Counted from the stretch's first letter, positions 1-64,000 are shown. The stretch is 64,000 nucleotides of DNA from Methanoculleus bourgensis MS2 (GCF_000304355.2 NC_018227.2:2232001-2296000), one strand, 5' to 3'. Notes: generated by a model from the letters alone, not told the origin. Made by a program: numbers and translations.

Positions 1-38
1 AAACGCACAAACAGCTCTCGTGGAAGAGGTTGATTCCT

Positions 39-3000
39 ATGAAGAAGTATTTACTGACATTGTTACTCTTTGCACTCTGCATGCTGGTTACGGCCGCAGG
101 TGCTGCATGGATCGAGGCGCCGGGATCATACCCGAAGGTAGTCGTGCCCGCGGGCTCGACCGGGGTCTTTCCGGTCTCCGTCGGCGGTCTGACAAACGCT
201 GAAGGGGTTTACTTTAACCTGACGTTTGACAACACCCTGTTGTCGGTCGAGAGTGTCTCGGCCAATGACGCAATCCCGGGTTCCAGAGTAACTGCAAACA
301 TCAATAACGAAAGTGGATGGATGCAGGTGGCCGTCACGAACACGGAGGGCATAACCGTTGAGGAACGTACCCCGCTTGTCGATATCACGTTCCGTTCTAC
401 CGGGATCGAGGGAGAGTCGCCACTGCAGTTTGTGGGGACCATGGGATACAACTCGACGTACAGTCAGGGGTTCGAGCTGGAGGAGTTTTATGGTGCATAT
501 AGCGGAACGATCAGGGTTGTTGAATCTCCCTCAACGATCCGGGCCCCCTCCGGCACGCTGGCCTCGGGGCAGTCCAAAACCCTTGCCGTCGGCGTGGACA
601 ATCTCACCGGTGCAAAGCAGATCTGGTTCGAACTGATGTATGACGGATCATACCTCATCATCGATGATATCCAGCCGGCACTGCTGGGGGCAGTGATAAC
701 CGGGGCCTTCGCCAATAACGGCATTCACGAATTTGAACCGACCGCTCTTGAGTCCGTGCCCGAGGAGGTACGCCTGGAATTACAGCAGCATCCCCACATG
801 AACATGATGTGGGTGGAACTGGAGATCCCGGGCGGCCTTACTACTACGGGTTACACCGATGTAGTTGATATCACGTTCCGACCAACCAACCGTACCGGTA
901 CCGGCGATCTCGATTTCTACTACCGTTGTACGTACCAGGATGAAAATGAGTCGACACAACTCTTCGATATTCAGATCCCCGGCCAGATCGTAACCAACGG
1001 CGGCGGCAAGTATCCGGTCCTCGGCGAGTTCCAGGCCCCGTCGGGCACCATCGATGTCGGATCGCAGAAAGTGCTTCCCCTCATGGTCCGATCCCTGGAC
1101 AACGCAGAAGGAGCGTATGTCTGGGCTGGGTGGAACTCTGCCATAATAAATGTCACATCGGTATCCCTGAACGCAACCGCACAGGCTGCCGGCGTGACGC
1201 TTGAGGGGAGTGGCATCCATTCCGATGTGTATGACAACATCTCGACCGGGCGTCTGTATGCCTATGTCGAGAACCTGACGAAACTGAACACGGCGTCATG
1301 GACCCCTCTTCTCGACCTCACGGTGAGGGCAAACGCCAATTCTGGCCGGACCCCGGTGGACATCTGGGGGACTGCATACATAATTCCCCGGGAGAACGTC
1401 TCCATCGTTTACCCGCCCGCTTCGCTTGAGAACGGGCAGATCTCCATCACTGTTCCGGAGAAGGCGGACCTGAGAGGTAACCTTGTCCCCTGGCCCGATT
1501 ACGTGAAGAAGTATGCCGACGGCAGCCTGCATTTCACCCAGACAATGGTCATCGAGAACACCGGCAATAAGGCCGTCACCGAGGATTTCGACATCCGTGG
1601 GACATTCTGCTCGAAAGAGGCAGAATTCCCTGTCTCGGGCGGCATTGCTCCAGGGGAAAACATCACCTATCACGTGACGATGCACGTCAAACCCGACCAC
1701 GAAGGAGGTACACGCATCAGCATGATCGGCGGCCAGGAGCATGAGCGACGGTATGATGTCACCACACGCGGAGATGTCCAGACGGGTAACCACACCATCG
1801 CGCTCCAGATCGATGTCAACGACGTCATCGATGAGATTGATAAGGATAACAACTACGTGGAGGCAGACGTAGTGGTCACCTATCCGGACCTGGTTCCGGT
1901 CTGGAAGATGGAGTATGTCGGTGGACCATCGTCAAGCAACACCACCATCCTTGACACGTCACATGCCCCCGGCACCTGGAAGATCACGTTCGGGGCAGAG
2001 AACATCGGCAAGGTGTTCGCCGACCCGACCACCTTGAATTTCACGGTCGGTGAGGGGGCTCCGACGGTCTACACCGTACCGAAACTGGAGCCGGGCGAGA
2101 ACTGGACGGAGACGATCAGCGTCGACGTCGGCCGTGTGTTCACTACGTACAGTGTCGAGGTCAACGCCAACCGGGCAGAGGCGGAGGAGGACTATGACAA
2201 CAATAGCCTTACTGAATCCATCGGATCCACTGCGGTGACGGTCGTCTTCCCGCCAGTCTACGGCTCGAGCGATGACGATGATGATACTAAGGTAGAAATC
2301 TGGATCACAAACATATCGAGGACGGCGCCCGTTACGGAGTTCAAGCTACCCGTGAAATACGACCCGACGATCTGTTATTACAACGGAACATTTGATGTGC
2401 TCGGTGGAGTCGACGTTGAAAGTTCCTATGGGAGGGTTACGCTCTCCGGGAAGAACCTGGAGTTGCGCGGCGATACTCTAATTGCGACGCTCAAGATGCG
2501 GGCACGTACGGACTCCGGCAGGACGTCGGTCCTTAACTCGTCGAAGAGTGCATACGTAAAGACCGGGAACGCGTACCTCGATCTGGAGATCATCCACGGC
2601 ACGTTCGAACAGAGGAGCACGACCAATGCCTCCGTTGCCGTCTTCGCTCCACGTTCCGGCCCTGCCGGCCAGAACCAGGCGATCTCAGTGACTATCCAGA
2701 ATCTGAAATCAAACAACGTCACCGTCTCCGCAAATCTGACCGCGACAAACGAGACCGCGAGTGAGACTCTGTGGGAGATGTCGGATATCTATCTCACCGG
2801 GCGTGCGAGCAAGACGTTCACTATCGATACGTGGCAGCCGGTTGGGGGCGCCTACACCCTGAACGCGACCATCACCGGGGATAATGTCACAGGGAATAAC
2901 ATTGCTTCGCGGCCCATCGTCATCGATAGTTATGAGTTGAATGTAACTGAACAGAACAAGCGGTACTGGAATGCCTGGTACGGCTATGACAGGTCCGTCC

Positions 3001-5909
3001 TGAGAGACGAACACCTCTGGCTCGGGACGTACTTCACGGCGAACCAGTCGGGCATGGTGGATGCGACCCTTGCCATCACGTACCCCAACGGGACGCCGGA
3101 CGGTGAATCCGCATTTGAATTCCACCACTACTACCCGGCACAAAACCCCGTGTACGCGTACGACTCGGAGTGGAACAGTGTAGCCTGGTACTACGTCACA
3201 CCAAGGCAGCTTGGAGACTTCAATTACAGCATCACGCTTAAGGCACGGGGGGAGAGCGCTTACGTCAACGGCACGATCAAGGTCAGGGAGCCCAATGTCG
3301 ACATCAAGGTGATGAACACAACCCTGGTCACGGACGAATCGTCAAAGACCATGACGTTCCCGGTCTTCAACCGGACTCCATCCGAAGGCAGGAACGTGCA
3401 GATTCTCCTCTCGGCCGGCGCCGATGGCAGGACTCTGCAGGGGCTGGAATCGCTCATCGGGTACCCGCACGGCTGCCCGGAACAGGTGATGAGCCCGGCA
3501 CTTGCGGCGCTCCGCGTGAAGCAGTACTATGAGCAGCGCGGCGCTCTGAACGATGATATTAACAAAACAGTGCGGACGGCGATGCAGAACGCGCTCGGCC
3601 ACATGAACGCAACCGGCTATAACGCCCAGCAGGCTTCCGGCGGATGGGCATGGGGCACGTGGTCAACCCCCTCGATGTTCTATACGTTCTACCCGAACTA
3701 CGTGATCACCGAGTTACTGATGGATAATGATCCCGCGTTCTGGGACGTCGATGCGAGCATGAACGGAATCGACCTTGATGCGAGCGCTAACTGGCTGATC
3801 CAGAAGCAGAAGCGGGAAGGTGTGGCTAACGGGAGCTGGAGCGACTGGGGCTACATATCAAACGATGTCGAGTGGACCGGGTTCATCTCCGAGAACCTCA
3901 AAAACGAGTACCCGTACCTGAACAAGACCATGAAGATAGAGGTGAATGCGTCGCTTGACAGATCCTGCAACTGGCTCCTGACCCACAATTACACGAATGA
4001 GGACACGCAGGCGCTCTCCTATGCGATCCTCGGGCTTGTCGCGATACGCGACCATGGTGGCATCGGGGACGCGGAAGCGATCAACGAAACAGTTGATGAC
4101 CTGAAGGGAGAGCTGCTCAAGAAGAGAGACAGAGTGGGATCGTATTGGGAGGATTCCTACGGATGGAACACCTACGAACCGACAGCAAGCGCAATCCTTG
4201 CCCTCAACAAAGCAGGTATATCCGCTGACGAGTTGTCGGGCGGCATCAGCCACTTGATCGGCAACCGCGCTGGGCGCTCTTACTCCGGCGGGTGGGGCAG
4301 CACGCGCACCAGTGCGGCGGTCATCAACACGCTGACCAATGTCGTGCCGCAGAAGCCCGTGGCCTTCACCGTGGACGCCGAGATCGTGAGAGGAGATGGC
4401 ACATCCGTCTGGTCATGCATGGGTATCGAGTTCAACGAGACCTCGTTCGGCTTCGAACGCACTCTTTCGATTGATGAACTGAACATATTGTACGGATCCA
4501 GTGTGCCGGACGACACTGCAAAAGTCATCATCAGCAATAAGAATGATGCGGCTTCTGATAACCCTGGAAAGCTGAGCGTCTCGATCGACAGTTTCGAACA
4601 GGTCCCGGAGAGCCTCGCAGTCGCGACCATCCCGGACATCTACATCGACCCGATTGCCACCGACTTCAACCTGCAGATTGTTGCCCCGGATCCGGGAACG
4701 TTGAAGGAAGGAGAGTTCCGGGACGTCGGGTTCACCATCAACAACAACCTCGTAGAGCCGCGGGACCAGGGTGTAATGATCATCGAGATCCCGATCAGCA
4801 ACGCGGTAAACTTCACCGGCAACGCTACCGGGGCCGATGCGGCGTTCTACAACGACGGCACCGGACGGAAGAACATCTCGCACATGTACAACGCCACCGA
4901 GAAGAAACTCTACATCTACCCGGGCTCTGACAATGAGTCTGCACCGAGCGTTCTTGCAGGCGAGATAAAGACCTTCTTTGTCCCGCTGACGTTCGGAGCA
5001 TCTGGGAACATCACGGTCGAAGCGCGCGCCTACCCGATGTACAACGACACCTGGATGGCACTCGGCAACAGCAGCACCTATGTGCTGGGCTACGGCAACG
5101 TCACGCTTGCTGCGGTTGACGAGACCACCAATGGACCGGTGGAAGCGGGATTCTACGTGAACGGGCTTTCCGTTGGATCGGGGACGAGCTACACCGACCG
5201 ACTGCTTGAGGGCAAGTACTCTGTCGCAATCTGGAGAGACCCTGTATGGATCAACTCCACGGTGAACGTCGCGCCATCTGAGAGCGTCACCTACACGGCG
5301 CACTTCGCACGTGACAGGTCTGTCCCGTATATCGCGCAGGCGGAGGGCACGGCGGGCGAGATCCAGGTCATGCCCCCGGCGATCGAGGACACCATCAGTG
5401 ATGACAGCCCGAACCACTGGAATGCAGCGACAAAGGCGATGAAGAGTTTCAATGCGAGCATCTCGAGCAGCGGCGGAAGGGCAACATTGGCTGTGGATAT
5501 ACCAAAGGTATCAAGGACCGCGGTAAACGATACAGGAACCTATGAGTTCTCTGTCTATCTAAATGACAATCCAGTGAGTGTCTCAATGTATGATGGTGAA
5601 AACTGGTCCTCGTATGAGTACAGGCCCCGGGGTGAGAGGTTGACAATAAGTGACATTGATACCAGCAAGATCAAGCAGATCAGCATCACATTTACAGGGC
5701 GAGAGTATGGTGATGTCGACAATGACAAGGTTATCGATGTAGCCGACGCTTTCATGATAGTGAAAGCCCGATACAACCAGGTTTCATTTACCGAAAACCA
5801 GTGGTTCTATGCCGATGTGGATAACGACGGGATAGTTGATGTAGCCGACGCCTTCTTATTGGTGAAATGGCGCTTCGATCAGGTTGACCATGATTATCAA
5901 CCTAAATAA
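39..5909 (+). CDS. Secreted cohesin/CARDB/alpha-2-macroglobulin-like thioester protein with C-terminal dockerin
   Basis: About 1956 residues. ATG at 39 is preferred over an in-frame TTG at 30, because GAGG at 26-29 is well spaced from it. The N-terminus is a signal peptide ending near AGAAW. Then come three cohesin-like beta-sandwich modules (roughly residues 24-470), two CARDB-like modules (480-735), a fourth cohesin-like module (738-865), further Ig-like segments, and an alpha-helical toroid-type domain (about 1110-1440). That domain carries GYPHGCPEQ, with Cys1146 and Gln1149 matching the CxEQ thioester of alpha-2-macroglobulins and complement. Residues about 1890-1950 form a type I dockerin with two calcium loops (DVDNDKVIDVAD and DVDNDGIVDVAD). 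Many NxT/S sites suggest glycosylation. The protein is likely extracellular and could bind nucleophiles covalently and dock to a cohesin. The next two genes encode membrane-anchored cohesin-like proteins. Domain calls are from motif reading, not a profile search. Confidence 0.85.
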   Translation: MKKYLLTLLLFALCMLVTAAGAAWIEAPGSYPKVVVPAGSTGVFPVSVGGLTNAEGVYFNLTFDNTLLSVESVSANDAIPGSRVTANINNESGWMQVAVTNTEGITVEERTPLVDITFRSTGIEGESPLQFVGTMGYNSTYSQGFELEEFYGAYSGTIRVVESPSTIRAPSGTLASGQSKTLAVGVDNLTGAKQIWFELMYDGSYLIIDDIQPALLGAVITGAFANNGIHEFEPTALESVPEEVRLELQQHPHMNMMWVELEIPGGLTTTGYTDVVDITFRPTNRTGTGDLDFYYRCTYQDENESTQLFDIQIPGQIVTNGGGKYPVLGEFQAPSGTIDVGSQKVLPLMVRSLDNAEGAYVWAGWNSAIINVTSVSLNATAQAAGVTLEGSGIHSDVYDNISTGRLYAYVENLTKLNTASWTPLLDLTVRANANSGRTPVDIWGTAYIIPRENVSIVYPPASLENGQISITVPEKADLRGNLVPWPDYVKKYADGSLHFTQTMVIENTGNKAVTEDFDIRGTFCSKEAEFPVSGGIAPGENITYHVTMHVKPDHEGGTRISMIGGQEHERRYDVTTRGDVQTGNHTIALQIDVNDVIDEIDKDNNYVEADVVVTYPDLVPVWKMEYVGGPSSSNTTILDTSHAPGTWKITFGAENIGKVFADPTTLNFTVGEGAPTVYTVPKLEPGENWTETISVDVGRVFTTYSVEVNANRAEAEEDYDNNSLTESIGSTAVTVVFPPVYGSSDDDDDTKVEIWITNISRTAPVTEFKLPVKYDPTICYYNGTFDVLGGVDVESSYGRVTLSGKNLELRGDTLIATLKMRARTDSGRTSVLNSSKSAYVKTGNAYLDLEIIHGTFEQRSTTNASVAVFAPRSGPAGQNQAISVTIQNLKSNNVTVSANLTATNETASETLWEMSDIYLTGRASKTFTIDTWQPVGGAYTLNATITGDNVTGNNIASRPIVIDSYELNVTEQNKRYWNAWYGYDRSVLRDEHLWLGTYFTANQSGMVDATLAITYPNGTPDGESAFEFHHYYPAQNPVYAYDSEWNSVAWYYVTPRQLGDFNYSITLKARGESAYVNGTIKVREPNVDIKVMNTTLVTDESSKTMTFPVFNRTPSEGRNVQILLSAGADGRTLQGLESLIGYPHGCPEQVMSPALAALRVKQYYEQRGALNDDINKTVRTAMQNALGHMNATGYNAQQASGGWAWGTWSTPSMFYTFYPNYVITELLMDNDPAFWDVDASMNGIDLDASANWLIQKQKREGVANGSWSDWGYISNDVEWTGFISENLKNEYPYLNKTMKIEVNASLDRSCNWLLTHNYTNEDTQALSYAILGLVAIRDHGGIGDAEAINETVDDLKGELLKKRDRVGSYWEDSYGWNTYEPTASAILALNKAGISADELSGGISHLIGNRAGRSYSGGWGSTRTSAAVINTLTNVVPQKPVAFTVDAEIVRGDGTSVWSCMGIEFNETSFGFERTLSIDELNILYGSSVPDDTAKVIISNKNDAASDNPGKLSVSIDSFEQVPESLAVATIPDIYIDPIATDFNLQIVAPDPGTLKEGEFRDVGFTINNNLVEPRDQGVMIIEIPISNAVNFTGNATGADAAFYNDGTGRKNISHMYNATEKKLYIYPGSDNESAPSVLAGEIKTFFVPLTFGASGNITVEARAYPMYNDTWMALGNSSTYVLGYGNVTLAAVDETTNGPVEAGFYVNGLSVGSGTSYTDRLLEGKYSVAIWRDPVWINSTVNVAPSESVTYTAHFARDRSVPYIAQAEGTAGEIQVMPPAIEDTISDDSPNHWNAATKAMKSFNASISSSGGRATLAVDIPKVSRTAVNDTGTYEFSVYLNDNPVSVSMYDGENWSSYEYRPRGERLTISDIDTSKIKQISITFTGREYGDVDNDKVIDVADAFMIVKARYNQVSFTENQWFYADVDNDGIVDVADAFLLVKWRFDQVDHDYQPK

Positions 5910-5918
5910 GAGGGAAAT

Positions 5919-6701
5919 ATGAGATCTATATTTTTCTTTTTCCTTGCAATATCTCTCTTGGTTGGCGTATCATCAGCTAGCTCTATTTATCTTGAAGAAG
6001 ATAGCGGAGAATATTATCTATCTCTAATATCCGACCGGCCATGTAAGATTGGTGCATTTTATATTCAGCTCAATTACACCTCTGGAACTACTATTGAATC
6101 TGTTGAGGGTATGGATACATTTGGGACAGTTGTAGATATAGACAACGAGTTTGGCGTAACGAAGATCGGAGGATTCGCCATAGAAGAACAAAGTGCAAGT
6201 ATGTCGATTCGCATTGCACGAGTCTCCTTCAAGGGCGAGAATGATTTTGAAGTTATTGTTCGAGAGCTTTACGATTACGATGACGTAAAACCAATTCTCG
6301 TTGACAATTATGTCCTGGATATTGTGCCAACTCCAACCCCGGTGGCGTTACCAGAGTATCAGCCGGATTATAGATATGTCTCTCCTGGACAGGGCGAAGT
6401 GACTTATGACCAGTCATCTCTGCCCTTCCCTACAGAGCCCCATGGGGATGTGAGAAAATCCCTGGACCCTGCATTACTGGATGAGGAGCAACCGGCAGAG
6501 GCAGCCGGCATTGTGAGAACCGCAGACCCTACTCCAATACCTGCATCACCGAGTGATGTATCGCACAATGAGATGAAGCAACCAAACACTCCTGTGAGTC
6601 AAAAAACTCCAATGAGTATTGTTACACCAATATTTTCGTTAATGATCGTATTATTTATCTATTATGAAAGAAAATCGTTATCTATTACGAGGAGGCGTTA
6701 A
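5919..6701 (+). CDS. Membrane-anchored single-cohesin-like protein
   Basis: A 260-residue protein starting 9 bases after the thioester protein, with an AGAGG ribosome site just upstream. It has an N-terminal signal peptide (RSIFFFFLAISLLVGVSS) and one cohesin-like module (about residues 22-135, with a beta-strand pattern like that in the flanking genes). A low-complexity Pro/Thr-rich linker follows (about 140-225), then a C-terminal membrane segment (IVTPIFSLMIVLFIYY) and a basic tail. This fits a cell-surface anchor whose cohesin could receive the dockerin of the upstream protein. Its DNA is clearly more AT-rich than the flanking genes, as is the start of the next gene, hinting at a different origin for this stretch. 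The cohesin assignment is moderate, since it rests on fold-like pattern and context. Confidence 0.7.
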   Translation: MRSIFFFFLAISLLVGVSSASSIYLEEDSGEYYLSLISDRPCKIGAFYIQLNYTSGTTIESVEGMDTFGTVVDIDNEFGVTKIGGFAIEEQSASMSIRIARVSFKGENDFEVIVRELYDYDDVKPILVDNYVLDIVPTPTPVALPEYQPDYRYVSPGQGEVTYDQSSLPFPTEPHGDVRKSLDPALLDEEQPAEAAGIVRTADPTPIPASPSDVSHNEMKQPNTPVSQKTPMSIVTPIFSLMIVLFIYYERKSLSITRRR

Positions 6702-6704
6702 AGA

Positions 6705-9700
6705 ATGAAAAGTAGGCATGGAAGACAACTAGCCATGTTTATGGTACTGCTGTCACTTCTTTGTGCGGGTGTAGTAGCACAAGAAGTTGAAATTAGCAGT
6801 GTATCCAATGTTAAGATGAACACAACTGCAAATCTGGATCTTACAATTCAGCACAGCAGTAAAGACCTTGGTACTGTAGATATTACTTTAAAGTACGATC
6901 CTTCTGTTATGAAAGTAACCCGTTTTAACCTTAACTCCGATCTGTGGGCATCTCTCGGAGGCACAGTTCAACCGGGACTTATAGGAATCGCTGTATATGG
7001 GTCTGATGGAGTTGCTGCAGCTCCTGTCAATGCCCAATCACCGGTGTCCATTGGCAGTTTTGTTGTCGAAAGCATGTTCAACGATGGCAGCCAGACACCG
7101 CTTGAACTAGTTTTAACTACAGTCACGGATTATGATGGTAGTAAAATTACTGGTGAGTTTGCTGGTGGCGTTAAAAACGGTTCATTCTCGACACTCGATG
7201 AAACTCCCCCCACAATCACTATCGACTACCCTCGTGACACTGCCACAGTGTCGCAGGATATCATGGTGAATGCAACCATCACTGATGTCGGTGGTGTCAA
7301 TCCTGATTCGATCAAGGTATATGTGGGCAACACTGCAGTTAACTTTACCAAAAAATTAATTCCGCAGGGTTTCATTATAAATGCCACGCATACGGTTCAG
7401 AATCTGGGCCAGCACGTGATCTGCGTGGAGGCGTCGGACAAATCGGGCCGTTCAAACAACTCTTCCATAACTGTCGATGTCCAGCTATCAGGCATAACTA
7501 TCACGTATCCCACGGCCAATGATCAGTTCATAAACAACTCTCGCCCTGCGATCAGTGCGAGCTTTGTTGAGGTCGATAATACTACAGTCAGGATGTTCCT
7601 TGATGGTAAGGATGTTACAGGTAACTGTACGATCGATGAACAGCTAGGTACAATAACCCTCGGATATGGAACAGATTGTCTGGATGATAAAAAGTACGAG
7701 GTTGTGGTAAGCGGAACGAGTTCTCTCACGCATTCACCCGTTTCAAGCAACGCGAGTTTCGTTATTGATACCAAACCACCCACCGTCACGATCACCAAGA
7801 TCATCGACGGTGACGGCGACGGGTACAAGGAGGCAGGAGAGTATCTATACGTCTACTACACTGCAGATGATGCCAACCTCGGCGATGTATGGTTCGATTA
7901 CGGGTGCAACACCACAGGCGAGAAAAACGGGTTCCTCGTGGCGAACATCACAGCCGGCAACAAGGAAGAGGTCGCCTACGCAGTTGATCGTGCCGGCAAC
8001 GTCGGCAATAGTACGCCGGTCCACATCTACAACAACAACCTTGTGTACTTCAACGACTCATCGCTCGGATCCTTTGCCGGCCTTGATCTGACAAAGACCG
8101 CGCTCTACGACGTCTTCTCGACCGCCAGGGCCTTCACCCTGTACGGCCCAGACGCGTGGATGACGGCGCCGAAGATCGGTGAGCTCAAGAAGTCTATCAC
8201 CGGCGGCAGCAACGTCATCATTGACTGCCGCAAGAACGACCCGATCCGCGCAGGCTCCCTGCCGTCATCCGTTGGTATCTACACGACGCCCACCGGCACC
8301 CTTGACTTTGCCGTCAAAGTGCCGAACGTCACCAACGCAACCCTGATGATTGCAAGGGCAAACAGCACGCTCATCGACCAGCTGATCAAGAACCCGTCAA
8401 AGGACGCGCTGACACCGGGTATGCTCAAGGATCTTCTTGATTCGAAGAAGATAGTGCTCTACGGTAAAGAGGGCTATGCTATTGTCAACGTCGACACGAG
8501 GGATGTTAAAGTCAACAAAGGTGGATCTATCACGGTGGATCTGGACGATATGTCAGAGACCATCCGCATCAACTACGTTGACCTGAGCACGAGCACCGGA
8601 TTCAACACCAAGAATATGCCGTATGGGTCAACCCCGCTCCAGATCAGCGACCTCGGTCAGGGAGAGTACGCCCTTCTCGCGGTCTGCATGGACGACGACC
8701 GCTTTGCGATCGTCGCGGGGACGACCTTCGAGGTCACCAACCAGGCAGGGCTGCTCTCGACGAGCGCCGGAACCTACACCATCGGGCAGCCCGTGGTTGT
8801 GAACTCGGCACAGAAAGGAGAGATCCTCTCGGCAGTGGTGCTCAACAGCAAAGCGACCTACACCGGCAACGTGACGCTGGACTTCTCCACGCTCGGGAAA
8901 GAGACGTTCAAGTCTGCATACCTCCTTGCTGATGGCAACCAGACCGTCGTGAAGCCTTATGGCAAGGCAAACGTCTGGCTGACGAAAGGATACGGCAACA
9001 CGAGCGCAAAGAAGAACACGGCAAGCGTCAGCGTCCCCACGCACGATCTGCTCCCCGGTGAGTATCGCGTCTACATGTTCCTTGAGGATAATGGCAACGT
9101 GACGTCGTACAACGAGGCCATCATCACCCTCACGACCGTGACCCCCACGCCCACCCCGTACACCCCCGGCAGAAGCAGTGGCGGTGGCAGCGGCTCCTCC
9201 TACACCTCCTACACCGGGACGGGCACCCTGAAGGTCGGCAGTTCGGGCACCGTGCTGCGGTCCATCATGGTGAACGCTGAGGATAAAGTCGGGAGCCTCT
9301 TCGTTCCGATCGGCATAAAAGCGCTCGACAAAGACGGCAACCCGCTCACCGGGATCACCCTCACCCCCATCAGCAGCGACGAGATGCCCGCTGTCCCGTC
9401 CGGAGCAGCGTTCAAGTTCGCCGGCTACGTCTACGAGGCCAGCCCCGAAGGTGCCACATTCGACCCAGGCATCACGCTCACGTTCGAGATCCCCGAGGAC
9501 GCCTGGAGGACCCTGGACCCCGAGAACAACGACTTCACAGTGAAGTGGTACAACAAGGAGACCGGCCAGTGGGAGGACGTCCCGACGACCGTCTATAAGA
9601 GCACAAGGAGCGTTGATGCGGAGATCACTCACTTCAGCATCTTCGCGCTCTTCACCGAGCCGGCAACAACAACCACACCGACCGAGACAGAGACCCCGGC

Positions 9701-9836
9701 TACGTCGACAGAACCGACGACACCGCCGGCCGGAGAAGCCCCCGCTGAAGGACTGCCCATGACGATGATCCTTGCGATCTTCGCGGTGCTCGTCATCATC
9801 ATAGCGGCAGGATACTTCTTCATGGTGCGGAAGTAA
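6705..9836 (+). CDS. Cohesin-like and Ig-like surface protein with C-terminal membrane anchor
   Basis: A 1043-residue protein. ATG at 6705 is preceded by GGAGG at 6691-6695 inside the end of the previous gene, so translation is probably coupled. After a signal peptide there is a cohesin-like module (about residues 27-165). Two Ig-like modules follow (about 170-250 and 260-355; each opens with a TI.YP strand), then a long beta-rich region. A PTPTP linker with a Gly/Ser patch is followed by a compact domain typical of methanogen surface proteins (about 845-985), a Thr/Pro stalk and a final transmembrane helix (MTMILAIFAVLVIIIAAGYF) with a short basic end. It probably serves as a surface scaffold. 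Codon and base composition change along the gene: the first 900 bases are AT-richer and the rest is GC-rich like the neighbours. Ligand unknown. Confidence 0.75.
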   Translation: MKSRHGRQLAMFMVLLSLLCAGVVAQEVEISSVSNVKMNTTANLDLTIQHSSKDLGTVDITLKYDPSVMKVTRFNLNSDLWASLGGTVQPGLIGIAVYGSDGVAAAPVNAQSPVSIGSFVVESMFNDGSQTPLELVLTTVTDYDGSKITGEFAGGVKNGSFSTLDETPPTITIDYPRDTATVSQDIMVNATITDVGGVNPDSIKVYVGNTAVNFTKKLIPQGFIINATHTVQNLGQHVICVEASDKSGRSNNSSITVDVQLSGITITYPTANDQFINNSRPAISASFVEVDNTTVRMFLDGKDVTGNCTIDEQLGTITLGYGTDCLDDKKYEVVVSGTSSLTHSPVSSNASFVIDTKPPTVTITKIIDGDGDGYKEAGEYLYVYYTADDANLGDVWFDYGCNTTGEKNGFLVANITAGNKEEVAYAVDRAGNVGNSTPVHIYNNNLVYFNDSSLGSFAGLDLTKTALYDVFSTARAFTLYGPDAWMTAPKIGELKKSITGGSNVIIDCRKNDPIRAGSLPSSVGIYTTPTGTLDFAVKVPNVTNATLMIARANSTLIDQLIKNPSKDALTPGMLKDLLDSKKIVLYGKEGYAIVNVDTRDVKVNKGGSITVDLDDMSETIRINYVDLSTSTGFNTKNMPYGSTPLQISDLGQGEYALLAVCMDDDRFAIVAGTTFEVTNQAGLLSTSAGTYTIGQPVVVNSAQKGEILSAVVLNSKATYTGNVTLDFSTLGKETFKSAYLLADGNQTVVKPYGKANVWLTKGYGNTSAKKNTASVSVPTHDLLPGEYRVYMFLEDNGNVTSYNEAIITLTTVTPTPTPYTPGRSSGGGSGSSYTSYTGTGTLKVGSSGTVLRSIMVNAEDKVGSLFVPIGIKALDKDGNPLTGITLTPISSDEMPAVPSGAAFKFAGYVYEASPEGATFDPGITLTFEIPEDAWRTLDPENNDFTVKWYNKETGQWEDVPTTVYKSTRSVDAEITHFSIFALFTEPATTTTPTETETPATSTEPTTPPAGEAPAEGLPMTMILAIFAVLVIIIAAGYFFMVRK

Positions 9837-9850
9837 CACTCACTCACACC

Positions 9851-9857
9851 TTTTTTT
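9851..9857 (+). terminator. Poly-T terminator after the cohesin/dockerin cluster
   Basis: A run of seven T lies 15 bases after the stop codon, as expected for intrinsic termination in archaea. Confidence 0.6.
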
Positions 9858-10426
9858 CACCCGACTCATCCCAGTAAGAGTTCTGGCCCGGCATTTTTCT
9901 CACACCCCTCGTTGAATCAGGGTACCGGGGCAGCAACACAGTCTCTCGCGCGAAGCGCGCCATGAGCCTTCGGCTCGTAGGTGGGCATAAAAACCGGCGA
10001 TGGCCGGCCCGTATTGGAAATTGCGGCCTCTTCGAGCGGGTGCTCTCCATACCCACAGAGTGGTTTTCATACCAGCCCTGACGCCCGTGTCGCACCCCTT
10101 GTTCGTCACCCTTCGCGCTCTTCGCGTGCAACGCGAGAGGTTTTCAGTACCGAGAGTGGATAATGTCTCTCGCGCGAAACCCAGACACCCGTGTAGCCTC
10201 TCCCCTTCCGCGCACTTCTGCGTGCAGCAGGCGATCACTCCCACGCACCCGCACCATAACGGTGAACCGGTCCACTCGTTCATTCGTTCAGGACGTGATC
10301 GTCTTACTGCGGGATCACCAGCGGGGAACGCTGTTCACCATACCCTCCCCGCTCCGGTGCAGAGGCCCAATCACCCCCGGCGACCGGAACGGCAGCTCTA
10401 TTTCTTCGTACAACGCACCGGCCGGT
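9858..10426. other. Gene-poor spacer with degenerate repeat remnants
   Basis: I see no convincing gene here. Around 10105-10215 the stretch holds tracts of the type cttcgcgctcttcgcgt and cgatcactcccac that recur at 17735-17845 and 23255-23465. It looks like a decayed copy of the B-type element described below. A TATA-like CTCTATTTC near 10396 may serve the gene starting at 10427. Confidence 0.5.
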
Positions 10427-11017
10427 ATGGCGAAACGAAAGAAGGCCGCCTCCAAAACCCCCCTCCTCGACTCTCTCAGCGCCGGCCAGGCACAATCCGT
10501 CCTCGTACGGCTCATCTACGACGACCCCGCTCTCGCGGCCAGGGCGGAGGGCATTGCGCGTGACCTCCTCAAGGTCATCGACAGCGCGAAGATTGCCGGT
10601 ATCCTCTGCGACGACCTCTCTGGTCTCAAGATCGAGGAGGTCTGGAAGACCTCTGGCAGAACACGCGAGGGCTACATCTACCCGTCCGAGCGGGCATGGG
10701 ATATGATGGACGAGGTGATCGAGTCCTATAAAGAAGAGATGCTGAGATACCTCAGGCGTGGTATGCCCGAAGAGTCACGCATATACTGCTCAGGTATCCT
10801 TCTTGGGCTCAGGAAATTCCAGCGCGATTCGCGGTCAGACCTCCTTGAAGAGGCACCCGACTACTGTGACGATACCTTCGAGTCCATCCGGGAAGAGTGG
10901 GAAGAGGCAGTCGACGATCCCGTGCAGGTGCACCTGCTCGCCCGTTTCATCGAGGAGGAGGGGCTTAATCGTGGGCACCCTCCGGAGTCTTGCAGGACCG
11001 GTGAAAAAGAGCAGTAG
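10427..11017 (+). CDS. Hypothetical protein, helical, acidic C-terminus
   Basis: A 196-residue protein of no family I recognise. The open frame extends upstream to 10163, but that part reads as repeat DNA. ATG at 10427, beginning MAKRKKAASK, is the first sensible start and lies about 25 bases after a TATA-like CTCTATTTC, so the mRNA may be nearly leaderless. The protein is mostly alpha-helical by composition. The first 60 residues (LLDSLSAGQAQSVLVRLIYD and on) resemble the helical repeats seen beside SWIM zinc fingers, but no zinc-binding cysteines are present. It ends four bases from the convergent TPR gene. Confidence 0.6.
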   Translation: MAKRKKAASKTPLLDSLSAGQAQSVLVRLIYDDPALAARAEGIARDLLKVIDSAKIAGILCDDLSGLKIEEVWKTSGRTREGYIYPSERAWDMMDEVIESYKEEMLRYLRRGMPEESRIYCSGILLGLRKFQRDSRSDLLEEAPDYCDDTFESIREEWEEAVDDPVQVHLLARFIEEEGLNRGHPPESCRTGEKEQ

Positions 11018-11020
11018 AGG

Positions 11021-11938
11021 TTACTGAATACGCTGCACCTTCCGGGAGCGCGACTTCAGCCACGCCAGCGCCTCCTCTGTGCCGGCCCATCCTTTGGCTG
11101 CGCTAATGACGTAGATGATCGCCTCGTTCCGGTCCCCGATGCTGTAGTGGTCAGGCATCCGGGGCGGCAACTTTCGCCGTCCGAGCAGGTACTGCGGGAC
11201 AAACGGGTTACCCTGCATTGCTTCATCGAGTGCCGCGTCGGCCGCGGGCCCGGCCCCCTCCTTCCTGAACAGCCAGAGCGTTTTTGAGTACCTGATCGCC
11301 GCCGTGGGATCTTCCCCGCACTCTTCCAGGATCGCCTCAAAGATATCGTCCCGATCCACTTCCGCGAAGTACTGGGCAAGGATGTACCTGACGCCCTGGT
11401 TATCACCTGGGTTGAGCCGCAGCATCTTCTGGTACACCGCGATCGCCTCCTCCTTATCCCCGGACGCCCAGAGGAGGTCTGCGAATGTGATCATGGCCCG
11501 CATGTAGGGGCGCGTCTCGATGATCGACCAGAAATTCCCGGCCTCCTCCTCAAAATACTCCTTTCCAAGCGCCCGCTCCCCGGCAGCCACACCCTTCCGG
11601 GCATACTCCAGCGCTCTTCGCAGGCTTTTCGTCTCCTCTCCGGCCAGCAGCACCCACGCATCGGCGCAGTCCTCGGAGATCTCAAGCGCGCGCCTGGCCA
11701 GTTCCACCCGGTGGCGTCCGGTCGCCTCCATCGCGTCATACGCGACCTGCTGCGCCTGCTTGAGCGGGGTATCCGCGGGAGCCGGCGGCGGACCTCCTTC
11801 TTTGAGCACCTCCTGGAGGAATGCGTTTGCCTCTTCGATCGATGCAAACTCCTTGTCCCGCATCAATGCGTTGATGTTGATCATCGATCTCTCTGTTGCT
11901 GCCTGCATCGCCATGCGGTCCAGTCGTTTCGCGGCCAT
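11021..11938 (-). CDS. TPR-repeat protein
   Basis: A protein of about 305 residues from the ATG at 11938 (MAAKRLDRM). A GTG at 11998 would add 20 residues, and neither start has a strong ribosome site. The middle holds helix-turn-helix repeats with TPR spacing: RRALEISEDCADAWVLLAGE, YMRAMITFADLLWASGDKEE, then AIAVYQKMLRLNPGDNQG. The tail YLLGRRKLPPRMPDHYSIGD resembles the C-terminus of ST7-like TPR proteins widespread in bacteria and methanogens. It is probably a cytoplasmic protein-interaction scaffold. Partner unknown. It converges on the hypothetical gene ending at 11017. Confidence 0.65.
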   Translation of the reverse strand: MAAKRLDRMAMQAATERSMININALMRDKEFASIEEANAFLQEVLKEGGPPPAPADTPLKQAQQVAYDAMEATGRHRVELARRALEISEDCADAWVLLAGEETKSLRRALEYARKGVAAGERALGKEYFEEEAGNFWSIIETRPYMRAMITFADLLWASGDKEEAIAVYQKMLRLNPGDNQGVRYILAQYFAEVDRDDIFEAILEECGEDPTAAIRYSKTLWLFRKEGAGPAADAALDEAMQGNPFVPQYLLGRRKLPPRMPDHYSIGDRNEAIIYVISAAKGWAGTEEALAWLKSRSRKVQRIQ

Positions 11939-12084
11939 GTTCAGCTTACCATCTATCGCTGTTCTCTGATGCCGGATAGAGCTTCCGATCGGAGCCACTC
12001 ACAGGAATGAACGCGGACTCTCCCCGGGCCCGCCGGCGTAGCAGTGAACCGTGGCGACCATCGCACCGGGATCGGAGACTGTCC

Positions 12085-12330
12085 TCAGCGCTCCCTCCGG
12101 ATCAGCCTCCAGTGGTAGCCCCAGACAACGAGCCCCACCACAACCTGCGCCACGCTCCCCGGGAGACCGGGGTAGTACTGCGGTGCCGGGTAGGGCTGGG
12201 GCGCCGGGTAGATGATGACCTCGATTGCGATGGCGATGAGGTCCACGGCGCCGATGATCACGACGACGAGCGCGATGAGCGAGACGGCGTAGAGGTAGGC
12301 CCGCCACGCGGTCAGACCCTGGAGCGCCAT
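12085..12330 (-). CDS. Small two-helix membrane protein
   Basis: An 81-residue protein with two predicted membrane helices (LYAVSLIALVVVIIGAVDLI and VAQVVVGLVVWGYHW) joined by a Pro/Tyr-rich loop (YPAPQPYPAPQYYPG), ending in basic residues. It starts 2 bases after the stop of the PGF-CTERM lipoprotein gene, so the two are probably co-transcribed. No family recognised. The downstream 12000-12084 carries a GTGAACCGTGGCGACCATCGC stretch that resembles the dispersed GC-rich repeat. Confidence 0.65.
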   Translation of the reverse strand: MALQGLTAWRAYLYAVSLIALVVVIIGAVDLIAIAIEVIIYPAPQPYPAPQYYPGLPGSVAQVVVGLVVWGYHWRLIRRER

Positions 12331-12332
12331 AC

Positions 12333-13325
12333 CTACCTCCTCCTCCGTCTCCCGAGCGCCGCAAACCCGGCGCCGAGGATGCCGGCGGCAGCGAGCGCGG
12401 CCCCAAATCCGGGTGTCGGCGAGGGTATCGGCGCACCGCTGCTCTGGACCTTAAACTGCCCGACCTGTGCAGACGGCCCGCCGGTCGGCGCCGGGGTCGG
12501 GACCGGGAGGGAGACCGGCGACTGAGCCTTGCCCGAGTCGAGCACCACCTGCGGCGGCGGGGCCAGGGTGACCCGGCCGGTGCTGGTCGCAAAGGCTGCG
12601 CCGCCCTCGGCGAGCCTGAGACTGATCTCGTAGTCGTAGCCGTTCGGGACCCTGATGCTCACCCGCTTCTCGGCTGCCGCATCCCCGGCGACCGTCCCGA
12701 GCGACCTGGACTCGCGGACGGCCGTGAGCCCGGTCTGGAGGTTGACGACCCTGATATCCATGGTGAGGTCGCCGGAGGATGTGTGGTCGCGGTTTGTGAT
12801 ACCGGTGATGATATCGAGCGTGATCGGGTCAGCCTCAAGGTCAGGGGTCATGACGTCAAGCGCGGTGATCGAGAGGAGCGAGTAGGCCAGTCTCCGCCCG
12901 GCAACCGTCCTGTCGGGGAGGAAGACGTCCACCGACCCCGATTCCCGCATACGCCCCTCCTGCCAGACCGTCACCCAGATATCGTAACGCCTGCCGTTCT
13001 CGAGCACCAGGGCGACCTCCTCCTTCGTGGTCTTCCCCGGCGTCAGGTTGCCGACCGGCACAACCTTCCCCGTGACGACGATATCGGTCCCGGCCTCCTT
13101 CGCAGTGACCTGCAGGTCGATCCCCTCCACTGCCGCGTAGACTGCGTCGAGGTACGGGGCCACCACGACCCGGGTGACGTTCGAGGGTGGCTGGCCGTCC
13201 GGGATGCTGATATCCACGCCCCGGATGGTCACGTAGCCCGCCTGGGACTGGGGTGATGTGCACCCGGCCACAAGCACCAGGGATAGAAGCACGAAGACCG
13301 CTGCTGCACCAGGTAACTTTCTCAT
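12333..13325 (-). CDS. Lipoprotein with C-terminal PGF-CTERM sorting signal
   Basis: A 330-residue surface protein. The N-terminus is a lipoprotein signal (lipobox LVAGC, Cys22). The body has repeated beta-strand-rich segments. The C-terminus is a Pro/Thr linker followed by PTPGFG, a hydrophobic helix and RRRRR, the tripartite PGF-CTERM signal that archaeosortase A removes in euryarchaea (known for the signal class). The protein therefore carries signals for lipid attachment at both ends, a combination known in some archaea but uncommon. Function of the body is unknown. It forms a two-gene unit with the small membrane protein downstream. No archaeosortase gene is visible in this window. Confidence 0.75.
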   Translation of the reverse strand: MRKLPGAAAVFVLLSLVLVAGCTSPQSQAGYVTIRGVDISIPDGQPPSNVTRVVVAPYLDAVYAAVEGIDLQVTAKEAGTDIVVTGKVVPVGNLTPGKTTKEEVALVLENGRRYDIWVTVWQEGRMRESGSVDVFLPDRTVAGRRLAYSLLSITALDVMTPDLEADPITLDIITGITNRDHTSSGDLTMDIRVVNLQTGLTAVRESRSLGTVAGDAAAEKRVSIRVPNGYDYEISLRLAEGGAAFATSTGRVTLAPPPQVVLDSGKAQSPVSLPVPTPAPTGGPSAQVGQFKVQSSGAPIPSPTPGFGAALAAAGILGAGFAALGRRRRR

Positions 13326-13668
13326 AGTGAATCAGGGCTACCTTTAGGGCTGCAGACGATAAGGTTTCCCTGCTACCCACTCACTATCGCGCCGTAAGCC
13401 GACGCATAGGTTCAACTTTTTTCGTAGTCTACCATCGCTTTATCTCTCGTACCCCCCCATACTGGCGTAGGGCGCCGAAGAGGGTCGAGCGGGGCCGGTT
13501 TCCTCGCAGGCGGCGCCACGACTACCGGTATCAGATAAGAGCCCCTCACCGGCCGCGCGGGAGCCCGCATGCCGGGCGATCACCCAAACCCGGCAGACGT
13601 CCGGGCCCCGCCGGAAAAAACCCCGGATCATGGCACACGAAATTCCGATACCGGCCCTATGTGTAGAC

Positions 13669-13703
13669 GCGTGACACAGAAAACGTTAATAAGAGCGTGT
13701 CAT
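13669..13703 (+). promoter_or_regulatory. Inverted repeat flanking the TATA box of the ABC-2 operon
   Basis: TGACAC (13672-13677) and GTGTCA (13697-13702) are exact inverted arms, both preceded by GCG on their left side. They enclose the TATA-like GTTAATAAGA (13685-13694). Transcription should start near 13715 and translation at 13750. This fits a repressor site over the TATA box. Confidence 0.5.
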
Positions 13704-13749
13704 AGTTTGCAGTAAGCGCCACCAGCACCTAGCCCGGGCGGAGTATGAC

Positions 13750-14655
13750 ATGATACAGACCGAGAACCTCACCAAAATCTACAACGGGAAGACGGCCGTC
13801 GACGGCCTGGACCTCACGGTCGGGGAAGGCGAGATCTTCGGCTTCCTTGGCCCGAACGGAGCGGGAAAGAGCACGACGATCCTGATGCTCACCGGCATGA
13901 TCGAGCCCACCGACGGACGCTGCCTCGTCGATGGGATCGAGGTCGCCAAAGACCCGCTCGCCGTGAAGAAGATCATCGGCTACCTCCCTGAAGACGTCGG
14001 GTTCTACGGGAACCTGACCGCCGAGCAGAACCTGGACTACTTCGCCCGGTTCTACGGGATGGATGCGAGAGGTCGAAAGACGCGGATCGCAGAACTCCTT
14101 GACCTGGTCCACCTCGACGGCGTCACCCAGAAGGCCGGCGAGTACTCCCGCGGGATGAAACAGCGGCTCGGGCTTGCCCAGGCGCTGATCAACGATCCGA
14201 AAGTGCTCTTCCTTGACGAGCCGACGGCAAACCTCGACCCCGAGGGGGTCAGGGAGTACCGGGAACTCGTCGAGCACCTCGCTGCCGAAGGAAAGACAAT
14301 CTTCGTCTCCTCCCACATCCTCTCCGAGGTCAGGGAGGTCTGCCGGACCGTCGGACTGCTTGCGAAGGGAAAACTCGTCGCGCAGGGGACGCTCGGGGAG
14401 GTCGCCCGGACGCTCGCATCCCCGGACGGCGATACCGTCAGGATCATCGTCGAGACCGGGGAGCGGCTGCCTGACCTCGAGGACCCCGAGATCATCGATA
14501 TCGAGCGGAACGGGAACCGGGCGGTTGTCCGGGCAACGACCGACATCAGGGACCGGCTTGCGGCAACCCTCTTTGAGCAGGGTATGCACGTCCGGGAGAT
14601 GCGGGTCGAAGAGCCTGATATCGAGGACGTCTTCATGGCGGTCTACCGGAGGTAA
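13750..14655 (+). CDS. ABC-2 type transporter ATP-binding protein
   Basis: A 301-residue ATPase that energises the permease encoded next. Walker A is GPNGAGKST, the signature loop is YSRGMKQRL (the Ser-Arg-Gly-Met form usual in this subfamily) and Walker B is VLFLDEPTANLD. The C-terminal 80 residues form the small regulatory domain common in Nod-factor/CcmA-like ATPases. It is the first gene of a three-gene operon, with 3 bases before the permease gene. Substrate cannot be read from sequence. The downstream surface protein with NEW3 domains suggests export or cell-envelope work. Confidence 0.9.
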   Translation: MIQTENLTKIYNGKTAVDGLDLTVGEGEIFGFLGPNGAGKSTTILMLTGMIEPTDGRCLVDGIEVAKDPLAVKKIIGYLPEDVGFYGNLTAEQNLDYFARFYGMDARGRKTRIAELLDLVHLDGVTQKAGEYSRGMKQRLGLAQALINDPKVLFLDEPTANLDPEGVREYRELVEHLAAEGKTIFVSSHILSEVREVCRTVGLLAKGKLVAQGTLGEVARTLASPDGDTVRIIVETGERLPDLEDPEIIDIERNGNRAVVRATTDIRDRLAATLFEQGMHVREMRVEEPDIEDVFMAVYRR

Positions 14656-14658
14656 GGA

Positions 14659-15774
14659 ATGGCACTCGATCGATTGCTCAACGTAGCACGGAAAGAGTTC
14701 TCCGACCACATCACCAGCAGGCGGTTTGTCATCATCCTGGGCCTGCTCCTCGTGATATCGGCGATCGGCATGCACAGCGGCATCGGGAACTACAACGACA
14801 GGCTTGAGTCCTACAACCAGCAGCTCCAGCACATGCAGGAGGTTGCGGTCGACGGCCCCTACGCGGGCTGGATGCCTGAGAAACCCTCGATCATGCTCAT
14901 CTTCAACGCCATGATGGCCTACATGACGACGCTTGGCGCCGTCCTTGCCATCGCCATCGGGTTTGACCTGGTCTCAAAGGAGAAGGAGACACGATCGTTG
15001 AAATCGCTCCTCTCGCACCCGATCTACCGCGACGAGATCATCAACGGCAAGGCGCTCGGGGGTATCGCCGCGCTTGGGTTTGCTATGGTGCTTGCGCTCG
15101 CCATATCGCTTGCGATGCTCCTCCTCTTCTCGATCGTCCCGACGCTTGAGGAGTTTGTCGCCATCCTGATCTTCGGGGTGATCTCACTCGGGTTCCTGCT
15201 CGCCTACTTCGCGATCGCGCTGACGATGTCGACGGTCTCCCGCGAGAGTGGGAACGCCCTGATCTACACCCTTGTGATCTTCTTTGCCGTCTCCACGCTC
15301 CTCCCGGTGCTCGGGGCGATGGCCGGGGATGCCCTCGCAGGCGACCGGCCTGAGCCGCCCCAGACGGCCCCCATGCCGACTCCTGTAGGGAGAACGGTCA
15401 CCGGTACCGCCAGCGGCGGGTCTTTCACCAGCAGCGTCTCGCAGTCGGTGGTGCACCGTGTGAGTGAAGGCCCGGACCCCGAGTGGCAACAGTACGAAGA
15501 GGATATGAAGGCATATATCGAGAAAAGGCTCCTCATAAACGACGTCACAAACCTCATCTCGCCGCAGACGAACTACTACAAGGCCGCGATGGCGGTCACG
15601 AACCCCAGGCTGGCCGCGATGGTCAGTTCACCCTACGGCCCGACGCCTGAGGAGACCCCCGGGCTTGCCGAGGCCCTCAGTCAGGTCTGGATGAACATCG
15701 CCGCGCTCATCGTCTTCCCGTCGGTCTTCTTTGCCGCGGCCTACATCAAGTTCATGAGGATGGATATCAGATGA
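14659..15774 (+). CDS. ABC-2 type permease
   Basis: A 371-residue integral membrane protein. An N-terminal helix (RFVIILGLLLVISAIGM) is followed by a large extracellular segment, a cluster of four to five helices and a final helix (IAALIVFPSVFFAAAYI). A cytoplasmic-type motif KEKETRSLKSLLSHP lies after the second helix; this is the ABC-2 signature region. A second hydrophilic loop (about residues 225-330) is long and Thr/Ser/Pro-rich. GGAGG precedes the start at a good distance. The stop overlaps the next gene's start (ATGA). Confidence 0.88.
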   Translation: MALDRLLNVARKEFSDHITSRRFVIILGLLLVISAIGMHSGIGNYNDRLESYNQQLQHMQEVAVDGPYAGWMPEKPSIMLIFNAMMAYMTTLGAVLAIAIGFDLVSKEKETRSLKSLLSHPIYRDEIINGKALGGIAALGFAMVLALAISLAMLLLFSIVPTLEEFVAILIFGVISLGFLLAYFAIALTMSTVSRESGNALIYTLVIFFAVSTLLPVLGAMAGDALAGDRPEPPQTAPMPTPVGRTVTGTASGGSFTSSVSQSVVHRVSEGPDPEWQQYEEDMKAYIEKRLLINDVTNLISPQTNYYKAAMAVTNPRLAAMVSSPYGPTPEETPGLAEALSQVWMNIAALIVFPSVFFAAAYIKFMRMDIR

Positions 15775-17189
15775 CCGCGAGAAAGATCCTCCTCATCCTC
15801 CTCATCGTGGCGCTGGCCGTCCCGGGAGCAGCGGCCCAGAAGAGCGGGACACTGCAGACCGAGATTCGGTGCGACTTTCCCGGAGAACTGATCGAGGCCG
15901 GCGACACCGCCGTCTTTGACCTCTCTGTCACGAACCGGGGGGATACCGGGACGTGTTACCTCAACTACTGGACGTTCCGCGGCACTGACGGCTGGAAGAT
16001 CCGGTTCGTGGACAACGACCGCGACGTCTACCGGATGCTGATCCCGGCCGGCGGGACAAAACCCGTCCGCCTGCTGGTGGAGACCTCAGGCCATGCCGCG
16101 GTGGGGGAGTACCCTATCAGGGTGGGTATCGGCGAAGGGACGATCTGGGTCTACGTCAAGATCACGAAGACCCACAGCGGTGAAGTTGGGACCCTTGAGG
16201 CTACGGTGGTCGATAAGGAAGGAAACGTCGTGAAAGGTGCTGATGTCGGCGTCTACGACGGTGACACACGGGTTGAAGGAATGCTCACGACCGCCGAGGG
16301 GAAGGTCTCCATCGGCGCCCCGATGGGCACCTACACCGTCAGGGTCACCAAACCCGGCTACCGGCCGTGGGAGAAGGAGGACGTCGAGGTCAGGATCGGC
16401 CGGACGACCGATCTTGGGATCGTGCCGCTCGACAAAGAGAACTTCTTTGCCGAGATCCGGGTGAAGTCCCCGTCCCGGGTGGCATCGATCGGCACCAACC
16501 CGCAGTACGAGATGATCCTGAAGAACGCCGGCAGGAACGACGACACCTACGGCCTCTCGGTCCAGGGGCTCCCCGAGCAGTGGTATGCCCGGTTCAGGGA
16601 GAGCAAAGAAGCCCGCGAGGAGGTCTCCGAGATCTACATCCCGGCCGGTGAGGAGAAGACCCTCTACCTTGATTTCATCCCGCCCTACTCGGTCGACGTC
16701 GGGGAGTACAACTTCACGGCGCTGATCGACTCTGCGGCCCGGCAGTACGAGGAAGACCTCACCCTCCGGCTCCGGGGGTCATACAGCATGCGAACCTACA
16801 CGAAGAGTTACCGCCATGATATCGACCGCGGTGACACCCTCGCGTTCGACGTGACCATCACGAACGCCGGCGTCGGAGGCGCCCTGACGAACATCGGGAT
16901 CAACATGAGCGCGCCGCAGGGGTGGCGGGCGACCGTCGACCCGGCAACGGTTGCGAGCCTCGAGCCCGGCGAGCGGGCGACGGTGCAGGTGACGGTCGTC
17001 CCGCCGGCAGATATCGTCGCCGGCGAGTACAAGATCGTCGCTCTGGTGAAGAGCGACCAGGCCGAGGGAGAAGACGAGTACCGGGTCGTGGTGAAGGAGC
17101 AGTCCTATGTCGCGATCCTCGGTCTCCTGGTGATGGCCGGGGTCGCGGCGGGGCTCTGGTATATGTTCAGGAAGTACGGCCGCAGGTAG
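15771..17189 (+). CDS. NEW3-domain surface protein of the ABC-2 operon (COG1470-like)
   Basis: A 472-residue exported protein. It has a signal peptide (ILLILLIVALAVPGAAAQ), an N-terminal NEW3-like Ig module (about residues 28-125), and a carboxypeptidase-regulatory-like module (about 140-220, GTLEATVVDKEGNVVKGADV). Two further NEW3 modules follow (about 225-330 and 335-440), then one C-terminal membrane helix (VAILGLLVMAGVAAGLWYMF) with a basic end. Proteins of this type sit beside ABC-2 exporters in many methanogens (family knowledge), so it is likely an envelope-facing accessory. The start overlaps the permease stop by 4 bases. Confidence 0.8.
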   Translation: MTARKILLILLIVALAVPGAAAQKSGTLQTEIRCDFPGELIEAGDTAVFDLSVTNRGDTGTCYLNYWTFRGTDGWKIRFVDNDRDVYRMLIPAGGTKPVRLLVETSGHAAVGEYPIRVGIGEGTIWVYVKITKTHSGEVGTLEATVVDKEGNVVKGADVGVYDGDTRVEGMLTTAEGKVSIGAPMGTYTVRVTKPGYRPWEKEDVEVRIGRTTDLGIVPLDKENFFAEIRVKSPSRVASIGTNPQYEMILKNAGRNDDTYGLSVQGLPEQWYARFRESKEAREEVSEIYIPAGEEKTLYLDFIPPYSVDVGEYNFTALIDSAARQYEEDLTLRLRGSYSMRTYTKSYRHDIDRGDTLAFDVTITNAGVGGALTNIGINMSAPQGWRATVDPATVASLEPGERATVQVTVVPPADIVAGEYKIVALVKSDQAEGEDEYRVVVKEQSYVAILGLLVMAGVAAGLWYMFRKYGRR

Positions 17190-17208
17190 GGCCGGGATCC
17201 TGAACATC

Positions 17209-17214
17209 TTTTTT
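17209..17214 (+). terminator. Poly-T terminator of the ABC-2 operon
   Basis: Six T about 20 bases after the stop codon at 17189, preceded by a GC-rich stretch. Confidence 0.5.
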
Positions 17215-17703
17215 CGGCCGGTGGGAAACCCTGCTGCATCGAGGCATCTTCAATTCAAGGGTGAGCACATCCCAAAAGTACCCTGCGACCGGATATCCAC
17301 AGGGTTCAGAGCATGCTGGCGCACGTTCGCAAAGAATTGAGCAATATCCCGCGTCACAAGCGCTGGCACGGCTTTCCCCCGGGTATACGCCCGGGCGGGG
17401 GAGGGACCGGGAGAGGGTGTCCCCCCATCGGCGCGAACGCGACCATGGGTGCACTGCGTTCCGGGTTGGCTATCGGCGAGGTTCAAGCTCTGTTGAACCC
17501 CCACGTCGGTTCTGGTGTTCGTCCCCACCCACCTCAGCATGGGTGGTGAACGCGGAGTATCCCCCGGCTCATCCGGGCAGTGGACCGTGGTGGGAATCGC
17601 CCTGGGGGTGGGGGCTCGCCCCCTCCCCGCAGGCGGCGGAACCTGTCGGTCCCTCATCGTAACCTTCACCCCGCAGGGACCGGGGGCAGTGCCCGGGCTT
17701 ATC

Positions 17704-17876
17704 CTAGTGGACTATTGCACCTAATATTTCCATGTGATTGTTGCGTCACGCGAAGGCGCGAAGGACGCGAAGTTCGGTTGCTGGACGATATGGTCCCCTT
17801 CGCGCTCTTCGCGCCTTCGCGTGAGACCGGCGATCACTCCCACACACCCTCAAGGTAAGGTGAAATGCTCCACTAG
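17704..17876 (+). mobile_element. MITE-like element B1
   Basis: It begins CTAGTGGACTATTGCACC and ends in GGTGAAATGCTCCACTAG, which are imperfect inverted repeats of each other. The ends match those of B2 and B3. The inside is full of CGCGAAG/CTTCGCG runs. It shares its right CTAG (17873-17876) with element A1. Confidence 0.7.
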
Positions 17877-18105
17877 TGCATCGTGTCATCTTATTTTAGA
17901 AACGTTTGTCGCATGTTGGGACGGGCGGCACTCTGGCCTCACGCGGGAGGACGCGAAGTTCGGTATAATCCCCTGCAACGCCCCTTCGCGGCCTTCGCGG
18001 CTTCGCGTGAGACGTCGGTACTCGATTACCCCTCACGCGGAAGCACGCGGGAGACCGCGAAGAGGGACGGGAGAACTCTCAATGTAAGATGACAACAAGC
18101 ACTAG
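17873..18105 (+). mobile_element. MITE-like element A1
   Basis: A 233 bp unit. Left end CTAGTGCATCGTGTCATCTT; right end, read inverted, CTAGTGCTTGTTGTCATCTT. A2 and A3 share both ends and the interior. No coding potential is seen. It abuts element B1, with one CTAG in common. Confidence 0.75.
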
Positions 18106-18106
18106 G

Positions 18107-18322
18107 GGGCAAACCCCGCCCGGGGCACGATAACCTCCCGGAGCGAACCGGTCGGGCTCTCACCGATTGCCCCCCGACAAGAATCAAGACCGTTTTCCAA
18201 GGTGATGGACGATTGACCGCAGACCGGCCAATAGTGCCCAAAAACAACATTCGTCTCCTGAATTGGACGGTATCCTCACGAGTCTCCCTACCAAACGTTC
18301 GCGCGTATGGGGCTTGCCCCCC
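18107..18322 (+). repeat. Dispersed repeat D1
   Basis: First of three copies (also 22911 and 27763). It opens with CCCCGCCCGGGGC, has the shared core GATAACCTCCCGGAGCGAAC, and closes with ACGTTCGCGCGTATGGGGC. The closing bases resemble the ends of family C. It has no clear terminal inverted repeat. Confidence 0.65.
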
Positions 18323-18469
18323 GGAAGAGGCATTTCGGGACGACCACGGCGTGAGGCGGCTCGCCAATGGCCGCACTTCTGCGCGAGTCAACCCGGGGGT
18401 GCATGGGGATCAGTGAACCCGGCAACCATTATCCCAGGCAAAAATGATACGGGTCGGCCACCACCGCTT

Positions 18470-21256
18470 TCATTCGAACCTGACGCCGTTCTCCGGCGCC
18501 ACAATCTCGAACCGCGCCCCCTCGCCCGGAATCCCGGTCTCCCGGATGGTGATCCCGGTGATCGAGAGGATCTCCTTGACGAGGAAGAGCCCAAGCCCGG
18601 TGTGGCTCCCGAACCCTCGCTCGAATATCTGATCCTTATGCTCAGGGGGGATGCCCACACCGTTATCCTCCCAGACGATCCGGACGCCGTCATCCTCCGA
18701 CACGGCCGTGACACGGATCTCGGTCACGGTCTTCCCGTGCCGCATGGCGTTCTCCAGGAGGTTGTAGAAGACAGACGAGAGAAGCGGATCGGCGTAGATG
18801 GAAACCCCGTCGAGTTCGTTGACGATCCGGATCCCGGCCGGCCGGAGCGCCCGTGCTGCCGCCGTCACCAGGGGCTCGACGAGGAACCACCGGGGAGAGC
18901 GGACACCGAGGTCCTGGTAATCCCGGGTGAACTCGATCTGCGACTGTATGATCTCAGCGGCGGCCTGCTGCTTATCGAGGGCCTCAGCGACGACCGGGTC
19001 GAGCGGCTGGTCCCGGAGGAGGGCGATATACCCGAGCACCACGGTCACCTGGTTTAAGATATCGTGCCGCACGATGCTGTTCATCAGGCTGAGTTTCCTG
19101 TTGGCCTCGATCAGCGCCGCCTCAGCCTGCTTCCAGGCATCGATGTCATGGATGGCGTACTCGACCGCGACCAGACGCCCGTCGTCCCCGTAGACCGGTA
19201 TCGTGCAGACCTCAACCCAGACGTAGCGCTGGTCTTTCCTGAGCGCCCGGAAGGCGTACACCCGGTCGGCTCCCGGCTCCTGCATCATGGTAAGGAAGAT
19301 CTCCCGGTCGCCGGGATGGACCGACCGTTCAACGAGGCCGGGGTCGCCCATGAACTCCTCGCGCGTATACCCGGTCGGGTGCTCCCAGGATGGGCTGACA
19401 TACTCGATAGCCGGCGGCAGTTTCGTTGCACGGACATAACAGTCATGCGACCGCTCCACGAGCGTCCGGAACCGCTCCTCGCTCTCCCGGAGCCGCTTGT
19501 GCCCGTGAATCCGGACAAGGAGGTCGGCGAGCAGGTTGCCGACGACCGTGAGCAGGGTGACGTCATCCCTTGACCAGGACCGCTCCTTCGTGATGGTCTC
19601 AAACCCCATGAACCCCACGACCTCATCAGCGGTTGCGACCGGCACCAGGATCACCGACAAAACCCCGTACTTCCGGAGGAACTCGCGCTCCGCCGCGGCC
19701 TCTGGCGGCAGGTCATCCAGGACCGGGATACAGACCGTTCTATCGGCCGCAATCTGCGCCATCCCCCAGGGGAATCTTGTGGTCGGGATCCCCTGCAGGT
19801 GCGCCATCTGCGGCTCGACCCCCTCCGCGCACCACTCGTGGGTGTTATCCATGAGGGCGCGGTCGTTGCTGAACCGGAAGATGTAACTCCGGTCGACCCC
19901 CAGGAACGACCCGAGCGCCTGTATCGTCTCGTTCAGGGCATCGTCCAGGTCGTCAGGGTCGAGGGCGACGAACCGCGCTGAGATCGAACTCACCACCTGC
20001 TCAAGGTCTATCCGGTGCCTGATCTGCGCCTCCATCCTCTTCAGCTCGGTGACATCCCGGAGCGACTCAATGGCGCCGGAGAGCCTGCCCCCCGCATCGT
20101 AGAGGGCGGACGCCTTCGCCCAGAGGTAGGTTCCCTCCCCGCCATTGGGCGAAGGGATATGGATCTCGCGGGCGATGCTCTCTCCTTTGCGGGAGAGAAC
20201 GCTCTCTGCAAGCAGCGGGGAGCGAAACCCGGGCACCCATCCGGAGACTGCCCCGGCCCCGGAGCCGATGATCTGGCTCTTCCGGATCCCGGTCACCTCC
20301 TCGATCGCCCGGTTCCAGATGGTCACCGTTCCCGCGCGGTCGAGCACAAATGTCGGGTCAGGGAGAAAATCGATGATGCCCTGCAGGGTTGCCTGGTAAT
20401 TCTCCATCTCGCAGCACTGTGCCGCGAGCGACTCCTGGCTCGCTTTTGCCTCCTCAAACGCCGCGGCCATCTGCTCGTGCGCCGCGCGCAACTCCTCCTC
20501 GAACCGCTTCCGGTCGGACACATCAACCATCGACGCGACTGAACGGTCTGTCCCCGGGATGAGCCCGACCGTCATGTACACGTCCCTTGGTGTGCCGTGC
20601 CGGTCTACCAGCCGAAACTCGTAGGTGCGCGGCACCGTGCCCGTCTTCGCCCGCCGGGCACGGTGGTAGCCGGAAAGACGCTCCAGGTCCCTGTCAGCGA
20701 CAAAAGCGGTCCAGGGCATCTTCCCCTCAACCTCCTCCCGGCGGTAGCCGGTGAGATCCGTAAACCCGCTGTTTACCAGGGAGACTGTCATGTCGCTCTC
20801 GATGATGATCGTAGCGGCCCCGGTGTGCTCGAAGATGCTCTGGTACATGTCACCGGCCAGCTGCACATCCGCCTCTGCCTGTTTCCGCGCAACCGCCTGG
20901 AGGATCATGTTCCGGAGTTCGGCGAACTGGGCGGAGGGGTCGCCGCCTTTCCTGAGGTAGAAGTCAGCCCCGCTGTTGAGCGCATCGATGACGACATCCT
21001 CGCGGCCGCGGCCGGAGAAGACGATGAACGGTATCGCCATGCCGCGGCGGCGGACCTCTTTTAAGAACGCAATGCCGTCCATCTCCGGCATCTCATAGTC
21101 GGAAACGATGGCGTCGTACCGGGTTTTGGCAAGCATATCAAGCCCCTGCGTCGGAGACGTCGTCGTCTCAACCTGCATATCCCCGGACCGCGCGAGCCAT
21201 GCCTGGGTTAACTCAAGGAGGGCCGGCTCATCGTCGACCACGAGAACACGGAACAT
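18470..21256 (-). CDS. Receiver-PAS-PAS-GAF-PAS hybrid sensor histidine kinase
   Basis: 928 residues, cytoplasmic, with no membrane helix. The receiver domain is at residues 1-118 with phospho-acceptor Asp53 (IVSDYEMPEMDG). PAS follows at about 150-260, a coiled stretch, PAS at about 290-400, GAF at about 410-575 (FLGVDRSYIF), and PAS at about 590-705. A His-box follows (SIVRHDILNQVTVVLGYI) and then a HATPase (NLLENAMRHG, WEDNGVGIPPEH, TGLGLFLVKEI). With the receiver at the N-terminus, it may take phosphate from another kinase and relay it. The form is common in Methanomicrobiales. GGTGGGTG precedes the ATG. It is divergent from the PIN-like gene across a shared inverted repeat. Confidence 0.88.
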   Translation of the reverse strand: MFRVLVVDDEPALLELTQAWLARSGDMQVETTTSPTQGLDMLAKTRYDAIVSDYEMPEMDGIAFLKEVRRRGMAIPFIVFSGRGREDVVIDALNSGADFYLRKGGDPSAQFAELRNMILQAVARKQAEADVQLAGDMYQSIFEHTGAATIIIESDMTVSLVNSGFTDLTGYRREEVEGKMPWTAFVADRDLERLSGYHRARRAKTGTVPRTYEFRLVDRHGTPRDVYMTVGLIPGTDRSVASMVDVSDRKRFEEELRAAHEQMAAAFEEAKASQESLAAQCCEMENYQATLQGIIDFLPDPTFVLDRAGTVTIWNRAIEEVTGIRKSQIIGSGAGAVSGWVPGFRSPLLAESVLSRKGESIAREIHIPSPNGGEGTYLWAKASALYDAGGRLSGAIESLRDVTELKRMEAQIRHRIDLEQVVSSISARFVALDPDDLDDALNETIQALGSFLGVDRSYIFRFSNDRALMDNTHEWCAEGVEPQMAHLQGIPTTRFPWGMAQIAADRTVCIPVLDDLPPEAAAEREFLRKYGVLSVILVPVATADEVVGFMGFETITKERSWSRDDVTLLTVVGNLLADLLVRIHGHKRLRESEERFRTLVERSHDCYVRATKLPPAIEYVSPSWEHPTGYTREEFMGDPGLVERSVHPGDREIFLTMMQEPGADRVYAFRALRKDQRYVWVEVCTIPVYGDDGRLVAVEYAIHDIDAWKQAEAALIEANRKLSLMNSIVRHDILNQVTVVLGYIALLRDQPLDPVVAEALDKQQAAAEIIQSQIEFTRDYQDLGVRSPRWFLVEPLVTAAARALRPAGIRIVNELDGVSIYADPLLSSVFYNLLENAMRHGKTVTEIRVTAVSEDDGVRIVWEDNGVGIPPEHKDQIFERGFGSHTGLGLFLVKEILSITGITIRETGIPGEGARFEIVAPENGVRFE

Positions 21257-21279
21257 ACACCCACCACATACCTGAAATG

Positions 21280-21356
21280 TGGTCGATATGCTTCAATAAA
21301 CATTTGTATTTGGGAACTATACGTCTTTTCACTAAAATATGGCATAATATCGACCA
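21280..21356. promoter_or_regulatory. Paired 10-bp inverted repeats in the kinase/PIN divergent promoter
   Basis: TGGTCGATAT (21280-21289) and ATATCGACCA (21347-21356) are exact inverted copies 57 bases apart, around AT-rich DNA with TATA-like tracts. The first sits just upstream of the sensor kinase start at 21256. The layout suits one dimeric regulator binding at two places, or a palindromic site read on both strands. Confidence 0.5.
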
Positions 21357-21464
21357 TTCTGGCGTATCGGATCCGTAGCGCCGTCATCCGGGATATCTGG
21401 CCAGGGAAACATTTGTCATGCCCGGGAAATATTTATCACCCCCCGCGCCATCAACCCGGGACCG

Positions 21465-22172
21465 ATGACGTGCGTATGTATTGATACAAACCTTTTCCTT
21501 GAACTCTATGGGACTGATGAGGATCCCGGGGAGATATTCGCGGATATAGGAGCGCTCAAGGAGTATCTTGTCTTCCCGGATATCATATTCGACGAGTTCC
21601 TTCGCAACCGGTCAAAGGTCCTCGGCCGGGCTGCGGACGAACTGCGAAGGCGGGAGATGGGGGAGGTCCTGTTGCCTTCAATCCTCCGGGAGAGCCCGAA
21701 GGTCGCCGCGCTGCAACGCACCGGTGAGGACTACAATCGGGTGGTCTGGGCCCTCTACGACAGTATCCAGGGGATGATCATAGACCCCGCCGCCGACCCG
21801 GTCGCGCGCGCGTTCCGCGATCTTGCGCGCGACCCTGCCGTGCGGGTCTTCCGCCGGACCGAGGACCTCATCACGCGGGCCCACCGGCGAAAACTCCTCG
21901 GAAACCCCCCAAAGAGCCCGGGCACCGGTACCATCGGCGACGAGGTCATCTGGGAGACGCTCCTTCTGAACCTGAAAGAAGACCTGATCTTCATCACCCG
22001 GGACTGGACCTATCGGTATCACACCGCCTACCTCACGGAGGAGTACCGGGAGAGGACCGGCGGCGCGCTTACGATCACCGACCGCGTATCAGACGCCCTG
22101 AAGATGACCGAGAGGCCTCCGTCGGCGGCGCTGGTCAGGTTTGAAGGCAGGGATGAAAAGAGCGCCGGGTGA
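21465..22172 (+). CDS. PIN-like domain (DUF4935-type) protein
   Basis: 235 residues. The fold-defining acidic residues are present: CIDTNLF near the N-terminus, FPDIIFDEFLRN around residue 40, GDEVIWETLLLNL around 162, and FITRDWTY around 180. These match PIN-like nucleases of the DUF4935 kind, presumably metal-dependent RNases. A TATA-like AATATTTATC (21427-21436) predicts transcription close to the ATG at 21465, so the message has almost no leader. No antitoxin gene is adjacent, so it does not look like a classical VapBC toxin. The C-terminal 40 residues are extra. Confidence 0.7.
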   Translation: MTCVCIDTNLFLELYGTDEDPGEIFADIGALKEYLVFPDIIFDEFLRNRSKVLGRAADELRRREMGEVLLPSILRESPKVAALQRTGEDYNRVVWALYDSIQGMIIDPAADPVARAFRDLARDPAVRVFRRTEDLITRAHRRKLLGNPPKSPGTGTIGDEVIWETLLLNLKEDLIFITRDWTYRYHTAYLTEEYRERTGGALTITDRVSDALKMTERPPSAALVRFEGRDEKSAG

Positions 22173-22590
22173 GGGAGCTCGCACGCGCAGGGCAGGTTTG
22201 GGGTGGCAACTGCGAGTAGGCCATTTCATCTTATTTTGCGGGTTCTGGTGCGGACCACCAACCGCTCGCGTGAGGCAACGGTGCACATGCAACAACCATG
22301 AGGCTACGCTCTCCGGGCTGCACGCATGAAAATGGCCTGCTCACCGGGCTCGCCCCGGGCAGTGGACCGTGGTGGCTATCACCCCGGGGGGTGGGGGCTT
22401 GTTAACATGCAGGTGCACTGCATTCCCGGGTGGATACCGGTGAGTTTTCAAACCTCACTGAGCCCCTCATCAATTGCCTGAGATACGGAATTTCGATGCC
22501 CGGTGCCGGAACCGGACGGTTCCCCGGCTCACCCGGACAGTGGACCGTGGTGGGAATCGCCTCGGGGGTGGGGACCGGGGAGGGGGCTCG

Positions 22591-22855
22591 CCCCATAGGC
22601 GTTAACTTACCAGCTGGGTGGAATGCATTCTCGGTGATACCGGCAAGCACCAGGCAATCGGCGAGTTCTCATCTCTGCCCCAAGGCAATCCGTTTCCCAT
22701 GAGATTTCCCTGATCCCTATTGTTTTCAGCGGAGGAGGACGATTGGCCGCACACCACCGGAATCGTGTGGCTAATATTCCACCAAATCGGCCCCATTTCA
22801 CCGAATAGAGCATTATCCGCCCGAATCCTTATAGCTAAAGTTAGCGTATATGGGG
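22591..22855 (-). mobile_element. MITE-like element C1
   Basis: About 265 bp with ends CCCCATAGGCGTTAACTTAC and, inverted, CCCCATATACGCTAACTTTA. Nearly identical to C2 and C3, which lie in the other orientation. It interrupts a GGGGGCTCG / CCCCCTCCCC hairpin sequence. Confidence 0.7.
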
Positions 22856-22910
22856 GCTCGCCCCCTCCCCGCAGGCGGCGGAACCTGTCGGTCCCTCCTC
22901 GAACCCCCCA

Positions 22911-23108
22911 CCCCGCCCGGGGATGATAACCTCCCGGAGCGAACCGGTCGGGCTCTCGCCGATTGCCCCCGACAAGGATCAAGACCGTTTTCCGAGGAGG
23001 TGGACGATTGATTGCAGACCGGCCAATAGTGCCCGAAACCGACGTTTGTCTTCTGAATTGGACGGTATCCTCACGAGTCTCCATACCAAACGTTAGCGCG
23101 TATGGGGC
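22911..23108 (+). repeat. Dispersed repeat D2
   Basis: Same unit as D1: CCCCGCCCGGGGATGATAAC at the start and AAACGTTAGCGCGTATGGGG at the end. The intervening sequence aligns with D1 over most of its length. Confidence 0.65.
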
Positions 23109-23214
23109 CGGATCCCCCCTAACCCGGACCCGGGGCGCGATGGAACAGGGCAGGGGAGCCTCCCGGTCGCCAATTCAGGGATGCCTTCATGGGAAATTTA
23201 GATGCAATGCTCCA

Positions 23215-23492
23215 CTACTGCACCATTTCATCTAATATTTCATGTGGCCTCCCATCACCTCTCGCGCTCTCGCGCGAAGCCTTGACGCCCGTGGGATTGT
23301 TACGCCATCCTTCGCGATCTTCGCGTGAGTCTTCAGTACCGGGAGGGGATAATGCCTCACACGAAGAGCGCGAAGACGCGAAGTCCGTGTATCTCCTCCT
23401 AACCGGAACCTTTCGCGAGCTCCCGCGTGCTTCCGCGCGAGACCGGCAATCGTTCCCACGCCCCCTCAAGTTAAGATGCAATGCTCCACTAC
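23215..23492 (+). mobile_element. MITE-like element B5
   Basis: About 278 bp between CTACTGCACCATTTCATC and GATGCAATGCTCCACTAC, an imperfect inverted pair of the B type with CTAC in place of CTAG. It shares its left CTAC with the right end of B4. The interior holds CTTCGCG/CGCGAAG runs as in B1. Confidence 0.55.
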
Positions 23493-23677
23493 TGCATCGA
23501 CTCCAGATTATCGGGCTCCATTGAACCCCTGTTCCGGTCGTGCTGCTCGCCCCCCACCCCATCCTGGAGCCCCTCCCATCGTACCCTCGCGGTTGCCCCA
23601 AACCTCTATCATAACGTTAAAATCGCCTGAGACACCACATAATCTCGTGTTCACCCGCGCGGAGGACTGATGGAACG

Positions 23678-24412
23678 ATGCTCACGGACCTGGAACTGGA
23701 ACGCTACCGGCGGCAGATCGCGCTCTTCGGGGAGGAGGCGCAAGAACGGCTCGCGAGCGCCCGGGTCGTCATCGCCGGGGCCGGCGGGCTCGGGTGCCCG
23801 GTCGCCCTCTACCTTGCCGCTGCCGGAGTCGGGGAGATCCGGCTCGTCGACGGCGACGTCGTGGACCGGACCAACCTGAACCGGCAGGTGCTCCACGGTG
23901 ACCGTGACATCGGGCGGGCGAAGGTCGAGTCGGCGGCCGGGAAACTCCGGGCGCAGAACCCGGACGTTCGGGTCGTTGCAACGCATGCGACCATCAACGA
24001 AGGGAACGCCGCCGCGCTCGCCGACGGGGCCGACCTCATCATCGACGCCACCGATAACTTCCCGGTCCGCTACATCCTCAACCGTGTGGCGCTCCAGAGC
24101 GGCGTGCCGCTCATCCACGGGGCGGTCAGGGGGTTTGACGGGCAGGCGACGACGATCATCCCCGGCCGGACGGCATGCCTGGCATGCATATTCCCAGCCC
24201 CTCCGCCGGCGGAGGAGGTCATCCCCGTGGTCGGCACCACGCCCGGGATCATCGGGCTTGTCCAGGCAAACGAGGCGATCAAGTACATCACCGGCACCGG
24301 CGACCTCCTCACGAACCGGCTCCTTGTCTGGGACGGCCGGGCCGCCGTCATGGCGACCCTGCCGGTCGAGCGGCAGGAAGACTGCAGGGTGTGCGGGATC
24401 GATCGGTGCTAG
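23678..24412 (+). CDS. moeB: E1-like adenylyltransferase (MoeB/HesA/ThiF family)
   Basis: 244 residues. The family ATP-binds and adenylates the C-terminal Gly of a MoaD/ThiS-type carrier. Visible features are the Rossmann loop GAGGLGCPVA (about residue 35), the acidic strand RLVDGDVVDRTNLNRQ with the Arg finger, the IDATDNF motif, and two zinc-type pairs (CLAC about 167 and CRVC about 238). A rhodanese domain is absent, so this is the short form. It heads a tight run with moaD (14 bases on), moaE, ycaO and tfuA. In this context it is probably the activator of the neighbouring MoaD-like carrier, whether for molybdopterin, thioamide formation or both. The symbol is a best guess within the family. 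Confidence 0.85.
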   Translation: MLTDLELERYRRQIALFGEEAQERLASARVVIAGAGGLGCPVALYLAAAGVGEIRLVDGDVVDRTNLNRQVLHGDRDIGRAKVESAAGKLRAQNPDVRVVATHATINEGNAAALADGADLIIDATDNFPVRYILNRVALQSGVPLIHGAVRGFDGQATTIIPGRTACLACIFPAPPPAEEVIPVVGTTPGIIGLVQANEAIKYITGTGDLLTNRLLVWDGRAAVMATLPVERQEDCRVCGIDRC

Positions 24413-24425
24413 AGGAGAAGAAGAT

Positions 24426-24704
24426 ATGCAGATTCGGGTCAGGGCTTTTGCCCGGTTGCGGGAGGCCATCGGGGGAGACCTCACGCTCGAGGTTCCCCGG
24501 GGCGCGACGATGGCCGGGCTGCTTGCTGCAGTCGGGGAGGTCTCGGGAGAGGCGCATAAGGCGCTCTTTGGCAAGAACGGAGAACTCCAGGGATACGTGA
24601 TACTGATGCACAACGGTAGGCGCGTGCGCAGGGCTGAGGTGGAGACCCTCGCCCTCGCCGACGGGGACGAGGTCGCGCTCTTCCCGCCGGTGGCAGGTGG
24701 GTGA
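24426..24704 (+). CDS. moaD: MoaD-type ubiquitin-like sulfur carrier
   Basis: 92 residues with a beta-grasp pattern (MQIRVRAFARLREAIG at the start) and the obligatory C-terminal Gly-Gly (ALFPPVAGG), the site of adenylation and thiocarboxylate formation. It is encoded between the E1-like enzyme and MoaE, with 6 bases before the moaE ATG. The known role is to carry sulfur to molybdopterin synthase. A second role as sulfur donor to the YcaO-TfuA pair encoded downstream is an inference from gene order. Confidence 0.85.
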   Translation: MQIRVRAFARLREAIGGDLTLEVPRGATMAGLLAAVGEVSGEAHKALFGKNGELQGYVILMHNGRRVRRAEVETLALADGDEVALFPPVAGG

Positions 24705-24710
24705 TTGAGC

Positions 24711-25127
24711 ATGATCAGCGTAACAAGAGACGATTTTGACGTAAACGCCGTGATCGACCGGGTGCGGCGGCCCGATATGGGCGCCCTGGTCACTTTCCTC
24801 GGCGTCGTCAGGGACGACGGGATCGAGGAGATGGACCTTGAAGCCTATGAGGAGATTGCGACAAAGGAGATGGAGACGATCAGGGATGAGGCGTTTGCAA
24901 ACTACCCCATCGAAGCGGTCGAGATCATCCACCGGATAGGACGGCTCCGGGTCGGGGAGAACATCCTCCTTATCGTCGTTGGCGCAGGGCACCGGAAGGA
25001 AGCGTTCAGCGCCTGCGAGTACATCCTTGAGCGGATCAAGCAGAGCGTGCCGATCTGGAAGAAGGAGTTTGGAAAGGACGGCAGCGAGCGCTGGGTGCCG
25101 GGCGAATACCCCGGAGGCGACGCGTGA
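24711..25127 (+). CDS. moaE: Molybdopterin synthase large subunit MoaE
   Basis: 138 residues from ATG 24711; a TTG six bases upstream is less likely. It has the family features: GALVTFLGVVRDD, the LEAYEEIATKEM segment, HRIGRLRVGE, and VPIWKKEFGKDG, which holds the catalytic lysines. With MoaD it converts precursor Z to molybdopterin, needed for formylmethanofuran and formate dehydrogenases in methanogens. Its stop overlaps the next start (GTGA). Confidence 0.9.
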   Translation: MISVTRDDFDVNAVIDRVRRPDMGALVTFLGVVRDDGIEEMDLEAYEEIATKEMETIRDEAFANYPIEAVEIIHRIGRLRVGENILLIVVGAGHRKEAFSACEYILERIKQSVPIWKKEFGKDGSERWVPGEYPGGDA

Positions 25128-26338
25128 TCAGGCTGCAGTCGTGCCGGAAGGCCTACTCAAAGGAGACCCAGCGGTCGGTCCCGCCTGAGGAGACGCTCCG
25201 CCGGGCGCGTGAGCTGCTCCCCGCAGCCGGGATCACCCGGGTCGCCGATATCACGAGCCTCGACCGGGTCGGGATCCCGGTCTTCTCAAGCATCAGGCCG
25301 ACCGCAGCGACCGGGGCGATATCGGTCTACAACGGCAAAGGCGCCACCCCCGTCGAAGCGGAAGTCTCGGCGATGATGGAAGGGATCGAGCGCTACTCGG
25401 GGGAGATGGATGACCGGGAGACCGTCGTCCGGCGCTACAGCGAGGTCTCGGCTGAGATGACCGCGATCAACCCGGCCGACCTGGTCCTGCCCCCCCGGGT
25501 CCCGGCCGATATACCGGTCCCCTGGGTTTTGGGGTATGATATCGTGCAGGAAGAGGAGGTGCTCGTCCCGGCCCACGCGGTCTACCACCCCCTCCCGGTG
25601 ACCTGCGGCCGCCTCTTCCGGACCAACACGAACGGGCTTGCCTCCGGAAACACCCTCGAAGAGGCAACCTTCCACGCCCTGATGGAGGTGGTCGAGCGTG
25701 ACGCCTGGTCGCTCGTCGAGGCGACCCGGAAGACCGGCCCCCGGATCGAGGGGATCACCGACGGGCTCGCCGCCGATCTGCTCGCGAAGTTCGCGGCCGC
25801 CGGGGTCGAGGTCACCCTCAAGGATATCACGAGCGATACCGGGGTCCCCACGGTGGCAGCGGTGGCTGACGATGTGGTGCTCAAGGACCCTGCGCTCCTC
25901 ACGATCGGGATGGGGTCGCACACCAGCGCCGGGATCGCGGTCCTCCGGGCGCTCACCGAGGTTGCGCAGAGCAGGCTGACCCAGATCCACGGCGCCCGGG
26001 AGGATACTGATACCGCGGACGTCAGGCGAAAGATCGGCTACGAGCGGACGAAACGGCTGAACCGGCACTGGTTCACTGATGGCGACGCGGTCGAGTTTGC
26101 GACCATGCCGTCGTTTGACACCGACGACTTTCTCGCCGATATCAACCACGTCACCGATCGTCTCAGCGCCGCCGGACTCTCCCGGGTGGTCGTCGTCGAC
26201 CTCACCCGGCCCGAGATCGGCATCCCGGTCGTCAGGGTGATCGTGCCGGGGCTTGAGATCTACGCGGTTGACCAGGACCGGATCGGGAGGAGGTGCCGTG
26301 ACGCACGGAATCGTCGTCTTCCTCGGTCCCAGCTGTGA
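25124..26338 (+). CDS. ycaO: YcaO-domain protein, probable McrA thioglycine-forming enzyme
   Basis: 404 residues, start GTG at 25124 with GGAGG upstream, overlapping moaE by 4 bases. The YcaO ATP-binding signatures are present: VEAEVSAMMEGIERYSGE (about 85-102) and FHALMEVVERDAW (about 185-198). In methanogens YcaO and TfuA install the thioglycine of methyl-coenzyme M reductase alpha subunit (established for this pair); YcaO activates the peptide amide with ATP. It lies directly upstream of tfuA with a 41-base overlap. Confidence 0.9.
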   Translation: MIRLQSCRKAYSKETQRSVPPEETLRRARELLPAAGITRVADITSLDRVGIPVFSSIRPTAATGAISVYNGKGATPVEAEVSAMMEGIERYSGEMDDRETVVRRYSEVSAEMTAINPADLVLPPRVPADIPVPWVLGYDIVQEEEVLVPAHAVYHPLPVTCGRLFRTNTNGLASGNTLEEATFHALMEVVERDAWSLVEATRKTGPRIEGITDGLAADLLAKFAAAGVEVTLKDITSDTGVPTVAAVADDVVLKDPALLTIGMGSHTSAGIAVLRALTEVAQSRLTQIHGAREDTDTADVRRKIGYERTKRLNRHWFTDGDAVEFATMPSFDTDDFLADINHVTDRLSAAGLSRVVVVDLTRPEIGIPVVRVIVPGLEIYAVDQDRIGRRCRDARNRRLPRSQL

Positions 26339-26987
26339 CCACATAACCGCCCGCGAGATCCTTGACGCCGAGTACCGGCCGCCGGCGAGGCGGGGCGACA
26401 TAACTGCGGCCGTAAACGCCGGGGCCACAATCATCGCGCTCATCGACGGGGTCTTCTTCCAGGAGAGCGCCGTCGCCCACCGGGAGATCCTCGCCGCGCT
26501 CAGGGCCGGGGTGCGGGTTGTCGGCGCCTCCAGCATGGGAGCGCTCCGGGCTGCCGAACTCGACAGCCTCGGGATGGAGGGTGTCGGCGAGATCTACCGG
26601 GCCTACCGGGAGGGGAGGCTCGTCGCCGACGACGAGGTGGCGCTCGTCTTCGATCCGGAGACGTTCGTGCCGCTCTCAGAACCGCTCGTGAACATCAGGG
26701 CGACCCTGCAGCAGGCGCTGGAGTACGGGGTGATCGATGCCGCCGCGGCGGGGGGACTCCTCGACGCCGCAAAGGGGCTCTACTTCCCGGAGCGGACCTA
26801 CGATGCGGTCGTCGAGGCGGCGGCCGGGACAGTGGACCCCGGGGTTCTCGCCCGGTTTGCGGCGTTTGCCGCGGAGCATGCCGTCGACCAGAAACGCAAA
26901 GACGCGATGCTCGCGCTTGAGCGCATCAGGGATCTGGCTGGATGCGTTGAACCGACTGGTTCAACGATCCCACCGGGGGCACTGTAG
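26298..26987 (+). CDS. tfuA: TfuA-like partner of YcaO
   Basis: 229 residues from GTG 26298, which follows GGAGGAGG at the right distance inside the ycaO gene. Features are GIVVFLGPS at the start and the conserved block FFQESAVAHREILAALRAGV, then VVGASSMGALRAAEL, typical of TfuA. The protein is thought to assist thioamide formation, perhaps in sulfur delivery or complex assembly. The last codons form a perfect hairpin (26946-26965), so the C-terminal tail may be variable. Confidence 0.9.
   Translation: MTHGIVVFLGPSCDHITAREILDAEYRPPARRGDITAAVNAGATIIALIDGVFFQESAVAHREILAALRAGVRVVGASSMGALRAAELDSLGMEGVGEIYRAYREGRLVADDEVALVFDPETFVPLSEPLVNIRATLQQALEYGVIDAAAAGGLLDAAKGLYFPERTYDAVVEAAAGTVDPGVLARFAAFAAEHAVDQKRKDAMLALERIRDLAGCVEPTGSTIPPGAL
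26946..26965 (+). promoter_or_regulatory. Perfect stem-loop at the 3' end of tfuA
   Basis: GTTGAACC-GACT-GGTTCAAC has eight paired bases and a four-base loop, inside the last codons of tfuA. It could stabilise the 3' end or pause transcription. No T run follows. A TATA-like GGAATATATCC at 26987-26997 just after it may drive the next gene. Confidence 0.4.
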
Positions 26988-27060
26988 GAATATATCCCGG
27001 CCCGGACGCAAGTTTTGTCTGCTGGTGCGGACCCCTCCGCACCGCAGGAGATAGAACAGC

Positions 27061-27306
27061 ATGAAGCGAAGAACAGCATTCGGGATCGGAGCGGTTCTTC
27101 TCCTCCTCATGGCCGTCGCGCTGCCGGCAAGTGCAGCAGGTCCATGGGGTGCTCCACAGGCAGATGAGCCCACCGGCGATTGCCCCGGGTGCGGGCACTA
27201 CCAGCACCAGAACGGCGGAGGTCAGCCGGATAAACCCACCGGAGACTGTGACCGCGACCGGTTACACCTCCGTGACGGGTCTTGCGGGGCCTGCCCGAAC
27301 CGGTGA
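27061..27306 (+). CDS. Small secreted Cys-rich protein
   Basis: 81 residues with a signal peptide (FGIGAVLLLLMAVALPASAA). The mature part has two PTGDC motifs (EPTGDCPGCG and KPTGDCDRD) and a C-terminal GSCGACPN, six cysteines in all, spaced as for metal binding or disulfides. It is not obviously part of the tfuA operon. A TATA-like GGAATATATCC at 26987-26997 would drive it. Function unknown. Confidence 0.55.
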   Translation: MKRRTAFGIGAVLLLLMAVALPASAAGPWGAPQADEPTGDCPGCGHYQHQNGGGQPDKPTGDCDRDRLHLRDGSCGACPNR

Positions 27307-28092
27307 TACCAGCGGGGAGAATGAGACATCGCGGGGAGGGTGGCATCCCTCCCTCTTTTGAGTGGCTCTCCTACAACCCACCTTTCCTGACCCACCAGAA
27401 TGGTCCCCGGGGCAGCACATCCCCGGGGAGTTCTCCCCGCACTCTTCCTCAGCACGATGCGCCGGCGGGCCTGTGGCCGCAAGACGATCCACGAGGTCGC
27501 CCTGCGCTGCACCTTCAGCACGTGACCTCTCCCGGTCGATCTTGTTTCCATGAATACCTCTCCGGTTTGGCGAGCGGGGGGATCATGGCTCTGTAGCATT
27601 GTGCCCCGGGCATGGCTTCCTTGTGGTGGGAGGGGGCTCGCCCCCTCTCCGCAGGCGGCGGAACTCGTAGATCCCTCCTCGCAGCCCCCACCCCACCCGG
27701 CCTCCGGCCTCCTCCCCCGCCCCTCGGGGGCGGGGGCAGTGTGTGGCGATACCCGGGGAAAACCCCGCCCGGGGCGTGATAACCTCCCGGAGCGAACCGG
27801 TCGGGCTCTCACCGGCAAGGATCAAGACCGTTTTCCGAGGAGGTGGAGGACTATGATCGCAGACTAACCAGTAATACCCAAAACCGACCCTCATCTCCTG
27901 AATCGAGCGTCATTCTCATGAATCTCCCTGACGAACGTTAGCGTGTATGAGGGCTCGCCCCCTCCCCTGCCCGCACCCCCAGGGTGATAACCACCACGGG
28001 CCACTGGCCGGGGAAATGCTGTTTTTCATCCGTGCAGCCTCTCATGCAAATGGGAGAGCGATTGTTGTCCTGCCCCCGGACCTGAGCCGTGC
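27307..28092. other. Gene-poor spacer with B-type remnant and repeat D3
   Basis: No gene is supported. Around 27535-27620 the DNA matches, on the opposite strand, the right half of element B3 (the CCAAACCGG and CCCCGGGCATGG tracts), so a broken B copy is likely. GC-rich CCCCGCCCC tracts follow near 27715 and then repeat D3. The last 60 bases hold TATA-like DNA (GTAATATTCATATG) feeding the HTH gene. Confidence 0.55.
27763..27953 (+). repeat. Dispersed repeat D3
   Basis: Third copy of the D unit, with CCCCGCCCGGGGCGTGATAA at the start and GAACGTTAGCGTGTATGAGG at the end. Slightly more diverged than D1 and D2. Confidence 0.6.
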
Positions 28093-28464
28093 ATGCGGTG
28101 TGGTATCGTAATATTCATATGTGTAAAAAATAACAAACACCTGTTGACATTATCTTTCAGCACTCTCCCTGAACTGGCACGGCTGCTATCCCTGCTTGGA
28201 AACGTGCAGCGGCTCGCCATACTCCAGGCGATCTCGGCTGAGGAGAAGTATGCCCGCGAGATCGCCGGGGAGCTCGGCATATCGCGGCCTCTGGTCGCGA
28301 TCTACCTCAAGCAACTTGAGAAACTCGGTCTTGCGGAGGGGAAGAGCAGGACGTCGGATGAGCCGCCGTACCTCCGGAGGTACTACCGGGCGGTGCCGTT
28401 CGAGCTGGTGCTGAACCTGGATCTGATCGTGTCACTACTGAGGTCAGAAGATGAAACAGGATAG
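28093..28464 (+). CDS. ArsR-type winged-helix regulator
   Basis: 123 residues from ATG 28093. A TTG at 28144 would drop 17 residues and fits the TATA near 28110 better, since the message would then begin just before it. The winged helix reads LGNVQRLAILQAI, EKYAREIAGELGISRPLVAI, then YLKQLEKLGLAEG. The end is rich in hydrophobic residues (FELVLNLDLIVSLL). It overlaps the next gene by 14 bases. Since the pair is co-transcribed, its regulation and its membrane partner are probably linked. Signal unknown. Confidence 0.75.
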   Translation: MRCGIVIFICVKNNKHLLTLSFSTLPELARLLSLLGNVQRLAILQAISAEEKYAREIAGELGISRPLVAIYLKQLEKLGLAEGKSRTSDEPPYLRRYYRAVPFELVLNLDLIVSLLRSEDETG

Positions 28465-28774
28465 ATGGAAACTCTACCTGAAGGTGCTGTGGGGCGCCGT
28501 GATTGCACTGCTGTTGATCAGCCTGGTCGGCGCAATTGCCGGCTCAAAGTTCTGGAATACCATGCTCGCCGGGTCCGTCCACGTCATAACGCTGCTTGCC
28601 GTCCTTACGCTCCTCCTCATCATTGTCGTGCGGCTCAAGGAGTGGGTAGAAGCGCAGGTGGGGAGTGGTGCGGACCGGAAGGACGTCGAACTGCAGATGT
28701 TGCAGCAATCGATGGAACGGATCGAGGCAAAGGTGGACCGGATCGAGAAGATCCTCGCTGAGGTTTCCGAGTGA
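28451..28774 (+). CDS. Two-helix membrane protein with C-terminal coiled coil
   Basis: 107 residues with two membrane helices (LWGAVIALLLISLVGAIAGS and SVHVITLLAVLTLLLIIVV) and a cytoplasmic tail. The tail has heptad-like repeats (VELQMLQQSMERIEAKVDRI) and probably makes a coiled coil. It is translationally coupled to the upstream HTH protein. Possible roles include a membrane sensor that holds the regulator, but this is inference. Confidence 0.7.
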   Translation: MKQDRWKLYLKVLWGAVIALLLISLVGAIAGSKFWNTMLAGSVHVITLLAVLTLLLIIVVRLKEWVEAQVGSGADRKDVELQMLQQSMERIEAKVDRIEKILAEVSE

Positions 28775-29356
28775 TGCGGACCGAAAAAAGTTTGTGAGGG
28801 GTGTATGGAAGGACGTGCAGTAGCCCACTCTGAGGACAGATGCTGATGAGGCACAGGCAGGGTTCCACCACGAGTATTACCTGGCCACATAGTAGTATGA
28901 ACTTAGTATATAATAATTTTACCCGTTATGATCTGCAGCAAAAATTGTAATAATCGCCAGGGCCATCCCGCCTGCTCTCCGGGGGGCACGGTGTGAGTCC
29001 GCGCACTGCATTAAATATTGAGGGTTCTAGTGGACTATTTCACCTTATTTTGTGGGTTCTGGTGCGGATCATCAACCGCTCGCGTGAGGCAATGGTGCAC
29101 ATGAAACAACCATCAGGCTACGCTCTTCGGGCTGCACGCATGAAAACAGCCTGCTCCCCCGGGCTGTGGACCGTGGTGGGAATCGCCCCCGGGGGGTGGG
29201 GACAGGGGAGGGGGCTCGCCCCTCCCCGCACAAGCCATGCCCGGGGCACGACGCCAAACCGGGGATGTCTTCATGGGAAATGTTAGCTGAAATGGTGCAC
29301 TACCTCAAATGGAAGATATTTCTATCACCGCGCCCCTTCCTTCATGAGGCGATGAT
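28775..29356. other. Spacer with an AT-rich promoter-like tract and element B2
   Basis: 28891-28930 has AGTATATAATAATTTTACC, a strong TATA-like run with no gene directly downstream; the next gene, RuBisCO, is 430 bases on. Element B2 fills 29027-29303. After it GGAAGATATTTCTATCACC (29308-29326) may form a second promoter for RuBisCO, with ATG at 29357. Confidence 0.5.
29027..29303 (+). mobile_element. MITE-like element B2
   Basis: About 277 bp. Left end CTAGTGGACTATTTCACCTT; right end, inverted, GTAGTGCACCATTTCA. The interior (GGGTTCTGGTGCGGATCATC, a GC-rich GTGGACCGTGGTGGGAATCG tract, TCTTCATGGGAAATGTTAGC) matches B3. It ends directly at the likely RuBisCO promoter. Confidence 0.7.
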
Positions 29357-30649
29357 ATGGCGATTGACTGGTATGAAGAATTTGTTGACACAGACCACAC
29401 TCCCGGTTCGGATGAGCTTGTAGCCCTCTACTACTTCGAACCCGCGGCCGGGATCAGCAGGGAGGAGGCGGTCGGGAGAATCGCATCCGAGAGCTCGACC
29501 GGGACCTGGACGACGCTCTTTACTATGCCCCCCCGGATGCGGGACCTCCAGGCGAAGGCGTTTGAGATCGAAGGGAACTATGTGAAGATCGCATACCCCC
29601 TCGCCCTCTGGGAGGAGGGCAACGCTCCCCAGCTCCTGAGCGGCATCGCCGGGAACGTCTTCGGGATGAAGGCGCTTGAGAGCCTGCGGCTGATCGACGC
29701 CTCGCTCCCGGCCGAATACCTCCGGCACTTCAAGGGGCCGCACTTCGGCATGGAGGGGATCCGGGATATGATGAAGGTCCATGGTCGGCCGCTCACGGGG
29801 GCGGTGCCGAAACCGAAGGTGGGGTTCACCGCAGAGGAGCATGCGGAGGTCGGGTATGAGACCTGGATGGGCGGGTTTGACTTCGTGAAGGACGACGAGA
29901 ACCTGACATCCCTCGCGTTCAACCGGTTCGAGGACCGTGTCCGGGCCATGACGAAGATGCGTGACCGGGCCGAGCAGGAGACCGGCGACGTGAAGTCCGC
30001 GTTCATCAACATCACGGCCGATACAGAGACGATGAAGAAGCGGGCGGAGATGCTCGCTGACTACGGCTGGAACTACGCCATGATCGATGTCGTGGTGACC
30101 GGGACCGCCGCGGTCGCGACCCTCCGTGACCACTGCTCCGACCTCGGGCTTGCGATCCACGCCCACCGGGCGATGCACGCGGCCTTCGACCGGGACGAGA
30201 AGCACGGGATCACGATGCAGTTCCTGGCGAAGATCATGCGGCTCATCGGTGTTGCGCAGATCCACACCGGGACCGCCGTCGGGAAACTGGTCGGCACGAA
30301 GGCGGAGGCCACGGTGCTTGCCGATATGGTCCGGGAGAAGCATACGAACGCGGTGGACCACATGGCCCTCGACCAGGACTGGGGCGCAATCAAGAGCGCT
30401 TTTCCCGTCTCGTCGGGCGGGCTCCACCCCGGGCTCGTGCCGGATGTCCTCGATATCTACGGCAGCGACCTCGTCCTCCTGGTGAGCGGCGGCATCCACG
30501 GCCACCCGAAGGGCACGCGGGCCGGCGCCATGGCCACCATGCAGGCAATTGAGGCCTGGAGCGAGGGCGAGACCCTCGAAGAGAAGGCGAAGAAGGCTCC
30601 CGAACTCAGGGAAGCCCTCGAGAAGTGGGGCTACTATAAACCCAAATAA
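29357..30649 (+). CDS. rbcL: Form III RuBisCO large subunit
   Basis: 430 residues, the length usual for archaeal form III. All active-site motifs are intact: GAVPKPKVGF, the carbamylated Lys in GGFDFVKDDEN, HAHRAMHA, loop 6 HTGTAVGKLVG, and SSGGLHPG. It fixes CO2 on ribulose bisphosphate to give two 3-phosphoglycerate. In methanogens it works in AMP/nucleoside salvage or in the reductive hexulose-phosphate route (known). No small subunit or phosphoribulokinase gene is nearby. Its product can feed the PGK, GAPDH and mutase genes at 45.8-60 kb. Promoter likely just downstream of element B2. Confidence 0.95.
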   Translation: MAIDWYEEFVDTDHTPGSDELVALYYFEPAAGISREEAVGRIASESSTGTWTTLFTMPPRMRDLQAKAFEIEGNYVKIAYPLALWEEGNAPQLLSGIAGNVFGMKALESLRLIDASLPAEYLRHFKGPHFGMEGIRDMMKVHGRPLTGAVPKPKVGFTAEEHAEVGYETWMGGFDFVKDDENLTSLAFNRFEDRVRAMTKMRDRAEQETGDVKSAFINITADTETMKKRAEMLADYGWNYAMIDVVVTGTAAVATLRDHCSDLGLAIHAHRAMHAAFDRDEKHGITMQFLAKIMRLIGVAQIHTGTAVGKLVGTKAEATVLADMVREKHTNAVDHMALDQDWGAIKSAFPVSSGGLHPGLVPDVLDIYGSDLVLLVSGGIHGHPKGTRAGAMATMQAIEAWSEGETLEEKAKKAPELREALEKWGYYKPK

Positions 30650-30652
30650 CTG

Positions 30653-30658
30653 TTTTTT
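30653..30658 (+). terminator. Poly-T terminator after RuBisCO
   Basis: Six T, 4 bases after the stop codon at 30649, between two convergent genes. Confidence 0.5.
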
Positions 30659-30671
30659 GCCGCGCGCCGGA

Positions 30672-31343
30672 TCAGGTCCGACCGCTCCCCGTAAGCGACC
30701 GCGACAACCTCACGAGCCCCTCCCGGAACTCGTCGATATACCCCTGCATCGAGAGGCTGCCCTCGGGAAACGGGCAGTCGATATCGTAGAGCCGCTCGAT
30801 CATCGGGTCGGAAGGCAGCAGGTCGACGGCGATCCCGGTCTCCTCTGACGCCTCAACCATCGCCTTCCGAAACGGCCCTATGCAGTAGGCGAGCCGGTGC
30901 CGGTAGGTATCCCGGGTCTTCTCGAGGTAGCCTTTCAGCCGGTAGACCTCGATCCGGTGGAAGTCCCGCCGGATCCGCCCATCCGTGGTCTTGCCGAGCA
31001 TATAGTGGTAGTTCCGGAAAGGGTACATGCACTCAAGCTCCGCAGGGACGGTCCCGCAGGTGCCGAATATGACGATATGGTAGTCCTCCGGGTCAAGGAC
31101 GCCGTCGATGATCCCGCGGAAGAGTTTGTGGCTCGGGCTCTGGCTGTAGGGTTTCCGCACGGCACAGGGCAGGAAGAGACCGATCTCCTTTGGCATTACC
31201 GGATAATCGTCGATGATGAACCGGTATGCGTCCTCAAACTCCTTCCGGTAGAAAGGAGGGTCAAATATCTCGATCCGGTTCCCATGCCTGTCCTGCACAA
31301 CCTCGACAACATGCCGGGGAGCACTCGTGTTCCTCTGCACCAT
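30672..31343 (-). CDS. DUF5591 (archaeosine-synthase C-domain-like) protein
   Basis: About 223 residues from ATG 31343 (MVQRNTSAPRHV). A TTG at 31382 would add 13. The core LFLPCAVRKPYSQSPSHK, followed by HIVIFGTCGTVPAELECMYP, matches the DUF5591 domain of archaeosine synthase ArcS, in which the PCS/A-x-x-KPYS-x-S-x-SH motif is conserved. ArcS itself is longer, with TGT-like and PUA parts, and none are present here, so this is a stand-alone domain. It probably acts in tRNA base modification or a related step, but activity is unproven. Convergent with RuBisCO. Confidence 0.7.
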   Translation of the reverse strand: MVQRNTSAPRHVVEVVQDRHGNRIEIFDPPFYRKEFEDAYRFIIDDYPVMPKEIGLFLPCAVRKPYSQSPSHKLFRGIIDGVLDPEDYHIVIFGTCGTVPAELECMYPFRNYHYMLGKTTDGRIRRDFHRIEVYRLKGYLEKTRDTYRHRLAYCIGPFRKAMVEASEETGIAVDLLPSDPMIERLYDIDCPFPEGSLSMQGYIDEFREGLVRLSRSLTGSGRT

Positions 31344-31438
31344 CTGGTTCTCTCGTGTATACCTGTTGGCCTGGAAAAACAAAAAGCCTGACCCAGGGAG
31401 GTCCTCCTGAAAGATCCCAATATCGCAGAGATCGTCTC

Positions 31439-31609
31439 CTAGTGCATCGTGTCACCTTTTTTCCGAAGATTTTGATGCGTGAGATGTAACGCCAATAACC
31501 ACACGTAAAGACGGCAATATGACCTCACGCGGAAGCACGCGGGAGGGCGCGAAGAGGGACAGGGGGGACCCCCGAGGATCTCTGAATGTAAGATGACAAC
31601 GAGCACTAG
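31439..31609 (+). mobile_element. MITE-like element A2
   Basis: A 171 bp version of A1 with an internal loss. Left end CTAGTGCATCGTGTCACC; right end, inverted, CTAGTGCTCGTTGTCATCTT. It shares CTAG 31606-31609 with element E1. Confidence 0.7.
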
Positions 31610-32421
31610 TACAATGATTCCAAATTACCGGCACTCTCAACGGAGGAGAGTATCGATCTTTTTTCACACTCTCCGGGGGGTTTGCATCCCGGTATCCCCA
31701 CATACTGCCCCCTTCCGGGGGCGGGGGCTTTGAGGAGGAACGTACGGGTACCCGCCTGCGGGGAGGGGGTTACAGGCGTATGGCTATCTGTAGGAATTGG
31801 GTCTGGACGCTGAAGACACGAAGCAGAGACAGGGGAGGGGGTTCGCCCCATATGCGCTAACTTTAGCCATGAGAATTCGATCGGATAATGCCCGATTCGG
31901 TGAAATGTGGCTGATTTGGCTGAATATTAGCCACACGATTCCGGTGGTGTGCGGCAATCGTCCTCCTCCGCTGAAAACAATAGGGATCATGGAAATCTCA
32001 TGGGAAACGGATTGCCTTGGGGCAGAGATGAGAACTCGCCGATTGCCTGGTGCTTGCCGGTATCACCGAGAATGCATTCCACCCAGCGGGTAAGTTAACG
32101 CTTATGGGGGCGAGCCCCCTCCCCGTCAGCCCCGCCCCCATGGCGATATCCACCACGGTCCACTGCACGGGGAGATCCCGGAGAAGAACCAGTTTCTAGC
32201 TGGTTCTCGCTGGCCGATTCTTCCCGGTCTTTCGGGAAACCGGCGTCAGCACCACCCCCTGGCGCGGCGTTCCACCGGATATCGCCATGACTGCCCCCGC
32301 CCCCGGTAGGGGCGGGGGAGGAGGCCGCAGGCCGGGCGGGGTGGGGGGACGGAGGGGAGCGCTCCGCGGGGGATGGGACGAAGGCCAGATATGATCTGCT
32401 AATTTGGAATCGGTGTAGTAG
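31606..32421 (+). mobile_element. MITE-like element E1, interrupted by C2
   Basis: Left end CTAGTACAATGATTCCAAAT; right end, inverted, CTACTACACCGATTCCAAAT. The first 90 bases (CGGCACTCTCAACGGAGGAG, then TTTTTTCACACTCTCCGGG) and the last 100 (GGAGCGCTCCGCGGGGGATG) match the compact copy E2. Element C2 and GC-rich tracts make up the rest. No gene. Confidence 0.6.
31847..32109 (+). mobile_element. MITE-like element C2
   Basis: About 263 bp with ends CCCCATATGCGCTAACTTTA and, inverted, CCCCCATAAGCGTTAACTTA. It is nearly identical to C1 and C3, with AT-rich centre and stem-forming GTGTGCGGCAAT. A frame conserved with C3 exists, but C1 is shifted by a small indel, so it is not coding. Confidence 0.7.
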
Positions 32422-32920
32422 GTGTCCGGCGATTGAAGGTCCACATGGTTTAGAGCACTCTTACGGACGTTTACGGAGAGTTGAGCAAGACCCGGGCGGT
32501 CAGAACGGCGGGTGCGGCTTCCCTCCGGGTATCGCGACGCACTGCCCCTGCCCTCGGGAGGGTGGGGGGGAGGAGGCCGCAGGCCGGGCGGGGTGGGGGG
32601 TTACAGGTAGCGCTACCCGGTGAGACAGGGGAGAGGGGCAGGCCCCCCTCCCCGTCAGCCCCTCCCCCCAGGGCGATAGCCACCACGGTCCACTGTACGG
32701 GGACAAACCCGGGGAAGGCCAGGGTCCAGACCATCCCTCCCCCTGCTGCCCCTCAGACACGGCTCCCCACCGGGTATCGCCACGCACTGCCCCCGCCCGG
32801 GGGGTGGGGAACAGGCACCGGTGCTTTTTTGTTCCCCGGGCGGATACTCACCGCAACGCGCCTTTCACCCGGCGGACCGGGAACTCGTGCATCAGGTTCC
32901 CAGCCGGAATCAAAACGAAA
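32422..32920. other. GC-rich repeat spacer
   Basis: No gene. Several copies of the tracts GACACGGCTCCCCACCGGG-TATCGCCACGCACTGCCCC and CCCCGCC / GGCGGGG are present, with CCACGGTCCACTGTACGGGG near 32681. Similar tracts occur at 37.9-38.3, 57.65, 17.4 and 41.6 kb. They can fold into strong hairpins. Confidence 0.55.
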
Positions 32921-32971
32921 ACCATAAATCTTTTGTCTCCACACCATATTATGTTCGCAAACATACGAACA
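32921..32971 (+). promoter_or_regulatory. Promoter with inverted repeat for the ferritin-like gene
   Basis: The TATA-like CATAAATC lies at 32923-32930. TGTTCG (32952-32957) and CGAACA (32966-32971) are exact inverted arms spaced by 8 bases, over the expected start of transcription. This is a typical repressor position, and a redox or metal regulator is plausible for a ferritin-like gene. Confidence 0.55.
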
Positions 32972-33032
32972 ATACAACAATGTGCAACCGGCCCGAAAGA
33001 CCCGGAGAACACAGAATAAGGAGTTACCAACC

Positions 33033-33488
33033 ATGAAATCCGAAGATTTTCAGAAGATCATTGCAAACGCAATCGACAGCGAAGTGGAATCATACACCTT
33101 CTACAAGTCGGTCGCCGAGAGAGTAAAGGACGGAAACCTGAAGACCATCTTCCTTGACCTCGCAGAGGACGAGAAGCACCACCGGGAGTACCTCCAGAAC
33201 GTGCTGCTCGGCAACGTCGAGAAGATGCAGTTTAAGGCGGTCAAGGACTACAAGGTCACCGACGCCATCGAAGAGCCCGAGCTCTCGGTCGATATGAAGC
33301 CGCTCGAGGGCCTGCTCCTGGCCATCAAGAAAGAGCTGCACGCCGCGCAGATGTACTCCCGACTTGCCGGTGCCAGCACCAGTATGGAACAGAAGATGGT
33401 CTTTGAGCAACTTGCAAACATGGAGAAGGGGCACAAGGCCCGGCTCGAGGACATCTACACGAATATGGCATACCCTGAGGCGTGGTAA
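33033..33488 (+). CDS. Ferritin-like (rubrerythrin-type) diiron protein
   Basis: 151 residues from ATG 33033, with AAGGAG at 33018-33023. It is a four-helix bundle with two ExxH pairs: helix 1 SEVESYTFYKSV, helix 2 AEDEKHHREYL, helix 3 KKELHAAQMYSR, and helix 4 NMEKGHKARLEDI. The glutamates and histidines would bind two irons. The C-terminal rubredoxin domain of true rubrerythrin is absent, so this is the short form common in anaerobes. It probably detoxifies peroxide or oxygen, or stores iron, in the cytoplasm. Single gene with its own promoter. Confidence 0.85.
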   Translation: MKSEDFQKIIANAIDSEVESYTFYKSVAERVKDGNLKTIFLDLAEDEKHHREYLQNVLLGNVEKMQFKAVKDYKVTDAIEEPELSVDMKPLEGLLLAIKKELHAAQMYSRLAGASTSMEQKMVFEQLANMEKGHKARLEDIYTNMAYPEAW

Positions 33489-33725
33489 CCCTACCAGCCT
33501 CAAAACCCTCCCTCCGTATTATTCACCTATTCTCTCCCCACTAGACTGCTCTGTTGTCCCATCCGGCATCGGTAACCCTTATAGTCACGGAGAATCTCTC
33601 TATTATTAAAGATGGAACTCCCCGGCAAACCCTGAAGCGTTAGAACGCCCGGTTGCCGATCCATCGAGACCGCCTACCCCGAACAGACCGCGTGTGGGCT
33701 CCCTGGCCGGCTGGAGAGCCCACCG

Positions 33726-35918
33726 ATGCATACCATGAAAGAATCCCCTCACACCAAGACTCCCGCTCCCCGCGACCCGGACGAAACGGGGGCTATCCCC
33801 CCGGCAGTCAACGAATCGATTCCTTATGGCATCTGGATAGCCGGGCCCGAGGGTGACGTCCTCCACATCTCTGACTCGTTCCTCGACCTCATCGGGATGA
33901 CGATTGACGAGTGCCGGCAGCCGGAGTGGCTACGTCTCCTCCATCCCGAAGATATGGGGCCGGTGCTGGCCGACCGCGCACGCTGCATCGCTTCCGGTGA
34001 ATGCTGGAACCGCGAGTTCAGGGTCCTCGGCACCGATGGGGAGTACCATACCATTCAAAGCCGGGGCATGCCTATCAGGAACGATGAAGGGGAGGTCCTC
34101 CTCTGGGCCGGGGTCAACCTCGATGGTCAACAAAAACTGCAGCCACGTGCCCCCGGGAGGGAGAGACAGGCACGGAGGATGGAGGCCCTCTCCAGGATCT
34201 CCGGGGTTATCGCGCAGGGGGAGGGGAACCTGCATGAGATCTGCCGGCAGGTGGTCGCCTGGATGCCCGACGGGTTCCGGCATCCGGAGTTGATATCTGC
34301 ACGGATCATCATCGGCCGGGCTGTCTTCATAACCGGTGACGACAATCCCCGGAGGATCGTTGCCGCACTCCCCACCGAGAGGGGGGTCGCAGGCTACCTT
34401 GAGGTCGAGTACCAGGGTTCCCTGCCGCAGGGCACCCGGGACCCCTTCAAGCCGCAGGAGCGCAATTTCGTGCATACGGTCGCCGTGATGATCGGGAATG
34501 TTATCGCACGGGAGGAGACGAAAGCAGCGCTTAAGTCACTTGAGAGACAGCATCGTCTCCTCTCTGACCAGGTGCTGGAATCTATCTTCCTGCTGGAGAC
34601 CGTCCGCGACAGCGCCGGAGAGCCTGTTGATTACCGGTGTATCGAGATCAACAGCCGGGCTGAGGAGGAGATCGGATACGGGAGAGACGAGGTCATCGGG
34701 AAGATGTTCTTTGAATTCTTCCCCGGCACCTCCCCTGAACTCCGGGCTATGCTCTGCCGGGTCGCAAAGACCGGAACACCCGAACACGGTGAGGCACACT
34801 GCCGGAAACTCGACGGATACTACGAGGTGCGGGCCTACCGGCCGCAGTGCAACCAGCTCGCTCTTATTGTCAATGACATCACCATACAGAAGAAGACCGA
34901 AGAGGCTCTGCGGGAGAGCGAGGAGAAGTACCGGATGCTCGTCGAGACGGCCCGGGATGGTATCCTCGTCCACGACACCAGGACGTTCCTCTACGCAAAC
35001 CCCGCTGCCGCGGCCCTCTTCGGTGTCGAACGACCGGAAGACCTGGTGGGGATGAGCGTCATCGACCGGGTGCATCCCGATAACCGCGACCAGATCCGGG
35101 TGCGGATGTCGGAGGTCATCAGTGGAGAGATCCCCCCGCTCCGGGAGACGCAGATACTCCGGCTCGACGGAAGCGCTGTGCCTGTCGAATCAGCTGTATC
35201 CCCGGTGACCTATAGCGGCAAAAAAATGGTGCAGATCACCATGCGCGATATCACCCGGAGAAAACGGTATGAAGCGGCGTTGCGGCGAAACGGGGAGCGG
35301 TTCCGGAGGATCTTCAACCAGTCCCCCATCGGGATCGAGTATTACAACCTCGAGGGAAGACTGATCTACATCAACCGGGCGAGCCTGGCAATCTATGGGA
35401 TACCAAGCAGACGTGACGTAATCGGGTACAACCTCTTTCGAGACCCGAATACCCCCGCGTGGGCCCGGGAGCGGTTCAGGCGCGGGGATGAGATGCACTG
35501 CACCACCCCTGTCGATCTGGACCTCGCCCGGCGGGCCGGCACCTACCCGACGACCCGGTCCGGGACGATCGTCATCGACGTCCACGCAAGCCCGGTGCAC
35601 GACCGCAAGACCGGGGTCCTCAAGGGCATCCTGATGCAGCTCCAGGATGTCACGGACCGCGTGCGGATGGAAGACCAGCGCCAGCAGGCGTTTTACCAGA
35701 TCGAGCAGAACATCGAGCAATTCGCGATCCTCGCGGACCGCATCCGCCTGCCCCTGCAGGTGATCCTCGGCACGGCCGACCTGATCGATGATGACGAAGC
35801 GTCAGCAAAGATCCGGGAGCAGGTGGAACGGGTCAATAGTATTGTCAGGCAGCTCGATAAGGGCTGGATTGAGTCGCGCGAGATCCGGGAGTTTTTGAGG
35901 AGGAACGAGCTGGTGTAG
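33726..35918 (+). CDS. Multi-PAS sensory protein without a kinase ATPase domain
   Basis: 730 residues, soluble. PAS domains are at about 38-135, 280-390, 395-510 and 515-640, with a GAF-like stretch between the first two (about 145-265) that holds no obvious cofactor residues. The C-terminus forms a dimer-helix-like segment (FAILADRIRLPLQVILGTAD) but has no His-box or HATPase, and the gene stops cleanly at 35918. It may sense a ligand or redox state and act on a partner kinase. Start at 33726 (MHTMKESP); 33735 is also possible. Confidence 0.8.
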   Translation: MHTMKESPHTKTPAPRDPDETGAIPPAVNESIPYGIWIAGPEGDVLHISDSFLDLIGMTIDECRQPEWLRLLHPEDMGPVLADRARCIASGECWNREFRVLGTDGEYHTIQSRGMPIRNDEGEVLLWAGVNLDGQQKLQPRAPGRERQARRMEALSRISGVIAQGEGNLHEICRQVVAWMPDGFRHPELISARIIIGRAVFITGDDNPRRIVAALPTERGVAGYLEVEYQGSLPQGTRDPFKPQERNFVHTVAVMIGNVIAREETKAALKSLERQHRLLSDQVLESIFLLETVRDSAGEPVDYRCIEINSRAEEEIGYGRDEVIGKMFFEFFPGTSPELRAMLCRVAKTGTPEHGEAHCRKLDGYYEVRAYRPQCNQLALIVNDITIQKKTEEALRESEEKYRMLVETARDGILVHDTRTFLYANPAAAALFGVERPEDLVGMSVIDRVHPDNRDQIRVRMSEVISGEIPPLRETQILRLDGSAVPVESAVSPVTYSGKKMVQITMRDITRRKRYEAALRRNGERFRRIFNQSPIGIEYYNLEGRLIYINRASLAIYGIPSRRDVIGYNLFRDPNTPAWARERFRRGDEMHCTTPVDLDLARRAGTYPTTRSGTIVIDVHASPVHDRKTGVLKGILMQLQDVTDRVRMEDQRQQAFYQIEQNIEQFAILADRIRLPLQVILGTADLIDDDEASAKIREQVERVNSIVRQLDKGWIESREIREFLRRNELV

Positions 35919-35937
35919 CGGCACGGGCCAGGTTCTC

Positions 35938-37710
35938 CTACAGATACGCCTCCGTTGCGTAGCGCCGCATCATCCGGTGGGTGTTGAAGTAGTAGGCGAT
36001 CTTTGCGATTGAACTTCGCATGATCGTCGTCCACTCGTCCCTCCGGTGGTAGTAGGTGGGGATGATCAGGTACTCAAGTTTGCTGTAGAGGTCCTGGAGT
36101 TCCCGGGCCCGCCGTTCGGCCTCGCTCGCCGGCGCACCGGGCCCGGGGCCGATCGCCCACCCTGTCGTCCCCTCGAGCCAGCCCTCGATCCACCAACCGT
36201 CAAGGACGCTGAAGTTGACCACGCCATTGAGGGCGGCCTTCATGCCGCTCGTGCCGCTTGCCTCGTAGGGCGGCAGGGGCGTGTTCAGCCAGACGTCAAC
36301 CCCTGCGGTCATCAGGCTCGCAAGATCCATCGTGTAGTTCTCGAGGTAGACGGCCGTCACCTCCCCCTCCAGGTCGCGCATGGCGTTGTGAACCTCGCGG
36401 ATCTGCTGCTTGCCGACCGCGTCTGCCGGATGGGCCTTCCCGGAAAAGACGAGCTGGATCGCCCCCCGCCTGCCGGCCTCCCGCAGTTTTTCAAGGTCCG
36501 AGAAGATCAGGGTTGCCCGCTTGTAGGCCGTTGCCCGCCTGGCAAACCCGATCGTGAGGGCCCGGAGGTCCAGGGCCACACCGTTCTTCTCCCTGACATA
36601 GTCCACCAGGGCCTGCTTCGCCTGCTGGTGGGCGTGCCTGATATCCTCGTGCGGGATCTCATCGACCCTGACGAGCAGTTCCGGCTCCTGCGCCCAGCCT
36701 GCGATGTAGCGGTCGTAGAGATCCCGGAACGTCCCTGACGTCCAGGTATGCGGGTGGACGCCGTTCGTTACCGCCCTGATATGGAACCCCGGGAAGAGCC
36801 GCCGTGAGAAGTTCATGTGCGCCGTCGTCACACCGTTGACGTACCTGCTCAGGCGAAACGCGAGGGTCGCGAGCGCAAGCCCGTCCTTGGCGATGTACTC
36901 CCCAAGCAGGGCCGGCGGGATCTCGCCCGCCAGCAGGCGGACCACCATATCTCGCGGGAACGTCTCGAACGCCACCGCCACCGGGGTGTGGGTGGTGAAG
37001 ATACAGTGCGTCTGCACCTTCTCCTCATCCATTCCCGGACGTTTGAGGAGTTCAAGGGTGAGGAGACTTGAGTGGCTCTCGTTGATATGGTACTTGCCGA
37101 CCCTGATGCCCTGCGCGGCGAGCATCCGGGCCCCGCCGATCCCGAGCACAATCGCCTGTTTCAGCCGGTACTCCTGGTCGCCGCCGTAGAGGTGGTCGGT
37201 TATCCCCCGATCCCCGGGTGCGTTCTCAGGGAGGTCGGTATCGAGGAAGAGCACCGGCACGAGACCGCCGACAGGGCTCCAGTAGTCGGAGAGCCAGGCC
37301 CGGATCGCGACGTTTGCATCCCCTATCCGCACGGTCACCCGCCGGGAGAGTTCCCGCATGTGCGCCCCCGGATCCCACTCGTCCGGGAGATCGATCTGGT
37401 CGCCGTCCGGGGTCAGGCGCTGCCGCACGTAGCCTTTCCGGTTGACGAGCGTCACCGCGACCATCGGGATGAGGAGGTCGGCGCTCGAACGGATGACGTC
37501 CCCGGCAAGCACCCCGAGACCGCCGCTGTAGGTCGGGATCTCGCTCTCAAGGCCGATCTCCATAGAAAAGTAGGCAATCTTCTCCCCCTCGACGAACGTA
37601 TCCCTGCAGAGTTCGCTTGAGAAGTAGTAGGTCCCGCCGCGGACCTCCACCGAGTAGGCCGCCGTTGCCGGGTCCACCGGCATCCCGCAGACCGGGTCCC
37701 TCGCCGCCAT
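35938..37710 (-). CDS. glgP: YHS-domain-fused alpha-glucan phosphorylase
   Basis: 590 residues. Residues 1-40 form a YHS metal-binding-like domain (DPVCGMPVD, then YYFSSELCRDTF). Residues 45 to the end form a short GT35 phosphorylase of the archaeal/bacterial type (KIAYFSMEIGLESEIPTYSG, GLGVLAGD, the PLP-site region SGTSGMKAALNG, and VLDGWWIEG). It releases glucose-1-phosphate from glycogen using phosphate. The YHS-phosphorylase order is rarely described, and the two parts are joined with no linker. Probably monocistronic. It fits the glycolysis genes further on. Confidence 0.88.
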   Translation of the reverse strand: MAARDPVCGMPVDPATAAYSVEVRGGTYYFSSELCRDTFVEGEKIAYFSMEIGLESEIPTYSGGLGVLAGDVIRSSADLLIPMVAVTLVNRKGYVRQRLTPDGDQIDLPDEWDPGAHMRELSRRVTVRIGDANVAIRAWLSDYWSPVGGLVPVLFLDTDLPENAPGDRGITDHLYGGDQEYRLKQAIVLGIGGARMLAAQGIRVGKYHINESHSSLLTLELLKRPGMDEEKVQTHCIFTTHTPVAVAFETFPRDMVVRLLAGEIPPALLGEYIAKDGLALATLAFRLSRYVNGVTTAHMNFSRRLFPGFHIRAVTNGVHPHTWTSGTFRDLYDRYIAGWAQEPELLVRVDEIPHEDIRHAHQQAKQALVDYVREKNGVALDLRALTIGFARRATAYKRATLIFSDLEKLREAGRRGAIQLVFSGKAHPADAVGKQQIREVHNAMRDLEGEVTAVYLENYTMDLASLMTAGVDVWLNTPLPPYEASGTSGMKAALNGVVNFSVLDGWWIEGWLEGTTGWAIGPGPGAPASEAERRARELQDLYSKLEYLIIPTYYHRRDEWTTIMRSSIAKIAYYFNTHRMMRRYATEAYL

Positions 37711-37865
37711 GCCCCTGCATCCACTCGGGGTCCATATGAACCTGCCGACGCCCCCGGGTTTTGGGCCGGGTTATGCAGCACAGCGCTACTCACATACACC
37801 CATGACCCGATTGCCACCGGGTATTGCCATGTACTGCTCCAGGAGGCGCGGGTGGGGTGGGATAG

Positions 37866-38180
37866 CCACCACGGTCCAGTGTCTGGGGAGAGACTGGAAA
37901 TACCCCGGTTCTGTCTATCCCGGCATCCAGCACCCGATCTCCACCAGTTCAGCACATCCCCAGACACGGCTTCCCACTGGCTATACGCCCGGGCACCGCC
38001 CCCGCCCCCAGGGGCGGGGGAGGAGGCCGAAGGCCGGGCGGGGGGGTTGCGGGTACCGCCGTGCGAGAGACAGGGGAGGGGGCAAGCCCCCCTCCCCGTC
38101 AGCCCCTCCCCCAAAGGGGATATCCACCACGGTCCAGTGTCTGGGGATAGACTGGAAATACCCCGGTTCTGTCTATCCCG
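37866..38180 (+). repeat. 57-bp direct repeat with internal hairpin
   Basis: Two copies of CCACCACGGTCCAGTGTCTG plus the next 37 bases, about 259 bases apart, one base different inside the stem. The second copy has perfect 9-base arms. Confidence 0.6.
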
Positions 38181-38300
38181 GACACGGCTTCCCACTGGGT
38201 ATCATCATGCACTGCCCCCGCCCCGGGGGGCGGGGGAGGAGGCCGAAGGCCGGGTGGGGTGGGGGTTACAGAGAGCGCTGTCCTCTCGGGGCGGGGGTCT

Positions 38301-38566
38301 CCCCCATATGCGCTAACTTTAGCTATGAGGATCCGAGCGGATAATGCCCTATTCGGTGAAATAGGGCCAATTTGGCGAGATATCGGCAACACAACTCCGG
38401 TGGTGTGCGGCAATGCCCCTCCTCCGCTGAAAACGATAGGGATCAGGGAAATCTCATGGGAAACGGATTGCCTTGGGGCAGAGATGAGAACTCGCCGATT
38501 GCCTGGTACTTGCCGGTATCACCGAGAATGCATTCCACCCAGCTGGTAAGTTAACGCCTATGGGGG
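38301..38566 (+). mobile_element. MITE-like element C3
   Basis: About 266 bp with CCCCCATATGCGCTAACTTT at the left and, inverted, CCCCCATAGGCGTTAACTTA at the right. The flanking bases are GGGGGTCT on the left and GGGGGTCTCC on the right, as expected for a duplicated target. Confidence 0.7.
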
Positions 38567-38772
38567 TCTCCCCTCTCCGGTCCCCCCTCCCCCTGGGACG
38601 AAGAGCCACCACAGTTCACTGCATCGGGACAGGCCCGGGGAAAACGAGTTCCGGGTAGTCTGGACTCCACCTGCTCTCTCTCTCTCCTGCAGGTCGTCTC
38701 CGGAGCCACCCGGACACGGCTCATCCCCGGCTATCCCCACAGACACACCGGTCCTCGGGGGTCGGCAGCGGC

Positions 38773-38782
38773 ACCTATATAC
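38773..38782 (+). promoter_or_regulatory. TATA box of the P-type ATPase gene
   Basis: CCTATATACG, 33 bases before the ATG at 38815, which predicts a short leader. Confidence 0.5.
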
Positions 38783-38814
38783 GATCCCCGGGAGAGGGAG
38801 CGGGCGGGGGGATC

Positions 38815-41262
38815 ATGGAGCGCCAGGCGATCAGCACCGACGAGGCCCGGGGCATGGCCGTCGACGACCTCTACCGGGCCCTCTCCTCCCAGCGGGAGGG
38901 CCTGACCCGTTCTGAGGCTGAAGACCGCATCAAGAGGTTCGGTCCCAACGAGCTTCCTGAGAAGGAGGAGAGCGTGGCCCTGAAATTCCTTCGCTACTTC
39001 TGGGGCCCAATCCCATGGATGATCGAGGCGGCGCTCATCATCTCCGCCGCTATCGGACGCTGGGAGGACTTCGCGATCATCTTCGCCCTCCTCCTCGTCA
39101 ACGCAGTCGTCGGTTTCTGGCAGGAGTATCAGGCAGGCAACGCCATCGCCATGCTGAAACAGCGGCTTGCGCTTGAAGCAAGGGTGCTCCGCGACGGCAG
39201 GTGGCAGAAGGCCGCCGCACGGGACCTCGTTCCCGGCGACATCGTCAGGGTCAGGAACGGGGACATCGTACCCGCAGACATCAAACTCGTTGAGGGGGAC
39301 TTCCTCTCTGCCGACGAATCCGCTCTCACCGGGGAGTCGATGCCGGTCGAGAAACACGCATCAGACATCGCCTACTCCGGCTCCACCATCAAACAGGGCG
39401 AAATGACCGCGCTCGTGGTAGCCACAGGAGAGAAGACCTTCTTCGGCAGGACCGCCCAACTCGCCGGGGAGGCGATGACAGCCAGCCACTTCCAGAAGGC
39501 TGTCGTCAGGATCGGCGACTACCTGATCGTGCTTGCGATTGCCCTCGTCACCATAGTCTTCGTCGTCTCGCTGATCAGGCATGAGAGCATCCCTGAAACC
39601 CTCCAGTTCGCTCTTGTCCTGATCGTAGCGGCCATCCCCGCTGCGCTGCCGGCCGTCCTCTCGATCACCATGGCCGTGGGGGCGACGGCGCTTGCACAGC
39701 GAGAGGCTATCGTCAGCAGACTCGTCGCCATCGAGGAGATGGCCGGGGTGGACGTCCTCTGCTCGGACAAGACCGGGACGATCACCGAGAATAAACTCAC
39801 CCTCGCCGATGTCGCCCCGTTCGAGGGGTTCGGAGAGGATGACGTGCTCCTCGCCGCCCTCCTCGCATCCCGGGAGGAGGACCAGGACCCAATCGATATC
39901 GCGATCATCGAATCAGAGAAGGCACAGAGCCTCAAAGAACGACTCTCCTCCTACACCGTCACCCGCTTCAAGCCCTTCGATCCCGTGGTGAAGCGCACCG
40001 AGGCCACGGTCCGGGATAGCGACGGCCGGGAGTTTTCGGTCGCAAAGGGCGCGCCGCAGGTGATCCTCGCCCTCGCCGGTGGGGGGAGAGATCTTGGCGA
40101 GGCGGTCGACAGCCTCTCCCGGGCCTTCGCAGAGAAAGGCTACCGGATGCTCGGCGTCGCACGGAGCGATACACCTGGTACCTGGACCTACGCCGGCGTC
40201 CTCGGGCTCCACGACCCGCCCCGCGACGACTCCGCGGCAACCATCAGGACGGCGGCAGAGATGGGGCTCGACGTCAAGATGGTCACCGGCGACCATGTAG
40301 CGATCGCCCGCGAGGTCGCCAGGGAGGTGAACCTCAAGACCGAGATTGCCACCGCCGACGCCTTCGTAGACGAGCCTGACCCCGAAGCCGCGGAGATCGT
40401 CGAGAAGGCGGCCGGGTTTGCCGAGGTCTTCCCAGAGCACAAATACCGGATCGTCTCCCTCCTCCAGTCCCGGGGGCACATCGTCGGCATGACCGGTGAT
40501 GGGGTGAACGACGCCCCCGCCCTGAAGAAGGCTGACGTCGGGATCGCGGTCGCCGGGGCCACGGACGCGGCAAAATCAGCGGCCGCGATTGTCCTCACAA
40601 AACCGGGCCTCTCGGTGATCATCGACGCGATCAAAGAGAGCCGGATGATCTTTGAGCGCATGAGCCACTACGTCACCTACCGGATCGCCGAGACCATCCG
40701 CGTCCTCTTCTTCATCACCCTTTCGATCCTGCTCTTTGGGTTCTTCCCGATAACCGCCCTGATGATCGTCCTCCTCGCCCTCTTAAACGACATCCCGATC
40801 ATGACCATCGCCTGGGACAACGTCCTCTACTCCCGGGCCCCCGAACGGTGGAAGATGCGCAAGATCCTCACGATCGCGACACTCATCGGGTTTGTGGGCG
40901 TCGTATCCTCATTTACCCTGCTTGCAATCGTCGAAGGGCCGCTGAACCTCTCCCTGGATGTCATCCGGTCACTCATCTTCCTCAAACTCGCGGTCGCCGG
41001 CCACCTCACCGTCTTCGTCGCCCGCACCCGGGGGCCGTTCTGGTCTGTCAGGCCTGCTCCAGCCCTGCTCGGGGCGGTGATCGTCACACAAACTGTCGCG
41101 ACGCTGATCACCGTCTACGGGTTCATCATAACCCCCATCGGCTGGCCACTTGCGATCTTCGTCTGGGTCTACGCGCTCGTCTGGGCGCTTGTGATAACAG
41201 ACCCGATAAAGGTCTACGCCTACCGCCTCATCGACCGCGGCGACATCCCGTTTGTCCGGTGA
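38815..41262 (+). CDS. P3A-type (PMA1-like) H+-ATPase
   Basis: 815 residues, the size of archaeal and plant/fungal plasma-membrane proton ATPases. It has the phosphorylation motif CSDKTGTITENKLT, TGES in the actuator domain (ALTGESMPVEK), the KGAPQ nucleotide site, MVTGDH, and GDGVNDAPALKKADVG. About ten helices include NDIPIMTIAWDNV in the later cluster, which is typical of the P3A class. It would pump protons out using ATP, a surprising activity in a methanogen that makes a gradient by respiration, but such genes occur in several Methanomicrobiales and Methanosarcinales. Single gene. Confidence 0.9.
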   Translation: MERQAISTDEARGMAVDDLYRALSSQREGLTRSEAEDRIKRFGPNELPEKEESVALKFLRYFWGPIPWMIEAALIISAAIGRWEDFAIIFALLLVNAVVGFWQEYQAGNAIAMLKQRLALEARVLRDGRWQKAAARDLVPGDIVRVRNGDIVPADIKLVEGDFLSADESALTGESMPVEKHASDIAYSGSTIKQGEMTALVVATGEKTFFGRTAQLAGEAMTASHFQKAVVRIGDYLIVLAIALVTIVFVVSLIRHESIPETLQFALVLIVAAIPAALPAVLSITMAVGATALAQREAIVSRLVAIEEMAGVDVLCSDKTGTITENKLTLADVAPFEGFGEDDVLLAALLASREEDQDPIDIAIIESEKAQSLKERLSSYTVTRFKPFDPVVKRTEATVRDSDGREFSVAKGAPQVILALAGGGRDLGEAVDSLSRAFAEKGYRMLGVARSDTPGTWTYAGVLGLHDPPRDDSAATIRTAAEMGLDVKMVTGDHVAIAREVAREVNLKTEIATADAFVDEPDPEAAEIVEKAAGFAEVFPEHKYRIVSLLQSRGHIVGMTGDGVNDAPALKKADVGIAVAGATDAAKSAAAIVLTKPGLSVIIDAIKESRMIFERMSHYVTYRIAETIRVLFFITLSILLFGFFPITALMIVLLALLNDIPIMTIAWDNVLYSRAPERWKMRKILTIATLIGFVGVVSSFTLLAIVEGPLNLSLDVIRSLIFLKLAVAGHLTVFVARTRGPFWSVRPAPALLGAVIVTQTVATLITVYGFIITPIGWPLAIFVWVYALVWALVITDPIKVYAYRLIDRGDIPFVR

Positions 41263-41500
41263 CAGTACTTCGCCCATTTTGGCACCAGGTAATGAGCGAT
41301 GTGGCTCGTGCGACGCTGCAACGAGGAGTCGGTAGCACCCGGACCCAGACTTCACGTGCTTCCGTGTGAGTTTTCAGCACAGGGGGGTGATCGAGCCTCT
41401 CGTGTTGAGCGCGAAGATGCGAAGGGGCGTTACAGGTGCCCAGACAGATCTTCGCGCTCTCCCGCGTGCTTCCGCATGAGGGAGCCGGTACAGGGAGGTA

Positions 41501-41704
41501 CTAGTGCAACGATTCTCAATTACCGGCACGCTCAACGGAGGAGAGTATCAACCTTTTTTCACACACTCTCCGGGGGTTTGCATCCCGGAGGACGGCTTTC
41601 CACCGGATATACGCCCGGGCGGGGTGGGGGGGCGGATGGGAGCGCTCCGCGGGGGATGGGACGAAGGCCAGATATAGTCTGTCAATTTGGAATCGATGTA
41701 CTAG
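41501..41704 (+). mobile_element. MITE-like element E2
   Basis: A 204 bp unit. Left end CTAGTGCAACGATTCTCAAT; right end, inverted, CTAGTACATCGATTCCAAAT. It is the uninterrupted copy matching both arms of E1, and it shares CTAG 41701-41704 with A3. Confidence 0.7.
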
Positions 41705-41924
41705 TGCTCGTTGTCCTCTTCAATGTAGAGATCTCCCGTCTCTCTTCGCGCACTTCTGCGTGAGACGTTGGTACTCTCGATTACCCCTCACGCGAAGGGC
41801 GCGAAGCCGCGAAGGGGTGTTGCAGGGGATTATACCGAACTTCGCGTGGCTTTCCGCGCGAGACCAGAGTGCCCATCCCGGCACGTTCCAAAAATCTCTA
41901 AAATAAGATGACACGGTGCACTAG
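41701..41924 (-). mobile_element. MITE-like element A3
   Basis: A 224 bp copy of A1 in the opposite orientation; ends CTAGTGCTCGTTGTCCTC and, inverted, CTAGTGCACCGTGTCATCTT. The CGCGAAG runs inside match A1 on the opposite strand. It shares CTAG with E2 on the left and with B3 on the right. Confidence 0.75.
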
Positions 41925-42193
41925 TGGAGCATTTCACCTTATTTTGTGGGTCCTGATGCGGATCGCCAGCCGCTCGCGTGAGGCGATGGTACACATAAAC
42001 ACGACCTATTCCCCGGGCGATCCCGGGCAGGGGACCGTGGTGGGAATCGCCCTGGGGGGTGGGGGCAGGGGAGGGGGCGAGCCCCCTCCCCGCACAAGCC
42101 GGACCCGGGGCACGATGCACCAGAGCAGGGGGTCTCCCACTCGCCAAATCGGGGCGGTTTTCATGGGAAATTTTAGATGAAATGCTCCACTAG
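41921..42193 (+). mobile_element. MITE-like element B3
   Basis: A 273 bp unit. Left end CTAGTGGAGCATTTCACC and an inverted right end CTAGTGGAGCATTTCATC differ at one base. It is the best-preserved B copy. No gene is supported in 41263-42295 outside these elements. Confidence 0.75.
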
Positions 42194-42295
42194 AGCCTCA
42201 CGCGAAAGGCGCGAAGCCTTGACAGGAAGTCGATGGTTTGACCTCCGGTTGGCTTCCTCAAAAATTTTAGCGAAATACTGGGTGAGGGATCTCCC

Positions 42296-44734
42296 TCACC
42301 GGGGCACCGGGGCCACCCTCTTTGCGCTCCTAAGTCGCTCCTCGACCTCGGCCACACGGAGGGTGATCTTCAGTATCGCGTCGGGCTCGACCGATATCGA
42401 GTCGATCCCCTGCTCCACCAGGAAGTCGGCGAACTCCGGGTAGGTGCTCGGTGCCTCACCGCAGAGCCCGCTGTGCCGTCCGTTCCGCCGGCACCCCTCA
42501 ATGGCCATGGCGACCATCCGCTTGACGCCCGGGTCGCGCTCATCAAAGGCCCCGCCCACGACCGCTGAATCGCGGTCGATACCGAGCGTCAGCTGGGTCA
42601 GGTCGTTTGAGCCTATCGAGAACCCGTCGAAGTAGTCGCTGAACGCGTCGATCTGGACGACGTTGTTCGGGATCTCGCACATCTGGTAGACCGAAAGACC
42701 GTTTTCGCCCCGCCGGAGACCGTTCTTCCCGAGTTCATCGATGACCTGCTTCGCCTCCTCAACCCGGCGGCAGAAGGGGATCATGATGATCAGGTTTACA
42801 AGCCCCATCTCCTCCCGGACCCGCTTCATCGCCCGGCACTCGAGGCTGAACCCCTCACGGTAGCGTTCGTCGTAGTAGCGGGAGGCGCCGCGGAATCCGA
42901 GCATCGGGTTTGCTTCCTCTGGCTCGAAGTAGGTCCCGCCGAGCAGGCTTGCATACTCGTTGGTCTTGAAATCGCTCATCCGGACGACGACCGGGTTCGG
43001 GTAGAACGCCGCGGCGATGGTCCCGGCGCCTTCCGCGAGCCTCTCGATGAAGTACTCCTCCCCGTTCGGGTAGCCGTAGGTGAGGTCCGCGATCGATCTC
43101 CTGACGGCTTCATCCGTGACCCGCTCGGGGTGGACCAGCGCCATCGGGTGGACTTTGATGTAACTGCTGATGATGAACTCCATCCGGGCAAGCCCGATAC
43201 CGTCGTTCGGGACCATCGCAAGCCCGAAGGCCGCGTCCGGGTTCCCGAGGTTCATCATCACCGCGGTCTTGGGCCTCCTCAGGTCTGAGAGCTGGATCCT
43301 CTCAACATGGAATGGGAGGGCTCGATCGTAGACGAACCCCTCCTCGCCCTCGGCGCAGCTAACCGTCACCTCCCGGCCTGTCGGGACCTTCTCGGTTGCG
43401 TCACCTGTGCCGACGACCGCGGGGATGCCGAGTTCCCGGCTGACGATCGCGGCGTGGGAGGTCCGTCCGCCCCGGTTCGTCACGATGGCGGCGGCCGTCT
43501 TCATCACAGGCTCCCAGTCCGGCGTGGTGGTGTCTGAGACCAGGACCTCACCCGGCCTGAACTCGGGGAGACGGCTGACATCGGTGATGATCCGGGCCTT
43601 CCCGACGGCGATCGCATCCCCGATGCTCTTTCCGGCGGCAAGCACCGTCCCGCGCTCGTCCAGGTGGTAGGTCTCGAGAACGTCTCCTGCCTTCTGCGAC
43701 TGCACCGTCTCGGGCCGCGCCTGGACGATGAAAACTTCCCCGGTCTCGCCGTCCTTTGCCCACTCGATGTCCATCGGCACCGGCTTTCCGGCCTTTGCCG
43801 AGTAGTGGTCCTCGATCGTGAGCGCGTACCCGGCGAGCGTCAGGACATCGTCGTCGGCGATACAGAACCTCTTCTGGTCGGCCTCCGGGACATCGACTCT
43901 CCGGGTGACCTCCTTCGCACCCCCGAGGCCGTAGATCAGTTTCACCCTCTTCCCACCGAGGTTCTTCCTGACGATCGCCCGGTAGCCCTTCCGGAAGGTC
44001 GGTTTGAAGACATAGTACTCGTCGGGGTTGACAGCGCCCTGGACGATCATCTCGCCGAGCCCGTAGGACCCGGTGATGAGGACGACATCCCGGAAGCCGG
44101 TGTCGGTGTCGAGCGTGAAGATGACCCCGCTTGCGGCGAGATCCGAGCGGACCATCTTCATGACCCCGACCGAGAGGGCGACCTTGAAGTGGTCGAAATG
44201 GTTGTCGATCCGGTAGGCGATCGCCCGGTCGGTGAAGAGGGAGGCAAGGCACTTGATATAGGCCTCCCGGAGCGCCTGGTAGCCGCGGACATTCAGGTAG
44301 GTCTCCTGCTGGCCCGCAAACGAGGCTGTCGGAAGGTCTTCGGCGGTTGCGGAACTCCGGACTGCGACGTCGGCGTCTGGCCCGTACTCATCGCAGAGCA
44401 TGTCGTAGGCAGCCTTGATCTCGCCCCAGAGGTCGTCCGGGATCCCGGCCGAAAGAATGAGATCGCGGGCCTGTTTCCCTCGCTTTGCAAGGTCAGCGAC
44501 GTCGCTCCGGTCAAGCCCTGCAAGGGTTTCCTTCAGGTCGTCGAGGATCCCCGCGGAGTCGAGGACGTGCCAGTAACCCTCTGCGGTCACGGCAAACCCG
44601 TCCGGGATCTTCACGCCCTTCGGGGTCAATTCGCTGTACATCTCGCCAAGCGATGCGTTCTTCCCGCCGACCAGGCCGACGTCCTCGTTTCTGATGTCGG
44701 CAAACCAGCGGATGTAGGTCGCGTCCTGCTTCAT
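42296..44734 (-). CDS. ppsA: Phosphoenolpyruvate synthase
   Basis: 812 residues, standard length. The N-terminal ATP-grasp domain opens at NEDVGLVGGKNASLGEMY, the swivelling His domain has GGRTSHAAIVSRELGIPA, and the PEP-binding TIM barrel ends with the Cys motif SGLCGEAPSTYPEF. It makes PEP from pyruvate with ATP to AMP and phosphate, feeding gluconeogenesis; in some archaea it runs in the glycolytic direction. Its start overlaps the end of the dehydrogenase gene by 4 bases, so it is third in an operon with gap. Confidence 0.93.
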   Translation of the reverse strand: MKQDATYIRWFADIRNEDVGLVGGKNASLGEMYSELTPKGVKIPDGFAVTAEGYWHVLDSAGILDDLKETLAGLDRSDVADLAKRGKQARDLILSAGIPDDLWGEIKAAYDMLCDEYGPDADVAVRSSATAEDLPTASFAGQQETYLNVRGYQALREAYIKCLASLFTDRAIAYRIDNHFDHFKVALSVGVMKMVRSDLAASGVIFTLDTDTGFRDVVLITGSYGLGEMIVQGAVNPDEYYVFKPTFRKGYRAIVRKNLGGKRVKLIYGLGGAKEVTRRVDVPEADQKRFCIADDDVLTLAGYALTIEDHYSAKAGKPVPMDIEWAKDGETGEVFIVQARPETVQSQKAGDVLETYHLDERGTVLAAGKSIGDAIAVGKARIITDVSRLPEFRPGEVLVSDTTTPDWEPVMKTAAAIVTNRGGRTSHAAIVSRELGIPAVVGTGDATEKVPTGREVTVSCAEGEEGFVYDRALPFHVERIQLSDLRRPKTAVMMNLGNPDAAFGLAMVPNDGIGLARMEFIISSYIKVHPMALVHPERVTDEAVRRSIADLTYGYPNGEEYFIERLAEGAGTIAAAFYPNPVVVRMSDFKTNEYASLLGGTYFEPEEANPMLGFRGASRYYDERYREGFSLECRAMKRVREEMGLVNLIIMIPFCRRVEEAKQVIDELGKNGLRRGENGLSVYQMCEIPNNVVQIDAFSDYFDGFSIGSNDLTQLTLGIDRDSAVVGGAFDERDPGVKRMVAMAIEGCRRNGRHSGLCGEAPSTYPEFADFLVEQGIDSISVEPDAILKITLRVAEVEERLRSAKRVAPVPR

Positions 44735-45789
44735 GCTCTCCCACCCCCGGTAGGCGGCGCCGCCGGCACCCGGTAGGTCCCGGCAACGATATTCTGCGGG
44801 TTCCCGGCAAAGAAGGCCCGGATGTTCTCGATACTGGTGGCAAGGATCCGCCCGAGCGCTTCACGGGTGTTGAAGGCGTTGTGCGGTGAGAGAATTGCCC
44901 GGTCCGATTGCAGGATGGCGAAGCTCTCGAGTGCCTCCTTGAGTTCGGCCGCCGAGGGCGAGCCCGCCCCAGAAAACTCCTCCTCGATCCAGACCCGCTC
45001 CCCCTCGAAGGTATCGAGTGCGACCCCCCCGAGGCGGCCTTCGCGGAGAGCGGCCGCGACCGCCCGCGTGTCCACGACTCCGCCCCGGGAGGTGTTGACG
45101 AGGAGCGCGGTATCCCTGACCAGCCGCAGCCTATCAGCGTTGATGAGGTGGTGCGTAGCCTTCGTGTAGGGGACGTGCAGGCTGATGACGTCGGCCTCCC
45201 GGAGCAGGTCGTCGAGGTCCAGGTAGCGGACACCGTAGTCCTTGGTGAGGGCCGGGTTCGGGTGCAGGTCGTAGGCGACCACGTTCATCCCCGCCGCATG
45301 GGCGATCCGGGCGAGGTGCGACCCGATGCGTCCGGTCCCGATCAGGCCGAGGGTCTTTCCGGCGAGGTCCATACCCTGGAGCCCGGTCCGGGAAAAGTCG
45401 CCCCGGGCAGTTCGCGCAAACGTCGGCCTGAACTTCCGGGCGAGGGCGAGGATGAGCCCAAACGCGAACTCGGCCACGGTGGTGTCGCCGTAGAGCGGCA
45501 CGTTGCAGACGGCGATGTTTCTCTCACGGCAGGCGTCTACGTCGATATGGTCAAATCCGGTGGACATGGCGGCGACCACGTTTAGGTTCGGCAGCCGATC
45601 AAGGACCTCCCGGGTGACGTGCGACGTGACAAAGACCCCGATACCGTCGGCATCGTGGGCAAGGGATGCGTTCTCGCTCGTGAGCGCATCAGAGTGCAGG
45701 TCAACCTCGTAGCCGCTCTCGCCGGCGAAGGTATCCCTGACCACGTCCTGTTCGTGCTCATCGAGGTCGAAGAAGACCAGTTTTATCAT
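44731..45789 (-). CDS. D-2-hydroxyacid dehydrogenase, D-lactate dehydrogenase-like
   Basis: 352 residues of the NAD-dependent D-isomer family. It has MSTGFDHIDVDAC, the nucleotide loop LGLIGTGRIGSHLARI, catalytic Arg in LVNTSRGGVVDT, Glu in LDTFEGE, and His in ILSPHNAFNT. The N-terminal block GYEVDLHSDALTSENA and the long insertion before the last His resemble D-lactate dehydrogenases. Reduction of pyruvate to D-lactate is likely, but glyoxylate or hydroxypyruvate activity is possible. It lies 9 bases after gap and overlaps pps by 4. Confidence 0.85.
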   Translation of the reverse strand: MIKLVFFDLDEHEQDVVRDTFAGESGYEVDLHSDALTSENASLAHDADGIGVFVTSHVTREVLDRLPNLNVVAAMSTGFDHIDVDACRERNIAVCNVPLYGDTTVAEFAFGLILALARKFRPTFARTARGDFSRTGLQGMDLAGKTLGLIGTGRIGSHLARIAHAAGMNVVAYDLHPNPALTKDYGVRYLDLDDLLREADVISLHVPYTKATHHLINADRLRLVRDTALLVNTSRGGVVDTRAVAAALREGRLGGVALDTFEGERVWIEEEFSGAGSPSAAELKEALESFAILQSDRAILSPHNAFNTREALGRILATSIENIRAFFAGNPQNIVAGTYRVPAAPPTGGGRA

Positions 45790-45798
45790 AGGACTCTC

Positions 45799-46806
45799 TC
45801 ACTCCCGGGATGCCATGTACGAGGCGATATCGACCATCCTTTTTGCGTACGCAAACTCGTTGTCATACCAGACCAGGACCCTGGCCATCCGCCCGCCGAC
45901 GACGCTCGTGGACCTCCCGTCGACGACCCCGGAGTGCGGGTCGCCGATGATATCGGCCGAGACGAGCGGGTCATCGGTGTACGCGAGGTACCCTTTCATC
46001 TTCCCGTCCGCGGCCTGCTTCATCGCGGCGTTCACTGCACCGGCTGTTGTGTCCTGCTTCAGGTCTGCGATGATATCGACGACCGAGCCGTCGGGAATGG
46101 GAGCCCGGATCGCGATCGCGTCCATCTTCCCGGTGAGTTCAGGGAGGACGTGGGTGGTGGCGATGGCGGCCCCGGTCGATGTCGGGATCAGCGAGACCGC
46201 CGCGGCACGTCCCCGGCGGGGTTTCTTTGTGGCCCGGTCGACCAGTGCCTGGGTGGCGGTGTAGGCATGGATCGCCGTCGCCATCAGCCGTTCGACGCCG
46301 AACGAGTCGTTGAGCACTTTTGCCGCCGGCGCAAGCGCGTTGGTTGTGCAGGAAGCGTTCGAGATGACGGTGTGCTTTGCGGGGTCGTAGGCGCCCTCGT
46401 TGACGCCGAGCACGACCGTCAGGTCTGCGTCGGGCGAGGGTGCGCTGATGACGACCCGTGCGGCCCCGGCATCAAGGTGCTTTGCTGAGGCCGCCCGCTC
46501 AGTGAAGCGGCCCGTGCACTCAAGCACCATATCCACGCCGAGGTCGTTCCACGGGAGGCGTGCAGGGTCTCTCTCACTCAGGGCCCGCACTTTCTTCGAC
46601 CCGAACTTGAGATGATCTGAACCGGCCTCGATCGGGAAGGGCGCTCGCCCGTGGACTGAGTCGTACTTCATCAGGTAGGCGAGTTCGTCCAGCGGGTTTG
46701 GGTCGTTTACCGCGACGATCTCGATATTCCCCGGTGTATCGGTCAGGTAGTTGTAGAGGACCTTCCGCCCGATCCGTCCGAACCCGTTTATGGCAACTTT
46801 CTTCAT
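45799..46806 (-). CDS. gap: Bacterial-type glyceraldehyde-3-phosphate dehydrogenase (class I)
   Basis: 335 residues from ATG 46806, with GGGGGAAG upstream; the open frame continues to 47478 but that region is not coding. It has INGFGRIGR, the NAD-type Asp in VAVNDPNP, LMKYDSVHGR, the catalytic Cys in SNASCTTNALAP, HAYTATQALVD, and VWYDNEFAYAKRM. These are the class I motifs of bacteria and eukaryotes. Typical archaeal GAPDHs have a different N-terminus and SCNTTGL-type active sites. It is probably acquired by transfer. First gene of gap-ldh-pps, with a palindrome between TATA and ATG. Confidence 0.93.
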   Translation of the reverse strand: MKKVAINGFGRIGRKVLYNYLTDTPGNIEIVAVNDPNPLDELAYLMKYDSVHGRAPFPIEAGSDHLKFGSKKVRALSERDPARLPWNDLGVDMVLECTGRFTERAASAKHLDAGAARVVISAPSPDADLTVVLGVNEGAYDPAKHTVISNASCTTNALAPAAKVLNDSFGVERLMATAIHAYTATQALVDRATKKPRRGRAAAVSLIPTSTGAAIATTHVLPELTGKMDAIAIRAPIPDGSVVDIIADLKQDTTAGAVNAAMKQAADGKMKGYLAYTDDPLVSADIIGDPHSGVVDGRSTSVVGGRMARVLVWYDNEFAYAKRMVDIASYMASRE

Positions 46807-46814
46807 GATACTTC

Positions 46815-46858
46815 CCCCTGTCTGACAGGGGTTCCCCTCTGCGGGAGGGTATATATGA
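46815..46858 (-). promoter_or_regulatory. gap operon promoter with 17-bp palindrome
   Basis: On the minus strand a TATA box (CATATATAC) lies at about 46849-46857, and CCCCTGTC-T-GACAGGGG (46815-46831) is a palindrome with 8-base arms, covering the expected start of transcription about 25 bases after TATA. A repressor site is likely. It also overlaps the leader, so a hairpin in the mRNA is an alternative. Confidence 0.6.
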
Positions 46859-47218
46859 TCTTTGCCCGGGGATGGTGCCGGGGAAATTCGCCGGTTCGGG
46901 GGCGGTTTGGGTTTTCCGGCCGCAGGGTTTCGCGCCGGCCGGACCCCGCGACGCCGCCGGAGGCCGACACCCCCTCTCTGAAGGCCGGCGCGATGGTCGC
47001 CTTCCGGGGCCACGGATCTCCACCGGATATCGCACCTGACGGTGCTCGTGCTCCGGATGCCCCATCCATCGCAATCGCCATGGCCGGCCTCGATCCGCGC
47101 GGGAGGGGGGGCGGGGGATGCCGGAGAAGAACTTTGGGGTGACATTCTGCCCGGGGAGATCCCCGGAAAAATGCCGGCAACTGACCGGATCCCCCGGGAT
47201 GCCTTTATGTACCCTCGC
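46859..47218. other. Spacer between gap and the MNT gene
   Basis: No gene is supported. A GGGGCCACGGATCTCCACCGG tract near 47006 resembles the GC-rich dispersed repeat. The rest is unremarkable. Confidence 0.4.
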
Positions 47219-47276
47219 TGATATATACTCAACAAGTGATGAGAGAAAGTCAACATCTGTTGAATAATATTCAACA
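47219..47276 (+). promoter_or_regulatory. Promoter and nested palindromes at the MNT gene start
   Basis: The TATA-like TGATATATAC lies at 47219-47228. TGTTGAATAATATTCAACA (47258-47276) is a perfect 19-base palindrome, and CAACA-TC-TGTTG (47251-47262) overlaps it. Further TCAACA half-sites lie at 47229. This is the usual layout of an autoregulated toxin-antitoxin promoter. Confidence 0.6.
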
Positions 47277-47904
47277 AAATGAGAACCCCGGCCGGCAGTT
47301 CCTGGATGAAGAGACACCCACAGCAGACGGGAACACCCCGCCCGGCAACCCCCACCCCTGGGACTTCCTTGACGCGTACGGATCGCTCTTCCGGAGATCG
47401 TCGTTGATCCTCCTCGTCCTGCTCGGGAGGGACTACACGAGGAAGTTCCACGTCCGGGAGCTCTCCCGGATAGTACATCGCGATGTCTCGCTCGTCAGCA
47501 AAAACCTCAAAGATCTCGGGGCGATGGATCTGGTCACCCGCGAAGACGTAGGAAACCTCGCCTTCTATCAGGCAAACATGGAGAACGTCCTCCTGCGGCA
47601 GATGAAGATCAGTTTTACGGTCCTTGAACTGCAGCCACTCATCCGGGACCTGCAGGGTATGACGACGAGCGTTATCCTCTACGGCAGTTGTGCGCGAGGA
47701 GAGGATACGCCCGCAAGCGATATCGACCTCTATATCGAGACCCTCGACAAAGAGCCTATCCCGGAGATCTTACATATGCACCAGAACACCCTTGCGCGAG
47801 AACTCTCCCCGATCGTCAACACGCCGGATGAAACCTATCGATTAAAGACCGAGGACGCCCCATTCTTCGATAACATCCAGCAGGGAATCGTTCTTATCGG
47901 GTGA
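47239..47904 (+). CDS. MNT-type nucleotidyltransferase with winged-helix N-domain
   Basis: About 221 residues. The ATG at 47239 and the GTG at 47236 lie close to, or before, the predicted transcription start. The homologous part begins around WDFLDAYGSLFRRSSLI, so the true start may be further in. The N-terminal region (about 35-105) is a winged helix (HVRELSRIVHRDVSLVSKNL). The C-terminal region has the minimal nucleotidyltransferase motif SVILYGSCARGEDTPASDID, with GS and DxD. Such genes form MNT/HEPN toxin-antitoxin pairs, and the HEPN gene follows after 3 bases. The winged helix may bind the palindromes upstream. Confidence 0.8.
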   Translation: MRESQHLLNNIQQNENPGRQFLDEETPTADGNTPPGNPHPWDFLDAYGSLFRRSSLILLVLLGRDYTRKFHVRELSRIVHRDVSLVSKNLKDLGAMDLVTREDVGNLAFYQANMENVLLRQMKISFTVLELQPLIRDLQGMTTSVILYGSCARGEDTPASDIDLYIETLDKEPIPEILHMHQNTLARELSPIVNTPDETYRLKTEDAPFFDNIQQGIVLIG

Positions 47905-47907
47905 GGG

Positions 47908-48360
47908 ATGTCATACAAATTCCAGGCTTGTTTGAGCCGTCGGGGTGTGGTCAAACGGCCCGCGAGCAGGGCGACGGTCGAGAGGGAGCTCGCTGAGGCA
48001 AAGGGAGATCTCGATTCAGCGAAGAAATCGCTCCTCGAATCCGACTACAAGTGGACCATCATCAAGGCATACTATTCCATGTTCCATGCCTGCAAATCGC
48101 TGCTCTTCAGTGCCGGGTACGTCGAGAAGAGCCATGAGTGTCTTATAGCCGCCATCGAGGAACTATTCACCGATAGAGGAATCCTGCCTCCCGCAATCGT
48201 CTCCGACCTCCGGTGAGCGAAGACCGCACGGGAGGCCGCCGACTACGGTCTGACGCACGGTGAAGCCTCTGCAAACGGAACCGTGCAGGATGCGGAGCAG
48301 ATCTTCGATATAATCTCCGGCTACCTTGTAAAACAGGGGTTCGAGGCGCCTTCCCCGTAA
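47908..48360 (+). pseudogene. HEPN-domain gene interrupted by an in-frame TGA
   Basis: The first 102 codons encode a HEPN protein (AEAKGDLDSAKKSLLESD, then IKAYYSMFHACKSLLFSAGY). They stop at TGA 48214-48216 right after VSDLR. The same frame continues for 47 more codons to TAA 48358-48360 with typical HEPN C-terminal sequence (AKTAREAADYGLTHGEAS). The TGA probably arose from CGA (Arg) by a single C-to-T change. TGA is not used for selenocysteine in this order, as far as is known. The truncated toxin may be inactive, or the antitoxin alone may remain useful. Confidence 0.75.
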
Positions 48361-49199
48361 TCGCAGAGATGCCCGGCGGAGGGTAATGGTAACCCACGTT
48401 ACTTCCCTGACTCTCCCCCTTTTACAATCGTTGGACCGTAGTATGGACCCGTTGCGAAGCCGATGATGGTCTGCAGACGGGCCGCCTCGGGGCGAGTGAA
48501 CCGGGAAGGGTTCAACCCGATACTTCCAGGATTGAGATGCATAATTGGTCCGATTGGCGATGAACGGGCGATAAAATGAGCAGATATCCAGCCCGATAAT
48601 GGCATTTCGATGCCTCTGGATATTCTTTTTCGGTTGTCGATCGAGTAGAGTTCACTCCCGGTATTGCTCAGGTTAATATTCCAGAACAGGCGAGAGGATA
48701 ATTATAATCGGTAATATATAATAATAATCGCATGATATAGCCAAACAAATATATAATGGCGAACATATTCCCCTCTCAGTCTTCAGATAGGATGGAATGA
48801 TCAAGGGGGGGATCGATCGTGAATCTCGGCAATTTTTCATCGATGTCATCAGTTTTCAGCCGGAACAGGCGTTTCCAGTGCTCTACCATAACTCACCACC
48901 ATGGTCGCATCAGTCTGCCCATGACTCCGGGATGGTGAACCGTAGCCGTACCGCTGCTGCCACACCGGGATTTCGCCTGGTCGGGAGGCTGGAAACGTAG
49001 ATGAACATGGCTGCCTGGCGAGCAAGCTGGTGAGGTACGGGACCGTTCACCATGACGGCTCCAGGATTAGCGTGACCTCTGGAACGAAGCATGCCTCTCG
49101 CGTTCGCATCGTCTTCCACGGGAAGATGGATGTAAGGGACCGCACTCTCCCACAGGCCCCATCAGGCGGCGGCTCTATCGAATTGAAAGAGGTTTGAGC
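48361..49199. other. AT-mixed spacer upstream of the giant surface gene
   Basis: No clear gene. A small minus-strand frame (48399-48605) has RFTRPEAARLQT, vaguely like the end of cytosine methylases, but the rest does not match. An AT-rich run (48708-48760, with AATATATAATGG) may hold a promoter for the giant gene, leaving a long leader. GGTGAAC and GTTCACC (48933 and 49044) are inverted. Confidence 0.4.
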
Positions 49200-49322
49200 A
49201 TGAAAGCGCATGTGAACGTGATTACGGGGGTACTTATGCTACTTTCCCAGAAGACGGAACTGAGAGGGCGGCAGGGTACCGGGACCGAGGCCGAGTCGCC
49301 CGGAATAGGCAACCGGGCGTGA
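49200..49322 (+). CDS. Possible small leader ORF (40 residues)
   Basis: ATG at 49200 follows AAAGAGG at a good distance, and the stop at 49320-49322 overlaps the GTG that opens the giant gene's frame. The peptide (MKAHVNVITGVLMLLSQK and on) has no recognised match. It may be a leader peptide that couples translation, or the frame may be accidental. Confidence 0.3.
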   Translation: MKAHVNVITGVLMLLSQKTELRGRQGTGTEAESPGIGNRA

Positions 49323-49327
49323 TTGTG

Positions 49328-52300
49328 ATGGATAGATCGAGAGTAATAGCAGGGGCCATCGTCATCCTCCTTGCCGTCGCCGTGCTGGCAGTGCCGGTGG
49401 CGGCGGAAGAGTATGTGTTTGTGACGAAGTGGGGGGAATATGGTACGGGAGAGGGGTTCAAGGATCCCTTTGACATAGCTATAGACACTGCCGGCCACAT
49501 CTATATTACTGAAACCGATGCCAACCACATCCTGCAGCGCATCCTGAAGCTCGACAGCTCCATGAACTTCATTACCAAATGGGGCTCATACGGGACTGGC
49601 AATGGGCAGTTTAATGGGCCCCAGGGTATTGCCGTGAATGCTGCTGGTAACGTCTATGTCGCTGATACATACAACCACCGCATCCAGAAATTCGATTCCA
49701 GTGGTAACCTCCTTACCAAGTGGGGTTCATGGGGGTCCGGTGACGGGCAGTTTAGTTATCCCGATAGCGTCGCCGTGGACGCTGCCGGGAACGTCTATGT
49801 CTCCGATACCAACAATGGCCGTATCCAGAAGTTCGACTCTGATGGCACTTTCCTTGGGAAATGGGGATCATGGGGATCTGGCGATGGACAGTTAAGGTTC
49901 TCACAAGATCTGGTTGTGGATGCTGCAGGCAACATATATGTGGCCGAATATGGTAACCATCGCATCCAGAAATTCGATTCCAATGGTAATTTTCTCTGGA
50001 AAAAGGGTTCATCGGGGTCCGGCGATGGGCAGTTTCTCTCTCCTTATGGTATTACCGTGGACGCTGCTGGAAACGTCTATGTCGCTGATACTTGGAACCA
50101 CCGCATCCAGAAATTCGATTCCAGTGGCAATTTCCTGACGAAATGGGGTTCACGGGGGTCTGGTAATGGACAATTTAGTGAGCCCTTTGGCGTTGCCGTG
50201 GACAGTGCTGGCAACGTGTATGTAACTGAGAGAGGTAACGACCGCGTCCAGATGTTCGCCCCGGCCTCCGCCCTGACCGTCACCGGGATCGTTCCCGCTT
50301 CCGGACTCAACACAGGGAGCGTGAGCATCACCGATCTCTCCGGCACCGGGTTTGCCAACGGTGCGACCGTGAACCTCACCCGGACCGGAGAGACGAACAT
50401 CGTGGCAACCGATGTCTCCGTCCTTTCTTCGACGCAGATCACCTGCACCCTTGACCTGACCGGCGCCGTTGCAGGATCCTGGAACGTCGTAGTGACGAAT
50501 CCTGACAATCAGTTCGCAACTCTTACCGATGGATTTACCGTGAATGCAGAGAACCGTGCCCCGGTCGCGGAAGACGACACCTACACCACAGATGAAGATA
50601 CGCTTCTCACCATCTCCGCTCCCGGAGTGCTGGCGAACGATAACGACCCCGACGGGGATGCCCTCACCGCAGTCCTGGTCGACGACGTTTCGAACGGTAC
50701 ATTAACCCTGAACGCTGACGGCTCGTTCACGTACCTGCCCAATACAGGATTCTCTGATATAGACACGTTCACCTATACGGCGAACGATGGAACTCAGAGT
50801 TCTAACGTTGCTACAGTATCCATAAACGTCAATCCGGCTTCGGCAGTTTTAACATCGATTGTGGTAACCCCGGTACAACCAATCCTTGAAATTGGTGGAA
50901 CCCAGCAATTCACGGCAACCGGCTATGATCAGTATGGGACTCCCCTACCCACCGGTGAGATCGTCTGGTCCAGCACGAATACCACGGTGGGAACAATCGA
51001 TGCGACAGGCCTCTTCACTGCAACCGCAGAAGGATCCACGACAGTCACCGCCACTGCGGGGGAGGTTTCCGGGACGGCTGAAGTGACGGTTAACCCCGCC
51101 CTGACCGTCACCGGGATCGTTCCCGCCTCCGGACCTAACACAGGGAACGTGAGCATCACCAATCTCTCCGGCACCGGGTTTGTTGACGGCGCGACCGTGA
51201 ACCTCACCCGGACCGGAGAGACGAACATCGTGGCAACGGATGTTTCCGTTCTCTCTTCGACGCAGATCACCTGTACGCTGGACCTGACCGGCGCCGCTGC
51301 GGGGTCCTGGAACGTGGTGGTGACAAATCCAGATGGACGGTACGATATCCTGTCAGATGGGTTTGCCGTCGTGGCGGCGAGTGAGATTGTAACGTTCAAC
51401 GATCCCAACCTCGAGGCTACAGTGCGTGGTGCGCTGGGTAAGCCCGTGGGAGATATTACGGCCGATGACATGGCCACATTTATTACTCTAGGTGCAGATT
51501 GGAGAGGAATCCGTGATCTATCGGGGCTGGAGTATGCGGTCAACCTGCAGCATCTCTATCTCCAACAGAACCGCCAGATCAGCGACCTCGGCCCCCTTGC
51601 CGGCCTGACAGACCTGCAGACTCTTGACCTTTGGAACAACCAGATCAGCGACCTCAGCCCCCTCGCCGGCCTGACAAACCTGTCTGTGCTCCTCCTTGGT
51701 TCCAACCAGATCAGCGATATCGGCCCCCTTGCTGGCCTGACAGACCTGCAGCGTCTTCACCTTTATGACAACCAGATCCGCGACATCGGCCCCCTTGCCG
51801 GCCTGACAAACCTGTGGGAACTTCGCCTTTATAACAACCAGATCCGCGACATCGGCCCGCTGGTTGCCAACAGCGGGCTCGGCTCAGGCGACGAGGTGTA
51901 CCTTCAGTACAACTACCTCGACCTCACCCCGGGGTCCGCTGATATGAATGACATCCAAACACTGCAAAGCAGAGGAGTGTACGTCGCCTATGAACCGCAA
52001 AACCCGGTGCCGACCTATACACTCGACCTCGCCGTGAATCCTGAGGGCGGCGGCACCGTCACCGGAGCCGGGACCTACAAAGCTGGCGATACCGTTCCCA
52101 TTACAGCGACACCCAATGAAGGCTGGGAGTTTGTCAACTGGACAAATGAGACAGGAGCGACAGTAAGTTCCGAGCCAAACTTCGACTATCCCATGCCCGA
52201 AGGCGACGTGGCGCTCACTGCCAACTTTGAAGGCGAAGCCATCACCTACACGCTCGGCCTGGCAGTGAATCCTGCTGGTAGTGGTACCGTCACCGGAGCC

Positions 52301-55300
52301 GGCACCTACGCAGCGGGAGACACAGTCTCGGTCACGGCCACACCGAATGATGGCTACACCTTTGTCAACTGGACGGACGAAACAGATGTTACAGTGAGTA
52401 CCGCAGCGAGTTTCGACTACACCATGCCTGACGGTGACGTGACCCTCACCGCTAACTTCGCGGCGATCACCTACACCCTTGACCTTGCAGTGAATCCTGA
52501 AGGCAGCGGTACGGCCACCGGGGCCGGCACCTACGCAGCTGGAGCAACAGTTCCCATCACAGCGACACCCAATGAAGGCTGGGAGTTCGCCAACTGGACG
52601 GATGGGACAGGAGCGACAGTTAGTTCCGAGGCGACCTTCGACTATACCATGCCAGCCCAGGAAACGGCACTCACCGCCAATTTCGAGCCGGCACCTCCCG
52701 TCCTTGCTCGCATTGAGGTATCACCGGCCGAAGCAACCCTCGAGGTCGGGGCGACCCGGCAATTCACGGCAACCGGGTATGACCAGTACGGGAATCCCCT
52801 ATCTGTCGGTGAGATCGTCTGGTCCAGCACGAATGAGGCCGTCGGGACAATCGATGCGTCCGGTATGTTTACCGCGCTGGCTGCCGGCAGTACAGAGCTC
52901 GTTGCCGAAGCAAACGGAATCTCAGGCAAGGCGAACGTCACGGTTACTCCTGCAGCTCCTGTCCTAACATCCATCGCGGTAACGCCGGAATCCCCTGCGC
53001 TGGAGATTGGAACCACTCAGCAGTTTACTGCGACCTGCTACGACCAATATGGCCAGACGATGCCTGACATGGCCGTCTCATGGTCCAGCAGCAATACTTC
53101 AGTGGGAACCATCGAGTCAAACGGGATGTTCACAGCGCTTACCGCCGGGTCCACCACGGTGACGGCGTCTGCTGCGGGCGTTTCTGGACAGACGGTGGCG
53201 ACCGTGAATCCGGCTGCCCCCGTAGTAACCCGTATTGCAGTATCGCCCCCATCCGTCACCCTGGATATCGGTGATACGCAAGCGTTTGTGGCCACCTGCT
53301 ACGATCAGTATGAGAATGAGATGCCCGGGACCAGTGTATCCTGGGCAAGTGATAGTACAACCGTAGGAACCATCGACGCGACAGGCCTCTTCACTGCAAC
53401 CGCGGAAGGATCCACGACCGTCACCGCCACTGCGGGGGATGTCTCCGGGACGGCAGAAGTGAGAGTTAATCCCGCCCTGACCGTCACCGGGATTGTTCCC
53501 GCCTCCGGGCCTAACACCGGCCCTGTGAGCATCACCGACCTCTCTGGCACCGGTTTTGCTGACGGCGCAACCGTGAAACTCACCCGTGACGGTGAGGCAG
53601 ATATCGTGGCAACAGATGTTGCCGTCCTCTCCCCGACGCAGATCACCTGCACGCTGGACCTGACCGGCGCCGCTGTGGGTACATGGAACGTGGTGGTGAC
53701 GAATCCTGATGAGCAGTACGATATCCTGTCGGATGGGTTTGCCGTCGTGGCGGCGAGCGAGGTTGTAACGTTCAACGATCCCAACCTCGAGGCTGCAGTG
53801 CGCCAGGAACTGAGCAAACCCAAGGGAGACATTACCGCTGACGATATGGCCACGCTTACTAGGCTCTCTGCAGCAGGTAGAGGAATCCGTGATCTGTCGG
53901 GACTGGAGTATGCGGTCAACCTGCAGACTCTTTATATCTCCAACAACCAGATCAGCGATCTGAGCCCCCTTGCCGGACTGACCAACCTGCAGACTCTTTG
54001 GCTTCAGGATAACCAGGTTAGCGACCTCAGCCCCCTCGCCGGCCTGACCAACCTGCAGCGTCTTTGGCTCAACCAAAACCAAATCCGCGATGTCAGTCCC
54101 CTCGCCGGCCTGACAAATCTGCGTGAGCTTCTCCTCGCTGTCAACCAGATCAGCGATCTGAGCCCCCTCGCCGGACTGACCAACCTGGGGTATGTTCAGC
54201 TATATCGCAACCAGATCAGCGATCTGAGCCCCCTCGCCGGACTGACCAACCTGGGGTATGTTCAGCTATATCGCAACCAGATCAGCGATCTGAGCCCCCT
54301 CGCCGGACTGACCAACCTGTATTTTCTTGATATCTCCTACAACCAGATCAGCGATCTGAGCCCCCTTGCTAGCCTGACCAACCTGTATTTTCTTGATATC
54401 TCCTACAACCAGATCAGCGATATCAGCCCTCTTGCCGGTCTCACGCGCCTGAGTCGTCTTTCTTTAGATAATAACCAGATCAGCGATATCAGCCCCCTCG
54501 CCGGCCTGATCAATCTGTATGTTCTAAATCTCAATTACAACCAGATCCGCGATATCAGCCCCCTGGTTGCCAATAGTGGGCTCGCGGGGGACGATGTGTA
54601 CCTTCAGTATAACTACCTCGACCTCACCCCAGGGTCTGCTGCGATGAATGACATCCAGACGCTGCAAAGCAGGGGAGTGTACGTTGTCTATGAGCCGCAA
54701 CATGAAGTAACGAAATACACGCTTGACCTCGCCGTGAATCCTGAAGGCAGCGGCACTGTCACCGGCGCCGGTACCTACGCTGCTGGATATACCGTTTCCA
54801 TCACAGCGACACCCAATGAAGGCTGGGAGTTCGCCAACTGGACGGATGGGACAGGAGCGACAGTAAGTTCCGAGGCTACCTTTGACTATCCCATGCCCGC
54901 CCGGGACACGGCGCTCATCGCCAATTTCGAGCCAGCACCTCCCGTTCTCACCCGCATTGATGTATCACCGGTCGAAGCAGCCCTTGAGGTCGGGGAGACC
55001 CGGCAATTCACGGCAACCGGGTATGACCAGTATGGGAATACTATACCCACCGGTGAGATCGTCTGGTCCAGCACGAATGAGGCCGTCGGGACAATCGATG
55101 CGTCCGGTATGTTTACCGCGCTGGCTGCCGGCAGTACAGAGCTCGTTGCCGAAGCAAACGGAATCTCAGGCAAGGCGAACGTCACGGTTACTCCTGCAGC
55201 TCCGGTCTTAACATCTATCGCCGTAACGCCAGAATCCCCGGCGCTGGAGGTCGGAACCACTCAGCAGTTTACCGCGACCTGCTACGACCAATATGGCCAG

Positions 55301-57607
55301 ACGATGCCTGAGGTGACCGTCTCATGGTCAAGCAGCAATACCTCAGTGGGAACCATCGAGTCAAACGGGATGTTCACGGCACTCACCGCTGGATCCACCA
55401 CGGTGACAGCGTCTGCTGCGGGCATCTCTGGACAGACGGTGGCGACCGTGAATCCGGCTGCCCCGGCAGTAACCCGTATTGCGGTATCGCCCCTATCCGT
55501 TACCCTTGATATCGGTGATACGCAAGCGTTTGTGGCCACCTGTTACGATCAGTATGAGAATGAGATGCCCGGGACCAGTGTATCCTGGGCAAGTGATAGT
55601 ACAACCGTAGGAACCATCGACGCGACAGGCCTCTTCACTGCAACCGCAGAAGGATCAGCGACAGTCACAGCCACCGCGGGGGATATCTCCGGGACGGCTG
55701 AGGTGGCGGTTAACCCGGCTCCTCCAGTCCTGACCAGCATTTCGGTTAGCCCTGCCGCCCCAACCATCGATGCAGGAGACACCCAGCAGTTTACCGCGAC
55801 CTGCTACGATCAGTATGGCCAGACGATGCCTGAGGTGACCGTTTCGTGGTCAAGTAGCAATATTTCAGTGGGAACCATCGAGTCAAACGGGATGTTCACG
55901 GCACTCACCGCTGGATCCACCACGGTGACAGCGTCTGCCGAGGGCATCTCTGGACAGGCTGTGGCGACTGTGAACCTGGCGGCTCCCGTGATAACCCGTA
56001 TTGCGGTATCTCCCCCATCCGTTACCCTTGATATTGGTGACATGCAAACGTTTGTGGCCACCTGCTACGATCAGTATGAAAACGAGATGCCCGGGACTGA
56101 TGTTTCCTGGTCGAGTGATGATACCACGGTAGGAACCATCGACGCGACAGGCCTCTTCACTGCAACCGCAGAAGGATCAGCGACAGTCACAGCCACTGCA
56201 GGGGAGGTTTCCGGGACGGCTGAGGTGACAGTTAACCCGGCTCCTCCAGTCCTGACCAGCATCTCGGTTAGCCCTGCCGCCCCAACCATTGATGTAGGAG
56301 AGACCCAGCAGTTTACCGCGATCTGCTACGACCAATATGGCGCTCCAATAAGCGATGTGTCAGTCATATGGTCGAGCGAGAATGAAACAGTCGGAACCAT
56401 CGATACTTCAGGACTGTTCACTGCAATCGAAGAGGGTGCGACAACGATTACCGCTTCGGCGAATGGGATCTCTGGGACGGCTACGGTGACGGTCACTCCT
56501 GCGCCACGTGTATTGACAACCGTTGATGTGTCACCCGCCACAGCAGATATCGCCGTAGGTGAAACAGAGCAATTTACCGCAACCTGCTATGACCAGAACG
56601 GCGAAGTGATGCCGGACGTCTCTGTCACCTGGTCCAGCAGCAATGAGGCCGTTGGGACTATGACTGCCGGCGGCATCTTCACTGCACACTCGGAAGGTGC
56701 GACGACCGTTACAGCATCTGCCGAGGGAGTCTCTGGATCAGCTTCTGTCACGGTGAGGAGAGTTAATACCGCTCCTATCGCTGTCGATGATGCGTTTACG
56801 ACGAATATACGAACTCAACTGACCGTTCCTGCCCCGGGGGTGCTGGAGAATGACACTGATTCCGATGGTGATGTTCTGACCGCCGCCCTGGTTTCCAAGC
56901 CCAGTAATGGCGTCCTCACCCTGAACACCGATGGGTCCTTCACATATATCCCCAAAGGGAATTTTATCGGCACGGACACCTTCACATACAAAGCAAATGA
57001 CGGGAGCCTGAATTCTTCGGTGGCGACCGTCACGATCACGGTTCTGGCTACGAACCACGCTCCAATCGCCGCGGATGACACCGTCACGATGACGCAGGAC
57101 ACCACCTATGCGGCGCCTGCGCCCGGGGTGCTGGAGAACGATCAGGATCCCGATGGGGACACCGTGACTGCGAAACTGGTCAGCAAGGTTACGTATGGCT
57201 CGCTCAAATTGAAAAAGGACGGGTCCTTCACGTATATCCCCAAACCCGGTTTCACCGGTGAAGATTCATTCACCTACCAGACCAGTGATGGCAAGCTCAG
57301 TTCCGATATTGCCACGGTCAGGATTACGGTGGAGCCCACAGCGGTGATCCCACCCGTGGCGGATTTCTCGGCTTCCCCGCTAGGTGGCAAAGCTCCTGTA
57401 TTCGTACAATTCACCGATACCTCTACCGGCACAATCAACAGTTGGACCTGGACCTTCGGAGACGGCGGGACCAGTACCGAGCAGAACCCCCAGTACAAGT
57501 ATACCAGGCCCGGAACCTACACGGTATCCCTGACAGTCACCGGACCAGGAGGATCGGATACGAAGACGGTCACGGATTACATTCAGGTGACGGGAAAGAA
57601 GGCGTAA
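49328..57607 (+). CDS. Giant internalin-like multidomain surface protein (NHL, LRR, Big2, PKD)
   Basis: About 2759 residues from ATG 49328; GTG 49319 is also possible. Signal peptide, then NHL/six-bladed propeller repeats (about 27-312; unit IAVNAAGNVYVADTYNHRI). An IPT-like module, a cadherin-like VCBS/Ig module (405-500), a Big2 module, and another IPT follow. Next are a leucine-rich repeat block (685-895, ISDLSPLAGLTNLQTL), three InlB-type B-repeats (895-1124), three Big2 and a third IPT. A second longer LRR block (1477-1795), one InlB repeat, seven Big2 (1871-2478), two cadherin-like modules and a terminal PKD (WTFGDGGTS) complete it. There is no membrane anchor or sorting signal. It is probably a secreted adhesin. 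The order is partly duplicated, so it grew by internal duplication. Confidence 0.85.
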   Translation: MDRSRVIAGAIVILLAVAVLAVPVAAEEYVFVTKWGEYGTGEGFKDPFDIAIDTAGHIYITETDANHILQRILKLDSSMNFITKWGSYGTGNGQFNGPQGIAVNAAGNVYVADTYNHRIQKFDSSGNLLTKWGSWGSGDGQFSYPDSVAVDAAGNVYVSDTNNGRIQKFDSDGTFLGKWGSWGSGDGQLRFSQDLVVDAAGNIYVAEYGNHRIQKFDSNGNFLWKKGSSGSGDGQFLSPYGITVDAAGNVYVADTWNHRIQKFDSSGNFLTKWGSRGSGNGQFSEPFGVAVDSAGNVYVTERGNDRVQMFAPASALTVTGIVPASGLNTGSVSITDLSGTGFANGATVNLTRTGETNIVATDVSVLSSTQITCTLDLTGAVAGSWNVVVTNPDNQFATLTDGFTVNAENRAPVAEDDTYTTDEDTLLTISAPGVLANDNDPDGDALTAVLVDDVSNGTLTLNADGSFTYLPNTGFSDIDTFTYTANDGTQSSNVATVSINVNPASAVLTSIVVTPVQPILEIGGTQQFTATGYDQYGTPLPTGEIVWSSTNTTVGTIDATGLFTATAEGSTTVTATAGEVSGTAEVTVNPALTVTGIVPASGPNTGNVSITNLSGTGFVDGATVNLTRTGETNIVATDVSVLSSTQITCTLDLTGAAAGSWNVVVTNPDGRYDILSDGFAVVAASEIVTFNDPNLEATVRGALGKPVGDITADDMATFITLGADWRGIRDLSGLEYAVNLQHLYLQQNRQISDLGPLAGLTDLQTLDLWNNQISDLSPLAGLTNLSVLLLGSNQISDIGPLAGLTDLQRLHLYDNQIRDIGPLAGLTNLWELRLYNNQIRDIGPLVANSGLGSGDEVYLQYNYLDLTPGSADMNDIQTLQSRGVYVAYEPQNPVPTYTLDLAVNPEGGGTVTGAGTYKAGDTVPITATPNEGWEFVNWTNETGATVSSEPNFDYPMPEGDVALTANFEGEAITYTLGLAVNPAGSGTVTGAGTYAAGDTVSVTATPNDGYTFVNWTDETDVTVSTAASFDYTMPDGDVTLTANFAAITYTLDLAVNPEGSGTATGAGTYAAGATVPITATPNEGWEFANWTDGTGATVSSEATFDYTMPAQETALTANFEPAPPVLARIEVSPAEATLEVGATRQFTATGYDQYGNPLSVGEIVWSSTNEAVGTIDASGMFTALAAGSTELVAEANGISGKANVTVTPAAPVLTSIAVTPESPALEIGTTQQFTATCYDQYGQTMPDMAVSWSSSNTSVGTIESNGMFTALTAGSTTVTASAAGVSGQTVATVNPAAPVVTRIAVSPPSVTLDIGDTQAFVATCYDQYENEMPGTSVSWASDSTTVGTIDATGLFTATAEGSTTVTATAGDVSGTAEVRVNPALTVTGIVPASGPNTGPVSITDLSGTGFADGATVKLTRDGEADIVATDVAVLSPTQITCTLDLTGAAVGTWNVVVTNPDEQYDILSDGFAVVAASEVVTFNDPNLEAAVRQELSKPKGDITADDMATLTRLSAAGRGIRDLSGLEYAVNLQTLYISNNQISDLSPLAGLTNLQTLWLQDNQVSDLSPLAGLTNLQRLWLNQNQIRDVSPLAGLTNLRELLLAVNQISDLSPLAGLTNLGYVQLYRNQISDLSPLAGLTNLGYVQLYRNQISDLSPLAGLTNLYFLDISYNQISDLSPLASLTNLYFLDISYNQISDISPLAGLTRLSRLSLDNNQISDISPLAGLINLYVLNLNYNQIRDISPLVANSGLAGDDVYLQYNYLDLTPGSAAMNDIQTLQSRGVYVVYEPQHEVTKYTLDLAVNPEGSGTVTGAGTYAAGYTVSITATPNEGWEFANWTDGTGATVSSEATFDYPMPARDTALIANFEPAPPVLTRIDVSPVEAALEVGETRQFTATGYDQYGNTIPTGEIVWSSTNEAVGTIDASGMFTALAAGSTELVAEANGISGKANVTVTPAAPVLTSIAVTPESPALEVGTTQQFTATCYDQYGQTMPEVTVSWSSSNTSVGTIESNGMFTALTAGSTTVTASAAGISGQTVATVNPAAPAVTRIAVSPLSVTLDIGDTQAFVATCYDQYENEMPGTSVSWASDSTTVGTIDATGLFTATAEGSATVTATAGDISGTAEVAVNPAPPVLTSISVSPAAPTIDAGDTQQFTATCYDQYGQTMPEVTVSWSSSNISVGTIESNGMFTALTAGSTTVTASAEGISGQAVATVNLAAPVITRIAVSPPSVTLDIGDMQTFVATCYDQYENEMPGTDVSWSSDDTTVGTIDATGLFTATAEGSATVTATAGEVSGTAEVTVNPAPPVLTSISVSPAAPTIDVGETQQFTAICYDQYGAPISDVSVIWSSENETVGTIDTSGLFTAIEEGATTITASANGISGTATVTVTPAPRVLTTVDVSPATADIAVGETEQFTATCYDQNGEVMPDVSVTWSSSNEAVGTMTAGGIFTAHSEGATTVTASAEGVSGSASVTVRRVNTAPIAVDDAFTTNIRTQLTVPAPGVLENDTDSDGDVLTAALVSKPSNGVLTLNTDGSFTYIPKGNFIGTDTFTYKANDGSLNSSVATVTITVLATNHAPIAADDTVTMTQDTTYAAPAPGVLENDQDPDGDTVTAKLVSKVTYGSLKLKKDGSFTYIPKPGFTGEDSFTYQTSDGKLSSDIATVRITVEPTAVIPPVADFSASPLGGKAPVFVQFTDTSTGTINSWTWTFGDGGTSTEQNPQYKYTRPGTYTVSLTVTGPGGSDTKTVTDYIQVTGKKA
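54143..54274 (+). repeat. Exact tandem 66-bp LRR duplication
   Basis: Units 54143-54208 and 54209-54274 are identical over 66 bp (22 codons, one LRR). The next unit (from 54275) keeps the first 45 bases, then changes to TATTTTCTTGATATCTCC; it in turn is nearly copied at 54341-54406. Such identity points to recent slippage or unequal exchange, so LRR number may vary between strains. Confidence 0.85.
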
Positions 57608-57830
57608 CCAGAGAAGGGCCGGCGTCAGCACCGCTCCCCGGGGCACGGCCTTCCCCGGATATCGCCATGACTGCCCCCGCCCCCTCGTGGGCGGGGAACG
57701 ACTTCCCCGCAGGGGAAGGAGTTGGAGCACCGCCAGGTGCGATTGAGGAGCGCGAAGCGCGGGAGGGGGCGGGGGATGCCGGAGAGCGCGTGTGAGTATC
57801 CCCCCTCCAGGAGGGGGCCACCACCCTCAC

Positions 57831-58577
57831 CTATCCGGCCCCTGCCTGCCGGGCCACGCCCCGGGTGGCTGCTGCGACCTCCTCAGGATCGCCCAGGTAG
57901 TAGTGCCTGACCGCCTCGAGGTCGCTGTCCAGTTCGTAGATGAGCGGGTAGCCGGTGGGGATGTTGAGATCCGCGATCTCGTCGTCCGGGATTCCGTCCA
58001 GGTATTTGACCAGGGCGCGGAGGCTGTTTCCGTGAGCCACGATCAGGACCGGCAAACCCTGCCTGAGGTCCGCCGCGATCTGGCTCTCCCAGCAGGGGAG
58101 TACCCGCTCGAGCGTGTCGTGCAGGGACTCGGTCGCAGGGAGGCTCTCCGGGTCCAGGTCCGCGTAGCGGGGATCGAACCGCGGGTGCCGGCGATCGTCC
58201 CACGGGAGCGGCGGCGGCCGCACGTCGTATGCCCTGCGCCAGAGATGCACCTGCTCCGCACCATACTTCCGGGCGGTCTCCTGCTTATCCAGACCCTGGA
58301 GGGCGCCGTAACTCTTCTCGTTCAACCGCCACGACCGATGCACCGGGACGTACATGAGATCGAGGTCGTCCATGACGATCCAGAGCGTCCGGATGGCCCG
58401 TTTCAGGACCGAGGTCCAGGCGACGCGGAACGTATACCCGCCGTCCCCAAGAAGCGCCGCCGCCCGGTGGGCCTCTTCGATCCCCCGGGGCGAGAGGTCC
58501 ACATCGGTCCAGCCCGTGAACCGGCCTTCCCTGTTCCAGAGGCTCTCGCCGTGCCGCAGCAGGATCAACTCAACCAT
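57831..58577 (-). CDS. gpmA: 2,3-bisphosphoglycerate-dependent phosphoglycerate mutase
   Basis: 248 residues from ATG 58577; the longer open frame upstream is not supported. It has the phosphohistidine motif [48 protein letters not shown], and the second His in [16 protein letters not shown]. Cofactor-dependent mutases are typical of bacteria and eukaryotes, whereas archaea use the cofactor-independent type. Divergent from pgk, with a shared 175-base region. The protein would convert 3- to 2-phosphoglycerate. Confidence 0.92.
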
Positions 58578-58639
58578 TGCACTTCCCTGCCCCGGGAGCT
58601 TCCAGGCTAAAAAATGCTTGCGCATACCCCTGGCGAACA

Positions 58640-58660
58640 CTATATATGCCAATGCAGGCA
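58640..58660. promoter_or_regulatory. Bidirectional TATA and palindrome between gpmA and pgk
   Basis: CTATATATG (58640-58648) reads as TATA on both strands. TGCC-AATGCA-GGCA (58647-58660) is a small palindrome next to it. It probably serves pgk-pfkA on the right and gpmA on the left. Confidence 0.5.
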
Positions 58661-58751
58661 TGCACTGAAGCACCGTAATCTTGCGGGGACTGGTCAGGCA
58701 CCGGCGCGAACGGTCCCGCCGCTCCCCGCTGCTCCGGGGGTTATACCAGAT

Positions 58752-59963
58752 ATGCAGAACGTGATACCGAGACGGAAGAAGACCATCCGGGATATCGATG
58801 TTCGGGGGAAGAGGGTGCTCGTCCGTGCTGATTTCAATGTACCGCTCAATGATGACGGCTCCATCGCCGACGATACCCGTATCAGGGCCAGCCTGCCGAC
58901 GATTCGCTACCTCTGCGAGCGTGACGCACGGGTCATCCTCTGCTCCCACCTGGACCGGCCGCAGGGGGTGGTTGTAGAGCGGTTGCGCCTCACCCTCGTG
59001 GCAAACCGGCTCTCGATGCTCCTCGGCCGGCCGGTTCTTGCGCTCCAGGACTGTATCGGTCCTGAGGTCGAGAGTGCGGTTGCCGGGATGAGCGGGGGAG
59101 ACGTCCTCCTCCTCGAGAACCTCAGGTTCCACCCTGAGGAGCGAGCGAACGACCCGGCCTTCGCAGAGCAACTCGCCAGCCTCGCCGAGATCTACGTCAA
59201 CGACGCCTTCGGGGCCTCCCACCGGGTCCATGCCTCGATCGTGGGTGTCTCCGAGCACCTGCCGGCGGTGGCCGGGCTCCTGCTCGCGAAAGAACTGGAC
59301 GCCTTTACCCGCATCCTGAAAGACCCCGACCGGCCGTTTGCGGCCGTGATCGGCGGGGCCAAGGTGAGCGACAAACTGGGCGTCCTTGAAAACATCGTCC
59401 CGAGGGTAGACCTCCTCCTCATCGGGGGCGGCATGGCGGCGACGTTCTTTGCAAGCCGCGGCTACGGGACCGGTGCATCAACCGTCGAGAACGACCGTCT
59501 CGATGACGTTCGGGGGATCTCCGCAAAGGCGGCAGAACTCGGTGTCCGTCTCCTCCTGCCCGGGGACGTCGTCGTCGCCGAGAGGCTTGACGCGGGCGCC
59601 CGGGCCCGGGTTGTCCCTGCCACCGCCATCCCGGACGACCTGGTCATCGCCGACATCGGCCCCGGGACAGCGAGCGAGTTTGGGCAGGCACTTGCCGGGT
59701 GCCGGACCGTTGTCTGGAACGGGCCGATGGGAGTCTTTGAGGTCCCGGAGTTTGCGGAAGGAACGCGCCGGGTCGCCGCGACCCTCGCCAACCTCCACGG
59801 TACCACGGTCATCGGCGGCGGTTCGACCGCAGATGCGGTGACCCGGTTCGGGCTTGCCGACGAGATGACGCATGTCTCGACCGGCGGCGGGGCCGCGCTC
59901 ACGATGCTTGCAGGAAAGCCGCTCCCGGGCGTGGAGGCGCTCGAAGAGGCGGAGGAGCCATGA
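58752..59963 (+). CDS. pgk: Bacterial-type phosphoglycerate kinase
   Basis: 403 residues from ATG 58752 (an earlier frame start at 58614 is less convincing). Motifs are [27 protein letters not shown]-like [11 protein letters not shown], the [13 protein letters not shown] block, [22 protein letters not shown], and the terminal GGGSTADAV, then STGGGAAL. The NDAFGASHR form matches bacterial kinases; archaeal ones read NDAFATAH. It transfers phosphate between 1,3-bisphosphoglycerate and ADP. The stop overlaps pfkA by 4 bases. Confidence 0.93.
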
Positions 59964-60931
59964 GACGCATCGGCATCCTAACGAGCGGCGGCGACGCCCC
60001 GGGCATGAACGCCTGCATCAGGGCTGCGGTGCGGACAGCGCTTGCGCATGACCTCGCCATCGTCGGGATACGCCGGGGGTATACCGGGCTCATCGGCGCC
60101 GATACGATACCGCTGGACCGCGCTGCGATCAGAAACACCATCCACCTCGGCGGCACTATCCTTGAGACATCCCGGAACCCTGACTTCTACACAAGGGATG
60201 GGAGGCTTCGGGCGGCGGCTGCCATCGAGCGGATGGGGCTTGACGGCCTGGTCCTGATCGGAGGCGAAGGGACATTCCACGGTGCAAGCCTGCTTGCCGC
60301 CGATGCTGACACAGCAGCGCTCGTGGGGGTGCCGGGGAGCATCGACAACGATGTCTACGGGACCGATTACTGCATAGGGTTCGATACGGCGGCAAACTGT
60401 GCGGTTGAGGCTATCGACCGCATCCGCGACACGGCCCGGTCCCACGAGCGGCTCTTCTTCATCGAGGTGATGGGACGGACGACCGGCTTTTTGGCGCTCG
60501 AGAGCGGTATCGCCGGCGGTGCCGAGGAACTGGCCATCCCGGAAGAGCAGGTCTCAGTCGCCCGGATGAGCGAGCGCATACGGGAGGGGTTTTCCATCGG
60601 AAAGAAGAGCGCGATTGTTGTGGTGGCTGAGGGGAAGACGCCCGGCATCTCCTTCCACCTTGCCCGGGAGGTCAAGAAGCACCTTGACTTCGACTCCCGC
60701 GTCGTCGTCCTCGGGCACCTCCAGCGGGGCGGGCCGCCGACGCTCCGCGACCGGGTGCTCGGGAGCCTCCTCGGTGTCGCCGCCGTCGAGGCGCTGCTTG
60801 AGGGCCGGAGTGGGTGCATGGTAGGAGAGGTCGGGGGAGAACTTGCGTACACGCCGCTCGAGGAGACATGGCAAAAGAAGAAACCGCTCAACGAGGACCT
60901 GCGGCGGATATTTACGATCCTCTCTGATTAG
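59960..60931 (+). CDS. pfkA: Bacterial-type ATP-dependent 6-phosphofructokinase
   Basis: 323 residues. The N-terminal GILTSGGDAPGMN, IGGEGTFHGA (Gly at the position that selects ATP over pyrophosphate), PGSIDNDVYGTDYCIGFD (Gly before SIDND, again the ATP type, catalytic Asp present), and EVMGRTTGFLAL are visible. The Asp-to-Glu variant in GGEGT is seen in some actinobacterial-type enzymes. Archaea usually use ADP-dependent or PfkB-type kinases, so this is unusual here. Translationally coupled to pgk. Confidence 0.92.
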   Translation: MRRIGILTSGGDAPGMNACIRAAVRTALAHDLAIVGIRRGYTGLIGADTIPLDRAAIRNTIHLGGTILETSRNPDFYTRDGRLRAAAAIERMGLDGLVLIGGEGTFHGASLLAADADTAALVGVPGSIDNDVYGTDYCIGFDTAANCAVEAIDRIRDTARSHERLFFIEVMGRTTGFLALESGIAGGAEELAIPEEQVSVARMSERIREGFSIGKKSAIVVVAEGKTPGISFHLAREVKKHLDFDSRVVVLGHLQRGGPPTLRDRVLGSLLGVAAVEALLEGRSGCMVGEVGGELAYTPLEETWQKKKPLNEDLRRIFTILSD

Positions 60932-60994
60932 AGCGGGAGGGCAGGTATATCACAGATTATCCCACGGAAGAGGAGCACAAGATGGGCTGATTCC

Positions 60995-61966
60995 ATGGAC
61001 GCGATCGAGGTGATCGGACTCACCAAACGGTTCGGCGACAACATCGCCGTGAACGGAATCAGGTTCAGGGTGGGGGAAGGCGAGACGTTCGGGTTCCTTG
61101 GCCCGAACGGGGCGGGCAAGACCACCACCATCAGGATGCTCACCGGCATGACCCGCATCACGAGCGGCCGCGCCCTGATCCACGGTCACGACATCGTCCG
61201 CGACACCCTGGCCGCGAAGCAGTTGATGGGTATCGTCTCCGAGACATCGAACGTCTACGACGAACTCTCAGCCTGGGACAACCTCATCTTCACCGGCCGG
61301 CTCTATCACCTCGGGAAGGCGGAGATCCGGAGGAACGCCCGGGACCTCCTCGAGACCTTCGACCTCTACGAACGGCGCCACGAGCCTGCAGAGGCGTTCT
61401 CGAAGGGGATGAAACGCCGCCTGACGCTTGCCATGGGGCTCGTGAACAGACCAAGGGTCCTCTTCCTCGACGAACCAACATCCGGGCTTGACGTCCAGAG
61501 CCGGCGGATCATCAGGGACGTCGTCCAGGACCTCGCCCAAAAGAACGTCACCATCTTCCTGACGACCCATGACATCGAGGAGGCGAATGTCACCTGCGAC
61601 CGGGTCGCCATCATCAACCGGGGAACGATCGCGGCGATCGATGCGCCGGAGAAGTTGAAACAGACCTTTGAGAGCCTCCAGTCGGTCGAGGTCTCCTTCG
61701 ATGCCGCGAGGCCCGGCCTCCTCGAAGCGCTCAGGACGCTCCCGCAGGTCAATGAGGTCAGGAAAGAGGGGGATAAGTTCAGGCTCTACACCGCTGACCC
61801 CCCGGAGGTCCTTGGCTCCCTCTGTGTGCTTGCAAAAGAGCAAAACCTGCGCCCCATCAGCGTCACCACCCGCGGGCCGAGCCTGGAGGAGGTCTTTATC
61901 CGCCTCACGGGGCTCTCCATCGGCACGAAGAAGGAGACGGGAGAAGCCGATGCCGGGCTGGTTTGA
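60995..61966 (+). CDS. ABC-2 type transporter ATP-binding protein
   Basis: 323 residues. Walker A GPNGAGKTTT, signature FSKGMKRRLTLAMGL, Walker B VLFLDEPTSGLD, and TTHDIEEAN. The C-terminal 90 residues form a regulatory domain. The permease gene overlaps its end by 17 bases. The match is to DrrA/NodI-like exporters. Substrate unknown; drug or lipid export is possible. Confidence 0.9.
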   Translation: MDAIEVIGLTKRFGDNIAVNGIRFRVGEGETFGFLGPNGAGKTTTIRMLTGMTRITSGRALIHGHDIVRDTLAAKQLMGIVSETSNVYDELSAWDNLIFTGRLYHLGKAEIRRNARDLLETFDLYERRHEPAEAFSKGMKRRLTLAMGLVNRPRVLFLDEPTSGLDVQSRRIIRDVVQDLAQKNVTIFLTTHDIEEANVTCDRVAIINRGTIAAIDAPEKLKQTFESLQSVEVSFDAARPGLLEALRTLPQVNEVRKEGDKFRLYTADPPEVLGSLCVLAKEQNLRPISVTTRGPSLEEVFIRLTGLSIGTKKETGEADAGLV

Positions 61967-62702
61967 AGAGATCTCCTATGATCTCGGTGCTGCATGGGCG
62001 ATAGCGAGGAAGGATATGAAGATCTACTATCTCAAGCCTTCCATCCTGGTATCCAGTCTGCTCTTCCCGTTTGTGATGTTCCTCGCCTTCGCCATAGGGA
62101 GGAGCGCCCCGCCAGGAACCCTGATCCCCGGTCTCCTTGCTATCACCCTCCTCTTCAGCGCCTCTTCCATCGAACCGGTCTCCATCCCAATCGAGCGGAG
62201 GACAAAGACCTTCGACCGCCTCCTCTCCGCCCCGGTCTCGGTCCGGGCAATCGTCCTCGGGGCAAGCCTGAGCGGCGCAATATTTGCATCAGCGATCGGC
62301 GTCGCGACGACCGCGATCGGTCTGGTCGCCTTCCGCACAGGAATCCTCCACATCGTGGCGCTCCTGACCGGGATCGCGCTCACCTCGCTCTGTTTCTCGA
62401 CGATGGGCACACTCTTTGCTGCCTACCGCACAGAGAACGTGGGTGAGGTGATGTCGCTCTTAAACCTCGTCCGCCTGCCCCTCCTCTTCATCAGCGGGGT
62501 CTTCATCCCCATCGCGAGCATGCCGGCATGGGGGCAGAGCATCGCTCTCCTCTCGCCTCTCACCTACGCCCACGACCTGATACTCTTTGCGTTCGATGGG
62601 ACGACCCTCTTTGGCCCGGTCGCCGATACCGCCGTCCTGGTGCTGGCGCTCATCATCTTCCAGGCCGCAGGGGCCCTCCTTTACCAGAGGTCACGGGAGT
62701 GA
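61950..62702 (+). CDS. ABC-2 type permease
   Basis: 250 residues from ATG 61950 (the frame opens earlier but overlaps the ATPase). Six helices are visible, starting SILVSSLLFPFVMFLAFAIG. The conserved PIERRTKTFDRLLSAPVS loop lies after helix two, and FISGVFIPIASMPAWGQ, the ABC-2 exporter signature, follows helix five. It partners the ATPase upstream. Probably co-transcribed, with no other gene in the unit. Confidence 0.9.
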   Translation: MPGWFEEISYDLGAAWAIARKDMKIYYLKPSILVSSLLFPFVMFLAFAIGRSAPPGTLIPGLLAITLLFSASSIEPVSIPIERRTKTFDRLLSAPVSVRAIVLGASLSGAIFASAIGVATTAIGLVAFRTGILHIVALLTGIALTSLCFSTMGTLFAAYRTENVGEVMSLLNLVRLPLLFISGVFIPIASMPAWGQSIALLSPLTYAHDLILFAFDGTTLFGPVADTAVLVLALIIFQAAGALLYQRSRE

Positions 62703-62790
62703 AAAGTGTAGATATTCGACGAGATAACTTAAATTGCGCTCAATCTAAACTTTAACTATGCCTTTTTCCGGCCCGCTTGGAGAGCGATCT

Positions 62791-63351
62791 ATGGTTGATG
62801 AGGGAGAGCCGGTTCACGAGATAGGTGCAGGAGGGGAGGGTTACCGAAGGCTGAACCGGAAGTGCATGCTCTCAATGTACATCGGTTATGCCATATCGTA
62901 TGCAGTACTCCTGGTGGCCTACCTCCTCCTGAGGACCTACTCGCAGGAATTCCTGGGCCCTTACTACGACTTTGTTCAATACGCCGCTCTGGCGGTCCTG
63001 GCGGTCGCCCTGATCTATATCGTGGCGGCCCCTCCGGTCTACTACGCCCGGTACAGATACCAGATCACTGAAGACAAGGTAGATGTGCGCTATGGCATCC
63101 TCGTGATACGACACATCCTGGTGCCGATCGAGCGGGTGCACCAGGTGGAGGTCTCCAGGGGTCCGATTGACACCATGCTCGGGCTCGGGGATGTCACCAT
63201 AACCACCGCGGGGGGAGATGCGACCATCAACTACCTGGAGATTGAAGAGGCAGAGAAGGTAGCAGACCTGCTCAACGACCTGATCGGGAGAATGCTCCAG
63301 GATAGGAAGTCGAATCCCCAGACCCCCTGCCCGGGGCCTGCAGGCGAGTGA
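62791..63351 (+). CDS. Bacterial-PH (DUF304, YdbS-like) membrane protein
   Basis: 186 residues from ATG 62791, which has GGAG 8 bases upstream; ATG 62758 is an alternative. Two membrane helices (YIGYAISYAVLLVAYLLL and YAALAVLAVALIYIVAAPPV) are followed by a bPH2 domain (about 105-165, RYQITEDKVDVRYGILVI, IERVHQVEVSRGPID). The family sits in the membrane with the PH-like domain inside, but its function is not known. It precedes a second member of the same family, as YdbS and YdbT do in Bacillus. Confidence 0.8.
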   Translation: MVDEGEPVHEIGAGGEGYRRLNRKCMLSMYIGYAISYAVLLVAYLLLRTYSQEFLGPYYDFVQYAALAVLAVALIYIVAAPPVYYARYRYQITEDKVDVRYGILVIRHILVPIERVHQVEVSRGPIDTMLGLGDVTITTAGGDATINYLEIEEAEKVADLLNDLIGRMLQDRKSNPQTPCPGPAGE

Positions 63352-63523
63352 CAGAAACCGGAGGTAAGAGGTTGCAGCAGCGATACGGACGACACCCTGC
63401 CAGAAGAGACGCGGTACCATGCTCCATCGACCTGAACCGGCCGCCGGTCGGCGGTACGAACACGACCGTCCTGAAGGAGACGGCGGAAGCGCCGCCCTGT
63501 CGGGATCTCCATGCACGGGTGGT

Positions 63524-64000
63524 ATGAGCATGTCCGGCGAAAAGATCCGGTGCCATCCTACCGTCATCGTGGAGAAGACGCTCAGGACGTTCCCCTCGGT
63601 AGTGGTGGTGCTGATCCTCCTTGTTGCATGGATCGATAGCAGCGCAATACTGAGCATGCTTGTGCTCGCTCTTGTCGCGCTCCTGCTCTTCTACTACAGG
63701 CAGTGGAAGAGAACGACCATCCAGTTCAATGATACAGATGTCGTGATAGAGAGGGACACCCTCTTTCAGATGAAGAAGACCCTCCCCTATGCAAAGATGG
63801 CATCGGTCAACGTGAACCGTGACATACCAAACAGGCTCTTTGGGACATCGAAACTGCTGATCAACATCAACTCGGGGACCAGCGCCATGGTCCCGGAAGC
63901 GGTCCTGACATTTGAGCAGGATGTCGCGGAGAGGCTACGGTCCGAGATGTCGCAACGCCTCTATGACCATGCTATCTCCCCGGATGAGGAGGAGACGATA
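63524..64000 (+). CDS. Bacterial-PH (DUF304, YdbT-like) membrane protein, truncated at window end
   Basis: An open frame from ATG 63524 (or 63530) runs off the end of the window, giving 159 codons without a stop. One or two helices (VVVVLILLVAWIDSSAILSM, then LVLALVALLLFYY) are followed by bPH2 sequence (KMASVNVNRDIPNRLFGTSK, KLLININSGTSAM). YdbT has several such domains in tandem, so more sequence is expected beyond 64000. Probably in an operon with the gene at 62791. Confidence 0.8.
   Translation, partial: MSMSGEKIRCHPTVIVEKTLRTFPSVVVVLILLVAWIDSSAILSMLVLALVALLLFYYRQWKRTTIQFNDTDVVIERDTLFQMKKTLPYAKMASVNVNRDIPNRLFGTSKLLININSGTSAMVPEAVLTFEQDVAERLRSEMSQRLYDHAISPDEEETI

What the first reader, a model, noticed from the sequence alone, without database searches (positions are those of the whole stretch)
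39..9836. Archaeal thioester protein with cohesins and a dockerin next to cohesin-like anchors
One secreted protein has cohesin-like modules, an intact CxEQ thioester motif (GYPHGCPEQ, Cys1146/Gln1149) and a C-terminal dockerin with both calcium loops. The next two genes encode cohesin-like proteins with C-terminal membrane helices. Thioester proteins of the alpha-2-macroglobulin type trap proteases or attach covalently to targets, and cohesin-dockerin pairs assemble complexes. Together they suggest a surface capture or defence complex, which to my knowledge is undescribed. Cohesins and dockerins are known in archaea, but not with this enzyme-like part.
Basis: partly seen in the sequence, partly recalled or inferred. 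Interest (0 to 1): 0.9.

Follow-up and report, generated by a model that had tools for sequence, protein, structure and literature searches.

The report
Complement-like protein on archaeal protein scaffold
A methanogenic archaeon carries a secreted protein whose core matches animal complement and alpha-2-macroglobulin, plugged by cellulosome-type couplings into membrane anchors and usually encoded beside a docking protease, and the part of the locus that encodes one of these couplings differs strongly between close relatives, which suggests a private, strain-specific surface capture or defence device.

Summary
Protein A (39-5909) has four cohesin-type modules, CARDB, a complement/alpha-2-macroglobulin core (MG-CUB-TED-CUB-MG8 order) with Cys1146/Gln1149, and a C-terminal dockerin. 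B and C are membrane-anchored proteins with N-terminal cohesins. All 22 Methanomicrobiales homologs examined keep CxEQ, a C-terminal dockerin and the gene order A-B-C; 20 of 22 neighbourhoods also hold a subtilisin-family (S8) protease with its own dockerin, directly upstream in most. Related arrangements occur in three more distant genomes of the phylum.

First, the protease. Second, A's dockerin and C's first cohesin (B's cohesin less so) form a hypervariable, recombining cassette: two single-contig genomes 85% identical in A's core share only 27% in the dockerin and 29% in C's cohesin. The two repeats of A's dockerin always resemble each other more than those of other species; the protease dockerins are conserved and asymmetric.

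Archaeal CxEQ proteins are already published (Makarova 2021, PMC8416519), so 'undescribed' holds only for the cohesin-dockerin-protease complex and the cassette. Likeliest function: covalent capture of targets on the cell surface, with A tethered through a private code. No biochemistry was possible.

The parts
39..5909 (+). Protein A, 1956 aa: secreted thioester protein with cohesins, CARDB and C-terminal dockerin
   Evidence: ORF; Pfam; 22 homologs
135..446 (+). cohesin 1 of A (aa 33-136)
   Evidence: Pfam PF00963 29.2 bits, cut-off 24.1; 43% identical to the cohesin of the upstream single-cohesin gene
546..1013 (+). cohesin-type module 2 of A (about aa 170-325)
   Evidence: hhalign 97.7% to cohesin reference; controls 0.1-0.3%
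1041..1433 (+). cohesin-type module 3 of A (about aa 335-465)
   Evidence: hhalign 95.9%
1962..2213 (+). CARDB domain (aa 642-725, best of two stretches)
   Evidence: Pfam PF07705 30.6 bits
2334..2663 (+). cohesin-type module 4 of A (about aa 766-875); the short homologs have a cohesin at their N-terminus, ahead of the Ig/MG/TED part
   Evidence: hhalign 92.7%; short-clade N-terminus 98.9%
2937..3416 (+). MG7-like domain and first half of CUB-like domain (aa 967-1126)
   Evidence: AlphaFold2 model and Foldseek to C3/CD109/TEP1/A2M
3435..4340 (+). TED, alpha-helical thioester domain (aa 1133-1434)
   Evidence: Pfam TED_complement; profile match to CD109, C3, A2M, TEP1; model helices
3474..3485 (+). 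thioester motif CPEQ, Cys1146 and Gln1149
   Evidence: identical C, E, Q in 22/22; aligned with GCGEQ of CD109
4365..5120 (+). second CUB half and MG8-like domain (aa 1443-1694)
   Evidence: AlphaFold2 model and Foldseek
5706..5861 (+). dockerin of A (aa 1890-1941), two calcium loops, symmetric repeats
   Evidence: Pfam PF00404 31.7 bits; repeat concordance in 21/21 proteins
5919..6701 (+). Protein B: signal peptide, one cohesin, linker, C-terminal membrane helix
   Evidence: AlphaFold2, Foldseek top hits cohesins, hhalign 95.5%
5979..6293 (+). cohesin domain of B (aa 21-125)
6705..9836 (+). Protein C: N-terminal cohesin, bacterial Ig-like domains, C-terminal membrane helix
   Evidence: Pfam Big_7 above its cut-off, Big_13 below it; hydrophobic C-terminal segment near aa 1016
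6777..7199 (+). N-terminal cohesin of C (aa 25-165)
   Evidence: hhalign 96.2%; 21.6 bits by Pfam, below cut-off
5487..7200 (+). hypervariable cassette: last domain and dockerin of A, all of B, N-terminal cohesin of C
   Evidence: DNA identity to nearest relative G017 drops from about 0.8 to 0.27-0.5 here; same zone variable in other pairs

Best explanation
A protease-linked covalent capture complex tethered on the archaeal surface. A is a thioester protein whose core has the domain order of complement C3/TEP/alpha-2-macroglobulin from MG7 to MG8. Its C-terminal dockerin plugs into the membrane-anchored cohesin of C, of B, or of both, and keeps A on the producing cell. S8 proteases and other secreted proteins carrying the conserved dockerin type plug into the conserved cohesins (of A, of the upstream anchor, or of the protease itself). 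When a docked or foreign protease cuts or unlocks the core, the Cys1146-Gln1149 thioester reacts with a nearby amine or hydroxyl and fixes the target to the complex; defence against hostile proteases, cells or viruses is the favoured use. The tethering coupling is a private code: dockerin and cognate cohesins lie next to each other in the DNA and are replaced by recombination, so that secreted A returns to its own cell rather than to neighbours. Shown by sequence and fold comparison: domain content, gene order, protease neighbour, invariance of CxEQ, concerted dockerin repeats, cassette variability. Inferred: that the thioester forms, who binds whom, the trigger, the target, and the defence role.
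For: TED and CxEQ. Fold of core, C3/C5/CD109/TEP1/A2M first, E 4e-23 to 1e-19. B is a cohesin. Cohesins in A and C. A-B-C contiguous and same strand in 22/22, gaps under 100 bases. S8 protease with intact D/H/S motifs and C-terminal dockerin in 20/22 neighbourhoods, 18 of them one or two genes upstream. Same set in a more distant genome (G255) and a related set in two others (G303, G312). Dockerin repeats of A: within-protein identity 0.71, between-protein 0.32, own repeat best in 21/21, permutation p 5e-5; protease dockerin repeats 0.79-0.81 between species. Cassette. In G061 the homolog of a neighbouring protein that elsewhere ends in a membrane helix ends in a dockerin instead, as if docking replaces anchoring.
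Against: No binding, cleavage or thioester chemistry was measured. No bait region or MG1-MG6 ring was recognised, so activation is unclear. AlphaFold2 confidence of the core is moderate (mean pLDDT 71, pTM 0.42) and TM-scores of whole-chain matches are low (0.2-0.36). Co-variation of A-dockerin, B and C-cohesin could reflect physical linkage alone. In G037 and G092 no S8 protease was found nearby, and in G000 it lies eleven ORFs away on the other strand. The defence role rests on analogy.
Confidence: 0.5

Rival explanations
1. Adhesion: the scaffolded thioester fixes the methanogen covalently to partner cells or surfaces (syntrophic bacteria, sludge granules), like the thioester adhesins of Gram-positive bacteria.
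For: Cohesin-dockerin proteins are proposed for ANME-bacteria contact (PMC9012536; PMC10553843). The cluster is full of surface domains (PKD, SBBP beta-propeller, NHL-like repeats, CARDB) on dockerin proteins in the own genome. A complement-type minimal core without a trap ring suits adhesion as well as capture.
Against: It does not by itself explain the S8 protease in 20/22 neighbourhoods. The core is of C3/A2M type, not the Gram-positive thioester fold. Patchy presence (21 of 135 genomes of the class) fits either.
Confidence: 0.22
2. Protease inhibitor: A traps attacking or its own S8 proteases in the way of alpha-2-macroglobulin.
For: Fold matches include A2M, A2ML1 and E. coli A2M; the protease neighbour could be the regulated enzyme.
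Against: No MG1-MG6 ring or bait region was recognised; the short homologs have only a cohesin, an Ig-like domain and an MG7-like domain before TED.
Confidence: 0.13
3. Extracellular protein-digesting complex: a scaffold gathers subtilisins and holds substrate proteins by the thioester, as a cellulosome gathers cellulases.
For: A bears four cohesins and a dockerin, as a scaffoldin does; several dockerin proteins with one shared dockerin type cluster upstream.
Against: These methanogens are not known to live on protein (own knowledge). A single-use covalent bond is a poor way to feed an enzyme. The hypervariable tether is not expected for housekeeping digestion.
Confidence: 0.08
4. Cassette variability is neutral: fast drift and linked inheritance of loosely constrained domains, with no private code. 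(This concerns the cassette only and can be true together with any of the functions above.)
For: The three modules are neighbours in DNA, so one recombination event moves all. Mantel tests do not fully remove shared history. B's cohesin is about as variable as other cohesins in the cluster (mean 0.52 against 0.54).
Against: The two dockerin repeats of one protein change together in 21/21 proteins, which drift does not give. Protease dockerins of the same genomes stay 0.71 identical while A dockerins are 0.41. Boundaries coincide with domain ends.
Confidence: 0.25

Closest known systems
Archaeal alpha-2-macroglobulin/TEP homologs of Makarova et al. 2021 (PMC8416519)
   Same: Secreted archaeal proteins with Ig-type domains, TED and intact CxEQ, in neighbourhoods with surface proteins and endoproteases; Halobacteria and Methanomicrobia
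   Different: [quoted passage not shown] here the C-terminal dockerin zone is the variable, recombining part. Its supplementary tables could not be read, so this very protein may be listed there.
Complement C3 / insect TEP1 / CD109 / alpha-2-macroglobulin superfamily
   Same: MG-CUB-TED-CUB-MG8 order by fold search; CxEQ; a His of the short clade aligned with that of the CD109 VIHSEL motif
   Different: No MG1-MG6 ring, anaphylatoxin or bait region recognised; fused to cohesins and a dockerin
Archaeal and ANME cohesin-dockerin surface systems (PMC9012536, citing Peer 2009 and Bayer 1999)
   Same: Scaffoldin-like proteins with a dockerin and several cohesins, surface anchoring
   Different: No thioester protein reported there; no private dockerin code described in the passages read
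Clostridial cellulosome
   Same: Scaffoldin with cohesins and its own dockerin, docked enzymes, separate anchoring proteins with cohesins, two dockerin specificities
   Different: Cargo is S8 proteases and beta-propeller/PKD proteins, not carbohydrases; the scaffold bears a TED
VARTIG loci of Thermococcales (PMC8416519)
   Same: Large Ig-type surface protein followed by membrane proteins, diversity created by recombination between strains
   Different: VARTIG lacks TED, and no cohesin or dockerin is reported; here the variable part is a coupling between complex members

Membership tests
Thioester-containing protein / alpha-2-macroglobulin superfamily | TED domain above curated cut-off | tested here: met
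   PF07678 35.0 bits against cut-off 22
Thioester-containing protein / alpha-2-macroglobulin superfamily | CxEQ motif with Cys and Gln, conserved | tested here: met
   22/22 homologs
Thioester-containing protein / alpha-2-macroglobulin superfamily | MG7-CUB-TED-CUB-MG8 order | tested here: met
   Fold search, alignments over 730-990 columns with C3, C5, CD109, TEP1, A2M; moderate model confidence
Thioester-containing protein / alpha-2-macroglobulin superfamily | MG1-MG6 ring with bait or activation region | tested here: inconclusive
   No MG1-MG6 Pfam match in A; the short homologs have too little room before TED; N-terminal half not folded here
Thioester-containing protein / alpha-2-macroglobulin superfamily | thioester buried at the TED-MG8 interface and chemically reactive | not testable with these tools
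   No model coordinates; no biochemistry
Cohesin-dockerin system | dockerin with two calcium loops | tested here: met
   PF00404 31.7 bits; loop residues read in the sequence
Cohesin-dockerin system | cohesin modules in A, B and C | tested here: met
   Pfam for A module 1; Foldseek for B; hhalign for the others with negative controls
Cohesin-dockerin system | binding between the dockerin and named cohesins | not testable with these tools
   Only co-variation was measured
Cellulosome | carbohydrate-active enzymes as docked cargo | tested here: not met
   Dockerin proteins near A are S8 proteases, SBBP/PKD and NHL/kelch-like proteins
Known anti-phage defence system (PADLOC) | match of A, B or C to a PADLOC model | tested here: not met
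   No match for A, B, C; the S8 proteases match subtilase and, weakly, IetS models, as generic subtilisins would

The most novel reading that the evidence does not exclude
A complement-like archaeal immune or kind-recognition device in which a protease-activated thioester protein is held on its own cell by a private dockerin-cohesin code, and in which dockerin and cognate cohesins are exchanged together by recombination between strains and species, so that each lineage keeps its own lock and key.
Probability: 0.3. Interest if true: 0.92.

Novelty: new variant of a known kind. Interest (0 to 1): 0.74.

Why it matters
If true, a complement-type thioester core, a subtilisin and a scaffoldin-type docking system form one surface complex in methanogens, which bears on where complement-like immunity comes from and what archaeal thioester proteins do. 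The hypervariable dockerin/cohesin cassette gives a natural series of about twenty lock-and-key pairs whose cross-reactivity can be measured directly, and would show diversifying selection acting on an assembly interface rather than on a target-binding site.

Tried and rejected
PDB search by sequence with B found nothing; fold search did. Pfam gave no cohesin for B, C or the short-clade N-termini; profile-profile comparison did. The genome-contig scan found one close relative only. No relative in viral contigs, so the genes do not look virus-borne. PHROGs no match. Promoter and terminator scans were at chance level, and the sigma-70 model does not suit archaea. B as sole partner of A's dockerin was considered and weakened: G010 and G013 share 88% of B's cohesin but only 46% of the dockerin and 35% of C's cohesin, and with C's cohesin controlled the B signal falls to r 0.20, p 0.04 over all genomes, not significant in the long clade, although still r 0.66 in the short clade. 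The Methanosarcina-like TEDs with GCGEQNM motifs were set aside as the bacterial type. Supplementary tables of PMC8416519 could not be read (no look-ups allowed); Peer 2009 is not held.

Full report
WHERE IT IS. The window is bases 2232001-2296000 of a 2,789,774-base single contig. The nearest named relative is Methanomicrobiales archaeon HGW-Methanomicrobiales-2 (66% identity over the queried part). The order is therefore taken as Methanomicrobiales; from memory the genome size resembles Methanoculleus bourgensis, which was not verified. Genomes are cited below by their handles (G000 = own).

A (39-5909) has Pfam matches above curated cut-offs for cohesin, CARDB, TED_complement and Dockerin_1, and GYPHGCPEQ at Cys1146/Gln1149. 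The genome has this one TED, three cohesin matches, all within about 8 kb, and seven dockerins, six of them between 2209 and 2238 kb. So the finding is the 3' end of a dockerin/cohesin cluster that begins upstream of the window.

THE CORE IS OF COMPLEMENT TYPE. A profile of 21 homologs hits CD109 over its whole TED with GCGEQ aligned to the motif (E 2e-9), and C3, A2M and TEP1 more weakly. It also hits squalene-hopene cyclases, which share the alpha/alpha barrel. AlphaFold2 of aa 940-1885 (mean pLDDT 71) puts a helix right after Cys1146, with beta domains before and after the helical domain. The best fold matches listed are complement C3 and C5, CD109, TEP1, A2ML1, A2M and E. coli A2M, E 4e-23 to 1e-19, over most of the chain. 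Whole-chain TM-scores are low, so domain placement is uncertain. The 14 short homologs have an invariant Cys-His (VCHxW) aligned to the VIHSEL His of CD109; the long clade, including the window's protein, has no His there. From knowledge of C3 and A2M that would mean hydroxyl-preferring against amine-preferring chemistry; this is inference.

THE COUPLINGS. Profile-profile comparison to a cohesin reference gives A module 2 97.7%, module 3 95.9%, module 4 92.7%, short-clade N-terminus 98.9%, C N-terminus 96.2%, B 95.5%; CARDB, MG and PEGA controls give 0.1-0.3%. B's predicted fold is a beta sandwich (pLDDT above 90) whose best PDB matches are cohesins, including the one from Archaeoglobus fulgidus. 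B and C both end in a membrane helix.

CONSERVATION. In 22 Methanomicrobiales genomes every homolog has CxEQ and a dockerin tail, and A, B and C follow each other on one strand. The system is patchy: 21 of 135 good genomes of the class. Long homologs (about 1700-2000 aa, 8 genomes) and short ones (about 1280 aa, 14 genomes) differ by an N-terminal cohesin-CARDB half. In G092 a 920-aa cohesin-CARDB-cohesin-dockerin protein stands directly upstream of a short A, so long A looks like a fusion of the two. Outside the order, G255 has S8 protease with dockerin, A, B and C; G303 and G312 have the TED protein followed by a dockerin protein and a membrane-anchored or PGF-CTERM protein, the latter a near-threshold Pfam cohesin in G312.

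THE PROTEASE. In 20 of 22 neighbourhoods there is a subtilisin-family protease with intact D, H and S motifs and a C-terminal dockerin; in 18 it lies one or two genes upstream of A on the same strand. In most short-clade genomes it is about 1770 aa and bears its own cohesin too. The own genome has one eleven ORFs upstream on the other strand.

THE CASSETTE. Homologs similar in the core differ sharply in the dockerin of A and the first cohesin of C. G049 and G079, both single-contig genomes, share 85% of the core and 78% of C's body, but 27% of the dockerin, 44% of B's cohesin and 29% of C's cohesin; DNA identity falls from about 0.87 to 0.37-0.55 at the dockerin and returns to 0.84 after C's cohesin. 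G010 and G011 show 98-100% DNA identity on both sides of a 38-66% stretch with the same limits; these are draft genomes, so mosaic assembly cannot be excluded. G064's cassette resembles G077 of another family rather than G041 of its own genus. Of 52 pairs with core identity at least 55%, the dockerin is lower than the core in 47, C's cohesin in 50, B's cohesin in 38.

INTERPRETING IT. The two repeats of A's dockerin agree within each protein (mean 0.71) far more than between proteins (0.32); own repeat is the best match in 21 of 21, permutation p 5e-5. Protease dockerins of the same genomes are conserved between species (0.79-0.81) and unlike between repeats (0.16). Mean identities in 12 short-clade species: protease dockerin 0.71, A N-terminal cohesin 0.54, protease cohesin 0.54, B cohesin 0.52, A dockerin 0.41, C cohesin 0.37. 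So the variable pair is A's dockerin and C's cohesin; B is less clear. Partial Mantel tests agree, but linkage and shared ancestry are not fully removed and these p-values should be read as descriptive. The simplest reading is two couplings: a conserved one for protease and other cargo, and a private one that ties A to its own membrane anchors.

WHAT IS KNOWN. Makarova et al. 2021 (PMC8416519) described archaeal CxEQ TED proteins, their varied architectures, neighbouring endoproteases, and a possible immune role, and saw no shuffling at their C-termini. ANME papers describe archaeal scaffoldin-like proteins and dockerins in cell contact. No paper in the searched open library holds both 'macroglobulin' and 'dockerin' or 'Methanoculleus' and 'macroglobulin'. 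Subscription journals are largely missing, so novelty is relative to that library.

VERDICT. Observation confirmed; interpretation partly supported. New to this analysis: the protease partner, the extra cohesins, the presence beyond Methanomicrobiales, and the recombining dockerin/cohesin cassette. Function remains inferred.

Noticed in passing
L012 2524-9297 (genome 2198.5-2205.3 kb, upstream of the window): MoxR-type ATPase, DUF58, Ig-like and DUF1616 genes lie next to the cluster; homologs of the DUF1616 and DUF58 genes sit near the module in several other genomes, and DUF1616 also in G303.
   Followed up: partly
L014 1966-4608 (genome 1816.97-1819.61 kb): The genome's only dockerin outside the cluster is on an 880-aa protein with CARDB-like repeats, next to a close paralogue that ends earlier.
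   Followed up: no
window 49319-57607: 2762-aa surface protein with NHL repeats, many Big_2 and leucine-rich repeats and a PKD domain.
   Followed up: no
L080 3346-4140 and homologs (cluster c3): A conserved neighbouring protein ends in a membrane helix in most genomes but in a dockerin in G061, as if docking can replace membrane anchoring.
   Followed up: partly
G010 against G028, A nt about 1660-3260: The TED-to-MG8 region of A is also mosaic: 60-90% identity inside otherwise near-identical genes, so recombination (or mosaic assembly) is not confined to the dockerin cassette.
   Followed up: no
L012-L013 (dockerin proteins upstream of A): Five upstream dockerin proteins share one near-identical dockerin type (VDIGDAAKIAY..VGKI), different from the dockerin of A.
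   Followed up: partly
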